Assembly (NCBI GenBank): GCA_009773315.1
Contig: WRPE01000019.1
Location: forward strand, 1-49,355
Direction of reading: 5' to 3'
Length of the DNA: 49,355 bases
Source: Syntrophaceae bacterium
GTDB lineage: Bacteria > Desulfobacterota > Syntrophia > Syntrophales > Smithellaceae
The notes beneath the pieces are model-generated. The model did no database searches, was not told the DNA's origin, and saw only the letters and a program-made list of their open reading frames with translations. A program made the translations under genes and the position numbers. Positions 1 to 49,355 of the stretch are shown in pieces; positions within the stretch are counted from its first letter, which is position 1, and each line of letters begins with the position of its first letter.

Positions 1-634
1 GTTGATGGATGTGAAGGTTCAGAAGGCCGAGACGGATGCGGCGGCAGCCTCGGCAGATCTTCAGGATGTTACATCCCGCGTGGCCTTGAATTATCACGTT
101 GTTCCAGATAAGGCTAATATTGTCTACCAGAACCTCGGTGTCCATTTTAAGGAGCGCATCATTGACCCCGCCATTTTGGAGGTCGTCAAGGCCGTAACCG
201 CCAAGTATTCGGCAGAGGAGCTGATCACCAAGAGGCCTGCCGTCAGCGAGGCAATGAGGGCAGCTCTGACGGAAAGGCTTCTCGTGAACAATATTGCCGT
301 TGACGCCTTTTCCATTGTGACCTTCAGTTTCTCGAAAATTTTTACCGAGGCCATCGAGTCCAAACAAACGGCGGAACAGTTGGCTCTAAAAGCAAAAAGG
401 GATCTCGATAGGATCAAGATCGAAGCGGAACAAAAAATTACCACGGCGAAAGCCGAAGCGGAATCCCTCCGCTTGCAGAGAGCAAACATTTCGCCGGACT
501 TGATCGAACTGCGGAAGATTGAAGCCAACATGAAAGCCATCGATAAATGGAATGGAATACTTCCCCAGGTAACAGGCGCCGGAGCCGTACCGTTTATTGG
601 TGTGGGGGATGTAGCAAAAAAGGTTAAACCATAA
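1..634 (+). CDS. Prohibitin (SPFH/band-7) protein, 5' end outside window
   Basis: This is the C-terminal three quarters of a prohibitin homologue, a membrane-anchored SPFH scaffold protein that forms large ring-like oligomers. The reading frame is open from the first base, so the N-terminal membrane anchor lies upstream of the window and the apparent start near base 5 is probably internal. The visible part begins in the SPFH core ([11 protein letters not shown]), continues with the typical ITKRPAVSEAMR and VNNIAVDAFSI segments, and ends in the heptad-rich Ala/Glu coiled coil (about residues 110-165) and a glycine-rich tail. A second, truncated copy of the missing N-terminal part is found at 11216-11350. 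A P-type ATPase gene starts 14 bp downstream. The family assignment is secure; the cellular role is inferred. Confidence 0.85.
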   Translation, partial: LMDVKVQKAETDAAAASADLQDVTSRVALNYHVVPDKANIVYQNLGVHFKERIIDPAILEVVKAVTAKYSAEELITKRPAVSEAMRAALTERLLVNNIAVDAFSIVTFSFSKIFTEAIESKQTAEQLALKAKRDLDRIKIEAEQKITTAKAEAESLRLQRANISPDLIELRKIEANMKAIDKWNGILPQVTGAGAVPFIGVGDVAKKVKP

Positions 635-648
635 ACGGAGGTTCTTTC

Positions 649-3378
649 GTGGAATTTTTAATTAGCAAGCACTGGCATCACTGCCCGGCTGAAGAAGTCA
701 CCACCCTTTTGACAACGCATCCCGCCAAGGGCCTGTCCCCTTTTGAGGCCAAACACCGCCTGACGCGTTTCGGCCCCAACACAGTAACGGCCAAAAAACA
801 GCAAGGACCGCTGATCCGATTTCTGCTGCAGTTTCATCAACCACTGGTCTATGTCCTGCTGGCAGCGGCTTTCATCACACTGTTTTTACAGGAATGGGTT
901 GATTCGTCCGTCATTTTCGGCGTCGTTATTGTCAATGCCATCATTGGGTTTATTCAGGAGTCGAAAGCTGAAAAGGCCATTGAATCACTCAAAAAGCTGA
1001 TGACTACGCAGGCAACCGTCTTGCGCGACGGCAAGTGGATGTCCATCGATTCCGTCAATCTGGTCGTGGGCGACATCGTTTCGTTGCAATCCGGCGATAA
1101 GGTGCCCGCCGACGTTCGCCTGCTTAAATGCCGGGACTTGCAGGTGGATGAATCCGCGCTGACCGGAGAGTCCGTCCCCGTCATAAAAAAAGAAGATGTT
1201 CTGGATCCGGAAACCATACTGGCCGACCGCCGCAACATGGCTTATGCGGGCACGCTGGTCACCTACGGCCAGGCGCAGGCGGTCGTTATCGCCACGGGCG
1301 ACCAGACCGAGACGGGACGCATTTCTGAGATGATCGCGCAGGCGACGGATATGTCCACGCCGCTGACCAAGAAAATCGCCTCTTTCAGCAAGATTCTTTT
1401 GATTGCCATTCTGGCGCTGGCGGTGCTCACGTTTGGCGTCGGCCTCTGGCGCGGTGAAACCGCCATTTATATGTTCATGGCGGCCGTCGCTCTGGCTGTC
1501 GGGGCCATTCCCGAAGGACTGCCTGCCGCCGTGACCATCACGCTGGCCATCGGCGTGAATCGCATGGCGAAGAGGAGAGCCATCATCCGCAAGCTGCCGG
1601 CGGTGGAAACCCTGGGCAGCACCACGGTGATCTGTTCGGATAAAACCGGTACGCTCACGGAAAACCAGATGACCGTGCGCAGGATTTTTGCAGGCGATGC
1701 GCTCTATGAGATCGAAGGCAACGGCTACGCGCCCGTTGGCAATATCCTTCACGATGGCGCGCCGATGGCTGCGGAATTGCCCGCAGCGCTTTTCGAGACT
1801 CTGATGGCCGGACTTTTGTGCAACGACTCGCGTGTGATTGAGAAAGATAATCTCTGGCGCGTCGAAGGAGATCCGACGGAAGGCGCGCTGATTACCGTAG
1901 CGGGCAAAACCGGCCTGACAACCCGGAAGGTCAATGAAATCATGCCGAGGCTGGATGTCATTCCCTTTGAATCGGAACGCCAGTTCATGGCAACACTGCA
2001 CCAGTCTGCCGATGGCCGTAAGATGATTTATATCAAAGGCGCGATTGAAAAGGTTCTGGAGGCCTGCGCCAATCGTCTGAAGTCAGATGGCGGCGCGGCC
2101 GCGCTGGATATGGATTTGATTTTCAAAAAATCGGACGAGCTGGCCTCGCAAGGCCTACGCTTACTGGCGCTGGCACGCAAAAGAACTGATACAGAACATC
2201 TGGACGTGGATGATTGCCTGTCGGGTCTTACGTTTATCGGATTGCAGGGTATGATTGATCCACCGCGAACGGAAGCGATTGCCGCTGTCGGCATGTGTCG
2301 CAGTGCGGGCATTGACGTAAAAATGATCACGGGCGATCACGCGGTGACCGCTACGGAAATCGCCCGGCAGCTGGGCATCGGCCAGGGTAATGGCAAGAAC
2401 AATGCCGTCCCCGCGACCTTGACCGGAAAACAACTGGAGAGTCTGACCGATGCGGAACTGATTGAGTCGGCACAAAAGACATCCGTTTTCGCGCGGGTAG
2501 CGCCGGAGCAGAAGCTTCGGCTGGTGGAAGCGCTTCAGGCTCGCAAGCATGTTGTGGCCATGACCGGCGACGGCGTCAACGACGCACCGGCCCTCAAGCA
2601 GGCCGACATTGGCATTGCTATGGGCATCACTGGCACGGATGTATCCAAGGAAGCGGCGGACATGGTGCTCACCGACGATAACTTCGCGAGCATCACGGCG
2701 GCGGTTGAAGAAGGACGCAGGACTTTCGACAATCTGGTCAAATTTATTACCTGGACGCTGCCGACCAACGGCGGTCAAGGATTGGTCATTCTGGCCGCGA
2801 TCATGAGTGGCATGACACTGCCCATATTGCCGGTGCAAATTCTCTGGATCAACATGACCACGGCGGTTTTGCTGGGCCTGATGCTGGCCTTCGAACCGGG
2901 GGATAAAGATACGATGAGCTATCCGCCCAGGCATCCGGACAGCCCGATTTTGTCGGGTGTCGTCATCATGAGAATCTTGCTGGTATCCGCACTGATGCTG
3001 GCGGCGGTCTTTTCCATCTTCACCTGGCAGCAAGCCAGCGGTTACCCGCTCGAAGAAGCTCGTACTGTGGCGGTTAATCTTTTCGTAATGATTGGGCTGA
3101 CGTTTTTGTTCAATTGCCGGTCGCTCACCAAATCCATGTTCAGAATCGGGATATTTTCCAATCCTTGGGTACTGGTCGGCAGCGGCATCATGATTGTTTT
3201 TCAGCTGCTTTACACCTACGCGCCGTTTATGAATAAAATTTTCCAGAGCGCACCGATTTCCGGCAGAGATTGGGTGATAATTATTGTTATCGCCCTTGCG
3301 GTTTACGGGATTATCGGGCTGGAGAAGTGGCTGCGGCAACGCATTTTTATCCGTCAGGGAAAAAAGCATGCGGCGTAA
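649..3378 (+). CDS. P2-type cation-transporting ATPase
   Basis: A full-length P-type ATPase of 909 residues starting at GTG, with a good GGAGG site 8 bp upstream. The N-terminal cation-ATPase domain is followed by the actuator motif TGES (about 172-175), the M4 motif PEGLPA, the phosphorylation motif DKTGTLT with Asp331, the P-domain motif TGDGVNDAP (about 639), and a C-terminal group of membrane segments. The overall type is that of SERCA/PMR1 pumps. However, M5 reads TNGGQG and M6 reads WINMTTA, so the acidic Ca2+ ligands expected there (SERCA Glu771, Asp800) are absent. The transported ion therefore cannot be called calcium from sequence. It lies directly behind prohibitin and ahead of a small helical protein and a zinc-ribbon protein, probably one operon. 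Confidence 0.92.
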   Translation: MEFLISKHWHHCPAEEVTTLLTTHPAKGLSPFEAKHRLTRFGPNTVTAKKQQGPLIRFLLQFHQPLVYVLLAAAFITLFLQEWVDSSVIFGVVIVNAIIGFIQESKAEKAIESLKKLMTTQATVLRDGKWMSIDSVNLVVGDIVSLQSGDKVPADVRLLKCRDLQVDESALTGESVPVIKKEDVLDPETILADRRNMAYAGTLVTYGQAQAVVIATGDQTETGRISEMIAQATDMSTPLTKKIASFSKILLIAILALAVLTFGVGLWRGETAIYMFMAAVALAVGAIPEGLPAAVTITLAIGVNRMAKRRAIIRKLPAVETLGSTTVICSDKTGTLTENQMTVRRIFAGDALYEIEGNGYAPVGNILHDGAPMAAELPAALFETLMAGLLCNDSRVIEKDNLWRVEGDPTEGALITVAGKTGLTTRKVNEIMPRLDVIPFESERQFMATLHQSADGRKMIYIKGAIEKVLEACANRLKSDGGAAALDMDLIFKKSDELASQGLRLLALARKRTDTEHLDVDDCLSGLTFIGLQGMIDPPRTEAIAAVGMCRSAGIDVKMITGDHAVTATEIARQLGIGQGNGKNNAVPATLTGKQLESLTDAELIESAQKTSVFARVAPEQKLRLVEALQARKHVVAMTGDGVNDAPALKQADIGIAMGITGTDVSKEAADMVLTDDNFASITAAVEEGRRTFDNLVKFITWTLPTNGGQGLVILAAIMSGMTLPILPVQILWINMTTAVLLGLMLAFEPGDKDTMSYPPRHPDSPILSGVVIMRILLVSALMLAAVFSIFTWQQASGYPLEEARTVAVNLFVMIGLTFLFNCRSLTKSMFRIGIFSNPWVLVGSGIMIVFQLLYTYAPFMNKIFQSAPISGRDWVIIIVIALAVYGIIGLEKWLRQRIFIRQGKKHAA

Positions 3379-3432
3379 GATGTTTATCGAACATGAAACG
3401 ATAAAAACGATTCTTTAATCAAGGAGTTCCCT

Positions 3433-3708
3433 ATGGACCTGAACCAACTGGTCAAACAGATGATCGCGTTCAATAAAGCAGTCTCTGACGATAACTTCCG
3501 GGCGCTTACCGCCGCGCATGAACAAACGGATAGAATGGTCAAGCAGTTCTGGGAAAAGTCGCCCCTGTTCCCGGATGAAGGTAAAAAAGCGGTTGCCGAC
3601 TGGACGAAAACACACAAAAAATTCTGCGACGATTTTAAAAGCCGCGTCGATCACAATTTCCAGGAAGCAGAATACTATTTCGGCAATCCGAAACCAACCG
3701 ATAAATAA
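3433..3708 (+). CDS. Small helical protein, unknown function
   Basis: A 91-residue protein with a strong AAGGAG site just upstream of its ATG. It is charged, has no cysteines, no signal peptide and no membrane segment, and reads as amphipathic helices throughout with several aromatic residues near the C-terminus. Small proteins of this appearance include phasin-like surface proteins, but I see no diagnostic motif and do not assign a function. It sits 54 bp after the P-type ATPase and 18 bp before a zinc-ribbon gene, which suggests co-expression with the prohibitin/ATPase module. Confidence 0.75.
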   Translation: MDLNQLVKQMIAFNKAVSDDNFRALTAAHEQTDRMVKQFWEKSPLFPDEGKKAVADWTKTHKKFCDDFKSRVDHNFQEAEYYFGNPKPTDK

Positions 3709-3726
3709 CCCTGAGGAGGTTTTTCC

Positions 3727-4026
3727 ATGAATCCAAGCGAAAACGAAGAAGAATATTTTGCGCGACTGGAGTATGAAAAACAGCAGAAAATCGAGCGCGA
3801 AAAACACGAAAAGCTCAAAGTCGAAGAGCGTCGGCAGCTAAGGGATCTGCATTTCATGCGCTGCCCGAAATGCGGCATGGAATTGATTGAAATCGATTAC
3901 AAAGGCGTCAAAATCGATAAGTGTTCGGAATGCGAGGGCATCTGGCTGGATGCCGGAGAGATGGAAGCAGTCTCCAAAATGGAAAAATCGGGTCTCGATA
4001 AACTCTTTTCCGTTTTTAAGAAGTAA
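3727..4026 (+). CDS. zf-TFIIB zinc-ribbon protein (copy 1)
   Basis: A 99-residue protein with a GGAGG site 7-10 bp upstream of ATG. The N-terminal third (about 1-40) is a highly charged Glu/Lys/Arg helix. The rest is a zf-TFIIB domain: CPKCG, then an acidic stretch, then CSECEGIWLDAGE. The two CxxC pairs should bind one zinc. Such proteins are common and small, and no biochemical role is established for most. A paralogue with the same ribbon but a different tail lies at 12123-12392, next to the second slipin, so the ribbon appears to be a regular partner of the SPFH genes here. Confidence 0.85.
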   Translation: MNPSENEEEYFARLEYEKQQKIEREKHEKLKVEERRQLRDLHFMRCPKCGMELIEIDYKGVKIDKCSECEGIWLDAGEMEAVSKMEKSGLDKLFSVFKK

Positions 4027-4059
4027 TTTGCCGCCAGCGGATTGCAAGAAAGTACACCC

Positions 4060-5364
4060 ATGATGATTGAATTATTGCCCATACCTGTGCTCGTCGGCGT
4101 GGCGCTTGTTATAGCGTTTCTGGCCGCGGACGTCAAGGTATTGAACGAATACGAACGCGCCGTCGTGTTCCGTCTTGGCCGTCTTCTGCCCACCAAAGGA
4201 CCGGGGCTGGTTTTTATCATTCCCGTCATCGACAGAATTGTCCGGGTGGCTATGCGGACCATAACGACGGATGTTCCGCCGCAGGATGTCATTACGAAGG
4301 ATATCCAAAACGATTTGCCTGGCAGCGGTGTGACATTGTCGATGGATCGGAATAGCGTAATGGAATGTGATCTCGATGCAAGACTGGAGAAGCTATATGG
4401 AATCGCCCTTGATACTGCGGGCGATGCTGTTTTCATCATTAATGCAGATGAGATGGTTGTTTTTGCAAATGCTCACGCTGAAAAGCTTTTCGGTTTCAGC
4501 AGAAAGGAATTTCTCCACCAGTACCTGCCGGAGCTCTTGATCCCGAAAGATGCTTTAGAAATGCACCTTAACCTCGTCTCCCTGGCAAAAACGGGAAAAA
4601 ACACAAGTCGATACCGAACATGCCGACTGACAAAGGCAGGGCGCCTTATCGATGTTGAAATAACGATGAGTCCTCTCTTTTCAAACGGTGAATTCCAAGG
4701 CCTCGTGAAAATTATACGAGACATCCGGGAAACGATGACTCTTGAAAAGGAAATCAGAGAGGCTTTCCATAAGATGGTGAACGTTGTTGGAAGATTTCAT
4801 GAACTCAGAGATTTATACACCGCCAAGCATCAAACCCGGGTGAGCGACTTGTGCCGTCTCATCGGTCAGCGAATTGGGTTTTCAGAGGAAGAACTCGAAA
4901 GGCTCTCCATCGCCGCGAAGCTCCATGACATTGGCAAGGTAGCGATACCTCTTGATCTTTTAATTAAACCTGCACTGCTCACCACAGAGGAATTCGCTTT
5001 GGTTAAAACTCATGCCAGAAGAGGTTCCGAACTCCTTGGTCAGGAAGGTTTGGACCGGCTGCTTTGCGATAGCATAGAGCAACATCACGAGAAAATGGAT
5101 GGAAGCGGGTATCCCTCCGGGCTCAAGGGAGAAAACATCCTTCTGGAAGCACGAATTATATGTGTGGCCGATGTGGTCGAAGCAATGTCTTCCCATCGCC
5201 CATACCGACCTGCTCTGGGCATTGATGCGGCTTTAGAAGAGATCCTGCGGAACCGGGGTACATTATATGATCCAAGCGTGGTGGATGCTTGCTTGGATAT
5301 TCATCGCGAGAACGGTTGGGGCGCCGGTCGAGCAACAGAGGCGCTTCATCAACCGATATCGTAA
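4060..5364 (+). CDS. Chimeric slipin fragment - PAS - HD-GYP protein
   Basis: One open frame made of three pieces. Residues 1-about 82 are the membrane anchor and start of a slipin (SPFH) protein ([11 protein letters not shown], then PVIDRIVRV). Residues about 83-95 (bases 4304-4345) match the start of the ExoD-like gene at 18221-18262. From about residue 105 on it is a PAS sensor domain followed by an HD-GYP domain with HDIGK (His289), [11 protein letters not shown] (GYP from Gly350) and RPYRPA. HD-GYP domains hydrolyse cyclic di-GMP, and all visible key residues are present. The start at ATG 4060 is a choice among TTG 4042, ATG 4060 and ATG 4063; no clear ribosome site decides it. The PAS-HD-GYP part may be functional, while the slipin part has lost most of its SPFH domain. 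Whether this is a real fusion or a rearrangement remnant is unknown. Confidence 0.7.
4216..4303 (+). repeat. 88-bp direct repeat in slipin genes, copy A
   Basis: This stretch matches 11515-11602 with a single mismatch in 88 bases (C at 4250, A at 11549). The sequence on either side is much less similar or unrelated. Copy A ends exactly where the slipin similarity of the chimeric ORF stops. The sharp borders suggest gene conversion or recombination between the two slipin copies. Confidence 0.9.
4304..4345 (+). repeat. ExoD-like 42-bp segment inside chimeric ORF
   Basis: This segment aligns without gaps to 18221-18262, inside the start of the ExoD-like gene, with 5 mismatches in 42. It translates to a stretch containing GVTLSM, as does the ExoD-like gene. 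It starts on the base after the 88-bp slipin repeat ends and stops just before the PAS-HD-GYP part, so it is a scrap caught between two other gene pieces. Confidence 0.75.
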
Positions 5365-5392
5365 AGAGTTGGTGCAGGGACATTAAGGAGCC

Positions 5393-5702
5393 ATGCGAAA
5401 ACACTACTATTTTATAGCCTTTGCCATCTGGATCGCCGCCTGTCTGTTCCTGTTCCATGCCTTCTATCAGGGGCCAAGGAGACCGCCGTCGCCGACCTCA
5501 ACGCCCGGCAGACGATCCATGTCCGGCAGGCGAAACATCGCCTGGATGACGGACATCCACCTGAATTTCCTGCAACGGCCGGACATCCTGAAGTTCTGCC
5601 GGAAGGTCGCTCAACGGAATCCCGATGCGGTACTGCTCGGCGGGGACATCGGAGTCTTCGGGCTACTACCACTGTGTAGAGGACTATCTAACGGAGAACC
5701 CC
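5393..5702 (+). pseudogene. Sensor-kinase N-terminus joined to metallophosphoesterase fragment
   Basis: The reading frame from 5393 starts with a good membrane segment (about residues 6-24). After a GGGG run at about 5471 the other frame continues with ADLNARQ and HVRQA, typical of the extracellular sensor start of PAS histidine kinases, so a base appears to be missing there. From about 5538 the original frame encodes WMTDIHLN and then LLGGDI, the first two metal-binding motifs of calcineurin-like phosphoesterases. No further phosphoesterase motif follows. Neither gene can be complete, and the piece ends at the cheR start. This is best read as two gene scraps fused by rearrangement. The GC-rich composition resembles the receiver fragment at 10855-11192. 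Confidence 0.6.
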
Positions 5703-6548
5703 ATGATTACGACGGGCTTTGATCATGACATAACGGCCGGCAGCCTCCATGCCCTCATGGAGCATGTCCGGGGCTTGAGGGGAATTGATTTCACTGTCTA
5801 CAAGCCCGGCACAATAAGGCGGCGCCTCCAGCTCAGGCTTGCCGCAACAGGGATGCCGGATTATGCCTCCTACCATAAATATCTCATCGAAAACCCGGGA
5901 GAGATGGATGCCCTGATAGATTCACTTACCATTAAGGTAAGTTATTTCTTCAGAAATCCCTTTGTATTTGAGGCGCTCCATGAATTTGTCCTTCCCGAGA
6001 TCATGGATGCTTTTAAGGATGATACCCTGAGGATATGGTGCGCGGGGTGTGCCACGGGGGAGGAGCCTTATTCCCTTGCCATCCTTCTTAAGGAGTTTAT
6101 TAAAAAAGAGGCAATATCTCCGAAGGTATTCATTATCGGGACAGATATAGACAGGCAGGCGCTGAAAGATGCAGAGAAGGCTTTATACAGCGCCGATTCC
6201 CTTTCAGAGGTTAAGAAGGGCTGTCTTGACAGGCATTTTACTTTCAAGGATGGTCTTTACCGGCTGGACGAAGAAATCCGGTCGATGGTGACCTTCGCCT
6301 ATCATGATGTTACAGACCTCTCCCCTCCAAGGGAGGGTATATTTTCGGACTATCACCTCATATTTTGCCGGAATGTTCTCATATATTTTGAGCAGGACAC
6401 CTGTAAGAAGGTCTTAAACAGCCTTTCAGGTTTTATTTTGCAAAGCGGCTGCCTGGCCTTGGGAGAGGCTGAGGCGATGCCTCCGGAGCTTATGAACGAC
6501 TTTGAAGAGGCGCTGCGTAAGACAAAGCTATTCAGGAGAGTTAAATGA
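5703..6548 (+). CDS. cheR: CheR-type protein-glutamate methyltransferase
   Basis: A 281-residue CheR homologue that would transfer methyl groups from S-adenosylmethionine to glutamates of chemoreceptors. The helical N-terminal domain (about 1-80, with RRRLQLR) is followed by the SAM-binding methyltransferase domain with [18 protein letters not shown] and [10 protein letters not shown] place the start at ATG 5703, which has ACGGAG 7 bp upstream, because longer versions run into the unrelated scrap before it. The gene overlaps the next by 4 bp (ATGA). No receptor, CheA or CheB is encoded nearby, so it may serve a chemosensory-like system other than motility. Confidence 0.88.
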
Positions 6549-9265
6549 GAGAATGGATATTAAAAGAGAGGTGGAGGGTTATTCTCGCGGGGATGCTTCT
6601 GGTCGCGATTCCGCTTGCGAGCGTCGCCATGTTCGTTCATTTCGATATAACGGCCGCCCTCAAAGAGAGGATAATAACGGAAAACAAAGGGCTTGCCGTT
6701 ATCGTTGCCAACAACATAGAGAACGGACTTAAAAGCGATATAGAGGTGGGCAAGGCGTATGCGACCAGGCCGTATCTTTTGGCGGCGCTAAAGAAAGGCG
6801 ACATGAAGGAAGTGGAAAGAACCTTGAAGCTTCTCGTAGATAACTCCCGCACCATAGAGCGCGCCTACATAACCAACCCTAATGGTGTTCAGCTTTCCAA
6901 TTACCCTTATCGACCGGAGATCATAGGCTTCGATTTTTCGGACAGGGACTGGTATAAAGGGGTATCCGAAAGCTGGAATCCCTACGTCTCGGAGTTTTAT
7001 ATGAGGCTGGCGCCGCCCCAGAAGTATCTTTTCGCGATCGCCCTGCCCATCATAGTAGAGGGCGGTATTATCGGGATACTCGTATTGCATCCCAAAGATG
7101 ATTATATAAAGAGCGTCATTGGCAGCGCCGTCATAAACGTGAAAGATATCTATGTGGTGGATAAAAAAGGGGCTCTTATCTATCACGATGATTATGCGGT
7201 GGACAGAATCATAGACCTCTCATCTGCGCCGGTGGTCCAAAGGCTTATGCAGGGTCATGAAGGTGTTGAGAGGACAGTGTCTCCTCAAGACAAAGAGCCT
7301 GTAATAGCCGCATACCAGCCTGCTGGAGAATTCGGCTGGGGCGTGGTTGTGGAGAAGGATGAGCGTATTGTTATTGAGCCGGTAAGACAGATAACGTTCT
7401 GGCTTGTCGGCATTACCTTGCTGATGCTGTCAATCGGAGGTTTTTTTGCTTATAGGGGGGCGGAGCTTCTAGTTTCTTCACGACGCCTGACAGATGAGCT
7501 TAAAGACAGGGAAATTTCCGAGAAGAAATACACAGATTTCCTTACATTCCTTAACAGCCCCTTTTCCGGCATCAAGGATTTATGTGATGCCTCCCTCACA
7601 AAATTGAGCGGGCAAGCATACATGGATGCAGGGGTTTTTTATGTCCTTGAAGACCAAAAATGCGTGCCGTGTTCCGCCTTTGCCGTTCAGACGCCCGAGA
7701 CGGTCGGAGGGCTTTGCTCTGAATGCATCGCCCAGAAAAGAATGCTCACGCTTAAAGATATCCCGCCTGATACCTACCTGAAAGTAAACACGGGCATCGG
7801 CGCTCTGGTGCCTAAAGATATAATCGCCGTCCCCTTGGTTTATAAAGGTGAGCCGATAGCCGCCCTTGAGCTTGCCTCTTTTAAGGGCTTTGCCGAGAAG
7901 GAGATGGAAAGCATTGAAAAGATAGCGGCGCAATTGGCAATAGGACTGCAGGGCGTTAAAGACGATCTCGCACAGAAGGCATTGTCCGAGGAGCTTTCAC
8001 GCGCAAACGAGGAGCTCCAGTCGATGAATGAAGAGGTTCAGACCATGAACGAAGAGCTTCAGGCGCACCAAAGGGAGCTTGTGGAGGCCAATTTCAATCT
8101 TGCCAAGTCATCAAAGGCAAAGTCCGAGTTCCTGGCAAATATGAGCCATGAACTCAGAACGCCGCTTAACTCCGTCATCGGTTTTTCGGAGATTCTGACA
8201 GCGGAGCTTTACGGAGGACTCAATGAAAAGCAGCGGGAGTATGTAAAGAATATTCATAACAGCGGCGAGCATCTGCTTGGTCTCATCAATGATATCCTGG
8301 ATCTCTCCAAGGTCGAATCCGGCAAGATGGATCTTGAGCTCTGCAGTTTTCCCCTGCGAGATGCTCTTGGCGCAGCAATCGTAATGCTCCAGGAGAAAGC
8401 GATTAAGCACAACATAAAGCTAAGTCTCGAAATAGAACCAGAAGCAGATAACATGATCGAGGCTGATGATAGGAAGCTCAAGCAGATCATGTTCAATCTC
8501 GTGAACAATGCGGTGAAATTTACGCCGGAAGGGGGCAGCGTCAACATATATGCACGAAAGGCCGGCAGTCAGCAAGAAACTGATTCTATTGAAATATCGG
8601 TCATCGATACCGGCATCGGGATCAAGAGCGAGGATATGCAGAGGCTCTTTCACGAGTTCACGCAGCTTGAATCGCCGTACACCAAGCGTTACGAAGGCAC
8701 CGGGCTTGGCCTGGCGCTGACAAAAAGGCTGGTGGAGCTTCATGGAGGAAGGATATGGGTCGAAAGCGAATTCGGCAAAGGCAGTAAATTCATATTTACC
8801 ATCCCGGTTAAGCAGCCTGTCAAGTCCGAGAGCGCCCCACCCGCCGGCCTGCCGATAGGCACGGCGCCGAAACCGAATGAAAAGAAAACCCCTTTAGGCA
8901 AACGCGTGCTCGTAATCGAAGATGATCCCAAAACACTGGATATTGTGGAGAAGGCGCTTGCCGCCGCCGGCTGCGGCATTGTCAGGGCCTCCGGCGGCAG
9001 GGAGGGGCTGGAGGCGGTAAAGAGGGATTTGCCGGACATGATAGTCCTCGACCTTATGATGCCTGAGATAAGCGGTTTCGAGGTGGCCGACATCTTGAGC
9101 AGGGACAAGAAGACGGCAGATATTCCAATAATTGTTTTAACGGCAATGGATCTTTCATTCGAGGATAAAAAGAGGCTCGAGGGCAAGGCAAGTCATATAT
9201 ATGAAAAGGGAAAGCTTACAAGGGAAGAGCTGGCGAATGAAGTTAAGAAGTTGATGGAGAAATGA
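6545..9265 (+). CDS. Hybrid sensor histidine kinase (Cache-GAF-HisKA-HATPase-REC)
   Basis: A 906-residue membrane-bound hybrid kinase. A signal-anchor helix (about 10-30) is followed by a periplasmic Cache-like sensor with a [18 protein letters not shown] region, a second membrane helix (about 280-302), a GAF-like domain with a pair of CxxC-type cysteine motifs (about 330-470) and a coiled coil rich in NEE repeats. The catalytic core has the H-box MSHELRTPL with His535, the N-box [14 protein letters not shown] and [10 protein letters not shown]-terminal receiver carries Asp836 in LDLMMP. It overlaps cheR and the response regulator by 4 bp each, so the three form a translationally coupled operon. 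The cysteines in the GAF region could make it redox- or metal-responsive, which is only an inference. Confidence 0.92.
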
Positions 9266-10791
9266 AGGGTTTTATGAATACACAAAAAAGGATACTGTGT
9301 GTTGACGATGAGCCTATGAATCTGAAGCTTCTTGAGGCATTGCTTGTGTCTAAGGGTTATGAGGTGATCACCGCCGCAAACGGCAGGGAGGCGCTGGCGA
9401 GGATAGGCGAAAAGACGATAGATCTTGTTCTTCTGGATGTTATGATGCCCGGGATAAACGGTTTTGATACCTGTAGGATGATAAAAGAGGACGAAAGGCA
9501 CGGGAATATCCCTGTCGTCATGATTACGGCACTGCAGTCCCGGAAGGACAGGATTCAGAGCATCGAAGCCGGGGCGGAAGACTTAATCACGAAGCCTTTT
9601 AATGCAGAAGAGGTTTTTGCGCGGGTAAAGATGCTGCTGAAGATGAAGGATATCAATGACAGACTGAACGATGCATACAACAATATCAACAACCTCACAT
9701 CCTTTGGAGAGAAGATCGTAAAGACATTCGACCCCCTCAGTTTCGATTTTATGGCCAGGATTGACAGTATTGTTCGTCTGGTTATCGGGCAGAACGAGGA
9801 AATGGCAGAGAAACCCCGGATGATCATTACCGGAATACCGTCTGACACCGGCCGCTGGCAGTGGCATCGCTTCGTCTCCGTTTCCGGCGAACTTGAGCGA
9901 AAACCTATTAAATTAGACCTCCAGCATGAACTGCGTCTGCCTGCAAGCGATTCAACAATAACCTTTTTTAACGATGACGACCGCGAAAATCAGGAGGCGG
10001 GGCAGATTGCCGCAAAAATCGAGTCTGCAGGGATATCTGTCTCCAACATGGTTTGTTATTTAAGCGGCGACCTTATTATCCTTGCCCTCAATTACGGAAG
10101 GGATGTTACCAATTACGATGCCGCTGTCTTAAGAAGCCTTGTGATCCAGAGCCTGTTTCTGAGGTCGCTTTCAGCGCAGATAAAAGAGGTGGATGATGCA
10201 TTTACATATACGCTCCATGCCCTTGCAAGGGCAGCCGAGGCAAATGACGAAGATACCGGGAATCACATATTAAGGGTCGGCGAGTATGCGGCGATTCTCT
10301 CAAGACATCTCGGAATGACGGAAGAATTTATAAACACAATAAGGCGTCAGGCACAGATGCACGATGTGGGAAAGATTCACATTCATCCGGACATCTTGAG
10401 AAAACCCGGCGAACTGTCCCCTGATGAGTGGGAAGGCATGAAGACTCACACGATTCATGGCTCTATGATACTCGGCGAACATGCCAGGCTTGCGCTGGCA
10501 AAAGAGATAGCGTTAGGACACCACGAAAGATGGGATGGGAGCGGTTATCCCTTTGGATTGCAAGGCGCACAGATACCGTTTCCTGCAAGGATAACAGCTA
10601 TCGCCGACCAGTACGACGCACTGAGAAACCCTCGCGTTTATAAACCGGCATTTGAACATGAAACAGCACGCAGGATCATCACCGAAGGCGACGGCAGGAC
10701 AATGCCTTACCACTTTGATCCGGAGGCGCTCAAGGCATTCAAAGAGATCGCATCACAAATGGAAGAAGCATATGCGCGGTTAAGTGGCTGA
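9262..10791 (+). CDS. Response regulator with HD-GYP output domain
   Basis: A 509-residue two-component regulator. The N-terminal receiver (about 8-125) has Asp59 in LLDVMMPG and the conserved TKPF lysine. A poorly conserved middle part (about 130-300) is followed by an HD-GYP domain with MHDVGK (His367), [11 protein letters not shown] (GYP from Gly428) and the later DALRNP. HD-GYP domains degrade cyclic di-GMP, so phosphorylation by the kinase just upstream probably controls c-di-GMP level. The start at ATG 9262 overlaps the kinase stop by 4 bp; a second ATG 12 bp on is possible. This is the second HD-GYP protein within 6 kb. Confidence 0.92.
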
Positions 10792-10829
10792 TATATCTTC
10801 AGAGCGGGCGGCCCTCTGTGCCGATATAA

Positions 10830-11192
10830 ATGAGACACTTCCCACCCTGTAATTTAGGCGCTACGGAAGGGATGGGCTACCGGGTCCTGGCGGCGCAGTC
10901 TCCCCGGCAAGCCCTGGCGATGGCCGAGGGGTTCGCGGGGGAGATCCACCTGCTCCTCACCGACGTGGTGATGCCCGAGATGAACGGCCGGGAACTGCGG
11001 GAGCGCCTCCGGCCCCTCCGGCCCGCCATGAGGTGTCTCTTCATGTCCGGCTATACGGCCAACGTGATCGTCCACCGGGGCGTTCTCGACGAGGAAGTCT
11101 CCTTCCTCCCGAAGCCCTTCTCCTCCCTGGAACTGGCCAGGAAGGTGCGGGAGACTTTGGACAGGGCGGATAGACCGGAGAAACGACATTGA
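10830..11192 (+). pseudogene. Receiver-domain fragment of a hybrid histidine kinase
   Basis: From about 10868 this GC-rich stretch encodes the second part of a receiver domain: GYRVLAA, HLLLTDVVMPEMNG with the phospho-acceptor Asp, MSGYTA and LPKPFS. The first beta-strand and acidic pocket are missing. The first 12 codons read as unrelated sequence. Receivers with exactly this pattern are normally the C-terminal end of large PAS-type hybrid kinases, so this is probably a severed 3' end rather than a small stand-alone regulator. Composition and type fit the kinase N-terminal scrap near 5393, on the other side of the cheR operon. Confidence 0.7.
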
Positions 11193-11215
11193 ACCAGGCG
11201 GCGAGAGGCGCGGGG

Positions 11216-11350
11216 CAAAGAGGTATAGTTCTTAATTTCGGCGCCGTGCAAAAGCAAGTTCTAAATGAAGGTCTGCATTTTCGGCTACCGGTGATGCAGG
11301 AAATTGTGTTAATGGATGTGAAGGTTCAGAAAGCCGAAACGAATCGATAG
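11216..11350 (+). pseudogene. Prohibitin N-terminal fragment (copy 2)
   Basis: In the frame of the stop at 11348 the sequence reads [21 protein letters not shown] and [10 protein letters not shown], the beginning of the SPFH domain of a prohibitin, then ends at TAG. It has neither the upstream membrane anchor nor the rest of the domain. Its last 35 bases closely resemble the very start of this window (about 4-40), where the prohibitin continues normally. It directly precedes the second slipin gene, so this is the decayed second copy of the prohibitin that opens the window. Confidence 0.75.
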
Positions 11351-11361
11351 CAGGAGAAAAA

Positions 11362-12126
11362 ATGATTGGAGCTTTACCGATTCCCGTGATTGTTATAACC
11401 GCGATGGTGGTCATGTTTTTGGCCTCCGCGATTAAAGTGCTAAATGAGTATGAAAGAGCAGTTGTTTTTTGTTTGGGTAGAATCAGGGCCGCAAAGGGGC
11501 CGGGTTTGATCATGATCATTCCCGTCATCGACAGAATTGTCCGGGTGGATATGCGGACCATAACGACGGATGTTCCGCCGCAGGATGTCATTACGAAGGA
11601 TAACGTATCCATCAAAGTTAATGCGGTTGTTTATTTTCTTGTTATAGATGCCAATGCGGCTGTTGTAGGCGTAGAGAATTTTCTATAGGCAACCGCCCAG
11701 CTTGCGCAAACAACTTTAAGAAGTGTCTGCGGTCAGGTTGAACTGGATGAAATATTGTCCGAGCGGGAGAAAATCAATATGCATCTGCAGGAAATCCTGG
11801 ATCGAAGCACCGATCCATGGGGCATCAAGATATCGCTGGTTGAAGTTAAACACATTGATTTGCCGGAGGAGATGAAGCGCGTAATGGCCAAACAGGCCGA
11901 AGCGGAAAGAGAAAGAAGGGCGAAGGTCATCAACGCAGAAGGCGAATTTCCAGCCGCACAGAAACTGATTGAAGCGGCCGCCTTGATGAAAACGCGGCCG
12001 ATGTCGCTTCAACTGCGTTATTTGCAGACGCTCAATCAGATCGCCGGCGAAAACAATTCGACCATCGTTTTCCCGGTGCCTATTGACATGTTCAAATCTT
12101 TTATGAAAAAGGAGGAAAAATTATGA
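11362..12126 (+). pseudogene. Slipin/stomatin-like SPFH protein with in-frame TAG
   Basis: The frame from ATG 11362 encodes a complete slipin: N-terminal membrane helix (about 4-22), [11 protein letters not shown], the SPFH domain with [13 protein letters not shown], then [25 protein letters not shown], the Ala/Glu coiled coil and a C-terminus ending at 12126. It is interrupted by a TAG codon at 11686-11688, where the family has tyrosine before [11 protein letters not shown]. The same frame is open on both sides. TAG ends other genes here (PEP carboxylase, carB), so recoding is unlikely and a nonsense mutation or a sequencing error is the simpler reading. Bases 11515-11602 are almost identical to the slipin scrap at 4216-4303. 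It overlaps the following zinc-ribbon gene by 4 bp. Confidence 0.8.
11515..11602 (+). repeat. 88-bp direct repeat in slipin genes, copy B
   Basis: Partner of 4216-4303 with one mismatch, 7299 bp away. Here the repeat lies inside an otherwise continuous slipin frame, so this is probably the parental context and copy A the recombined one, or the two were homogenised by conversion. Confidence 0.9.
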
Positions 12127-12392
12127 ATTGCCCAGTATGTAATGTACCCTTAACAATGAGTGAACGCCAGGGGGTGGAAATCGATTTCTGCTCAAAATGC
12201 CGCGGCGTCTGGCTGGATCGCGGCGAGCTGGATAAAATTATCGAGCGCGCTTCGTCTGAAATAACGCCCACCCCGCCCCGCCAGGAGCGCGAGGATGACC
12301 GGCGCGAGAGTCACTTTGACAAAAACCGCGACCGCTATTACGGACAGCACTATAAAAAGAAGAAGTCATTTCTGCATGAGCTTTTTGATTAA
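12123..12392 (+). CDS. zf-TFIIB zinc-ribbon protein (copy 2)
   Basis: An 89-residue protein with the zf-TFIIB domain at its N-terminus (CPVCNVPL, then [15 protein letters not shown]) and a long basic/acidic tail rich in Arg, Asp and Lys that ends in an aromatic FLHELFD. The order is the reverse of copy 1 at 3727, where the charged part comes first. The ATG overlaps the slipin stop by 4 bp (ATGA), and the slipin tail supplies the GGAGG site, so it is translationally coupled to slipin. The family is secure; the function is unknown. Confidence 0.85.
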
Positions 12393-12410
12393 CTTGGAAG
12401 GGAGAATTCA

Positions 12411-13782
12411 ATGGAAAAATCAATGCGTACAGGCTGGATAGTTGCGCTGGCCGGAACCGGAATCAATTTTGCTTTGGGTGTTCTTTACGCCTGGAGCGTC
12501 ATTAAAAACGGCATCCCCGATTCATGGGGATGGACAAATGCCGATAAGGCCCTGCCGTATTCGGTGGCCGCGTTTTGCTTTGCGCTGGCCATGGTTCCGG
12601 CAGGATGGCTGCAGGATAAAATCGGTCCAAAAAAAGTAGCCACCATGGGGGGGATCCTGGTAGGCGCCGGATGCATGGTTGCCGCTTTTTCCGGGTCATC
12701 ATTGCTTGGCTTCGTGATCGGCTTCGGAGTCATGGCCGGAATGGGCATCGGCTTCGGTTATGCATCGGCGACGCCGCCCGCGGTTAAATGGTTCCCACCT
12801 GAAAAAACAGGGTTGATTGCCGGAATCGTGGTCGCCGGTTTCGGACTGGCCTCTGTCTATATTGCGCCGCTTGCATCGGTCCTTCTGGACGCCTTCCAGA
12901 CGTCAACCATCGGGGCATCAGGAACACAGATTATTGAAAAAGGCGTTTCCAATACCATGCTGGTTTTCGGCATTTCTTTTTTGATTGTGGTCGTCGGATT
13001 ATCGCAACTTCTTAAAAATCCGCCAGCCGGACACGTAGCGCCCTCAACCCAAACAAACACCAGTGCAACCGCCCTGAAGAAAAATGAAATGACATGGAAA
13101 CAAATGATTTCCACAGGTCAATTCTGGATTATGTGGCTGATGTATTTCGGGGCGGCGGGGGCCGGCCTGATGTTCATCAGCGTTGCCGCAGACCTCGGCA
13201 AGAAATCCATGGGCGAACTGGCTTTCATTGCAGTGGCCGTTCTGGCGGTCGGCAATGCAAGCGGCCGGATTCTTGCGGGCAGTGTCTCCGATAAAATCGG
13301 CCGGCAGTCGACATTGTTTATTGTTTTCATATTCCAGGCAATCGTCGTGTTGCTGCTCTCTTTTGCGGCGGCAGGAGCTTCCTGGGGCGCTTTATGGCTG
13401 CCGACGTTGCTCTTGGTTATTCTCATCGGCGCAAACTATGGCGCAAATCTGTCTATTTTCCCGGCTCTCACGAAAGACTATTTCGGATTGAAAAACTTCG
13501 GTCTGAATTACGGTCTGGTATTCACCTCCTGGGGGAGTCGCCGGCCTTGCCATGCCCTGGATAAACGGCATCGTTAAAGATATGGGCAAACCCCATCTCG
13601 CTTACTGGGTCATTATAGCCGTCCTGTTGGCAGGCGCTTGCCTTACTTTTGTCAGCAAAGGGCTCGCCAATGATAGCGGATGGAATAAGGTTAAAACCGG
13701 GCTATGCTTAAACACAACGCAGGCAAGATGCTTTTTTCTAAAGGATCGTCAGCCATGCAATCAGGAAAGAGGTTCGAATTGA
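12411..13782 (+). pseudogene. OFA-family MFS transporter (oxalate/formate antiporter-like), frameshifted
   Basis: A twelve-helix major-facilitator transporter of the oxalate:formate antiporter family: GTGINFALGVLYAWSV at the start, DKIGPKK after helix 2, a glycine-rich helix 4, and SDKIGRQ in the second half. The frame breaks at a run of five G (13531-13535). The continuation, VAGLAMPWINGIVKD with the last helices, is in the next frame from 13536 to 13782, so one base is extra. Substrates in this family are small carboxylates; a formate or oxalate role is only inferred. The last about 35 codons after SKGLA look unrelated to the family. The break may be a real mutation or a homopolymer sequencing error. 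Confidence 0.8.
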
Positions 13783-15236
13783 AGATTCCCCGTTGTATGA
13801 GTACCCAGCATCCCGACAATGCGTCGTTGCCATTCTTCGCATCCTCTTCGGTCCTCTTCGGGGAGGACGAAATCCGCGAGGCTTACTACGCATTCTCGCA
13901 CTTGGGATGCGACGAGCAGATGTGGGACGTCGAAGGCAAAGAGATCGACACATACGTCGTCAAGAAGCTGCTGTCCTTCTATCCCGAGTACTTTCGCAAT
14001 CACACTATTGGCGAGGACCTGCGCATCACGCTGCGCGCTCCGAATCCTACCGTGGAGAGAACCGAGGCCAAGATTCTGCTCGAGATCCTCGAGAGCATCC
14101 CCAGGTCATTTGACACTGCTCGTCTTTTTTATGGGTGCGACACCCCACCCATCTTTGAGGTCATCTTGCCAATGACGACGTCTGCGCGCTGCATCGACCG
14201 TGTTTACCGCTACTACACCGACCACATTATAGCGCGCCAGAAGGTACGATTCCGTAATGACGACATCACAATCGCTGAATGGATTGGGGACTTCCTGCCG
14301 ACTCATATCCAGGTCATCCCGCTTTTTGAAGACGTGCCGACAATGCTTAAAGCGGACGAAATCGTCGCGGAGTATCTGAGCGATAAGCGAATCACGGATC
14401 AGCGCGTTTTTCTCGCTCGATCCGATACGGCTATGAACTACGGACTCGTCTCCGCTGCGCTGGCCAACAAAATCGCTCTTGCGCGTCTGGATGCGCTCTC
14501 GAACCGCATCGGAGTGCGTCTCCACCCGATTATTGGCATGGGGTCCGCTCCATTCCGCGGAGGTCTATCACCACAGACTGCGGTGAGGGTCGGCACTGAG
14601 TACCCGAGCGTAGTCACCTTCACGATTCAATCTGCTTTCAAGTTTGACAATCCGGTCGAAAAGGTACATACGGCCTGCGAGTACCTGAAGACGCGGCAAA
14701 TCGGACCCGCAACCCCCATCGACGTTGAGCGCGCCCTGTCGATTATCGACCGCTATAGCGCAGCGTATAGAGGTCTCATTCCCGCGCTCGCGCCTCTGAT
14801 CAACAATATCGCCAAGTACGTCCCAAAGCGTCGAGCTCGCAAGCTGCACACCGGCTTGTTCGGGTACGCGCGAGAGCTCGATGGCGTGGCACTCCCGCGT
14901 GCGATTTCATTCACCTGTTCGCTCTACTCGCTCGGGCTTCCCCCGGAGCTCCTCGCGCTTGAATCGTTATCTGCGGAAGACTTCGCCTTCCTGAAGGAGA
15001 CGTATCCATCCTTCTGCGCCAAGATCAGTGAAGCTCTGCCGTACGTTGACCCTTCCGGACCTCTCATGACTGATGCCCTCAGAGATGCCCTCGCCGCGTT
15101 CGGCTTCGACATCGCTCCGCATCCGGAGAATCTGGCGATCGTGCGCGCAATCCGTGAAGCTCTTGCGCGTGGTGACTCGGTTTCCGTCAGCGATCTCGTA
15201 CTGAGAGCGGCTCTGCTGCGCCGCTTCTTGGGCTAG
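13779..15236 (+). CDS. ppcA: Archaeal-type phosphoenolpyruvate carboxylase
   Basis: An enzyme of 485 residues that would form oxaloacetate from PEP and bicarbonate. It belongs to the short archaeal-type PEPC, about half the length of the usual bacterial enzyme. Family marks are the N-terminal KIPRCMSTQHPDN, TEAKILLEILESIPRS, GMGSAPFRGG and TGLFGYAR. I choose TTG 13779, since MKIPR is the family's normal N-terminus and an AGGAAAGAGG site lies 6-7 bp upstream; ATG 13755, in frame, is an alternative. Its start overlaps the decayed end of the transporter gene. It is richer in GC than the purK gene behind it and is probably acquired. It would feed oxaloacetate into biosynthesis. Confidence 0.88.
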   Translation: MKIPRCMSTQHPDNASLPFFASSSVLFGEDEIREAYYAFSHLGCDEQMWDVEGKEIDTYVVKKLLSFYPEYFRNHTIGEDLRITLRAPNPTVERTEAKILLEILESIPRSFDTARLFYGCDTPPIFEVILPMTTSARCIDRVYRYYTDHIIARQKVRFRNDDITIAEWIGDFLPTHIQVIPLFEDVPTMLKADEIVAEYLSDKRITDQRVFLARSDTAMNYGLVSAALANKIALARLDALSNRIGVRLHPIIGMGSAPFRGGLSPQTAVRVGTEYPSVVTFTIQSAFKFDNPVEKVHTACEYLKTRQIGPATPIDVERALSIIDRYSAAYRGLIPALAPLINNIAKYVPKRRARKLHTGLFGYARELDGVALPRAISFTCSLYSLGLPPELLALESLSAEDFAFLKETYPSFCAKISEALPYVDPSGPLMTDALRDALAAFGFDIAPHPENLAIVRAIREALARGDSVSVSDLVLRAALLRRFLG

Positions 15237-15295
15237 CGGAATAAACACAATAGTTTTTACACACACATAGCTCAATATAACAAGAAAGACATGAT

Positions 15296-16462
15296 ATGGA
15301 AAGATTGGTAACATCAAGTTTGAAACTGGGAATTATTGCGGGCGGACAACTTGGAAAAATGCTGATTCAGGAAGCCAGCAAGTGGGATATCATAACATAT
15401 GTTTTAGATAATGACGAAGATTGTCCTGCCGGAAAAATAGCCTCATGTTTTATTAAAGGCAATCACCTGGATTTTGATTCAGTTTACCAATTTGGGAAAA
15501 AGGTAGACGTGTTGACCTTTGAAATTGAAAATGTGAATATTGAAGCTCTTAAAAAACTCAAATCAGAAGGTCACAGAATTGTACCTGACCCTGAAATATT
15601 AGAGTTAATACAGGACAAAGGCTTGCAGAAAGAATTTTATAAAACGAATGGAATTCCAACTTCTCCCTTTACGCTGTGCGAATCGGAAACTGCTATTGTA
15701 CAGGGCATTGAAAAAGGGGACATCCATTTTCCATTTGTGCAAAAATTAAGGAAGGGTGGATATGACGGGCGTGGAGTGGCTGTTATAAACAACCGTGACG
15801 ATTTGAAGAAAATGCTTCCGGGGCCATCCGTAATTGAAGAAAAAGTTGAGATAATAAAAGAAATTGCAGTCATCGCGGCACGAAACAGAAAGGGAGAAAT
15901 TAAATGCTACCCCGTGGTCGAAATGCTTTTTGACCCAAATGCAAATCTGGTGAATAAACTAATTTGCCCTTCGTCAATAGCTGTCGAACAATCGGAAAAA
16001 GCAACGAATTTTGCCGGCGAAATTATAGAATTGCTTAATATGGAGGGTCTGCTTGCTGTTGAGTTCTTTATAGATTCAAAAGGTGGTGTCATTGTGAACG
16101 AAATTGCCCCCCGCCCACACAATAGTGGTCATCACACAATTGAAAGCATCATTACATCACAATTTGAGCAACACTTGCGAGCCATATTAAACCTGCCTTT
16201 AGGAAGTACTAAACTTAAACTTCCCTCAGTCATGATAAACATTTTAGGAGCTGATGGGTACAATGGTCCGGTAATTTATGAAGGATTAACGGAGAGTATG
16301 TCAATTGACGGTGTAAAGATTCATTTATACGGGAAAAAAATAACTAAACCCTACCGAAAAATGGGGCATGTTACTGTGTTGTCCTCATCATTGGCGTGTG
16401 CATTAAAAAAGGCAGAAAAAGTTAAACAATTAATAAAGGTGAAATCATGGAAAGAAAGTTAA
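15296..16462 (+). CDS. purK: N5-carboxyaminoimidazole ribonucleotide synthase
   Basis: A 388-residue ATP-grasp enzyme that carboxylates aminoimidazole ribonucleotide with ATP and bicarbonate in purine synthesis. The glycine-rich N-terminus (GIIAGGQLGKML), FEIENVN, the ATP-grasp lysine region FVQKLRKGGYDGRGV and the NEIAPRPHNSGHHT motif are all present. The gene is clearly AT-rich, with many AAA, ATA and TTA codons, unlike the GC-rich PEP carboxylase before it, and it resembles Bacteroidetes-type PurK. It overlaps purE by 16 bp and forms one unit with it and the DUF6671 gene. The ribosome site is weak. Confidence 0.93.
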   Translation: MERLVTSSLKLGIIAGGQLGKMLIQEASKWDIITYVLDNDEDCPAGKIASCFIKGNHLDFDSVYQFGKKVDVLTFEIENVNIEALKKLKSEGHRIVPDPEILELIQDKGLQKEFYKTNGIPTSPFTLCESETAIVQGIEKGDIHFPFVQKLRKGGYDGRGVAVINNRDDLKKMLPGPSVIEEKVEIIKEIAVIAARNRKGEIKCYPVVEMLFDPNANLVNKLICPSSIAVEQSEKATNFAGEIIELLNMEGLLAVEFFIDSKGGVIVNEIAPRPHNSGHHTIESIITSQFEQHLRAILNLPLGSTKLKLPSVMINILGADGYNGPVIYEGLTESMSIDGVKIHLYGKKITKPYRKMGHVTVLSSSLACALKKAEKVKQLIKVKSWKES

Positions 16463-16938
16463 TAAGCATTGTAATGGGTTCAGATTCTGACTTGCCCGTA
16501 ATGAAACAGGCAGCCGAAATGCTTGAAAAATTTGGCATCGGTTACGAAATGGATATCGTTTCAGCACACCGAACTCCCGAAAAACTATATGAATTTGCAT
16601 CAAATGCTCATAATCGGGGAATTGTTGCCATTATAGCAGGGGCAGGCGGTGCAGCCCATTTGCCGGGGATGGTTGCGGCAATATCGCCATTGCCTGTAAT
16701 CGGGGTGCCAATAAAGTCGAGCAATTCAATTGACGGTTGGGATTCAGTTCTTTCCATTTTGCAAATGCCGGGCGGCGTTCCCGTTGCCACGGTTGCGTTG
16801 AACGGAGCAAAAAATGCAGGTATTCTTGCGGCACAAATTGTGTCGACTGCTGACAGTTCGGTAAGGGACCGAATGATTGAGTATAAACAAGAGTTAAAAG
16901 AACAGGTAATCATGCAAGCAAAAAATCTGAAAGCCTGA
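16447..16938 (+). CDS. purE: N5-carboxyaminoimidazole ribonucleotide mutase (class I PurE)
   Basis: A complete 163-residue class I PurE that converts the PurK product to 4-carboxyaminoimidazole ribonucleotide. Motifs are MGSDSDLPVM, SAHRTPE, IAGAGGAAHLPGM, PVIGVPI and QMPGGVPVATVA, which cover the active site. It shares the AT-rich composition of purK and overlaps it, so both were probably acquired together. A second purE at 20392 is broken, which makes this copy the likely functional one. Confidence 0.95.
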   Translation: MERKLISIVMGSDSDLPVMKQAAEMLEKFGIGYEMDIVSAHRTPEKLYEFASNAHNRGIVAIIAGAGGAAHLPGMVAAISPLPVIGVPIKSSNSIDGWDSVLSILQMPGGVPVATVALNGAKNAGILAAQIVSTADSSVRDRMIEYKQELKEQVIMQAKNLKA

Positions 16939-16939
16939 C

Positions 16940-17782
16940 ATGGGATTCTTTAAAGGCAGGAAAGCCGTTATAGCAACCAAGCATAAAAAGGAAGAAGCCA
17001 TTGCCCCGATTCTTGAAAATGAGCTGGGGCTCATTTGTGTTACACCTGACGGATTGGACACCGACTTGTTAGGCACTTTCTCAGGCGAAGTAGCACGATT
17101 AGATGATCCCGTCACCACTTTGCGAAAAAAATGCCAGATGGCAATAGAGGTGAGCGGTATAAACCTGGCGATAGCAAGCGAAGGCTCTTTTGGCGCTCAC
17201 CCGACTATTTTTTTTGCTCATGCCGATGACGAACTTATTATGCTTATGGATAAGGATAACGAGATTGAGATAATAGAAAGAGAGCTAAACCTGGAAACAA
17301 ATTTCTCTGGGGCAGATGTAAAATCAGTCAATGAACTTATTGAATTTGCAAATCGTATTGGCTTCCCCTCTCATGGAATTATTCTAAAAAGGACAAAAGA
17401 GAACCTCTCTGGCATGATCAAGGAAAGTGGATCTTTAGAAGAATTGATTGAAAACTACCATAGCATAAAAAATTTTGACTATTCAGCTTATGCCGAAACG
17501 GATATGCGGGCAATGCGCAATCCGACACGCATGAAAGTTATTGTCAAGGCAACCAATAAATTGGTCGACAAAATAAACACTTTATGCCCTCATTGCGCCA
17601 TACCGGGCTTTGGTGTGGTAGATACCGTAAAGGGTTTGCCCTGCGAAATATGTTGTTTGCCGACAAGGTCAACGCTGAAGCACATTTACCGTTGCCAAAA
17701 ATGTAATTCCCAGATGGAAAAAGAGTTCCCGTTTGAAAAACGAACTGAAGACCCGCGGTATTGTGATTATTGCAACCCTTAA
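16940..17782 (+). CDS. DUF6671-family protein
   Basis: A 280-residue protein I recognise as the conserved DUF6671 type; its function is not known to me. The N-terminal two thirds alternate strands and helices with FKGRKAVIATKHKKE, SGEVARLDDP, ASEGSFGAHP and FFAHADDELI. The C-terminal part holds cysteine pairs (CPHCAIPGFG, CEICCLP, CQKCNSQ and a final YCDYCNP), consistent with two zinc ribbons. It starts one base after the purE stop and has the same AT-rich composition, so it travelled with purKE. No link to purine synthesis is shown by the sequence. Confidence 0.75.
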   Translation: MGFFKGRKAVIATKHKKEEAIAPILENELGLICVTPDGLDTDLLGTFSGEVARLDDPVTTLRKKCQMAIEVSGINLAIASEGSFGAHPTIFFAHADDELIMLMDKDNEIEIIERELNLETNFSGADVKSVNELIEFANRIGFPSHGIILKRTKENLSGMIKESGSLEELIENYHSIKNFDYSAYAETDMRAMRNPTRMKVIVKATNKLVDKINTLCPHCAIPGFGVVDTVKGLPCEICCLPTRSTLKHIYRCQKCNSQMEKEFPFEKRTEDPRYCDYCNP

Positions 17783-17816
17783 ATTCAAGACAAACGAATA
17801 ACGGTAGCTTCGACGA

Positions 17817-18173
17817 ATGATGACACGGACACATTCAAACATTGTGTTGATCGGGATGCCCAGTTCAGGAAAGAGCACGGTGGGGGTGATCCTCGCGAAG
17901 ATGACATCACGGGATTTTGTGGATACAGACGTGCTTATCCAAACGTCGCACCGACGCACACTCCAGGACATTGTTGATGAAGATGGATACGCCGCCCTGC
18001 GGAAAGTCGAAGAAGATGCGCTCTTAGGCCTTGCCGTCCGCAACCACGTCATCGCAACCGGCGGCAGTGCGGTCTATAGTGACGCAGCCAATCATCTGGT
18101 TGGACGCAGGCGAACAGGAACCATGCATCAAGATGAAAAAATAAGGAGGATTATTATATCAGCCAATGCATAA
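17817..18173 (+). pseudogene. aroK: Shikimate kinase, truncated after about 95 residues
   Basis: The first about 95 codons are a good shikimate kinase: P-loop [12 protein letters not shown], the shikimate-binding [15 protein letters not shown], and ATGGSAV. After SDAANHL the similarity ends abruptly and about 25 unrelated codons lead to a stop at 18173. The complete enzyme is about 170 residues, so the lid region and the final arginines are missing and activity is not expected. The end overlaps the ExoD-like gene by 8 bp. The gene lies between the AT-rich purKE block and the ExoD gene, at a likely recombination joint. Confidence 0.75.
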
Positions 18174-18804
18174 AGAATCATTTGCTTCAGATAAAACATT
18201 GAGAGAAACTTTTTCCAGTCTCCAAAACGCTTTGCCTGACCGTGGCGTGACATTGTCGATGGTTCTCGAATTGCTTGGGAAAAAGAGTTTTCTTATCCTC
18301 GCGACTTTTCTTACGCTCCCTTTTCTAGCGCCAGTTTCAATTCCTGGCGCCAGCACAGTATTTGGTGCGATTATTTTGTTGATCGGAATGAGTCTGGTTT
18401 TTAATCGGTCACCTTGGTTGCCTGAGAGATTCATGATCCATATTTTCCCAACGGATAAACTCAGGATATGCATATCTCAGAGTTTGATATGGATTCAGCG
18501 GTTGGAGAAAATCAGCCATCGCCGAATGTCATTTTTATGCCATGGACCCTTGGTGGGCAGGGTCATTGGCCTGTCAATGGTAGTGGCCTCTCTGCTGCTA
18601 ATGGCCCCACTGGCGTTTATACCATTTTCAAATACGTTACCCGCACTTTCCATCTTACTGTTGTCCATTGGTGTCCTTCAGCAAGACGGCATATTTGTAG
18701 CAGTGGGCCATCTTTTTCTGGGTGTGGCATCAGCCTATTTTACAATCATTGCATTCGTGGGTGCGAATGCTTTCAACATGGCAGTAGATATGGTATTGAA
18801 ATGA
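18166..18804 (+). CDS. ExoD-like membrane protein
   Basis: A 212-residue protein of the ExoD (exopolysaccharide synthesis) family. The soluble N-terminus contains [19 protein letters not shown]. It is followed by hydrophobic segments (about 44-75 and 135-210) that form several membrane helices, with the family's [13 protein letters not shown] loop. ExoD affects polysaccharide production in rhizobia, but its molecular role is not settled. The ATG at 18166 has an AAGGAGG only about 16 bp upstream, which is far; no better start is visible. A 42-bp piece of this gene's start recurs at 4304-4345. Another possible reading frame over the same DNA (18468-18869) is a shadow. Confidence 0.82.
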
Positions 18805-18947
18805 TTACGCAGAAAAAGTATTTCTGCTATGTGGAAAACAAAAAAGGAATGATGCTCCACGATTCATAAGAAGCGTTGGGGATAAGGATTAATACGGTGA
18901 TCTTACAGATCACATAATCATGCATCATTAAAAGAAAGGAATAAAAT

Positions 18948-19202
18948 ATGTCGCATCACCACGGATACGAACGTCATTTGAGGTATCTTGCATCAGCAAT
19001 AAAAATCTTCAAGAACAAAACATTCTTATTGCTGGCTTTGGCATTGCTCTTAATTGTATTGGCTGTCGGGATATGGTTGATTACCTTACTCATACCATTT
19101 TTGGGACAACTCTTGACAATCATTGAAAAAAACGGACTGAAAGGGATTATCGAAGCCGTAAGCCCTTACCTGTTGAAACTTTGGGAGGGTGCAGGCAAAT
19201 AA
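18948..19202 (+). CDS. Small single-span membrane protein, unknown function
   Basis: An 84-residue protein with an AAAGGAA site before ATG. It has a histidine-rich, basic N-terminus (MSHHHGYERH), one long and very hydrophobic helix (about 26-52) and an amphipathic C-terminal helix. No known family is recognised. It is the last gene before a 296-bp spacer that carries the purC promoter and leader. Confidence 0.6.
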   Translation: MSHHHGYERHLRYLASAIKIFKNKTFLLLALALLLIVLAVGIWLITLLIPFLGQLLTIIEKNGLKGIIEAVSPYLLKLWEGAGK

Positions 19203-19271
19203 TTACACAGGCAAATAATTACAGTGAGATGTAAAGATGGTCGTGTTAAAATGACAAATGCTTTTTAAATC

Positions 19272-19298
19272 TTGACAAAAATGCAAACATCTTATAAT
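19272..19298 (+). promoter_or_regulatory. Predicted sigma-70 promoter for purC
   Basis: Perfect -35 (TTGACA, 19272-19277) and -10 (TATAAT, 19293-19298) hexamers separated by 15 bp, shorter than the ideal 17. No gene start lies between it and purC at 19499, so a leader of about 190 bases is predicted. Confidence 0.6.
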
Positions 19299-19304
19299 TA
19301 GTAA

Positions 19305-19477
19305 GACAATTAAAATCAGTTCGATGGAGGCACTGAAGAAACACGGGATTGCCTCCGGCGAAAGGATTCAGAAATAAAAGCCTGAGAGTTTAAACGGGTC
19401 TTTTATCGCAGGATAAAAGATGTGAAAGAAAAATAAGGCTGCGACTCGCTTTATGAAACGAGTCGCAGCCTTATTTT
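19305..19477 (+). promoter_or_regulatory. Structured purC leader, candidate attenuator or riboswitch
   Basis: Between the promoter and purC the predicted transcript can form three hairpins. GGAGGCA (19326-19332) pairs with TGCCTCC (19350-19356). TCTTTTATC (19399-19407) pairs with GATAAAAGA (19412-19420) across a 4-base loop. A 19-bp terminator-like stem closes the leader at 19430-19477. A terminator between a promoter and its gene implies conditional read-through. The conserved cores of purine, ZTP and PRPP riboswitches were not found, so no class is assigned. Confidence 0.45.
19430..19477 (+). terminator. Perfect 19-bp terminator hairpin upstream of purC
   Basis: Arms 19430-19448 and 19459-19477 are perfect inverted repeats with a 10-base loop. 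The stem core is GC-rich (GGCTGCGACTCG) and the 3' arm ends in TTATTTT, while the 5' arm begins AAAATAA, so it could act in either direction. It ends about 5 bp before the purC ribosome-binding site. Confidence 0.75.
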
Positions 19478-19498
19478 ATGCCGAAAGGAGAACTGTCC

Positions 19499-20377
19499 AT
19501 GAATCGAATATCCGGTTTTAACTTTTTGCGTCAGGGAAAAGTTCGTGATGTATACGCTGTGGACAATAATCGCCATCTCCTGATTATTGCCAGCGACCGC
19601 ATATCCGCTTTTGATCATGTCCTTCCGAGCATTATACCGGATAAAGGCAAAATTCTCACACATCTGTCAAATTTCTGGTTTGCTAAAACAAAGCATTTCA
19701 TCGCCAATCATATTGTGGATACCGAACCTTTTTTTGTCAATTGGAAGGATGACCATCTCTGGCATCGCGATCAACTCAAACGGCGGACAGTGCTGGTAAA
19801 AAAAGCGGCACCGTTGCCGATTGAAGCCATTGTTCGAGGTTATCTGGCTGGTTCCGGCTGGAAGGAATATCATCAAACAGGCTGTGTTTGCGGAATTGCC
19901 CTCCCCAAAGGGCTGGTGGAGGCTGACCGTCTTCCCGATCCTGTTTTCACGCCGTCCACCAAAGCTGAAGCCGGCGCGCACGATGAAAACATATCATTTG
20001 AGCAGGCGGCGGACATCGCAGGACGGGAAATCATGCAAAAGGTTCGCGACGTCAGCTTAAAACTATACAAATTTGCTGCGGACTATGCCCGCGAGCGGGG
20101 CATCATCATTGCCGACACCAAGTTTGAGTTCGGCCTTTGTAATGGCGAACTCATTCTGATCGATGAGCTTTTTACCCCGGATTCATCACGCTTCTGGCCC
20201 GCCGATACTTACCGGCCCGGCACATCCCCGCCAAGCTTTGACAAACAGTTCGTACGCGACTATCTGGAAAAGATCCGCTGGAACAAACAACCGCCCGTGC
20301 CGCATCTTCCGGATGAAATCGTTTCTAGAACGGCGGAAAAATACAAAGAAGCGCTGAAGCGTTTATCGGTAAATTAG
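19499..20377 (+). CDS. purC: SAICAR synthetase
   Basis: A 292-residue phosphoribosylaminoimidazole-succinocarboxamide synthase, which joins aspartate to the purine intermediate made by PurE. Motifs are LRQGKVRDVYAV, ASDRISAFDHVL, VEAIVRGYLAGSGWKEY, TPSTKAE, ADTKFEFG and DELFTPDSSRFW. I choose ATG 19499, which has AAAGGAG 8 bp upstream; the in-frame ATG at 19478 sits inside the terminator end. It is followed 14 bp later by the broken purE, so the native operon was purC-purE. Expression probably depends on the promoter and leader just upstream. Confidence 0.95.
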   Translation: MNRISGFNFLRQGKVRDVYAVDNNRHLLIIASDRISAFDHVLPSIIPDKGKILTHLSNFWFAKTKHFIANHIVDTEPFFVNWKDDHLWHRDQLKRRTVLVKKAAPLPIEAIVRGYLAGSGWKEYHQTGCVCGIALPKGLVEADRLPDPVFTPSTKAEAGAHDENISFEQAADIAGREIMQKVRDVSLKLYKFAADYARERGIIIADTKFEFGLCNGELILIDELFTPDSSRFWPADTYRPGTSPPSFDKQFVRDYLEKIRWNKQPPVPHLPDEIVSRTAEKYKEALKRLSVN

Positions 20378-20391
20378 AAGGAGGTTTTTTA

Positions 20392-20876
20392 ATGAACAAG
20401 CCGTCAGATCAAAAGATCCCGTTAGTCGCAATCGTGATGGGAAGCAAATCAGATTATGAGGTCATGAAAAAAGTGGCGAAATGTTGCAGAAATTAAGCAT
20501 CCCGCATGAAGTGCGGGTGATCTCAGCCCACCGGACGCCTGATGTTGCACAAACGTTCGCGACCGGCGCCGAAGATCGAGGCCTTCAAGTCATTATCGCT
20601 GCTGCCGAAAAGGCCGCCCACCTGGCCGGTGTGCCCATGTCAACATCAGATATGGGCGGCCTGGATTCACTTTTGTCCATGGTGCAAATGCCAGCCGGCA
20701 TTCCCGTGGGCACCGTGGCCATCGGCGAAGCGGGCGCGAAAAACGCCGCGCTGCTGGCCGTGTCGATTCTAGCCTTGTCCGACATTGGATTAAGCAATGA
20801 ACTAAAAACCTTCAGGCAGCAGATGCGAACAGAGGTGGAAGCGGCAGATGCCGAAATCAGCAATATGCCGAATTGA
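20392..20876 (+). pseudogene. purE: Broken purE (frameshift and internal deletion)
   Basis: This begins after an AAGGAGG site as a normal PurE (IVMGSKSDYEVMKK). A base is missing near 20484, so the frame ends at a TAA around 20499, while ISAHRTP and the remainder continue in the frame that stops at 20876. Two further faults are visible. The catalytic-loop GAGGAAH is replaced by AAAEKAAH, and about 12 residues that normally lie between AHLAGV and GVP are absent, so LAGV runs straight into PMSTSD. Three independent defects make a pseudogene much likelier than a sequencing error. The intact purE at 16447 can supply the function. Confidence 0.85.
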
Positions 20877-20983
20877 TAAATTACCGGGAATATAAAACAA
20901 ACAACGCAACAAATGTTTTTTTTGGCAGGAATTTTCGGTTTTAGATCATCAACCGATCAAAACGTGACTGCAGGAAAAACGAT

Positions 20984-21622
20984 ATGACGAATATGACTCC
21001 TAATATACGCCCCAATGCTGCCGGTGACTATCCTGATATTCACCCTGACGCGTTTATTGATCCGTCCGCGCAGATTATCGGGAAAGTGAAAATAGAGAAA
21101 GATGTGTTCGTAGGCCCAATGTCCGTGATCAGGGCGGATGAACGAGGCCCCGATGGTTCAGTACAACCCATTGTCATCCATCAAGAAGTGAACATTCAGG
21201 ACGGGGTGATTATTCACAGTCATGGGGGCTCCTCGGTTACAATCGGGCCTCGGACGTCGGTGGCACATGGGGTCGTCATCCATGGCCCCTGTTCCATTGA
21301 TGAGGATTGCTTTCTTGCTATACGAAGCATGCTTTACAGTTCTACACTTGGGTCGTCCGTCTGGGTCGGTATGGGGGCAATCGTCATGCGCACCATTCTG
21401 GTGGCGCATACTCATGTATCGACCGGCAGCGTGATTTTGTCGCGTCCCGATGCTCTCGGATTGAAGTTTGTCTCCGCCAACCATCAACATTACATGGAAG
21501 AGGTGCTCAGAGCCGCTCAACGGCTGCTGGAAGATTACATAAATAATGCGCGACAGAAAAAGATTGAGTGCAGCATGACAACACTCACGTCGCAAACATA
21601 TTCACAGACCGACATTTACTAA
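20984..21622 (+). CDS. Gamma-class carbonic anhydrase (Cam-like)
   Basis: A 212-residue left-handed beta-helix protein of the gamma-carbonic anhydrase type. Family marks are HPDAFIDPSAQIIGKV, the SVIRADE arginine/aspartate, NIQDGVIIH and SVAHGVVIHG. His78, His95 and His100 are placed as the three zinc ligands. There is no signal peptide, so it would act in the cytoplasm, converting CO2 to bicarbonate. The C-terminal 40 residues beyond the helical cap are poorly conserved. It sits 13 bp before an acyl-CoA carboxylase operon, a bicarbonate user, and no promoter is obvious in the 107-bp gap upstream. Confidence 0.85.
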   Translation: MTNMTPNIRPNAAGDYPDIHPDAFIDPSAQIIGKVKIEKDVFVGPMSVIRADERGPDGSVQPIVIHQEVNIQDGVIIHSHGGSSVTIGPRTSVAHGVVIHGPCSIDEDCFLAIRSMLYSSTLGSSVWVGMGAIVMRTILVAHTHVSTGSVILSRPDALGLKFVSANHQHYMEEVLRAAQRLLEDYINNARQKKIECSMTTLTSQTYSQTDIY

Positions 21623-21635
21623 AAGGGTTATCATT

Positions 21636-23192
21636 ATGAACGATCCATATCATGAAAAAACTATGGAAACCCTCGACAGGCTTCGCGAGGAATCCATTAC
21701 GGCAGGCGGCCGGGAGAAGAAGGAACACCAGCACAGTCTGGGCAAGTTAACGGCGCGGGAACGCATTGATCTGCTGCTCGATGAGGACTCTTTTGAAGAA
21801 TTTGATGTTTTGAAAAGAGGTCGGGGTGGCGTCGACGGGGATGAGCCCAGCTATGCGGGCGACGGGGTGGTCACCGGCCACGGAACCATTGATGGACGGG
21901 AAGTTTTTATTTTCAGTCAGGATTTCACTGTCGTCGGCGGATCACTGGGAGAAGCCCACTCGCAGAAAATATGTAAAGTGATGGATATGGCCGTCAAGGT
22001 GGGCGTCCCCATCATCGGGTTGAATGATTCGGGCGGCGCCCGTGTCCAGGAGGGCGTGGATGCTCTTGCCGCTTACGGTGAAATTTTTCATCGCAACGTC
22101 CGGGCCAGTGGTGTTGTGCCGCAAATATCCTGCATCATGGGCCCCTGCGCAGGCGGCGCGGTTTACAGTCCGTCCATCACCGATTTCGTTTTTATGGTGC
22201 AGGAATCTTCGTTTATGTTCGTCACCGGTCCGAAAATCGTCAAGACCGTCACCCATCAGGACATCACATCCGAAGATCTTGGCGGCGCTCATGTTCACGC
22301 GCAAAAAAGCGGCGTTGCCCACTTTATTCCGGCAAACGATGTCATGTGTCTGCGTGACGTCCGTCGCCTCATCAGTTATCTGCCTTCCAACCAAACACAA
22401 AAAGCGCCAAGGCTGGATCTTATGGATCCTGTGGATCGCGTCGATCCGTCTCTGGACAGCCTGATACCGGATAATCCCAATCAGACTTACGATATGAAGG
22501 TATTGATTTACAGCATACTGGACGGCGCGGAATTCATGGAGGTGCACGCTCAGTATGCCCGCAACATTATCTGTGGCTTCGGACGACTGGGAGGTCAGAC
22601 CATCGGCCTGGTGGCCAATCAACCGGCGGCGCTGGCGGGCGTTCTGGATAACGACGCCTCCGTCAAGGCCGGACGATTTGTCCGTTTTTGCGACTCCTTC
22701 AATATCCCCCTGATCACGCTGGTGGACGTTCCGGGCTTTATGCCCGGTCCGGAACAGGAGCACGGCGGCATCATCCGCCACGGCGCAAAACTGCTTTATG
22801 CCTTTACCGAAGCGACGGTTCCGCGCCTTTCCGTCATTGTCCGCAAGGCCTATGGCGGCGCCTATCTGGTGATGAACTCCAAGCACATTAACGCCGATGT
22901 CAACTACGCCTGGCCAACGGCGGAAATCGCCGTCATGGGGCCAAAAGGCGCAGCCGAATTGATCCACCGTAAAGAAATTCAATCGTCTACCGACCCTGAC
23001 GCCGTCTTGACTGATAAAATGTCCCAATACCGCCAGACTTTCGCCAACCCTTTTTGGGCCGCCAAGCGGGGCTATGTTGATGACGTCATTTACCCACGCG
23101 ATACGCGTCGTCATCTGATTCGCTCTCTGCAGATGATGGAAGGGAAAACAGTCGGAAGCCCAAAACGCAAACATGGAAATATTCCTTTATGA
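21636..23192 (+). CDS. Acyl-CoA carboxylase, carboxyltransferase subunit
   Basis: A 518-residue carboxyltransferase of the propionyl-/methylmalonyl-CoA type, which moves the carboxyl group from biotin to an acyl-CoA. Motifs are KLTARERIDLLLDE, SQDFTVVGGSLGE, NDSGGARVQEGVDAL, GPCAGGAVYSP, VPGFMPG and KAYGGAYLVM, covering both acyl-CoA and carboxybiotin sites. The partner biotin carboxylase follows with a 4-bp overlap. The acyl substrate cannot be set from sequence. Propionyl-CoA carboxylase and membrane-linked methylmalonyl-CoA decarboxylase alpha are the closest alternatives, but the neighbouring biotin carboxylase favours a carboxylase. Confidence 0.92.
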   Translation: MNDPYHEKTMETLDRLREESITAGGREKKEHQHSLGKLTARERIDLLLDEDSFEEFDVLKRGRGGVDGDEPSYAGDGVVTGHGTIDGREVFIFSQDFTVVGGSLGEAHSQKICKVMDMAVKVGVPIIGLNDSGGARVQEGVDALAAYGEIFHRNVRASGVVPQISCIMGPCAGGAVYSPSITDFVFMVQESSFMFVTGPKIVKTVTHQDITSEDLGGAHVHAQKSGVAHFIPANDVMCLRDVRRLISYLPSNQTQKAPRLDLMDPVDRVDPSLDSLIPDNPNQTYDMKVLIYSILDGAEFMEVHAQYARNIICGFGRLGGQTIGLVANQPAALAGVLDNDASVKAGRFVRFCDSFNIPLITLVDVPGFMPGPEQEHGGIIRHGAKLLYAFTEATVPRLSVIVRKAYGGAYLVMNSKHINADVNYAWPTAEIAVMGPKGAAELIHRKEIQSSTDPDAVLTDKMSQYRQTFANPFWAAKRGYVDDVIYPRDTRRHLIRSLQMMEGKTVGSPKRKHGNIPL

Positions 23193-25216
23193 GACATGAC
23201 ATGTTCAATAAAATCCTGATCGCCAATCGGGGCGAGATTGCCGTCCGCATCCTCCGCACCTGCAAGCGATTGAGCATCGCCACCGTCGCGGTTTATTCAG
23301 ACGCGGACAGATACAGCCTGCATCGGCAACTGGCCGATGAATCCGTCCACATCGGCGGTGCGTCCGCCCGTGAATCGTACCTGGATGCAAACAAGCTCAT
23401 CGAGGCCGCGATTGCAACCGGCTGCCAGGCTGTTCATCCCGGGTATGGTTTTCTGTCCGAAAACGCCCAGTTTGCCCGGCAGATTGCAGCAGCAGGTCTG
23501 GTTTTCATCGGTCCGCCTGCCGAAGTCATCGCCATGATGGGCGATAAAATCGCTGCCAAAGAGCTGGCCATCTCGGCCTGCGTGCCGGTTCTTCCCGGTC
23601 ATATGGATGCGTTAAAAGATGAAGACGAGGCGCTGGCTATAGCGGAATGCATGGGTTACCCGGTATTGCTCAAACCCGCGTCCGGAGGTGGCGGCAAGGG
23701 AATGCGTGTAGTTCGCAATTCCTCGGAGATGGAATCCGCGCTCGCCGCGAGCCACCAGGAAACAAGAAAATCTTTCGGTGACCACAGAATCTTCATCGAG
23801 CGCTACATCGAAAACCCTCGCCATATCGAAGTCCAGATTCTGGCCGACGCACACGGCCATGTCATCCATCTGGGAGAAAGAGAATGTTCCATTCAGCGGC
23901 GGTATCAGAAAATCATCGAAGAGTCGCCGTCGCCCGCCCTAACCGCAGAGCAGCGGCTGAAAATTTGCCAGTCGTCCTGCGGTTTAGCCCGCAAAGCAAG
24001 TTATGTCAACGCGGGAACGATTGAATATTTAATGGACAGTTACGGTTCCTTCTATTTTCTGGAAATGAACACCCGCCTTCAGGTGGAGCATCCCGTTACG
24101 GAAGCCGTCACCGGATTGGACATCGTGGAGCTTCAGCTGCGCGTCGCAGCCGGACAACCTCTGCCTTTAAAACAAGAGGACATTTCCCTGAGCGGCTGGG
24201 CAATCGAAGCCCGGATTTGCGCGGAAGACCCCGCAAGGTTTTTCATGCCGGCCGCTGGAATGATCACCCGCTACGCAGAGCCCCGGGGGCATAATATCCG
24301 GGTTGACAGCTGTGTCGCCATGGGTTCCAAAATCGGCATTCACTATGATTCGCTGTTGTCCAAGGTCATTGGTTCCGGCAAGACCAGAGAAGATGCACGC
24401 ATCAGTTTGATCGAAGCGCTCAACGGATATCATATTGAAGGCGTTGTCAACAATATCGATTTCGTCAACGCCATTTTATGCCATCCGGCCTTCGCTCACG
24501 GAAATCTGAATACTGGTTTTATAGATCAGTACTTTGAAAGAGGAAAGCCGAAAAGCCCGCCGGATTCTGAACACCTGGCGCTGACGGCGCTGACCGCGAC
24601 TTTGATCTACCATGTCCGCGTCATTGCCGTGCGGGAGTCGCTTCGGCCCATGACATCAACCATCGGACGCAGCAATCCGGAAACGAAACCTTATCGTTAC
24701 AAGGTCAAGTCTGGAGAAGATATATTTGATGTGCGGCTCCATGGAACATTGAAAGAAAGTTGCTGGATATTTCAGGTCAATGGACGCGATTATGACTTAG
24801 AAACGCCGCGTTTTGAGCTGTATCGCCGCAGACTTAAGCTCAAAATCAACGGACAGACACACAGATTCCGTTTACAGATCCAAGAATCCTTTATGCATGT
24901 GGCGTTCAACGGTGTCACCCGGCTTTTTGAAATTTATACCCCCAGGGAATATTTTTTGATGCATTACATGCCGCAAAGAACTGAAAAAGCGGTGGATAAT
25001 ATTGTCGTATGCCCCATGCCGGGTCTGGTGGTGGAGGTGCTTGTTCATAAAGGCGAGTGGGTTTTCCGCGGTCAGAATCTGGTTATTCTTGGATCGATGA
25101 AAATGGAAAGCGGCGTGGCTTCTTGCATGGACGGCGTTATCGCGGAGGTTTTCGTGGTCGCTGGACAGGCGGTCGAGGCCGGGGAAATGATGATGAGACT
25201 TGAGGTGAAATGCTGA
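23189..25216 (+). CDS. Acyl-CoA carboxylase, biotin carboxylase with biotin carrier domain
   Basis: A 675-residue ATP-grasp biotin carboxylase with the carrier fused at the C-terminus. It has KILIANRGEIAVRI, HPGYGFLSENAQFA, the ATP site KPASGGGGKGM, IEYLMD and EMNTRLQVEHPVTE. The end carries a biotinyl domain with Lys638 in the motif GSMKMES (usual AMKM replaced by SMKM). A middle linker (about 460-600) has the strand-rich type seen in propionyl-CoA carboxylase alpha. It carboxylates biotin with bicarbonate and ATP and passes the group to the preceding subunit. The start at 23189 overlaps the previous stop by 4 bp; ATG 23201 is also possible. Confidence 0.93.
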   Translation: MRHDMFNKILIANRGEIAVRILRTCKRLSIATVAVYSDADRYSLHRQLADESVHIGGASARESYLDANKLIEAAIATGCQAVHPGYGFLSENAQFARQIAAAGLVFIGPPAEVIAMMGDKIAAKELAISACVPVLPGHMDALKDEDEALAIAECMGYPVLLKPASGGGGKGMRVVRNSSEMESALAASHQETRKSFGDHRIFIERYIENPRHIEVQILADAHGHVIHLGERECSIQRRYQKIIEESPSPALTAEQRLKICQSSCGLARKASYVNAGTIEYLMDSYGSFYFLEMNTRLQVEHPVTEAVTGLDIVELQLRVAAGQPLPLKQEDISLSGWAIEARICAEDPARFFMPAAGMITRYAEPRGHNIRVDSCVAMGSKIGIHYDSLLSKVIGSGKTREDARISLIEALNGYHIEGVVNNIDFVNAILCHPAFAHGNLNTGFIDQYFERGKPKSPPDSEHLALTALTATLIYHVRVIAVRESLRPMTSTIGRSNPETKPYRYKVKSGEDIFDVRLHGTLKESCWIFQVNGRDYDLETPRFELYRRRLKLKINGQTHRFRLQIQESFMHVAFNGVTRLFEIYTPREYFLMHYMPQRTEKAVDNIVVCPMPGLVVEVLVHKGEWVFRGQNLVILGSMKMESGVASCMDGVIAEVFVVAGQAVEAGEMMMRLEVKC

Positions 25217-27081
25217 TGCATCGATTACTGGATGGACGGTTGAATGAAAAAATGCTGATGCTGGGCAATGAAGCCATTGCCCGGGGAGCGCTGGAGGCGG
25301 GCGTTTCCTTTGCTGCGTCTTATCCCGGAACACCTTCTTCCGAGATCGCTCTGCAGTTTTTTCAGATATCACGGGAAAGCGACCTATATTTCGAATACAG
25401 CGCCAATGAGAAAGTAGCTCTGGAAGTAGCGGCAGGCGCCGCCATGTGCGGACTCAAGACGATGGTCAGCATGAAGCATGTCGGCGTCAACGTAGCCTCC
25501 GACGCCTTGATGACACTTGCCTATACCGGCATTACCGGATCCTTGGTGCTGGTGGCCGCAGATGATCCGTTCATGTTTTCCAGTCAGAATGAGCAGGACA
25601 GCCGTTACTACGCAAAACTGGGCAACCTCCCCATGCTGGAGCCGTCCTCTGTGGGCGAAGCCAAGGAAATGACCAAGTACGCTTTTGAACTTTCAGAAAA
25701 ACTAAAGCTCCCTGTTATTTTGCGCACCACTACGCGCATTAACCACGCCAGCGGCGTTGTAACACTGGGAGCCCTGGCGGAGAGGAATACGAAAGGTTCC
25801 TTTATTAAGGATCCCTTTTCCTATGTCTGCATCCCCTCCGTATCCCGCAATCTTCATCCCAAACTGCTTAACAAAATGGACGAGGCGGCCATCATGTCCA
25901 ATCAAAGCATATGGAATATTATTGAAGGCAGCGGCAAACTGGGCATCGTCTGTAACGGCGCGAGTTACGGTTACGTCAGAGACGCAGTGCAGCAACTAGG
26001 CATTGCCGATCGCTGCCGAATCTTGCGCATAGGGTTTTCGCACCCCTTTCCCGACGAACTGACAAGTAATTTCCTGCAAAGTTGTGAAAAAGCGCTTATA
26101 GTTGAAGAAAGCGAACCCTATATGGAAGAAGCAGTCAGAAACTGCGCCCAGCAATCCGGGCTGACACTGCCCGTGCGCGGCAAAGGAAAAGATTTTTTTT
26201 CCAGGCTCTACGAGTTTGACCCGGCAGAAGTGACAAAAGTGATGGCGTCTTATTTTGATGTTTCCTATGAACAAAGCCTTCCCATGAAAACCGCTGATTT
26301 ACCGGTGGCTCCGCCGAGGCCGCCCAATTTATGCGCCGGATGTCCTCATCGGGCAGCATACGTGGCAGTGCGGGAAGTTTTTGGAGACGAGGCGATCTAC
26401 CCCACGGATATCGGCTGTTACACGCTCGGGCTGCTGCCGCCTCTGAGCATGGGCGACTTTCTCATAGCGATGGGCGCGGGTCTGGGCACGGCCGGCGGCT
26501 TTTCGATCGCCACAGGCCGCAAGGTGGTCGCTTTCATCGGAGATTCCACATTTTTCCACTCCGGTCTTTCTCCGCTGGCGAGCGCCGTTTACAACAACCA
26601 CAACTTCACCCTCGTGATCCTCGACAATGAGACCACAGCCATGACCGGACACCAGCCTCACCCGGGCGCGAACATCCGTCATCTGGGACTGCCGCTTACC
26701 CAGGTATCCATTGAGCAAGCCGTTGCCGGTCTGGGCGTAAAAAAAGTTATCACCGTCAACCCCTTTCAGTATCGGAAGACCGTTGAAGCGGCAAAGGAAC
26801 TTGCCGGCTACAAAGGCGTGTCCGTGCTGATTGCCAGGGCGTCCTGTCCTCTATATGACCGAATGCTTCACGGCTTTAAGCGTAAAAAACCTTTTTTTAT
26901 CAACCATGAAAAATGTAATAATTCCAGGAACTGCGTGAACAAGGCGGCCTGCCCCGCTTTCTATGTCGGCGATCAAGGTCTTGAAATCGATGCGGATCGC
27001 TGTACCGGCTGCGCTTTGTGTTCACAGATATGTCCGGAAAAAGCCATCTCGCCAATATCCAAAAAAGAGGTGTCCTCATGA
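25210..27081 (+). CDS. iorA: Indolepyruvate:ferredoxin oxidoreductase, alpha subunit
   Basis: A 623-residue thiamine-diphosphate enzyme subunit that oxidatively decarboxylates aryl pyruvates to aryl-CoA and reduces ferredoxin. The N-terminal part has SYPGTPSSEI and GVNVASDALM. The TPP-binding part has CAGCPHRA, GCYTLGLLPP, GDSTFFHSG and DNETTAMTGHQPHPG. The C-terminal 70 residues carry two ferredoxin-like cysteine clusters (CNNSRNCVNKAACP and CTGCALCSQICP). It overlaps the biotin carboxylase gene by 7 bp and iorB by 4 bp. In anaerobes it serves amino-acid degradation or, in reverse, aromatic amino-acid synthesis; the direction is not evident. Confidence 0.95.
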   Translation: MLMHRLLDGRLNEKMLMLGNEAIARGALEAGVSFAASYPGTPSSEIALQFFQISRESDLYFEYSANEKVALEVAAGAAMCGLKTMVSMKHVGVNVASDALMTLAYTGITGSLVLVAADDPFMFSSQNEQDSRYYAKLGNLPMLEPSSVGEAKEMTKYAFELSEKLKLPVILRTTTRINHASGVVTLGALAERNTKGSFIKDPFSYVCIPSVSRNLHPKLLNKMDEAAIMSNQSIWNIIEGSGKLGIVCNGASYGYVRDAVQQLGIADRCRILRIGFSHPFPDELTSNFLQSCEKALIVEESEPYMEEAVRNCAQQSGLTLPVRGKGKDFFSRLYEFDPAEVTKVMASYFDVSYEQSLPMKTADLPVAPPRPPNLCAGCPHRAAYVAVREVFGDEAIYPTDIGCYTLGLLPPLSMGDFLIAMGAGLGTAGGFSIATGRKVVAFIGDSTFFHSGLSPLASAVYNNHNFTLVILDNETTAMTGHQPHPGANIRHLGLPLTQVSIEQAVAGLGVKKVITVNPFQYRKTVEAAKELAGYKGVSVLIARASCPLYDRMLHGFKRKKPFFINHEKCNNSRNCVNKAACPAFYVGDQGLEIDADRCTGCALCSQICPEKAISPISKKEVSS

Positions 27082-27671
27082 AAACAACCCGTATCCTGAT
27101 TGTGGCGGTGGGCGGACAGGGAAATATACTTTCTGCTCGCGTGCTAGGCGAGGCGGCCGTCGCCGCCGGGATCGACGTGCGCATGTCCGAGTTCCATGGC
27201 ATGGCGCAGCGCGGCGGCGTGGTGGAGTCCATGATACTTTTAGGCGACGGCAGCGGCTACTGCATTTCCGATGGCAACGCAGATGTCCTGCTGGGCTTTG
27301 AACCTTCTGAAACGCTCCGCGCCGCAAAAAAGTGTGGCGCAAACTCGGTAGTCATCACCAATGTGAGGCCTTTGCCGCCATTTACGGTGGCTCTGGGAAA
27401 AGACCAATACCCTGACATTGATTACGCTATGCATTTAATGTCCGAACGGGTAAAGAAGATGATTGCCTTCGACGCCACAGCACTGGCATTGCAAGCGGGT
27501 TCATCCCTGACCCTGAATATGGTAATGCTGGGCGCTCTGTCCCAAAGCGGCGCCATTGATCTACCCCAGGAATTGCTGGAGCGGATTATCCGCGAAAAAA
27601 CGAAAAAGCAATTTACGGATATGAACCTGAAAGCATTCGAGTTAGGCATGCAGAAAGCTGCGAACTGCTGA
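27078..27671 (+). CDS. iorB: Indolepyruvate:ferredoxin oxidoreductase, beta subunit
   Basis: A 197-residue beta subunit that completes the iorA enzyme. Features are the N-terminal ILIVAVGGQGNILSARVL, which binds the CoA/ADP moiety in this fold, and SEFHGMAQRGGVVES, which is diagnostic for the gamma-like domain of 2-oxoacid oxidoreductases. I start at ATG 27078, which overlaps the iorA stop by 4 bp; upstream in-frame sequence belongs to the ferredoxin domain of IorA and is not part of the protein. Confidence 0.94.
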   Translation: MKTTRILIVAVGGQGNILSARVLGEAAVAAGIDVRMSEFHGMAQRGGVVESMILLGDGSGYCISDGNADVLLGFEPSETLRAAKKCGANSVVITNVRPLPPFTVALGKDQYPDIDYAMHLMSERVKKMIAFDATALALQAGSSLTLNMVMLGALSQSGAIDLPQELLERIIREKTKKQFTDMNLKAFELGMQKAANC

Positions 27672-27701
27672 TTATCGCATCGAGGATGTTAGGTTAAATT
27701 T

Positions 27702-28877
27702 ATGATGGAAAATACGCCTTTCAAAAATAATATTCCAGCGGTGCTTGCACTGGAAGACGGAAGAACTTTTCACTGCAGGTCGTTTACCGGACACGGTGAA
27801 TCTGCAGGCGAGATCGTCTTCAATACGTCCATGACCGGTTATCAGGAAATCCTCACCGACCCATCTTACACGGGTCAAATGGTTACGATGACTTATCCCC
27901 TCATCGGCAACTACGGTGTGAACGCCTTTGATATGGAATCGGATCGCATCCACGCGCAGGCTATTTTAGTCAAAGAGTATCAAGCCTGGCCCAGCAACCA
28001 CCGTGCGAAAGAGACCCTTTCGGATATTCTCATACGGCATCGCGTCATGGGCATCGATGCACTGGACACAAGGGCTTTAACGTTGCATATTCGAAACACA
28101 GGCGCCATGCGGGCTGTTATTTCTACTAGAAACCAGAACAGTTCGGCGCTTGCTGACAGAGCACAACAAATCCCCCGGATGGCCGGACTCGATCTGACTG
28201 GCGCCGCCTCCTCGAAAATACCCTATCGTTTCAGCAATGGACAAAAAACACTGCTCAACGAAGGCGGCAGCTTAATCGACCGCAACGTCTGGCGACACAG
28301 CGGACATAAGACCCCAGTCGTTGTTATCGATTTCGGAGTCAAACACAATATCCTGCGCTGTCTTGAAACTGTCGGCTGCGAGGTTGTTGTTCTGCCCGCC
28401 CGGGCTGACGCTGATCTTGTGCGTTCGCTCAATCCCGATGGCATTTTATTGTCCAACGGCCCCGGCGACCCCGAGCCGGCTATTGATGCCGTGAAGACCA
28501 TCAGGGATTTAATCGGTTTTCGCCCCATATTTGGAATCTGCCTGGGTCATCAACTACTGGCGCTGGCGCTGGGCGGCAAAACCTATAAACTGAAATTCGG
28601 CCACCGCGGCGGCAATCAGCCGGTCATCAATGTGGTAACGAACAAAGTAGACATTACATCCCAGAATCATGGATTTGCGGTCGACGCGGAGAGCCTGAAC
28701 CGGCGTGATATCGAAATCACGCATCTGAATCTGAATGACGGCACGGTAGAGGGTTTCCGTCACAGGCGACTGCCTTTGTTCGCTGTACAATACCATCCGG
28801 AGGCGGCGCCGGGTCCCCATGATGCGGCGAGCCTATTTTGTGAATTTCATGAAACAATAAAAGTGCTTCATAATTAA
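27702..28877 (+). CDS. carA: Carbamoyl-phosphate synthase small subunit
   Basis: The 391-residue glutaminase subunit of carbamoyl-phosphate synthetase. The N-terminal CPSase domain has LEDGRTFHCRSF, FNTSMTGYQEILTDPSY and GNYGVN. The C-terminal class I glutamine amidotransferase has the nucleophile Cys280 in FGICLGHQ and the dyad in QYHPEAAPG. It supplies ammonia to CarB. Unusually, carB does not follow directly: four genes of a 2-oxoacid:ferredoxin oxidoreductase lie between them. The product carbamoyl phosphate is needed for pyrimidines, arginine and HypF-dependent hydrogenase maturation. Confidence 0.95.
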   Translation: MMENTPFKNNIPAVLALEDGRTFHCRSFTGHGESAGEIVFNTSMTGYQEILTDPSYTGQMVTMTYPLIGNYGVNAFDMESDRIHAQAILVKEYQAWPSNHRAKETLSDILIRHRVMGIDALDTRALTLHIRNTGAMRAVISTRNQNSSALADRAQQIPRMAGLDLTGAASSKIPYRFSNGQKTLLNEGGSLIDRNVWRHSGHKTPVVVIDFGVKHNILRCLETVGCEVVVLPARADADLVRSLNPDGILLSNGPGDPEPAIDAVKTIRDLIGFRPIFGICLGHQLLALALGGKTYKLKFGHRGGNQPVINVVTNKVDITSQNHGFAVDAESLNRRDIEITHLNLNDGTVEGFRHRRLPLFAVQYHPEAAPGPHDAASLFCEFHETIKVLHN

Positions 28878-28890
28878 AAAGGAGAATAAT

Positions 28891-29466
28891 ATGCTCAGAA
28901 CTATTGAAATTCGATGGCATGGAAGAGGCGGGCAGGGAACCGTCACTGCGGCGAAAACATTCGCTACCGCATGCTTGCACAGCGGACGACATGTCCAGGC
29001 GTTTCCCGAATACGGGCCTGAACGAGCCGGCGCACCCTTACAGGCTTATAATCGCATCAGCCCAACTAAACTGCAGTTGCATTGTCCTGTATCCCAACCC
29101 GACATTGTCGCCATCGTTGACGCCAGTCTGCTAAACGGCGTGGACGTATCCGCCGGCATGTGCAACGAGGGACTCTTTCTCGTCAATACGGACAAAAACC
29201 ACGCGATCATCAAAAAGAAGCTTCAGCTGAAACCCAAACAGAAGCTCTATTGCCTTGATGCCTCCGGCATCGCACTGGCATGCTTTGGTCAGCCTTTCCC
29301 GAACTCTTCTATGGTCGGCGCGTTGGGGAAAATTTCCGGATTGGTCGATCTGAACGCGCTGCTCGAAGACGTCGAAAACAGTTTCGGCAAAAAATTCTCC
29401 AAAAAAGTGGTCAGCGGAAATGTGGAAGCCGTCAGAAGAAGCTGGAACGAGGTGATTGAAACATGA
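28891..29466 (+). CDS. 2-oxoacid:ferredoxin oxidoreductase, gamma subunit
   Basis: A 191-residue gamma subunit of a four-subunit pyruvate/2-ketoisovalerate-type ferredoxin oxidoreductase. Diagnostic segments are EIRWHGRGGQGTVTAAKT, FPEYGPERAGAP and NSSMVGALGKISG. It has an AAGGAG site and starts 13 bp after carA. It overlaps the delta subunit gene by 4 bp. With the other three subunits it would convert a 2-oxoacid and CoA to acyl-CoA, CO2 and reduced ferredoxin, or run in reverse as a carboxylation. Confidence 0.92.
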   Translation: MLRTIEIRWHGRGGQGTVTAAKTFATACLHSGRHVQAFPEYGPERAGAPLQAYNRISPTKLQLHCPVSQPDIVAIVDASLLNGVDVSAGMCNEGLFLVNTDKNHAIIKKKLQLKPKQKLYCLDASGIALACFGQPFPNSSMVGALGKISGLVDLNALLEDVENSFGKKFSKKVVSGNVEAVRRSWNEVIET

Positions 29467-29759
29467 AAACAAAAATTATTGATCGATCAAACTGCCGACC
29501 CGTGATCACCCAAGCGGGCAATTCCGTTGCTTTAAAAACCGGAAGCTGGCGGTCGCTGGAACCTGTACTGCTCAAGGAAAATTGCACCAATTGCCTGCTG
29601 TGCTGGCTTTACTGCCCGGACATGTCCGTCATCGTCCGCGATGGGAAAGTTGAAGGTTTTGATATGGACTATTGCAAGGGATGCGGCATCTGCGCCTTGG
29701 AATGCCCCGGGAAAAAAGGGCAAAAAGCGATCCGGATGCGCAAGGAGGAAAAAGAATGA
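29463..29759 (+). CDS. 2-oxoacid:ferredoxin oxidoreductase, delta (ferredoxin) subunit
   Basis: A 98-residue two-cluster ferredoxin subunit. The motifs CTNCLLCWLYCPD and CKGCGICALECPG each ligate one [4Fe-4S] cluster, with the last cysteine of each crossing over. It passes electrons from the TPP site to external ferredoxin. It overlaps both neighbours by 4 bp (ATGA), showing tight coupling of the four subunits. Confidence 0.93.
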   Translation: MKTKIIDRSNCRPVITQAGNSVALKTGSWRSLEPVLLKENCTNCLLCWLYCPDMSVIVRDGKVEGFDMDYCKGCGICALECPGKKGQKAIRMRKEEKE

Positions 29760-30934
29760 AAAAAAAGATAGCCGTAACCGGAAATGAAGCTCTGGCGGAA
29801 GCCTTAAGGCAGATCAATCCCGATGTCTGCGCGGCCTACCCCATCACGCCGCAGACGGATATGATGCAGCGTTTTTCTGAATTTGTCGCCGACGGCCTGG
29901 TCGACACGGAACTGATGCTTGTAGAAAGCGAACATAGCGCCATGAGCGCCTGCATCGGCGCTTCGGCAGGCGGCGGACGCGTAGCCACGGCCACCAGCGG
30001 GCCAGGCCTCGCGCTAATGTGGGAGATGCTCTACGTGGCCTCGGGTATGCGATGCCCTATCGTCATGCCGGTGATCAACCGCGCGCTTTCCGCGCCACTC
30101 AATATTCACTGCGACCACTCCGACGCCATGGGGGCAAGAGATTCGGGCTGGATTCAACTATGGTCGGAAAACGCACAGGAGGCCTATGACAACATGATCA
30201 TGGCTTTCCGCATCGCCGAACATACAGATATTCGCCTGCCGGTCATGGTCTGCATGGACGGGTTTATCATCAGCCATTCTCTGGGGATCATGGAGTTTCT
30301 GGCCGACGATGTCGTCAGAAAGTTTATAAGGAAGTTTACGCCGCACGAAGCTCTGCTGGATATCAACCATCCCGTGAGCTACGGACCGCTTATCGTCACA
30401 GACCAGTACCATGAATACAAAAACGCGCAAAATAACATTATGAGCGAAGTTTTTGACGTCGCTTCAGATGTGGCTGCGGAATTTGAGAATATATCGGGTC
30501 GGCGTTACGGGTTTTTTGAAACATATAAACTAGAAGACGCGGAGATCGGAATCGTGATTTTAAACTCAGCTGCCGGCACCTGCAAGGATATGATCGACGA
30601 AGCACGTCGGGAAGGTATCAAGATTGGTCTTCTCAAACCCAGACTCTTCCGGCCTTTTCCCTACGAGATGATTGCGGCGGCGCTTTCTCACCTGAAAGTG
30701 ATCTGCGTCTTGGATCGATCGGATTCCTTTGGAGCACATGCGCCTCTGTTTGTCGAAATCGCCACCAGCCTTTATAACTGCAAGCAAAGACCCGTTTTGA
30801 TCAATAGAATTTACGGGCTTGGCGGACGCGATTTTATGCCGGAACACGTCTCCGGTGTCATCAACGAGATGATCGATATAGCGGGGAAAAAGATAGAAAT
30901 CATCCCCAAAAAATACATCAGTTTGCGAAAATAA
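29756..30934 (+). CDS. 2-oxoacid:ferredoxin oxidoreductase, alpha subunit
   Basis: A 392-residue alpha subunit. The N-terminal pyrimidine-binding domain has GNEALAEAL, AAYPITPQTDMM, VESEHSAMSACIGAS and ATSGPGLALM, and the C-terminal domain has GRDFMPEHV. Start ATG 29756 overlaps the delta-subunit stop by 4 bp; the longer in-frame extension upstream lies within the delta gene. The type (separate alpha, beta, gamma, delta) is that of archaeal and anaerobic bacterial POR/VOR. Pyruvate is the most likely substrate, but branched 2-oxoacids cannot be excluded. Confidence 0.93.
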   Translation: MKKKIAVTGNEALAEALRQINPDVCAAYPITPQTDMMQRFSEFVADGLVDTELMLVESEHSAMSACIGASAGGGRVATATSGPGLALMWEMLYVASGMRCPIVMPVINRALSAPLNIHCDHSDAMGARDSGWIQLWSENAQEAYDNMIMAFRIAEHTDIRLPVMVCMDGFIISHSLGIMEFLADDVVRKFIRKFTPHEALLDINHPVSYGPLIVTDQYHEYKNAQNNIMSEVFDVASDVAAEFENISGRRYGFFETYKLEDAEIGIVILNSAAGTCKDMIDEARREGIKIGLLKPRLFRPFPYEMIAAALSHLKVICVLDRSDSFGAHAPLFVEIATSLYNCKQRPVLINRIYGLGGRDFMPEHVSGVINEMIDIAGKKIEIIPKKYISLRK

Positions 30935-30987
30935 ACTCTGGCGCTGCCTGGCTATATCCGGCAGACGCATCTAAGAAAAGGAGACAT

Positions 30988-31932
30988 ATGTCATCTTCAC
31001 TTAAAATAAAAGAATTGTCGAAAAAAGAAATTCTGCTGGCTCAAGGGCACCGGATGTGCCAGGGCTGTGGCGCGTCCATCGTTGTCAAGATGGTCATGCT
31101 CGCCATTGACAAGCCAATTGTGGCTTGCTCGCCGACCGGCTGTTTAGAAGTTACCACCTGCATTTCCGATTATACATCCTGGAAAATACCCTGGATCCAT
31201 TCAGCCTTTGAAAACGCCGCCGCGACAATGGCGGGCGTGGAAACCATGTACCGCTCCCTGAAAAAACAGGGAAAAATTTCCGAGGATATGTCCTTTGTCG
31301 TCTTCGCAGGCGATGGGGGAACTTACGACATCGGTTTCCAGAGCCTCTCCGGCGCACTGGAACGCGGGCACGATATGCTTTATATCTGCTACGATAACGG
31401 CGCTTACATGAACACGGGCATCCAACGCTCCGGCGCAACGCCGTTTGGCGCTTCAACAACAACCTCACCCGCCGGCAGTGCCGTGCCGGGCAAGATCCAT
31501 CAACGCAAGGACATTACCCGGATCATGGCTGCCCACAATATCCCTTATGTGGCACAGGCCTCGCCCAGCCATCATCTGGATCTGATGCGCAAGATTCAAA
31601 AAGCCCTGTCGATCGAGGGTCCCAAGTACATCAACATCCTGTCGCCCTGCCATCGCGGCTGGCGCTCGAAACCCGACGACGCCATTGCTCTTTCCAGGCT
31701 TGCGGTGAACACTTCCTTCTGGCCGCTTTTTGAGATTGAAAACGGAAAGACCCGTGTGACGTATATTCCGAAGGACAAACGTCCGTTAAGAGAGTTTCTG
31801 CGGCCTCAGGGTCGGTTTGCCCATCTGTTCCAGCCGGAAAATGAATGGATTATTGAGAAATCGCAGGCAAAAATCGACGCCGACTGGTCCGCCCTGTTAG
31901 CTGAAGGCGCTTGCGAGGCCATCGAAGAGTAG
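30988..31932 (+). CDS. 2-oxoacid:ferredoxin oxidoreductase, beta subunit
   Basis: The 314-residue TPP-binding subunit. Visible are the cysteines [20 protein letters not shown] and LSPCHRGW that hold the proximal [4Fe-4S] cluster, and the TPP motif [16 protein letters not shown] followed by [14 protein letters not shown]. It has AAAGGAG upstream and follows alpha after a 53-bp gap. It ends 2 bp before carB, so all subunits and carB are probably on one transcript. Confidence 0.94.
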
Positions 31933-31934
31933 CC

Positions 31935-34900
31935 ATGCCCAGACGAGATGATATTCACAAAATTTTGATCATTGGCGCGGGACCCATCGTTATCGGCCAG
32001 GGCTGCGAGTTTGACTACTCCGGCACCCAGGCCTGCAAGGCTCTGAAAGCTGAAGGCTACGAGGTGGTGCTGGTGAACAGCAATCCTGCCACCATCATGA
32101 CCGATCCTGAAATGGCCGACCACACATATATCGAACCGGTGACGCCAGACGTGGTGGCGGCCATCATCGCCAAAGAGCGCCCCGACGCCTTGCTGCCCAC
32201 GCTGGGCGGACAGACCGGGCTCAACACAGCCATCGAACTCGATAGAATGGGTGCCTTGAACGCCTATCATGTCGAACTCATCGGCGCGTCTCTTGCGGCA
32301 ATCAACAAGGCCGAAGACCGCGAGCTTTTCCGCCAGGCCATGTCGCGCATCGGATTACGGATGGCCAAAAGCCACATCGCCACAACACTGCCGGAAGCTC
32401 AGGAAGCCGCCATCCAACTGGGCTTTCCCGTAATCATCCGGCCGGCTTTCACGTTGGGGGGCACGGGCGGCGGCGTGGCCTACAATCCAGAAGAGCTCAA
32501 CACGATCGCAGCAAGCGGACTGAACGCCAGTCTGATCGGACAGGTGCTGATCGAAGAATCGGTTCTCGGCTGGAAGGAATATGAGCTGGAGGTCATGCGG
32601 GATAAAAACGACAATGTAGTGATTATCTGCTCCATTGAAAATTTAGACCCCATGGGCGTGCACACCGGCGACAGCATCACCGTCGCACCCGCTCAAACGC
32701 TGTCTGATCGTGAATACCAGACCATGCGGGACGCCGCCATCGCCATCATGCGCGAGATCGGCGTGGATACAGGCGGCTCCAATGTGCAGTTTGCCGTGAA
32801 TCCTCAAAACGGGGAGATGCTCGTTGTTGAAATGAATCCGCGGGTGTCGCGAAGTTCGGCTCTGGCCTCCAAAGCCACCGGCTTCCCGATTGCCAAAATC
32901 GCCGCGCTGCTGGCCGTAGGCTATACCCTCGATGAAATCAAAAACGATATCACCGGACAGACGATGGCCGCATTCGAACCCGCGCTGGATTATTGTGTGG
33001 TGAAGACGCCACGATTTACGTTTGAAAAGTTTCCGGAAGCCCGCGACGAATTGACCACCGCCATGAAATCGGTGGGCGAGGCCATGGCCCTGGGCAGAAC
33101 CTTCAAAGAAGCTCTGCAGAAATGCCTGCGGTCGCTGGAAACCGGACGCTTCGGTCTAGGCGCCGATGGACATTCAAACCAAACTTTCAGTTTAGATGAA
33201 ATCAAACAAAGGTTGACCACGCCCAATTCGCTTCGTATTTTTTATCTGCGTCACGCATTCATAGCGGGACTGTCCGTGGAAAAAATCCATGCTCTAACAC
33301 GGATTGATCCATGGTTTTTAAATCAAATCCGGCAGATCGTTTTGCTGGAGCAGGAAATTGCCGCAGCGCCGAAACCATTAGCTGCGGCAGTCCTGAAACA
33401 GGCCAAGTCCTGGGGATTTTCAGACCGGCAAATCGCCCATCTTTCCTTCGACACTGAAGACGGTATCGCATCTCACCGCAAGGCACTGGGCATCCGACCG
33501 ACCTATAAAATAGTGGATACCTGCGCCGCTGAATTTGAAGCCTGTACGCCCTACTACTACTCCACCTACGAGTCGGAATGCGAAGCCAGAATCACCGACA
33601 GAAAAAAAGTGATGATTATCGGCGGCGGTCCCAACCGGATCGGGCAGGGAATTGAATTCGACTACTGCTGCGTTCATGCCGCTTTTGCCCTTGCTGAAGA
33701 AGACATCGAAAGCATCATGGTCAACAGCAATCCTGAAACCGTGAGCACCGATTATGACACATCCAACAAGCTTTATTTCGAGCCGTTAACGAAAGAAGAC
33801 GTGCTGCACATTGTTGAATTGGAAAAGCCCATGGGCGTCATCGTCCAATTCGGAGGACAGACGCCGCTGAATCTATGTATGCCGCTGCACTTGGCCGGCG
33901 TTCCCATTCTTGGAACCCATCCGGAAAATATCAGCAAGGCGGAAGATCGCGCGCTCTTTCAGGGCATGTTGAAGAAACTGGGATTGACACAGCCCGACAA
34001 TGACACGGCCTTAACGATTGATGAAGCAGCCACCGCCGCGGCTTCTATCGGTTATCCTGTGATCGTGCGTCCCTCCTTCGTGCTCGGCGGCCGGGCCATG
34101 AAAATTGTTTACGACCCAGGCGAACTGGAAACTTTCATCAAACTTGCATTGGAGGCTTCTCCGGGTCATCCGGTGCTCATCGACAAGTTTCTCGAGGACG
34201 CGCTGGAAGTAGACGTGGACGCCGTATCCGATGGCAAAACCACCCTGATCGGCGGCATCATGGAGCATATCGAGGCCGCCGGAGTTCATTCCGGCGATTC
34301 GGCATGCGTGCTGCCTCCGCAGAGCTTAAGTCCGGAAATGATCGCCGAAATTATCAGCGCAACCAAAGCCATGGCGTCCGAACTACAAGTTATCGGCTTG
34401 ATGAATGTCCAATACGCCCTGCGGGAAGGCAAGCTGTATGTGCTGGAGGTTAATCCCCGCGCATCACGCACATCGCCCTTTGTCAGCAAAGCCACGGGGG
34501 TTCCGCTGGCCAAACTGGCCACAAAAGTCATGCTGGGACGGTCGCTCGCCGAGTTGGGATTTGATGGCGATTTGCCTTTTCCCACCCATGTCAGCGTTAA
34601 GGAATCCGCTCTGCCCTTTAAAAAATTTCCCGGTGCGGACGTGCTTTTGGGTCCGGAAATGAAATCCACAGGCGAAGTTATGGGTATTGCGAATGAATTT
34701 GGCGCTGCTTACGCCAAAGCACAATTAGGCGTCGGCCAGAGGCTGCCTGTTGACGGCGCCGTGTTTATCAGCGTCGCGGATAAAGACAAATTGGCAGCTC
34801 AAGACATTGCCGCTTCGTTCCAGTCTTTAGGCTTCCAGATATTGGCCACACAGGGAACCGCCCTTTTTTTGAATGAGCGAGGCATTCCTTGTCAAAGCAT

Positions 34901-35162
34901 CCATAAGGTTTCTTCAGGTAGGCCGCACATCGTTGACTTCATCAAGAATAAAGCCGTGCAGGTGATCGTGAATACCGGTTATGGCCGCAGCCCATCCAGA
35001 GATGGATTTGCGATTCGCCAGGCAGCGCTTAATTTTAACATCCCCTATACGACAACCATGGCAGGCGCCCAGGCCATGTGCCGGGCAATTGAAAGATTGA
35101 AACAGGGCGAATTGCCTGTATGTTCTCTACAGACCTACTATGCCCAACATACCATTGAATAG
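31935..35162 (+). CDS. carB: Carbamoyl-phosphate synthase large subunit
   Basis: The 1075-residue synthase with two homologous ATP-grasp halves. The first begins [18 protein letters not shown] and the second [17 protein letters not shown]; each half has its own ATP-grasp domain, for example [15 protein letters not shown] and [14 protein letters not shown]. The C-terminal allosteric MGS-like domain holds SGRPHIVDF and NTGYG. It makes carbamoyl phosphate from bicarbonate, glutamine and two ATP. Start ATG 31935 is 2 bp after the oxidoreductase beta stop. Length and domains are normal. It ends with TAG. Confidence 0.97.
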
Positions 35163-35169
35163 GTGAGCT

Positions 35170-37050
35170 ATGCTGAATAACATGAAAAATACTATTGAAA
35201 AATTTAATCTACCCGAAGATATCATAGATCTTCTACAGAAGGCCCCTTCCGTACAGATCGCATCCAGTATTAGCGCACTCGAAGACCTGTCCTGCGGCGG
35301 CAGGAACAACACAAAATGGACGGTTTCCTATCAACTGCCGGACGGCCGGGAGGTGGATGAAGTGCAGGTGGTGCGCGTCAAGAACGGCGTCAGCGCCAAC
35401 TATACGGAAGCCTACATGCGCAGGCGTGATCCGGATTGCATGTTTATCGCCGACGATAGCCTTTCCGACAAACCACGGTTCGAGGAGCAATTTGGCTATT
35501 CCTTTGCCGATATTCGGCAGGAAACATTCAATTGGCTGATGACGCAGGATTTGGCGGTTTTCGCATTCGAAATGGGTCAGCCGGGTCTGGGTGGAGATGC
35601 CGTGGCCATCTGCCCCGCCAATGCCGGCTTTTTCGCCTTTGGATTGGGGCTTTTGCAGGGGATTATCAACATCGAAGTGCTTGACCGGCCTTTCAATCCA
35701 TCCATGATTCTCTATGTCGCACCGCCATTCCGGCATACCCATTTTGGCGGCAAGCAGGTTGTTGTACATAATCGTTTGGATATCCATGAAATATTTTCCT
35801 ACAATCTATATCCGGGCCCCAGCGCCAAAAAGGGCGTTTACGGGGCGCTCATCAACATGGGTGTCCAGGAAAACTGGGTAACCGCCCATTGCTCCGCCGT
35901 TCAAGTCATAACGCCCTATGACAACGTCGTCACTTTTATGCACGAGGGCGCCAGCGGCGGCGGTAAAAGCGAGATGCTGCAGCAACCGCACCGCCTGTCG
36001 GACGGACGTCTGGTGTTGGGGAAAAACGTTATTTCAGGCGAGGAACGATACCTTGAAATTCAGCGCACGTGCGATCTGCATCCGGTCTGTGACGACATGG
36101 GGTTATGCCATCCCAGCTTTCAGGAAAAGGACGGCAAATTGTGGCTCATGGATGCCGAAGACGCCTGGTTTGTCCGCGTTAATCATATTGATGCCTATGG
36201 AACGGATCACGATCTGGAGCGCCTGACAATTTCGCCTTCCAGGCCGTTGCTTTTTCTTAATATCGATGCCGTTGCGGGAGGAACCGCCCTCATTTGGGAT
36301 CATATTCAAGACGCGCCGGAGATGCCCTGCCCAAATCCCAGAGTGATTGTCCCCAGAAGCATCGTACCGGGAATCGTGAATGAAAAGGTTGCTATCGATA
36401 TCCGGTCTTTCGGCGTGCGCACGCCACCCTGCACAAAAGATTTCCCCTCCTACGGCATTCTTGGCCTTTTACACGTTTTGCCGCCTGCGCTGGCCTGGCT
36501 GTGGCGCCTGGTGTCGCCCCGCGGTCACTCCAACCCCAGCATCGTGGATAAAGAAGGCATGAGCTCTGAAGGCGTCGGCAGTTACTGGCCGTTTGCCACA
36601 GGAAGGAAAGTCGACCAGGCCAATCTCCTGCTTGCGCAATTCCTGGAAACGCCGCGCACAAGGTATATCCTGACGCCCAACCAGCACATCGGCGCGTGGG
36701 AAACCGGATTCATGCCTCAATGGCTGGCCAGGGATTATCTTGCAAGGCGCGGCCATGCCCGGTTTCAGTCCGATCAACTGGTCCCATCCCGTTGTCCTTT
36801 ACTGGGCTATGCTTTGGATAAAATGCGCATTGAAGGTTTTACGATTTTATCCTGGTTTTTACAGGTGGACACCCAGCCGGAGGTCGGCCCGGCTGCTTAC
36901 GATGAAGGCGCCCGGATGCTTACAAAATTTTTTCACGAACAAATTGTGGAATACCTGCAACCCGATCTCGATGACATTGGGAAAAAAATTATCGAATGGT
37001 GTCTGTCTGGTGGCAAACTGGAAGGCTACGATAATCTCATGGGAGGTTAA
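35170..37050 (+). CDS. DUF4914-family protein with P-loop-like motif
   Basis: A 626-residue protein that I recognise as a DUF4914-type protein. The most telling segment is HEGASGGGKSEM (about residue 257), a Walker-A-like kinase loop resembling the one in ATP-dependent PEP carboxykinases, followed by acidic residues and NIDAVAGG. No signal peptide or membrane helix is obvious, though one tryptophan/proline-rich hydrophobic stretch lies near residue 430. The start at 35170 is 7 bp after carB, and the next gene starts 1 bp after its stop. A phosphotransfer role is an inference; the substrate is unknown. Confidence 0.78.
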   Translation: MLNNMKNTIEKFNLPEDIIDLLQKAPSVQIASSISALEDLSCGGRNNTKWTVSYQLPDGREVDEVQVVRVKNGVSANYTEAYMRRRDPDCMFIADDSLSDKPRFEEQFGYSFADIRQETFNWLMTQDLAVFAFEMGQPGLGGDAVAICPANAGFFAFGLGLLQGIINIEVLDRPFNPSMILYVAPPFRHTHFGGKQVVVHNRLDIHEIFSYNLYPGPSAKKGVYGALINMGVQENWVTAHCSAVQVITPYDNVVTFMHEGASGGGKSEMLQQPHRLSDGRLVLGKNVISGEERYLEIQRTCDLHPVCDDMGLCHPSFQEKDGKLWLMDAEDAWFVRVNHIDAYGTDHDLERLTISPSRPLLFLNIDAVAGGTALIWDHIQDAPEMPCPNPRVIVPRSIVPGIVNEKVAIDIRSFGVRTPPCTKDFPSYGILGLLHVLPPALAWLWRLVSPRGHSNPSIVDKEGMSSEGVGSYWPFATGRKVDQANLLLAQFLETPRTRYILTPNQHIGAWETGFMPQWLARDYLARRGHARFQSDQLVPSRCPLLGYALDKMRIEGFTILSWFLQVDTQPEVGPAAYDEGARMLTKFFHEQIVEYLQPDLDDIGKKIIEWCLSGGKLEGYDNLMGG

Positions 37051-37051
37051 T

Positions 37052-38578
37052 ATGCATCATCATAGATCAGCTATTTTTCTGGATCGTGACGGAACGTTGA
37101 TCGAAGATGCCGGTGTTCTTTGCAAACCCGAAGATATTCGATTGTTTCCGGATACGGTTGACGCATTGCGACAACTCCAGAAAAACTATCTTCTATTCGT
37201 GGTGACCAACCAGCCCGGCATCGCCAATGGCCTGGTGACGGCCTCACAGGTCGCGGAAATCAACAAAAGTCTTGACGGGATTTTGTCGCACGAGGGTGTT
37301 CATGTCATACACTGGTATGTATGTCCCCATGACAGAAAAGATCTTTGCCAATGCATCAAGCCCAACCCGGCGTTTCTGCTTCAAGCGGCCACGGACTATG
37401 AGCTTGACCTGAGGCAATCCTTTGTCATCGGCGATCATCCTCATGATGTATTGACTGGCGAAGCGGCCGGTGCATTTGGTCTCTATCTGCTCACGGGCCA
37501 TGGCCCGAAGCATTTAGACGAACTGCCGCAGGACAAACTAATCTTCCACACGCTGGGAGACGCGGCCGGATGGATCCTCAAACATCCGAATGCCGGAAGA
37601 GACATCACCTGCGACATCCAGCTGGGCGCACAAGCAATCTGCCGGGGCGGCCTGGTCGCGTTTCCCACGGAAACCGTCTATGGTCTTGGCGCGGATGTTT
37701 TCAACACAGCCGCCGTGGCGCGCATTTTTGAAGTCAAAAAACGGCCGCTGCATAATCCATTAATTGTCCATGTTTCAGAACAAAGGCAGGTCAAACCACT
37801 GGTGACACACATTTCCAAAACAGCACAGAAGCTGATGGAAAGATTCTGGCCGGGTCCATTAACCCTGGTTTTGCCTAAAGCCGATCTTGTGCCCGACATC
37901 GTAACGGCTGGAAATTCCACGGTCGCAGTCAGAATGCCGGCGAATAAGTGGGCGCGCGAATTAATCACTCTTTCTCAAACGCCTGTTGCCGCGCCCAGCG
38001 CCAATGCATTTGGCCGGACAAGCCCGACCACAGCAAGACATGTCGAAGATCAACTGCACGGTGGTTATGATGTTTTGATAGATGGCGGCGCGTGTCGCGT
38101 GGGGATTGAATCAACTGTTTTGTCGCTTGCCGGCGGCATGCCTCTTCTGTTGCGTCCCGGAGGCGTCAGTCAGGAGGAAATTGTTGAAATTACAAAGGCT
38201 ATTGAGATTTTTCATCCTCAAAACAAAATCGGTAAACGCTTTGAAAGTCCGGGGATGATGTTGTCGCACTACGCGCCCTCTACACCACTGCGTTTGGTTG
38301 ATGATGTGAAGCCTTATGCGAATCGATCTGATGTCGGCGTGATCCTCTTTCAAAATTCCACTATATGTTTTGAGTCTCCGGCCTTTGTGTTGAGTCCAGG
38401 CGGCGATTTGAGAGAAGCGGCGGCCAATCTTTATCAGGTCATGAGAAAACTTGACGCCATGGGCCTTAGCCTCATTGTGGCTCAACGCGCACCAGATAAC
38501 GGATTGGGTGCAGCCATCAATGACCGCCTGAATAAAGCCGCGGTAAAATCACCACCGAATTGCCAAAATCGAGCCTAA
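37052..38578 (+). CDS. GmhB-like HAD phosphatase fused to Sua5 threonylcarbamoyl-AMP synthase
   Basis: One frame of 508 residues with two enzymes. Residues 1-about 180 are a GmhB-type HAD phosphatase: FLDRDGT with Asp11 and Asp13, TNQPG, the zinc loop CPHDRKDLCQC and IGDHPHD. Such enzymes dephosphorylate heptose-1,7-bisphosphate for lipopolysaccharide. Residues about 187-508 are Sua5/YrdC: FPTETVYGLGAD, KKRPLHNPLIVHV, PSANAFGRTSPT, GIESTVL, then the Sua5-type C-terminal domain with SHYAPSTPL. Sua5 joins threonine, bicarbonate and ATP for t6A in tRNA. I start at ATG 37052 with GGGAGG 6 bp upstream; in-frame sequence further upstream lies within DUF4914. I do not know this fusion as a common arrangement. 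Confidence 0.88.
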   Translation: MHHHRSAIFLDRDGTLIEDAGVLCKPEDIRLFPDTVDALRQLQKNYLLFVVTNQPGIANGLVTASQVAEINKSLDGILSHEGVHVIHWYVCPHDRKDLCQCIKPNPAFLLQAATDYELDLRQSFVIGDHPHDVLTGEAAGAFGLYLLTGHGPKHLDELPQDKLIFHTLGDAAGWILKHPNAGRDITCDIQLGAQAICRGGLVAFPTETVYGLGADVFNTAAVARIFEVKKRPLHNPLIVHVSEQRQVKPLVTHISKTAQKLMERFWPGPLTLVLPKADLVPDIVTAGNSTVAVRMPANKWARELITLSQTPVAAPSANAFGRTSPTTARHVEDQLHGGYDVLIDGGACRVGIESTVLSLAGGMPLLLRPGGVSQEEIVEITKAIEIFHPQNKIGKRFESPGMMLSHYAPSTPLRLVDDVKPYANRSDVGVILFQNSTICFESPAFVLSPGGDLREAAANLYQVMRKLDAMGLSLIVAQRAPDNGLGAAINDRLNKAAVKSPPNCQNRA

Positions 38579-38641
38579 TGGAAGGAGGTTAACAAAGCAG
38601 AATAGTCATTCCGTCTAAAAGCAGCTAAAAATGACTTGACT

Positions 38642-38693
38642 AGTATTCCTGAATTGACTATGTCATTACCGACATAGTCAATTCAGGAATACT
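38642..38693. repeat. Perfect 23-bp inverted repeat, 6-base spacer
   Basis: Arms 38642-38664 and 38671-38693 are perfect reverse complements around ATTACC. The stem is AT-rich and no T run follows, so it is not a classic intrinsic terminator, although it lies just after the end of the metabolic operon. It could be a weak bidirectional terminator, an RNA processing element, or the remnant of a small mobile element. The 310-bp gap 38579-38888 holds otherwise only the putative promoter and palindrome listed next. Confidence 0.7.
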
Positions 38694-38797
38694 TTCTGTA
38701 ATCTGATTGCAGTGTCTAATAAAACGGACGATACGAAAATGAATGCAATTGTAAAATAGGCAGGGAAGCTTACGCAATCAATAAGATAGCGTAATTT

Positions 38798-38826
38798 TCG
38801 ACATAATTAAAATGGTATTTTTTTAT
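38798..38826 (+). promoter_or_regulatory. Possible sigma-70 promoter of hydrogenase operon
   Basis: A TCGACA (-35, 5 of 6 matches) and TTTTAT (-10, 4 of 6) are spaced by 17 bp upstream of the hydrogenase. It is weak evidence and other starts are possible. A transcript from here would begin just before the 30-bp palindrome. Confidence 0.25.
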
Positions 38827-38836
38827 CATAGCAAAT

Positions 38837-38866
38837 AGGCATTAATCACTTAAGTGGCTAATGCCT
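38837..38866. promoter_or_regulatory. 30-bp nested palindrome upstream of hydrogenase
   Basis: AGGCATTA and TAATGCCT flank a central CACTTAAGTG; only the two AT/GC positions between outer and inner arms do not pair. It ends 22 bp before the ATG of the small subunit and about 10 bp before its GGGGGG ribosome site. It could be an operator or a 5' leader hairpin that influences translation. Confidence 0.45.
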
Positions 38867-38888
38867 CAAAATACTGAAGGGGGGAATT

Positions 38889-40097
38889 ATGGCAAAAGGA
38901 AATAACTCCGACTACAAAAAGATGATTGACAAGCATTACAAAGATCTTATGAAGCATTGTCAATCGCATATGGAACAGGTTGAAAAAACGCTGCCTGAAC
39001 CGAGAGAAAACCTGCACGAACTATTAAAAGAGCGAGGCATCACACGAAGAGACTTCGTCAAATGGACGTCGGCGATGACGGCCGCTTTGATGCTGCCACC
39101 CATTTTCAAGCCGATGGTGGCCAAAGCGGCGGAAAACTTCAGCCGCATTCCGGTTGTCTGGCTGCATTTCGCCGAATGCACGGGTTGTACTGAAGCGCTC
39201 CTTCGTTCGTCCTATCCGAACGTCGATGACATTTTGCTGGAAACCATTTCGCTGGAATATCATGAGACATTGATGGCGGCTTCGGGCTACCAGGCAAAAG
39301 AGTGTCTCGATAAAGCCCTTCGTGATTTTTCGGGAAAATTCATTTGCGTCATTGAAGGCGCAATCCCCATGGGCTTAGACGGGAAATATTTGACAATTGG
39401 TCCCAAAGGGAAAACCGGTCTGGAAATCGCAAAAGAGGTGACCTCCAAGGCGGCTGCAACGATTTGCATCGGATCCTGCTCCGCTTTCGGAGGCATTCAA
39501 GCCGCCAACCCAAATCCGACGGATGCCGTCAGCATAAAAAAAGCCATCGGCATTCCTACGGTGAACATTGCCGGTTGTCCGCCCAACGTCGTCAACTTCA
39601 CCGGAACTCTTCTGCATTACATCATGTTCGGCGGTCTGCCGGCGCAAGACGGTCTGGGAAGACCCATCTGGGCCTACGGCAAGCGTATTCATGATTATTG
39701 CGAAAGAAGGCCTCATTACGATGCCTCCGAATATGTCAACGAATGGGGAGACGCCGGCGCGCTTAAAGGCTGGTGCCTCTACAAAGTCGGATGCAAAGGC
39801 CCCTACACTTACGCCAACTGCGGCAGAGTCCGCTTCAACGAGGGCATCTCCTGGCCGATCATGGCCGGTCACGGCTGCATCGGCTGCACGGAACCCGCAT
39901 TCTGGGACACCATGGCGCCGCTGGAAAAACCGCTGCCCGATAAATCTTTCAACAACCGCGAGGCAACCGTCGATAACATCGGCATCGCCCTGACGGGCAT
40001 TACGGCTCTGGGCATCGCCGCCCATGCCACGGCCACCGCACTTCGGCACAAAGATGAAGACCAAGCGACAAAGCAGGAGGTAAAACACCATGAGTAA
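38889..40097 (+). CDS. [NiFe] hydrogenase small subunit (group 1, Tat-exported)
   Basis: A 402-residue electron-transfer subunit. A Tat signal (TRRDFVKW, Arg53-Arg54, then a hydrophobic stretch) sends the folded enzyme out of the cytoplasm. It is preceded by an unusually long 52-residue charged leader. The cluster cysteines start with ECTGCTE, then IGSCSAFGG, AGCPPN, and further ones in VGCKGPYTY, ANCGRV and GCIGCTEP. The proximal motif is CTGC, without the extra cysteines of oxygen-tolerant enzymes, so oxygen sensitivity is likely. The C-terminal helix (about 362-382) is a membrane anchor. The large subunit follows with an 8-bp overlap, then a cytochrome b: a periplasmic, quinone-linked uptake hydrogenase. 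Confidence 0.95.
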   Translation: MAKGNNSDYKKMIDKHYKDLMKHCQSHMEQVEKTLPEPRENLHELLKERGITRRDFVKWTSAMTAALMLPPIFKPMVAKAAENFSRIPVVWLHFAECTGCTEALLRSSYPNVDDILLETISLEYHETLMAASGYQAKECLDKALRDFSGKFICVIEGAIPMGLDGKYLTIGPKGKTGLEIAKEVTSKAAATICIGSCSAFGGIQAANPNPTDAVSIKKAIGIPTVNIAGCPPNVVNFTGTLLHYIMFGGLPAQDGLGRPIWAYGKRIHDYCERRPHYDASEYVNEWGDAGALKGWCLYKVGCKGPYTYANCGRVRFNEGISWPIMAGHGCIGCTEPAFWDTMAPLEKPLPDKSFNNREATVDNIGIALTGITALGIAAHATATALRHKDEDQATKQEVKHHE

Positions 40098-41766
40098 ACG
40101 CATTATAGTCGATCCCATCACCCGGATTGAAGGGCACCTGAGAATAGAAGTAGAGGTAGACGATAAAAACGTCATCAAAGACGCCTGGAGCAGCATTACG
40201 CTGTGGCGCGGCATTGAAACCATCCTTAAAGGCCGCGATCCGCGCGACGCAGGTTTGATCGTGCAGCGTTTCTGCGGCGTTTGCACGTACGTTCATTATG
40301 AAGCCAGTATTATGGCCGTTGAAGACGCCTTCGGCGTCAAACCTCCGCCCAATGCCAGAATCGCCCGCAATCTGCTGGGCTCTACTCAGTATTTATATGA
40401 TCACGTCATGCATTTTTATCATCTGCACGGCCTGGACTGGGTGGATATCGTCAGCGCATTGAAGGCCGACCCGAAAAAAGCCGTCGATATGGCCCGTGGA
40501 TACAGCGACAATCCTTTCAATTGCTCGGCCACGCATTACAAGGCCGTTCAGGAACGACTGACCAAATTCGTCAAATCCGGCCGCCTGGGTCCTTTCGCCA
40601 ACGCCTACTGGGGGAACCCCTCCTATAAATTACCGCCGGAAGCCAACCTGATCATCTTGTCGCACTACCTTGACGCCCTGCAGGTCTCCAAAGTCGGCGC
40701 GCAGATGATGGCCATCCTGGGTGGTAAAAATCCGCATCCGCAATCCCTGGTCGTCGGCGGTATCACCTCCGGCATGGATCTGTTCGACGCCGATCGTCTG
40801 GGCCAGTATAAATTCCGCTTCCTGGAATTGCAGAAATTCATAGAGACAGCCTACCTTCCCGATATCCTGCTTGCAGCCACATACTACAAAGACGAAGGCC
40901 TCCAGGGAATCGGCGGCGGCGTGAAGAATTACCTGTCCTACGGCGGCTTCCCGCTGGATGACGACGGGACAAAGATGCTCTTCCCGCGCGGCGTCGTGAA
41001 AAACCGCGATCTGGCCAAACCGCTGGAGCTCGATGAAAAGAAGATCACCGAAGAAGCGACGCACGCCTGGTATGATAGCAAAGAAGCCCAGCACCCCTAC
41101 GAGGGAACAACTGAACCGCAATATACAGGCTACGATAAAAACGGCCACCTCAAAGGCGACGCGAAATATACCTGGTGCAAAGCGCCGCGTTACGACGAAA
41201 AGCCGCACGAAGTCGGACCGCTGGCCCGTATGGTTGTCGCTTATGCGCAGGGCCACAAGGAAATCAAGCCGTTAATCGATGGGACCTTGAAAAAAGCCGG
41301 CCTCCCGGCATCCGTCTTGTTCTCCACGCTGGGTCGCACAGCCGCCCGCGCGCTGGAAACCAAGTATGTTGCGGATCACACCTTGGAATGGGTAGATGAA
41401 TTGGTCGCGAATATTAAAAAGGGCGACACCCGCACCTGGACACGTTGCGATGTTCCGGGCAAACCGGCTCAGGGCCGCGGCTTGACCGAACCGCCGCGCG
41501 GCGCTTTAGGACACTGGGTCAAGATCGAAAATGGCGTCATCTCCAACTATCAGGCCGTGGTCCCCTCCACCTGGAACTGCTCGCCGCGCGATAAAGCCGG
41601 CCTGCGCGGTCCGTATGAGGAATCCCTGATCGGCACGAAACTGGCCAAAGTGGATCAGCCGCTGGAAATCATCCGGACGATCCATTCGTTCGATCCTTGC
41701 ATGGCTTGCGCCGTCCATATTATTGATCCGAAAACAAATGAAATTCGGAAATTCAAAGTGGCTTAA
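40090..41766 (+). CDS. [NiFe] hydrogenase large (catalytic) subunit
   Basis: The 558-residue catalytic subunit. The N-terminal RIEGHLRIEVE and RFCGVCTY (Cys62, Cys65) and the C-terminal DPCMACAVH (Cys537, Cys540, His543) provide the four nickel ligands. The 15 residues after His543 are the tail removed by the maturation protease encoded at 42543. It has GCAGGAGG upstream and overlaps the small-subunit gene. It is exported as a complex with the small subunit, since it has no signal of its own. H2 oxidation is the usual direction for this group, although syntrophs can run it in reverse. Confidence 0.96.
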   Translation: MSKRIIVDPITRIEGHLRIEVEVDDKNVIKDAWSSITLWRGIETILKGRDPRDAGLIVQRFCGVCTYVHYEASIMAVEDAFGVKPPPNARIARNLLGSTQYLYDHVMHFYHLHGLDWVDIVSALKADPKKAVDMARGYSDNPFNCSATHYKAVQERLTKFVKSGRLGPFANAYWGNPSYKLPPEANLIILSHYLDALQVSKVGAQMMAILGGKNPHPQSLVVGGITSGMDLFDADRLGQYKFRFLELQKFIETAYLPDILLAATYYKDEGLQGIGGGVKNYLSYGGFPLDDDGTKMLFPRGVVKNRDLAKPLELDEKKITEEATHAWYDSKEAQHPYEGTTEPQYTGYDKNGHLKGDAKYTWCKAPRYDEKPHEVGPLARMVVAYAQGHKEIKPLIDGTLKKAGLPASVLFSTLGRTAARALETKYVADHTLEWVDELVANIKKGDTRTWTRCDVPGKPAQGRGLTEPPRGALGHWVKIENGVISNYQAVVPSTWNCSPRDKAGLRGPYEESLIGTKLAKVDQPLEIIRTIHSFDPCMACAVHIIDPKTNEIRKFKVA

Positions 41767-41785
41767 GCCCTGAAAGGAGGTTACC

Positions 41786-42454
41786 ATGGAAAAAATCATC
41801 AGCGTTAAAGAGTGGACTTTAGCCATCCGGCTAAACCACTGGGCCATGGCTCTCTCGATTTTTATCCTGATTGTCACGGGGTTTTATATCGCCACTCCTT
41901 TTACCATTACGCAGGGCGAGACGGTCGATAAGTTCTTCATGGGCAATGTGCGGTTTGTCCATCTGCTCTTCGGGGTGTTTCTCGTGTTTTTGTTTATCTG
42001 GAGAATTTATCTGGCCTTCTTTTCCCGATTTCACGCGGACTGGAAGGATTTCCTGGCGTTCACCAATATTAAAAACTTTATCCATCAGATCAAGTTTTAC
42101 TTGCTGATCACCAAGGAAGGGCCGGAATACAAAACCCTTTATGGTCCCTTGCAGTCCCTGGCGTATCTGGGATTGCTGTTCATGGTGTTTGTTATCTGCA
42201 TCACCGGGTTGATTTTAATGGGCGCAGGCTACCATGCCGGACTTACGTCCGTTGCTTACACCATTTTGCGCCCCGTTGAAAATCTGCTGGGCGGACTGGC
42301 CACGGTTCGATACATTCACCACGTTTTCACCTGGTTTTTCGTCCTGTTTATCGTGGTGCACATTTACATGGCGTTCTGGTATGATTTTGTGCTGAAAAAA
42401 GGCACTGTGTCGTCCATGATCAGCGGCAACGTCTTCAAGAAGGTTAAAGAATAA
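41786..42454 (+). CDS. [NiFe] hydrogenase cytochrome b subunit
   Basis: A 222-residue integral membrane protein with four main helices (about 15-38, 50-72, 112-136, 170-195). Candidate heme ligands are the histidines in IRLNHWAM, RFVHLLFG and RYIHHVFTWFF. It is the HyaC/HupC-type di-heme cytochrome b that connects the hydrogenase small subunit to the quinone pool. It has AAAGGAGG upstream and is followed by a strong terminator, so the structural operon is small-large-cytochrome. Confidence 0.94.
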   Translation: MEKIISVKEWTLAIRLNHWAMALSIFILIVTGFYIATPFTITQGETVDKFFMGNVRFVHLLFGVFLVFLFIWRIYLAFFSRFHADWKDFLAFTNIKNFIHQIKFYLLITKEGPEYKTLYGPLQSLAYLGLLFMVFVICITGLILMGAGYHAGLTSVAYTILRPVENLLGGLATVRYIHHVFTWFFVLFIVVHIYMAFWYDFVLKKGTVSSMISGNVFKKVKE

Positions 42455-42491
42455 CAATGGACTGACCTTGTTATTCGAGAGATTCACCTGC

Positions 42492-42521
42492 AAAAGGGGA
42501 GAGATTCATTCTCCCCTTTTT
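42492..42521 (+). terminator. Rho-independent terminator after hydrogenase structural genes
   Basis: A perfect 11-bp stem, arms 42492-42502 and 42510-42520, with a 7-base loop. The stem core is AGGGGAGA/TCTCCCCT and it ends in five T. It separates the structural genes from the maturation genes, which must have their own start or depend on read-through. Confidence 0.85.
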
Positions 42522-42542
42522 GGTTATTTGCGTGATTGATTT

Positions 42543-43040
42543 ATGACAGAAAGAAATAAGGTAACCGTCTTAGGCATCGGCAATATCTTGATGGGAGATG
42601 AAGGGTTCGGCGTCCATTTCGTTCGCTGGTTCTCCAAACGTTATGCCGAAACAAAAGGTTTACACATCGTGGACGGTGGAACCCTAGGTTATAAGCTTTT
42701 AGATATCATTTGCAGCTGTGACCACCTGATTGTCGTGGATGTCTTAAAACTGGATGATGCCCCCGGCTCCATTTACCGCTTTACCAAAGAGAAAATGGAA
42801 ATGCACATGCCGCCGCCGACAACCGCCCATGAAGTCACTTTTCCAGACGTTCTTTTTAAAAGCGAGATGCTTGGAGAAGCGCCGGCGACGATTTTTCTGT
42901 GCATCATTCCCGAAAATTACAAGGATCTCGACATGAACATGTCCGGATTTCTTTCTGACAAATTCAATGATATGGAAAAGCTGCTTGTTTCCGAACTCGA
43001 AAAATTAAATATCCTCCCGGAGCGCCTGCCCGATGCATGA
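42543..43040 (+). CDS. Hydrogenase maturation protease (HyaD/HybD type)
   Basis: A 165-residue endopeptidase that trims the C-terminal tail of the large subunit after nickel insertion. The conserved LGIGNILMGDEGFGVH, with nickel-sensing Glu and Asp, and the later DVLKLDD and TAHEVTFPD segments match HyaD/HybD. It has no classical ribosome site (GATTTATG), perhaps because of weak expression. The gene overlaps hypA by 8 bp. The tail of 15 residues in the large subunit is its obvious substrate. Confidence 0.92.
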   Translation: MTERNKVTVLGIGNILMGDEGFGVHFVRWFSKRYAETKGLHIVDGGTLGYKLLDIICSCDHLIVVDVLKLDDAPGSIYRFTKEKMEMHMPPPTTAHEVTFPDVLFKSEMLGEAPATIFLCIIPENYKDLDMNMSGFLSDKFNDMEKLLVSELEKLNILPERLPDA

Positions 43041-43377
43041 ACTGTATCTTGCCGAATCGATTATTAATATCGTAAGCGACCATGCCAGGCGCGATGGATT
43101 TAAAAAAGTCAACAGCATCCTTCTTTCATACGGCAGGCTCTCCTGTATTGAATCAAAAACGCTTACATTCGCTTTTGAGGTACAATCCAAAAACACACCT
43201 GCTGAAGGCGCTGTACTCGTGTTTAAACTTATGCCCGCCTCCATCCATTGCTTTTCCTGCGAAAAAGATTTAGAAGTCATCGCACATACGGGTATTTGCC
43301 CCGCCTGTGGCGGCGCTGAAGTCATGCTCACCGCCGGAACGGAAGAATTACAGATTTTAGAATTGGACGTTGATTAG
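43033..43377 (+). CDS. hypA: Hydrogenase nickel-insertion protein HypA
   Basis: A 114-residue HypA, which delivers nickel together with HypB. The N-terminal MHEL, with nickel-binding His2, is intact, and the zinc site is formed by CFSC and CPAC. It overlaps the protease gene by 8 bp and precedes hypC by 8 bp. Confidence 0.94.
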   Translation: MHELYLAESIINIVSDHARRDGFKKVNSILLSYGRLSCIESKTLTFAFEVQSKNTPAEGAVLVFKLMPASIHCFSCEKDLEVIAHTGICPACGGAEVMLTAGTEELQILELDVD

Positions 43378-43385
43378 GATTATTT

Positions 43386-43616
43386 ATGTGTATCGGATTT
43401 CCCGGAAAAATCATCTCCATCGATCAGGACAATTACGCCATCATCGACATTAGCGGCACGCGCCGCGAGGTTTGCCTGGATATTATCGATGAAGAGGCCA
43501 CAATCGGCGACTATGTCATTACGCATGCAGGTTATGCCATCCACAAAATAGATCCCGCGACCGCTCGGGAAAAACTGCAATGTTTGCAAGAAATTATCGA
43601 AAATGAAATTTATTGA
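43386..43616 (+). CDS. hypC: Hydrogenase maturation chaperone HypC
   Basis: A 76-residue HypC/HupF chaperone. The essential N-terminal MCIGFPGK, with Cys2, and GDYVITHAGYAI are present. It carries the iron-cyanide/CO intermediate with HypD and brings it to the large subunit. It overlaps hypD by 14 bp. Confidence 0.94.
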   Translation: MCIGFPGKIISIDQDNYAIIDISGTRREVCLDIIDEEATIGDYVITHAGYAIHKIDPATAREKLQCLQEIIENEIY

Positions 43617-44691
43617 CGAATACCGGAACCCGGCGATTGTGAAGGGTCTTTTAAAGCATATTGCCGACGTCGCTCAGAGGCTTGAAAATCCCGTAACGAT
43701 TATGGAGATATGCGGCAGCCACACCTATGCGATCGGACGTTTCGGCATCCGCAAACTTTTGCCGGACAACATCCGTTTGATTTCCGGACCCGGCTGCCCG
43801 GTTTGCGTGACTTCGACTCGCGACGTGGATATCGCCCTCCATCTTGCTTCGCTGCCCAACGTGATCTTTGCCACGTTTGGCGACATGCTGAGAGTCCCGG
43901 GAACCGGTGGCGACAGCCTGCAAAAAAAGCGCGCCGAAGGCGCCGACGTTCGAGTGGTCTCTTCCGCCGATGAATGCATCGGGATAGCGCTTTCCCATTC
44001 GGCCAAAGAAATCATTATGATGGGCATCGGTTTCGAAACCACGGCGCCGACCATCGCCGCCGTGGTTTCGACCTGCCGGGAAAAGGACATCCGGAATTTT
44101 TCGGTATTTTCCGTCCACAAAATCGTGCCACCGGCCATCCACGCGTTGCTGGCCGATCCTCTTTTAAAAATCGACGGATTTTTATGCCCCGGCCATGTCA
44201 GCACGATGATTGGAGCCGACGCCTACCGGATGATGCCTGAAGCCGGGCGCGCCGCCGCCATCACCGGATTTGAACCGGTGGATATTCTCGAAGGCGTCTG
44301 GATGCTCCTGCAGCAGATAGAAAGTAATAAAATGGATGTCGCCATTCAGTATAGCCGGGGTGTGAGGCCGGAAGGAAACACACGAGCCATGACCTTGCTG
44401 CACTCCGTCTTTGAAACCGCAGATGCCCAATGGCGCGGACTTGGAACCATCCCGGCAAGCGGCCTCACCCTGCGCGATGAATTTGCGGCCTTCGACACAA
44501 TGAAGAAATTCTCTGCGCCGGATATTCAAACGGGCGATATTCCCGGCTGCGGTTGCGGCGATATATTGCGCGGCATCAAACTGCCGCACGATTGCCCCTT
44601 ATTCAGGAAAGTCTGTACCCCGATAAACCCTATCGGCCCCTGCATGGTTTCATCGGAAGGCACCTGTTCCACCTACTACAAATATTATTAA
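43603..44691 (+). CDS. hypD: Hydrogenase Fe(CN)2CO assembly protein HypD
   Basis: A 362-residue HypD with a [4Fe-4S] cluster on which the Fe(CN)2CO unit is built. Motifs are EICGSHTYAIGRFG, GPGCPVCVTS, GFETTAPT, CPGHVSTMIG, the GCGCGDILRG pair and the C-terminal cluster cysteines (CPLFRKVC, GPCMVSSEGTC). The start overlaps hypC by 14 bp. Full length. Confidence 0.96.
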   Translation: MKFIDEYRNPAIVKGLLKHIADVAQRLENPVTIMEICGSHTYAIGRFGIRKLLPDNIRLISGPGCPVCVTSTRDVDIALHLASLPNVIFATFGDMLRVPGTGGDSLQKKRAEGADVRVVSSADECIGIALSHSAKEIIMMGIGFETTAPTIAAVVSTCREKDIRNFSVFSVHKIVPPAIHALLADPLLKIDGFLCPGHVSTMIGADAYRMMPEAGRAAAITGFEPVDILEGVWMLLQQIESNKMDVAIQYSRGVRPEGNTRAMTLLHSVFETADAQWRGLGTIPASGLTLRDEFAAFDTMKKFSAPDIQTGDIPGCGCGDILRGIKLPHDCPLFRKVCTPINPIGPCMVSSEGTCSTYYKYY

Positions 44692-44704
44692 CGGAGGTCA
44701 CAAA

Positions 44705-45361
44705 GTGAAAGTAACCGTGGTTAAAAATGTGTTGGACGCCAACAATCGCATCGCGGAAGAAAACAGAAAACTCTTCGATCAGCATAAAATGTTTGTCATC
44801 AACCTGATGAGCTCTCCGGGCGCGGGAAAAACATCCCTTGTGGAGAGAACCATCGTCGCTCTGCGGGATAAATATCGCATCGCCGTGATCGAAGGCGACA
44901 TTCAGGACACGTTTGATGCGGATCGCATCGCCAAACTCGATATTCCCGTCGTCCAGATCAACACGGGCGGCGCCTGCCATATTGACGGCAATATGATCCG
45001 CGAAACATTTCCCGCATTTGATTTCAGCAAAGTTGATCTTTTGATTGTCGAAAACGTCGGCAATCTGGTCTGCCCCGCGGAATTCAAAGTCGGCGAAAAC
45101 ATCAAGGTCATGCTGCTTTCCACGCCGGAAGGAGCGGACAAACCGGCAAAATATCCCCTCATGTTTCAGGAATCGTCTGCGCTCCTGATCAACAAGATCG
45201 ATTTGATGCGTTATGTAGATTTTGATCTCGAAAAAGCAAAACGTGACTCACTGGCATTAAACAATGATTTAAAAATATTTGAAGTGTCCTGCAAAACGGG
45301 CACGGGACTGGAAGGCTGGATTGACTGGCTGACAAAACAAATTGATGCATTCAAAAAATAG
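44705..45361 (+). CDS. hypB: Hydrogenase nickel-insertion GTPase HypB
   Basis: A 218-residue SIMIBI GTPase. The P-loop SSPGAGKTS, the metal site GGACHIDGN, the switch ENVGNLVCPAEF and the guanine motif NKID are intact. It lacks the N-terminal histidine-rich or CxxCGC nickel-storage segment found in some HypB, so it relies on its G-domain site and on HypA. It has ACGGAGG upstream and overlaps hypF. Confidence 0.95.
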   Translation: MKVTVVKNVLDANNRIAEENRKLFDQHKMFVINLMSSPGAGKTSLVERTIVALRDKYRIAVIEGDIQDTFDADRIAKLDIPVVQINTGGACHIDGNMIRETFPAFDFSKVDLLIVENVGNLVCPAEFKVGENIKVMLLSTPEGADKPAKYPLMFQESSALLINKIDLMRYVDFDLEKAKRDSLALNNDLKIFEVSCKTGTGLEGWIDWLTKQIDAFKK

Positions 45362-47648
45362 TGGCGAAATAAAAAGAACCCGGTATCTTTTTTCCGGCAC
45401 GGTTCAGGGGGTCGGTTTTCGGCCCTCTGTTTATCGTCTGGCCGTCAAAAACAGATTGAATGGCTTTGTTCAAAACATCCCGGAAGGCGTGGTGGCAGAA
45501 GTGGAAGGCCCACCCGCGTTTGTGGACGCCTTCGGGGCCGACATCCGGCGTGAACATCCGCCATTGGCTCGCATCACGAACATTGAATGCACCGATCTTG
45601 AAATCCGGCATGATCAGAATTTTCAGATCATCCCAAGCGATGCAAAAGGACACGCGGACGTACATATCACGCCCGACTCAGCCACCTGTCCTGACTGCCT
45701 TCAAGAACTCTTCGATCCCGCCAACCGGCGTTTTCGGTATCCGTTCATTAACTGCACCAACTGCGGCCCGCGCCTGACCATCATCAACGCAATCCCTTAC
45801 GATCGGGCGAATACCTCAATGGCCTGTTTTCCTCTCTGCCGAGAATGCCTGGTGGAATATGAAAATCCGGACGACCGGCGCTTTCATGCCGAACCTAACG
45901 CATGTCCGGTCTGCGGCCCGCGTCTGACGCTGCTCAATGCCAAAGGTAAGCCGGTAGAAACGGCTGATCCCGTCAAGACCGCTATTGATTTGCTTTTCAC
46001 GGGCCATGTCCTGGCCGTCAAAGGCCTGGGAGGCTTTCACCTGAGTGTTGATGCGGGAAGCATTGAGGCTGTAAAAAAACTCCGTTCCCGTAAATACCGC
46101 GAGGAAAAGCCGCTGGCGATCATGGTTCGCAATATCGACCAAGCCATGAAAATCGCCTGCGTGAGCCCGGAAGAAGAAATCTTGCTGACCACACCCCAGC
46201 GACCGATTGTTCTTCTTAAAAAAATTCAAAACGATCTCATTTCAGAGTTTGTTGCGCCCAACGTTTCTAATCTAGGCATTATGCTGCCTTATACGCCGCT
46301 CCATCATTTGCTTCTTAAAGACCGTTTAACCGCATTAGTGATGACCAGCGCCAACCGTGTGGATGAACCGATCTGCACCGGAAATCGTGAAGCGATAGAA
46401 CGCCTGCAAGGCATTGCCGACTATTATCTTACGCACAACCGCGACATTCGAGTGCGTTGTGACGACTCCATCACATTTGTCGCAGATAAACAGCCAAGGC
46501 TGATGAGACGCTCGCGCGGTTATGTTCCTCAGCCGATCCGGATCAAACACAACTATCCGTGCGTTCTCGCACTGGGCGGGCAACTGAAAACTACTCATTG
46601 CATTTTAAAAGGCCGGTTTGCCTTTTTCAGCCCGCACATCGGGGACATGGAAACCCCTCAGGCGCGGGACTTTTTCCAGGAAAGCCTTACGCTAATGAAG
46701 CGCGTCACCAAATCCGATTCGCTAGTTATCGCCTGCGACCTTCATCCGGCTTATTATTCTACAGAGGCGGCACGAACGCTTCCCGCTGAAAGAGTCATCC
46801 AGGTCCAGCATCATCACGCGCATATTGTGAGCTGCATGGCGGAAAATCAAATTGACGGGGATGTGATCGGTCTGGCCATGGACGGCACAGGTTACGGCAC
46901 AGACGGCAATGCCTGGGGTGGAGAATTTCTGATCGCCAATGAGACCCGATTTCAGCGCTTCGGCCACCTGCAATACCTCGTTTTGCCCGGCGGCGAAAAA
47001 GCTATCCGTGAACCCTGGCGGATAGCTGCAAGTTTGCTGAAAACCGCTTATGGCACGTCGTGGAAAGAAACAGCCCGGCAATTGAAGCTGATCCCAGATG
47101 AAACTCAAATGGACCTGTTCGATAAAATCATCGAGAGTAAAATTCATTCGCCCCTGTCCTCTGGCTTGGGTAGATTGTTTGACGGTGTTGCCGCGCTGAT
47201 TGGTTTGCGCAGTCAAGTGAGTTTTGAAGGTCAGGCTGCCATGGAACTGGAAACATTGGCAACCGGTTCTTGGGAATCACCTTACCCTTTTGAACTCTTG
47301 CACAAGACCGATCAATCCTTTATTCTGGACATGTCTGCGGCGCTCAGGGCAATTGTTGTCGATCTGGAATCGGGTGAAAGCAAAGAAAAAATTGCAGCAT
47401 CGTTTCATCAGACACTCATCAATGCTTTTGCCACCATGATGGACGAAATGCGGAAGGTCACCGGACTTACGCGTGTAGCCCTCTCGGGTGGTTGTTTCCA
47501 GAATAAAATATTACTGGAAGGAACGATCGACAAACTGAGATTTTCAGGATTTGACGTGTATTGCCACAGGCAAGTCCCCACGAACGATGGCGGCATTGCA
47601 CTGGGACAGGCCGTCATTGCGGCGTCGATGATCAAGAAAGGATTTTAA
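45345..47648 (+). CDS. hypF: Carbamoyltransferase HypF
   Basis: A 767-residue HypF that turns carbamoyl phosphate into the carbamoyl group which HypE dehydrates to cyanide. Domains in order: acylphosphatase (GTVQGVGFRPSVYRLA), two zinc fingers (CPDCLQELF with CTNCGPRL; CRECLVEYENPDDRRFHAE with CPVCGPRL), YrdC (KGLGGFHLSVDA, KYREEKPLAIM, TSANRVDEPI), and the Kae1-like carbamoyltransferase with QHHHAHIVSCM, MDGTGYGTDG and LSGGCFQN. I start at ATG 45345; a TTG 3 bp upstream is possible. Carbamoyl phosphate would come from carAB in this window. Confidence 0.96.
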   Translation: MHSKNSGEIKRTRYLFSGTVQGVGFRPSVYRLAVKNRLNGFVQNIPEGVVAEVEGPPAFVDAFGADIRREHPPLARITNIECTDLEIRHDQNFQIIPSDAKGHADVHITPDSATCPDCLQELFDPANRRFRYPFINCTNCGPRLTIINAIPYDRANTSMACFPLCRECLVEYENPDDRRFHAEPNACPVCGPRLTLLNAKGKPVETADPVKTAIDLLFTGHVLAVKGLGGFHLSVDAGSIEAVKKLRSRKYREEKPLAIMVRNIDQAMKIACVSPEEEILLTTPQRPIVLLKKIQNDLISEFVAPNVSNLGIMLPYTPLHHLLLKDRLTALVMTSANRVDEPICTGNREAIERLQGIADYYLTHNRDIRVRCDDSITFVADKQPRLMRRSRGYVPQPIRIKHNYPCVLALGGQLKTTHCILKGRFAFFSPHIGDMETPQARDFFQESLTLMKRVTKSDSLVIACDLHPAYYSTEAARTLPAERVIQVQHHHAHIVSCMAENQIDGDVIGLAMDGTGYGTDGNAWGGEFLIANETRFQRFGHLQYLVLPGGEKAIREPWRIAASLLKTAYGTSWKETARQLKLIPDETQMDLFDKIIESKIHSPLSSGLGRLFDGVAALIGLRSQVSFEGQAAMELETLATGSWESPYPFELLHKTDQSFILDMSAALRAIVVDLESGESKEKIAASFHQTLINAFATMMDEMRKVTGLTRVALSGGCFQNKILLEGTIDKLRFSGFDVYCHRQVPTNDGGIALGQAVIAASMIKKGF

Positions 47649-48659
47649 ATGAAATTCGATAAAATATTATTGGAACACGGAGGGGGCGGACTGCTGTCCA
47701 ACGAACTCATCTCTCAATATTTTCTCCCCCGTTTTCAAAATCCCTATCTGGAACGCCTGGAAGACAGCGCGGTTTTAACTATCGGAAACCAGAAATTGTG
47801 TTTTACCACCGATTCATATGTTGTAAGCCCCATTTTCTTTCCCGGCGGCAATATCGGCTCACTTGCCGTCCACGGCACCGTCAACGACCTTTCCGTCTGC
47901 GGAGGTAAACCTCTTTATATGAGCTGCGGCTTTATTCTGGAAGAAGGATTCCCGTTTGCATCGCTGGAAATTATTATTCAAACTATGGCCGAAGCGGCAA
48001 CCGAAGCCAATGTCAAGATCGTCACCGGTGACACCAAAGTTGTCGCACGCGGCGCGGTCGACGGCATCTTCATCAATACCTCCGGCATCGGTATCGTTGA
48101 ATATTCCGGTATTCTGTCCGTCAAAAGTATTCAGCCCGGCGATGTCGTCATCGTCAATGGAACCATCGGAGATCACGGCGCGGCAATCATTCAAGCAAGA
48201 GAAAATCTCTCCCCCACGTCGGACATCCTTTCGGATTCCGCACCGCTAAACGACCTGATTGCCGGCACCCTGCAGGCCAGCCCCAATATTCACTGCATGC
48301 GCGATGCGACACGCGGGGGCCTGGGTGCTATTTTAGCGGAAATCGCCAAAAGCGCCCAGGTGCGTATTGATGTCGATGAAAAAAGCATTCCCGTGCGGGA
48401 AAACGTCCTGGGACTTTGCGAAGTTCTCGGCTTCGATCCGCTCTTCTTAGCCAATGAAGGCAAAATAATTTTGTTCTGCCCGGAATCGGATGCAAAAGCG
48501 GTTCTTGAAGCCATGCAAAGCCACAGATATGGCCGCGATGCCGCCATCATCGGTGGTGTGTGCAAAACCGAACAGGGCCGCGTCGTCCTCAAAACCTCCA
48601 TTGGCGGCGAACGTATTGTGGATTTGCCGACAGGCGAGCTGGTGCCGAGAATTTGTTAA
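47649..48659 (+). CDS. hypE: Hydrogenase cyanide-synthesis protein HypE
   Basis: A 336-residue HypE of the PurM-like fold that dehydrates the S-carbamoyl group to thiocyanate with ATP. The N-terminal HGGGGLLSNELI, DDSAV-like LEDSAVLT, and RDATRGGLGAILAEIA are present. The protein ends with PRIC, whose C-terminal cysteine carries the carbamoyl/cyanide. It starts directly at the hypF stop and ends the hyp operon. Full length and intact. Confidence 0.96.
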   Translation: MKFDKILLEHGGGGLLSNELISQYFLPRFQNPYLERLEDSAVLTIGNQKLCFTTDSYVVSPIFFPGGNIGSLAVHGTVNDLSVCGGKPLYMSCGFILEEGFPFASLEIIIQTMAEAATEANVKIVTGDTKVVARGAVDGIFINTSGIGIVEYSGILSVKSIQPGDVVIVNGTIGDHGAAIIQARENLSPTSDILSDSAPLNDLIAGTLQASPNIHCMRDATRGGLGAILAEIAKSAQVRIDVDEKSIPVRENVLGLCEVLGFDPLFLANEGKIILFCPESDAKAVLEAMQSHRYGRDAAIIGGVCKTEQGRVVLKTSIGGERIVDLPTGELVPRIC

Positions 48660-48748
48660 GTGTATTCAAATTTAAATCGAAGCATTATTTTAGTAATCGT
48701 TATAATTGATAATAATACATGATAAGCGAATCTATATGACATCAAGAC

Positions 48749-48770
48749 CCTCCCTCAAAGGGCGGGGAGG
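48749..48770. terminator. GC-rich hairpin after hypE, possible terminator or IS end
   Basis: CCTCCC (48749-48754) pairs with GGGAGG (48765-48770) across a 10-base loop, followed by only TTT. It could end the hyp operon 90 bp downstream of hypE. Hairpins of this look also occur at ends of IS200/IS605-type elements, but no transposase is present. Confidence 0.35.
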
Positions 48771-48787
48771 TTTCCAGGAGAAGGAAC

Positions 48788-48916
48788 ATGGACAAGCGGA
48801 TTGGTACAATTACCACTACCTGTATCGCCCTTTGTGTGAATGCTTGTATCTATGTAAAAATTGTCAAAACGCGGGGTGCAACGTATAGAGACAGACAATG
48901 CCCTCCTGCTGATTAA
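48788..48916 (+). other. Possible 42-residue ORF, probably a gene remnant
   Basis: A short frame with a strong AGGAGAAGG site before its ATG. It starts MDKRIGTITTT and then has a short hydrophobic, cysteine-containing stretch. It overlaps the end of the minus-strand uxaA remnant and resembles the start of small membrane proteins, so it may be a truncated gene. Confidence 0.25.
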
Positions 48917-49240
48917 TTTCCGCTTTTGTCAGTTCGCCATCTAAAACCTGCTTGACCATGCCAGTTATCCGTTGCCCCACTTCCCGCACCCCAATCCGAC
49001 AACGAGCACGGCCGCCACATTAGGATGTTTTCCAAGATTCGCCAAAACCTTCGCGTGCATCGTTGCTTCAACACCGCGGCCACAACCATGCGCATGATAG
49101 AGTGGGACGGCCTCTGGAACTGCACGCGCAATGGCGGCCACCACACCATTGGCACAGGCCACAGAAGGCATGACGGCTACATAGTTGCGAATTCCTGCTG
49201 AACCATCCAGCCTTTCATAACCTAAAAAAGTTTCCATCAT
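48864..49240 (-). pseudogene. Altronate dehydratase (UxaA family) remnant lacking its middle
   Basis: On the minus strand from ATG 49240 (AGGAAAAGG site before it) the sequence gives the clear start of a UxaA large domain: LGYERLDGSAGIRNYVAVMP, CANGVV, HAHGCGRG and NVAAVLVVGLGC, about 85 residues. At about 48985 it jumps, with a change of frame, to EVGQRITGMVKQVLDGELTKAE, which fits the C-terminal end of this family, and stops at 48864. The protein is normally about 390 residues, so some 270 are missing, including the catalytic body. It is therefore an internal-deletion pseudogene. Only its N-terminal frame is continuous. Family identity of the start is good, that of the tail moderate. Confidence 0.65.
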
Positions 49241-49355
49241 GATTACCTTTTCCTGTCTGAACCCCTCCCCATTGTCAAGACAAAAAATATACAAAGTTAA
49301 GGTGTGTTCAATAAGCCTGCACGTTGTTTAAAAAATCCTTTTCCCTTTACTCATT
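49241..49355. other. Right-edge spacer, no gene seen
   Basis: This stretch would hold the promoter of the minus-strand uxaA remnant. On the minus strand a TTGACA occurs near 49276 but no convincing -10 follows at the right distance. Nothing else is supported here. Confidence 0.3.

Follow-up and report, generated by a model that had tools for sequence, protein, structure and literature searches.

A conserved leader RNA of riboswitch-like anatomy upstream of purC, P-type ATPase and DUF4914-tsaC genes in Smithellaceae

The leader and the genes behind it

The window analysed here, a stretch of 49,355 nt from a Syntrophaceae bacterium (contig WRPE01000019.1, family Smithellaceae in GTDB), contains a purC gene preceded by a long leader; the leader and the genes from purC to HAD-tsaC lie on the + strand. 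A promoter (19272–19298) is made of the −35 box TTGACA (19272–19277) and the −10 box TATAAT (19293–19298), both perfect hexamers, separated by a 15-base spacer. With spacers of 15–18 allowed the site scores 12 of 12, a score equalled in none of 300 base-shuffled controls, in agreement with an earlier note on this DNA that had placed a consensus promoter before purC. A standard promoter scan, which accepts spacers of 16–18 only, does not list the site, whose spacer is 15.

The three hairpins described in the earlier note are all found in the leader. Domain 1 (19314–19368), delineated by covariation and minimum free energy (MFE) folds, consists of helix Pa (AATC/GATT), an AG/AG internal loop, helix Pb starting from TTCG/CGAA and a variable apical part. 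An A-rich linker (19369–19379), defined from the alignment and less conserved in the members of the family that precede ATPase genes, leads to domain 2 (19380–19439). This domain, delineated by a covariance model, pair counts and RNAalifold, is closed by helix P2a (GCCU/AGGC); its two sides are conserved, one GAGAGUUUNAANCG-like and the other GAAAGAAANUAAGGC-like, and its inner hairpin varies. The third hairpin is an intrinsic terminator (19431–19476), whose 5′ arm contains the AGGC that is also the 3′ strand of P2a. The note had given this terminator 19 bp and a distance of 5 bp to the ribosome site of purC; the hairpin is there, but the fold has 18 pairs and its stem ends 8 bases before the AAGGAG ribosome-binding site (19485–19490). 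For the 227-base leader, terminator included, the predicted folding energy is −77 kcal/mol, whereas dinucleotide shuffles give −44.0 ± 4.3 (z = −7.7; none of 200 shuffles as good). On the + strand the longest T-run of the window terminator has four Ts versus six to nine in the other nine members of the family, and a consensus terminator scan flags the hairpin for the − strand only. Upstream, a small ORF ends at 19202; the promoter follows it and precedes the terminator.

The first gene, purC (SAICAR synthase, 19499–20377), is an extra copy, 53% identical to a second purC on another contig of the genome (C63). It is followed by purE2 (20392–20876), frame-shifted and shortened here and intact in a related genome, G007; the frameshift lies near 20480, and a stretch present in G007 is missing. 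Next come a hexapeptide-repeat protein resembling gamma carbonic anhydrases (20984–21622; NCBIfam carbonic anhydrase models below cut-offs), present only in the window among the four genome stretches compared, and a carboxyltransferase with a biotin carboxylase (21636–25216), which we read as a biotin-dependent acyl-CoA carboxylase. Among NCBIfam models the carboxyltransferase fits that of a methylmalonyl-CoA decarboxylase subunit best, though below cut-off. Indolepyruvate ferredoxin oxidoreductase genes iorA (above cut-off) and iorB (below cut-off) occupy 25210–27671, and carA, for the small subunit of carbamoyl-phosphate synthase, 27702–28877. Then follow porC, porA and a porB-like gene for a 2-oxoacid (pyruvate type) ferredoxin oxidoreductase (28891–31932; porA and porB below equivalog cut-offs), carB (31911–35162), which is one of three full-length carB homologues in the genome, and a DUF4914 gene with HAD-tsaC, encoding threonylcarbamoyl-AMP synthase (35170–38578). 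In two relatives, G006 and G034, this last pair stands apart with an element of its own. A NiFe hydrogenase follows HAD-tsaC in the window.

Judging from gene order and spacing, the genes behind the element probably form one transcript. The order purC–purE2–carboxyltransferase–biotin carboxylase–iorAB–carA–porCAB–carB–hydrogenase is common to four genomes, with insertions. Each of the four has two purC genes and three full-length carB homologues, those of the operon being extra copies. Upstream of the element the window carries PEP carboxylase, purK and another purE; this purE is intact and lies with purK at 15296–16938. The region 13704–38578 as a whole gathers genes linked to CO2 or bicarbonate: PEP carboxylase, purK/purE, biotin-dependent carboxylase, ior, por-like, carAB and tsaC.

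The DUF4914 protein (35170–37050) has a P-loop-like GASGGGKSE stretch, from which we took its fold to be perhaps PEP-carboxykinase-like. No solved structure was matched by sequence and the mean pLDDT of the AlphaFold model is 34; the idea carries no weight in what follows. A literature search on DUF4914 found nothing. The adjoining frame (36740–38578) encodes a HAD-family phosphatase fused to threonylcarbamoyl-AMP synthase.

A family of ten members in five genomes

A search for purC in 59 genomes gave 56 matches in 52 of them. Four copies (from the window, G007, G006 and G034) form a group at 68–100% identity to the window purC; no other match, the second purC of each of these four genomes included, exceeds 56% identity. 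At 30 of the 56 purC loci we inspected the upstream region for a GCCTGAGAGTTTRARCGG-type motif, allowing up to five substitutions in 21 letters, and found it in exactly these four. When 155 genomes of the order were searched for the pattern, three mismatches being allowed, 12 matches came up in 10 genomes, among them sites before genes other than purC in G007 and G006. Six of the 12 (L037–L042), having no promoter–terminator plan and mostly resembling coding DNA, were set aside.

Two covariance models of domain 2 were built, R1 from six sequences and R2 from all ten members eventually accepted; the window's own sequence is in both models, which score its domain 2 (match 19368–19443) at 95.9 and 87.5 bits, respectively. 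Run on the class (155 genomes) with E up to 0.1, R1 yielded 21 matches in 15 genomes; the ten members score 36.5–95.9 bits and the next best match 26.5. With R2 the same ten were recovered from 39 Smithellaceae genomes at 57.0–87.5 bits, nothing else exceeding 29.4. Among 395 genomes of the phylum R2 found the window's own copy as the only true member, along with two false matches; searches over more than 40 genomes ran with stricter filters and may have lost weak relatives. Of the weak covariance-model matches, L053, L055, L056, L066 and L091–L095 were set aside after inspection of their sequences, and L054, L057–L062, L096 and L097 on score alone (<26 bits).

An exact-pattern scan of GTDB (84,980 species) returned ten stretches. 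Seven are true members, in four metagenome-assembled genomes (MAGs): Smithellaceae bacterium C21_metabat.bin.13, Syntrophaceae bacterium LM1-B42D, HGW-Deltaproteobacteria-12 and Smithella sp. Yes70-30. These are the same genomes as G007, G006, G034 and G080 and do not add to the five. The other three stretches (L073–L075) were rejected on sequence and have no R2 match at E 0.01. The exact pattern does not fit the ATPase members of G006 and G034 and may omit the window's own genome, so that distant relatives may exist beyond its reach. With R1, none of eight viral stretches that carry a 16-letter pattern scored above 18 bits, and the viral stretch L082 was rejected on inspection.

The family thus comprises ten members in five Smithellaceae genomes, located before purC (four: G000, which is the genome of the window, G007, G006 and G034), before a P-type cation ATPase (three: G006, G034 and, with a band 7 gene first and then the ATPase, G007) and before DUF4914-tsaC (three: G006, G034 and G080). 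As seen here the family is narrow, with five genomes, all Smithellaceae and all from metagenomes, since the true members in GTDB are confined to four MAGs and the phylum scan adds none. The ten members are few and not independent: they come from one family of bacteria, those before the same gene share descent, and G000 and G007 are close. Still, the leader is conserved in the four purC genes of this clade and at six other places, so that the case in which the earlier note would have given up its proposal, a leader without conservation in relatives, does not apply.

DUF4914 is rare in the order and has a matching distribution. In 155 genomes of the order there are nine matches, eight above cut-off, and within Smithellaceae DUF4914 and the element occur in the same five genomes; in the three genomes outside Smithellaceae with DUF4914 above cut-off the element was not detected. 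Where DUF4914-tsaC follows carB (G000 and G007), no element lies directly upstream; where it stands apart (G006, G034 and also G080, on a 4.6-kb contig), it has its own. The ATPase gene of the window's genome begins at 649, behind a band 7 gene that is cut by the contig start, so an element placed as in G007 would fall off the contig.

Conserved structure and overlap with the terminator

In all members domain 2 has the same layout: P2a (GCCU/AGGC), a GAGAGUUUNAANCG-like 5′ side, a hairpin of varying sequence and a CGAAAGAAAAGUAAGGC-like 3′ side, with the invariant letters located in internal loops. In the alignment of the ten members, which was fitted to the model and therefore favours the pairing counts, 92.1% of 126 cells are paired. 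Two-sided changes occur in 12 cells, a number reached by none of 500 shuffles, and in five pairs, reached by nine of 500; further pair types number 10, with no excess over shuffles. When the partner strand is shifted by 1–3 columns, pairing is at most 55.6%. The two-sided changes are confined to the inner hairpin, while P2a has one-sided changes and three non-standard cells, one each in the ATPase members of G034 and G006 and in G080. RNAalifold, applied to the same alignment, returns the same helices with U-A/U-G pairs beside the loop.

Domain 1 has a four-pair helix and, beyond an AG/AG-like internal loop, another helix whose first pairs are mostly UUC/GAA or UUU/GAA; elsewhere its letters are poorly conserved. 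Over nine distinct rows 61 of 63 cells (96.8%) are paired and seven out of seven pairs show two-sided changes (none of 500 shuffles), with a covariation score of 0.81 versus 0.29 in shuffles, although the strands and register of this domain were picked by eye, which flatters the counts. Free MFE folds, also read by eye, show the helix–internal loop–helix form in nine of ten members (exactly 2×2 in seven), the exception being the ATPase member of G006 in the slice used. On fixed slices the fold z-scores are above −2 in five of ten members for domain 1 and in five of ten for domain 2. By comparative sequence evidence, then, the leader is structured: letters in its loops are invariant and stems of both domains covary, which single-sequence folds support in part. 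The proposal of the earlier note to collect purC upstream regions from relatives and look for covarying stems has thus been borne out, and with it the promoter–leader–terminator–gene plan.

A TTGAC-type box is present upstream in all ten members, eight by simple search and two more by inspection. As a whole the promoter match is strong in the window and in several other members, but it is equalled by 13% of base shuffles for the ATPase member of G006, 16% for the DUF4914 member of G034 and 48% for the purC member of G034. In eight of the ten the promoter-like site that scores best has a spacer of 15 bases, below the usual 16–18.

In every member a terminator hairpin follows, and when it is folded alone its 5′ arm takes in all or most of the P2a 3′ strand. 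For transcripts that end right after P2a, at least two P2a pairs form with predicted probability >0.6 in all ten; once the terminator is added, the P2a pairs fall to ≤0.01 in nine. The exception is the ATPase member of G034, where P2a stays at 0.53–0.56 with the terminator present. P2a and the terminator are thus predicted to be mutually exclusive, clearly so in nine of ten members, and in these folding calculations the overlap has the plan of an ON-type riboswitch.

The switch may be pictured as follows. The RNA would begin just upstream of domain 1, and domains 1 and 2 would fold before the terminator. If domain 2 were held closed through P2a, its AGGC strand would be kept from the terminator, so that polymerase would read on and the operon would be made; if not, AGGC would be taken by the terminator and transcription would end. 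In such an ON switch the simplest means of keeping domain 2 closed would be a small molecule or an ion that binds to the invariant internal loops. A protein ligand is also possible.

Rfam 15 contains models of the ZTP, purine, PRPP/guanidine (ykkC), glycine, c-di-GMP and Na+-I/Li+-I riboswitches and of the T-box leader. Searched with it at the gathering threshold, the whole window gave no match. A 311-base stretch with the leader, compared with Rfam at E up to 10, gave 23 matches, all far under their cut-offs; the best, mir-2944 (E 0.00015), and most of the others sit on the terminator hairpin, and the sole riboswitch among them is preQ1-II (E 8.5, 15 bits against a cut-off of 47). For the nine other members, at E up to 5, there were seven weak matches, none to a riboswitch and none common to members. 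Neither the window leader nor any of the nine members matched the models of ZTP, purine, PRPP/guanidine (ykkC), glycine or c-di-GMP riboswitches, the Na+-I/Li+-I models (Rfam models, as distinct from consensus drawings) or the T-box leader at cut-off; the earlier note's failure to place the leader in the purine, ZTP, PRPP, glycine or c-di-GMP classes is thereby upheld, with the members added.

The closest analogues in plan are the transcriptional ON riboswitches for ZTP (pfl), fluoride and PRPP, which likewise form a 5′ leader with an aptamer-like domain sharing its 3′ strand with the terminator; the present element differs from them in having no Rfam match, other conserved letters, two successive hairpin domains and a regulon that extends beyond purines. 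Glycine riboswitches and other tandem aptamers also place two domains before a terminator. In our family, however, the two domains differ in their conserved letters, domain 1 is poorly conserved, and there is no Rfam match. Resemblance to the Na+-I (DUF1646) and Li+-I/II (nhaA-I/II) riboswitches lies in a compact RNA, gene activation and cation transporter genes downstream, and for Li+-I also in stems P1 and P2 joined by a linker (PMC9646797). The present element is unlike them in lacking an Rfam match and in having targets that are mostly not transporters.

Taken by sequence and predicted structure, this is a real conserved leader RNA, unmatched in Rfam, of the riboswitch kind by anatomy and very narrow in its known distribution. 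We consider it probable that it acts in cis as a riboswitch-like transcription attenuator and makes a candidate new class, given its own conserved letters and structure and the absence of an Rfam match. A literature search found no orphan riboswitch in Syntrophobacterales, and one on riboswitches and Smithella gave a single listing, which concerns the Wood-Ljungdahl pathway.

What the leader RNA may sense

The genes behind the element are suggestive in this respect. CO2 or bicarbonate is a substrate of PurE, PurK, PEP carboxylase, acyl-CoA carboxylase, carbamoyl-phosphate synthase, TsaC and carbonic anhydrase, and enzymes of the por and ior types either fix CO2 or set it free. An inorganic-carbon signal is thus in keeping with most of the operon. 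Studies of carbonic anhydrase mutants have defined a bicarbonate-requiring set consisting of PEP carboxylase, PurK/PurE, acyl-CoA carboxylase and carbamoyl-phosphate synthase; members of all four occur in the window, upstream or downstream of the element. Genes for CO2 or bicarbonate steps, some of them extra copies, are thus gathered behind one leader, and a displaced pair carries its own copy of it. It is unusual for an orphan riboswitch candidate to have so informative a regulon.

Our preferred, though tentative, reading is that the signal is inorganic-carbon status, sensed directly (CO2/HCO3−) or by way of an intermediate, for example AIR, on which PurE acts. This reading does not fit everything: for the P-type ATPase and band 7 genes no connection with CO2 is evident, the function of DUF4914 is uncharacterised, and purC, which does not use CO2, is not accounted for by itself. 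The purC operon could also be read as one of ATP users or of reductive metabolism. As to direction, the ON plan would suit a metabolite that accumulates in CO2 shortage, such as AIR, better than direct induction by low CO2. ZTP offers a parallel: its riboswitch is also tied to purine genes and reports a stalled pathway, ZTP being read for folate shortage as AIR or CAIR would be for CO2 shortage. More speculatively, the element might be the first RNA sensor of inorganic carbon, responding to CO2/HCO3− directly or to AIR/CAIR as an alarmone of CO2 shortage and switching on extra CO2/HCO3−-using enzymes in syntrophic bacteria. Our search of open-licence papers found no RNA sensor for CO2/HCO3−, and among the matches listed none was by title about a riboswitch-type bicarbonate sensor with carbonic anhydrase. 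A signal of inorganic carbon would add a new kind to the ligands of RNA, and RNA sensing of CO2 in bacteria could then be tested directly in vitro; should the signal be AIR or a cation, the class would still be new. In either case attention is drawn to the carboxylation and hydrogenase cluster of Smithellaceae, which are partners of methanogens.

The earlier note had suggested a purine-linked element. A purine intermediate could serve as a proxy signal, but a simply purine-linked reading is too narrow, because the element is also found before the ATPase and DUF4914-tsaC genes and because the purC operon, with its many non-purine genes, is rich in CO2/HCO3− enzymes. A riboswitch of the purine pathway in the strict sense, sensing a purine or a precursor and controlling purC-purE as a purine operon, seems unlikely to us: purC-purE are lead genes in four of ten members, and AIR as ligand would join the purine and CO2 readings, yet six of ten members precede genes without a known purine role, and the Rfam models, which include purine, ZTP and ykkC, are not matched.

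In the case of a cation sensor (Na+, Ca2+ or similar), the P-type ATPase would be the target that defines it, and the remaining genes would belong to metabolism linked to sodium or energy. Such an ATPase stands behind three of the ten members, directly or after a band 7 gene, and that of G034 is nearest to calcium-pump models, below cut-off. The carboxyltransferase resembles a subunit of methylmalonyl-CoA decarboxylase, an enzyme of Na+-pumping type. Known Li+/Na+ riboswitches turn on cation-transporter genes (PMC9646797). Small MpsC-like ORFs lie upstream of the ATPase element at 2304–2672 of L045 (G007), 7867–8250 of L069 (G034) and 8259–8648 of L046 (G006); the one in G034, directly upstream, is called by Pfam (Na+-translocating system), those in G007 and G006 by sequence likeness. 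For such a sensor, however, purC, carAB, por, ior and tsaC would be odd targets, and no Rfam match points to it; we regard this reading as improbable.

Alternatively, the attenuator could depend on a protein, or on translating a leader peptide, in place of a small ligand. Short frames are indeed present, such as MEALKKHGIASGERIQK in the window and, in G007, one that ends in IQK, but the 36 frames of at least five codons in the ten leaders differ in place and composition, and no short frame is common to all ten. Only two of the 36 starts have a Shine-Dalgarno-like group upstream, and the invariant letters lie in internal loops; we hold an attenuator of this kind to be rather improbable.

Least credible is the ordinary explanation, in which the terminator of the upstream gene happens to adjoin an unrelated promoter: the flagging of the hairpin for the − strand, the short + strand T-run and the upstream ORF ending at 19202 would suit it, but the promoter is placed after that ORF and before the terminator, and the same leader with its invariant loop letters recurs before three kinds of genes in differing surroundings.
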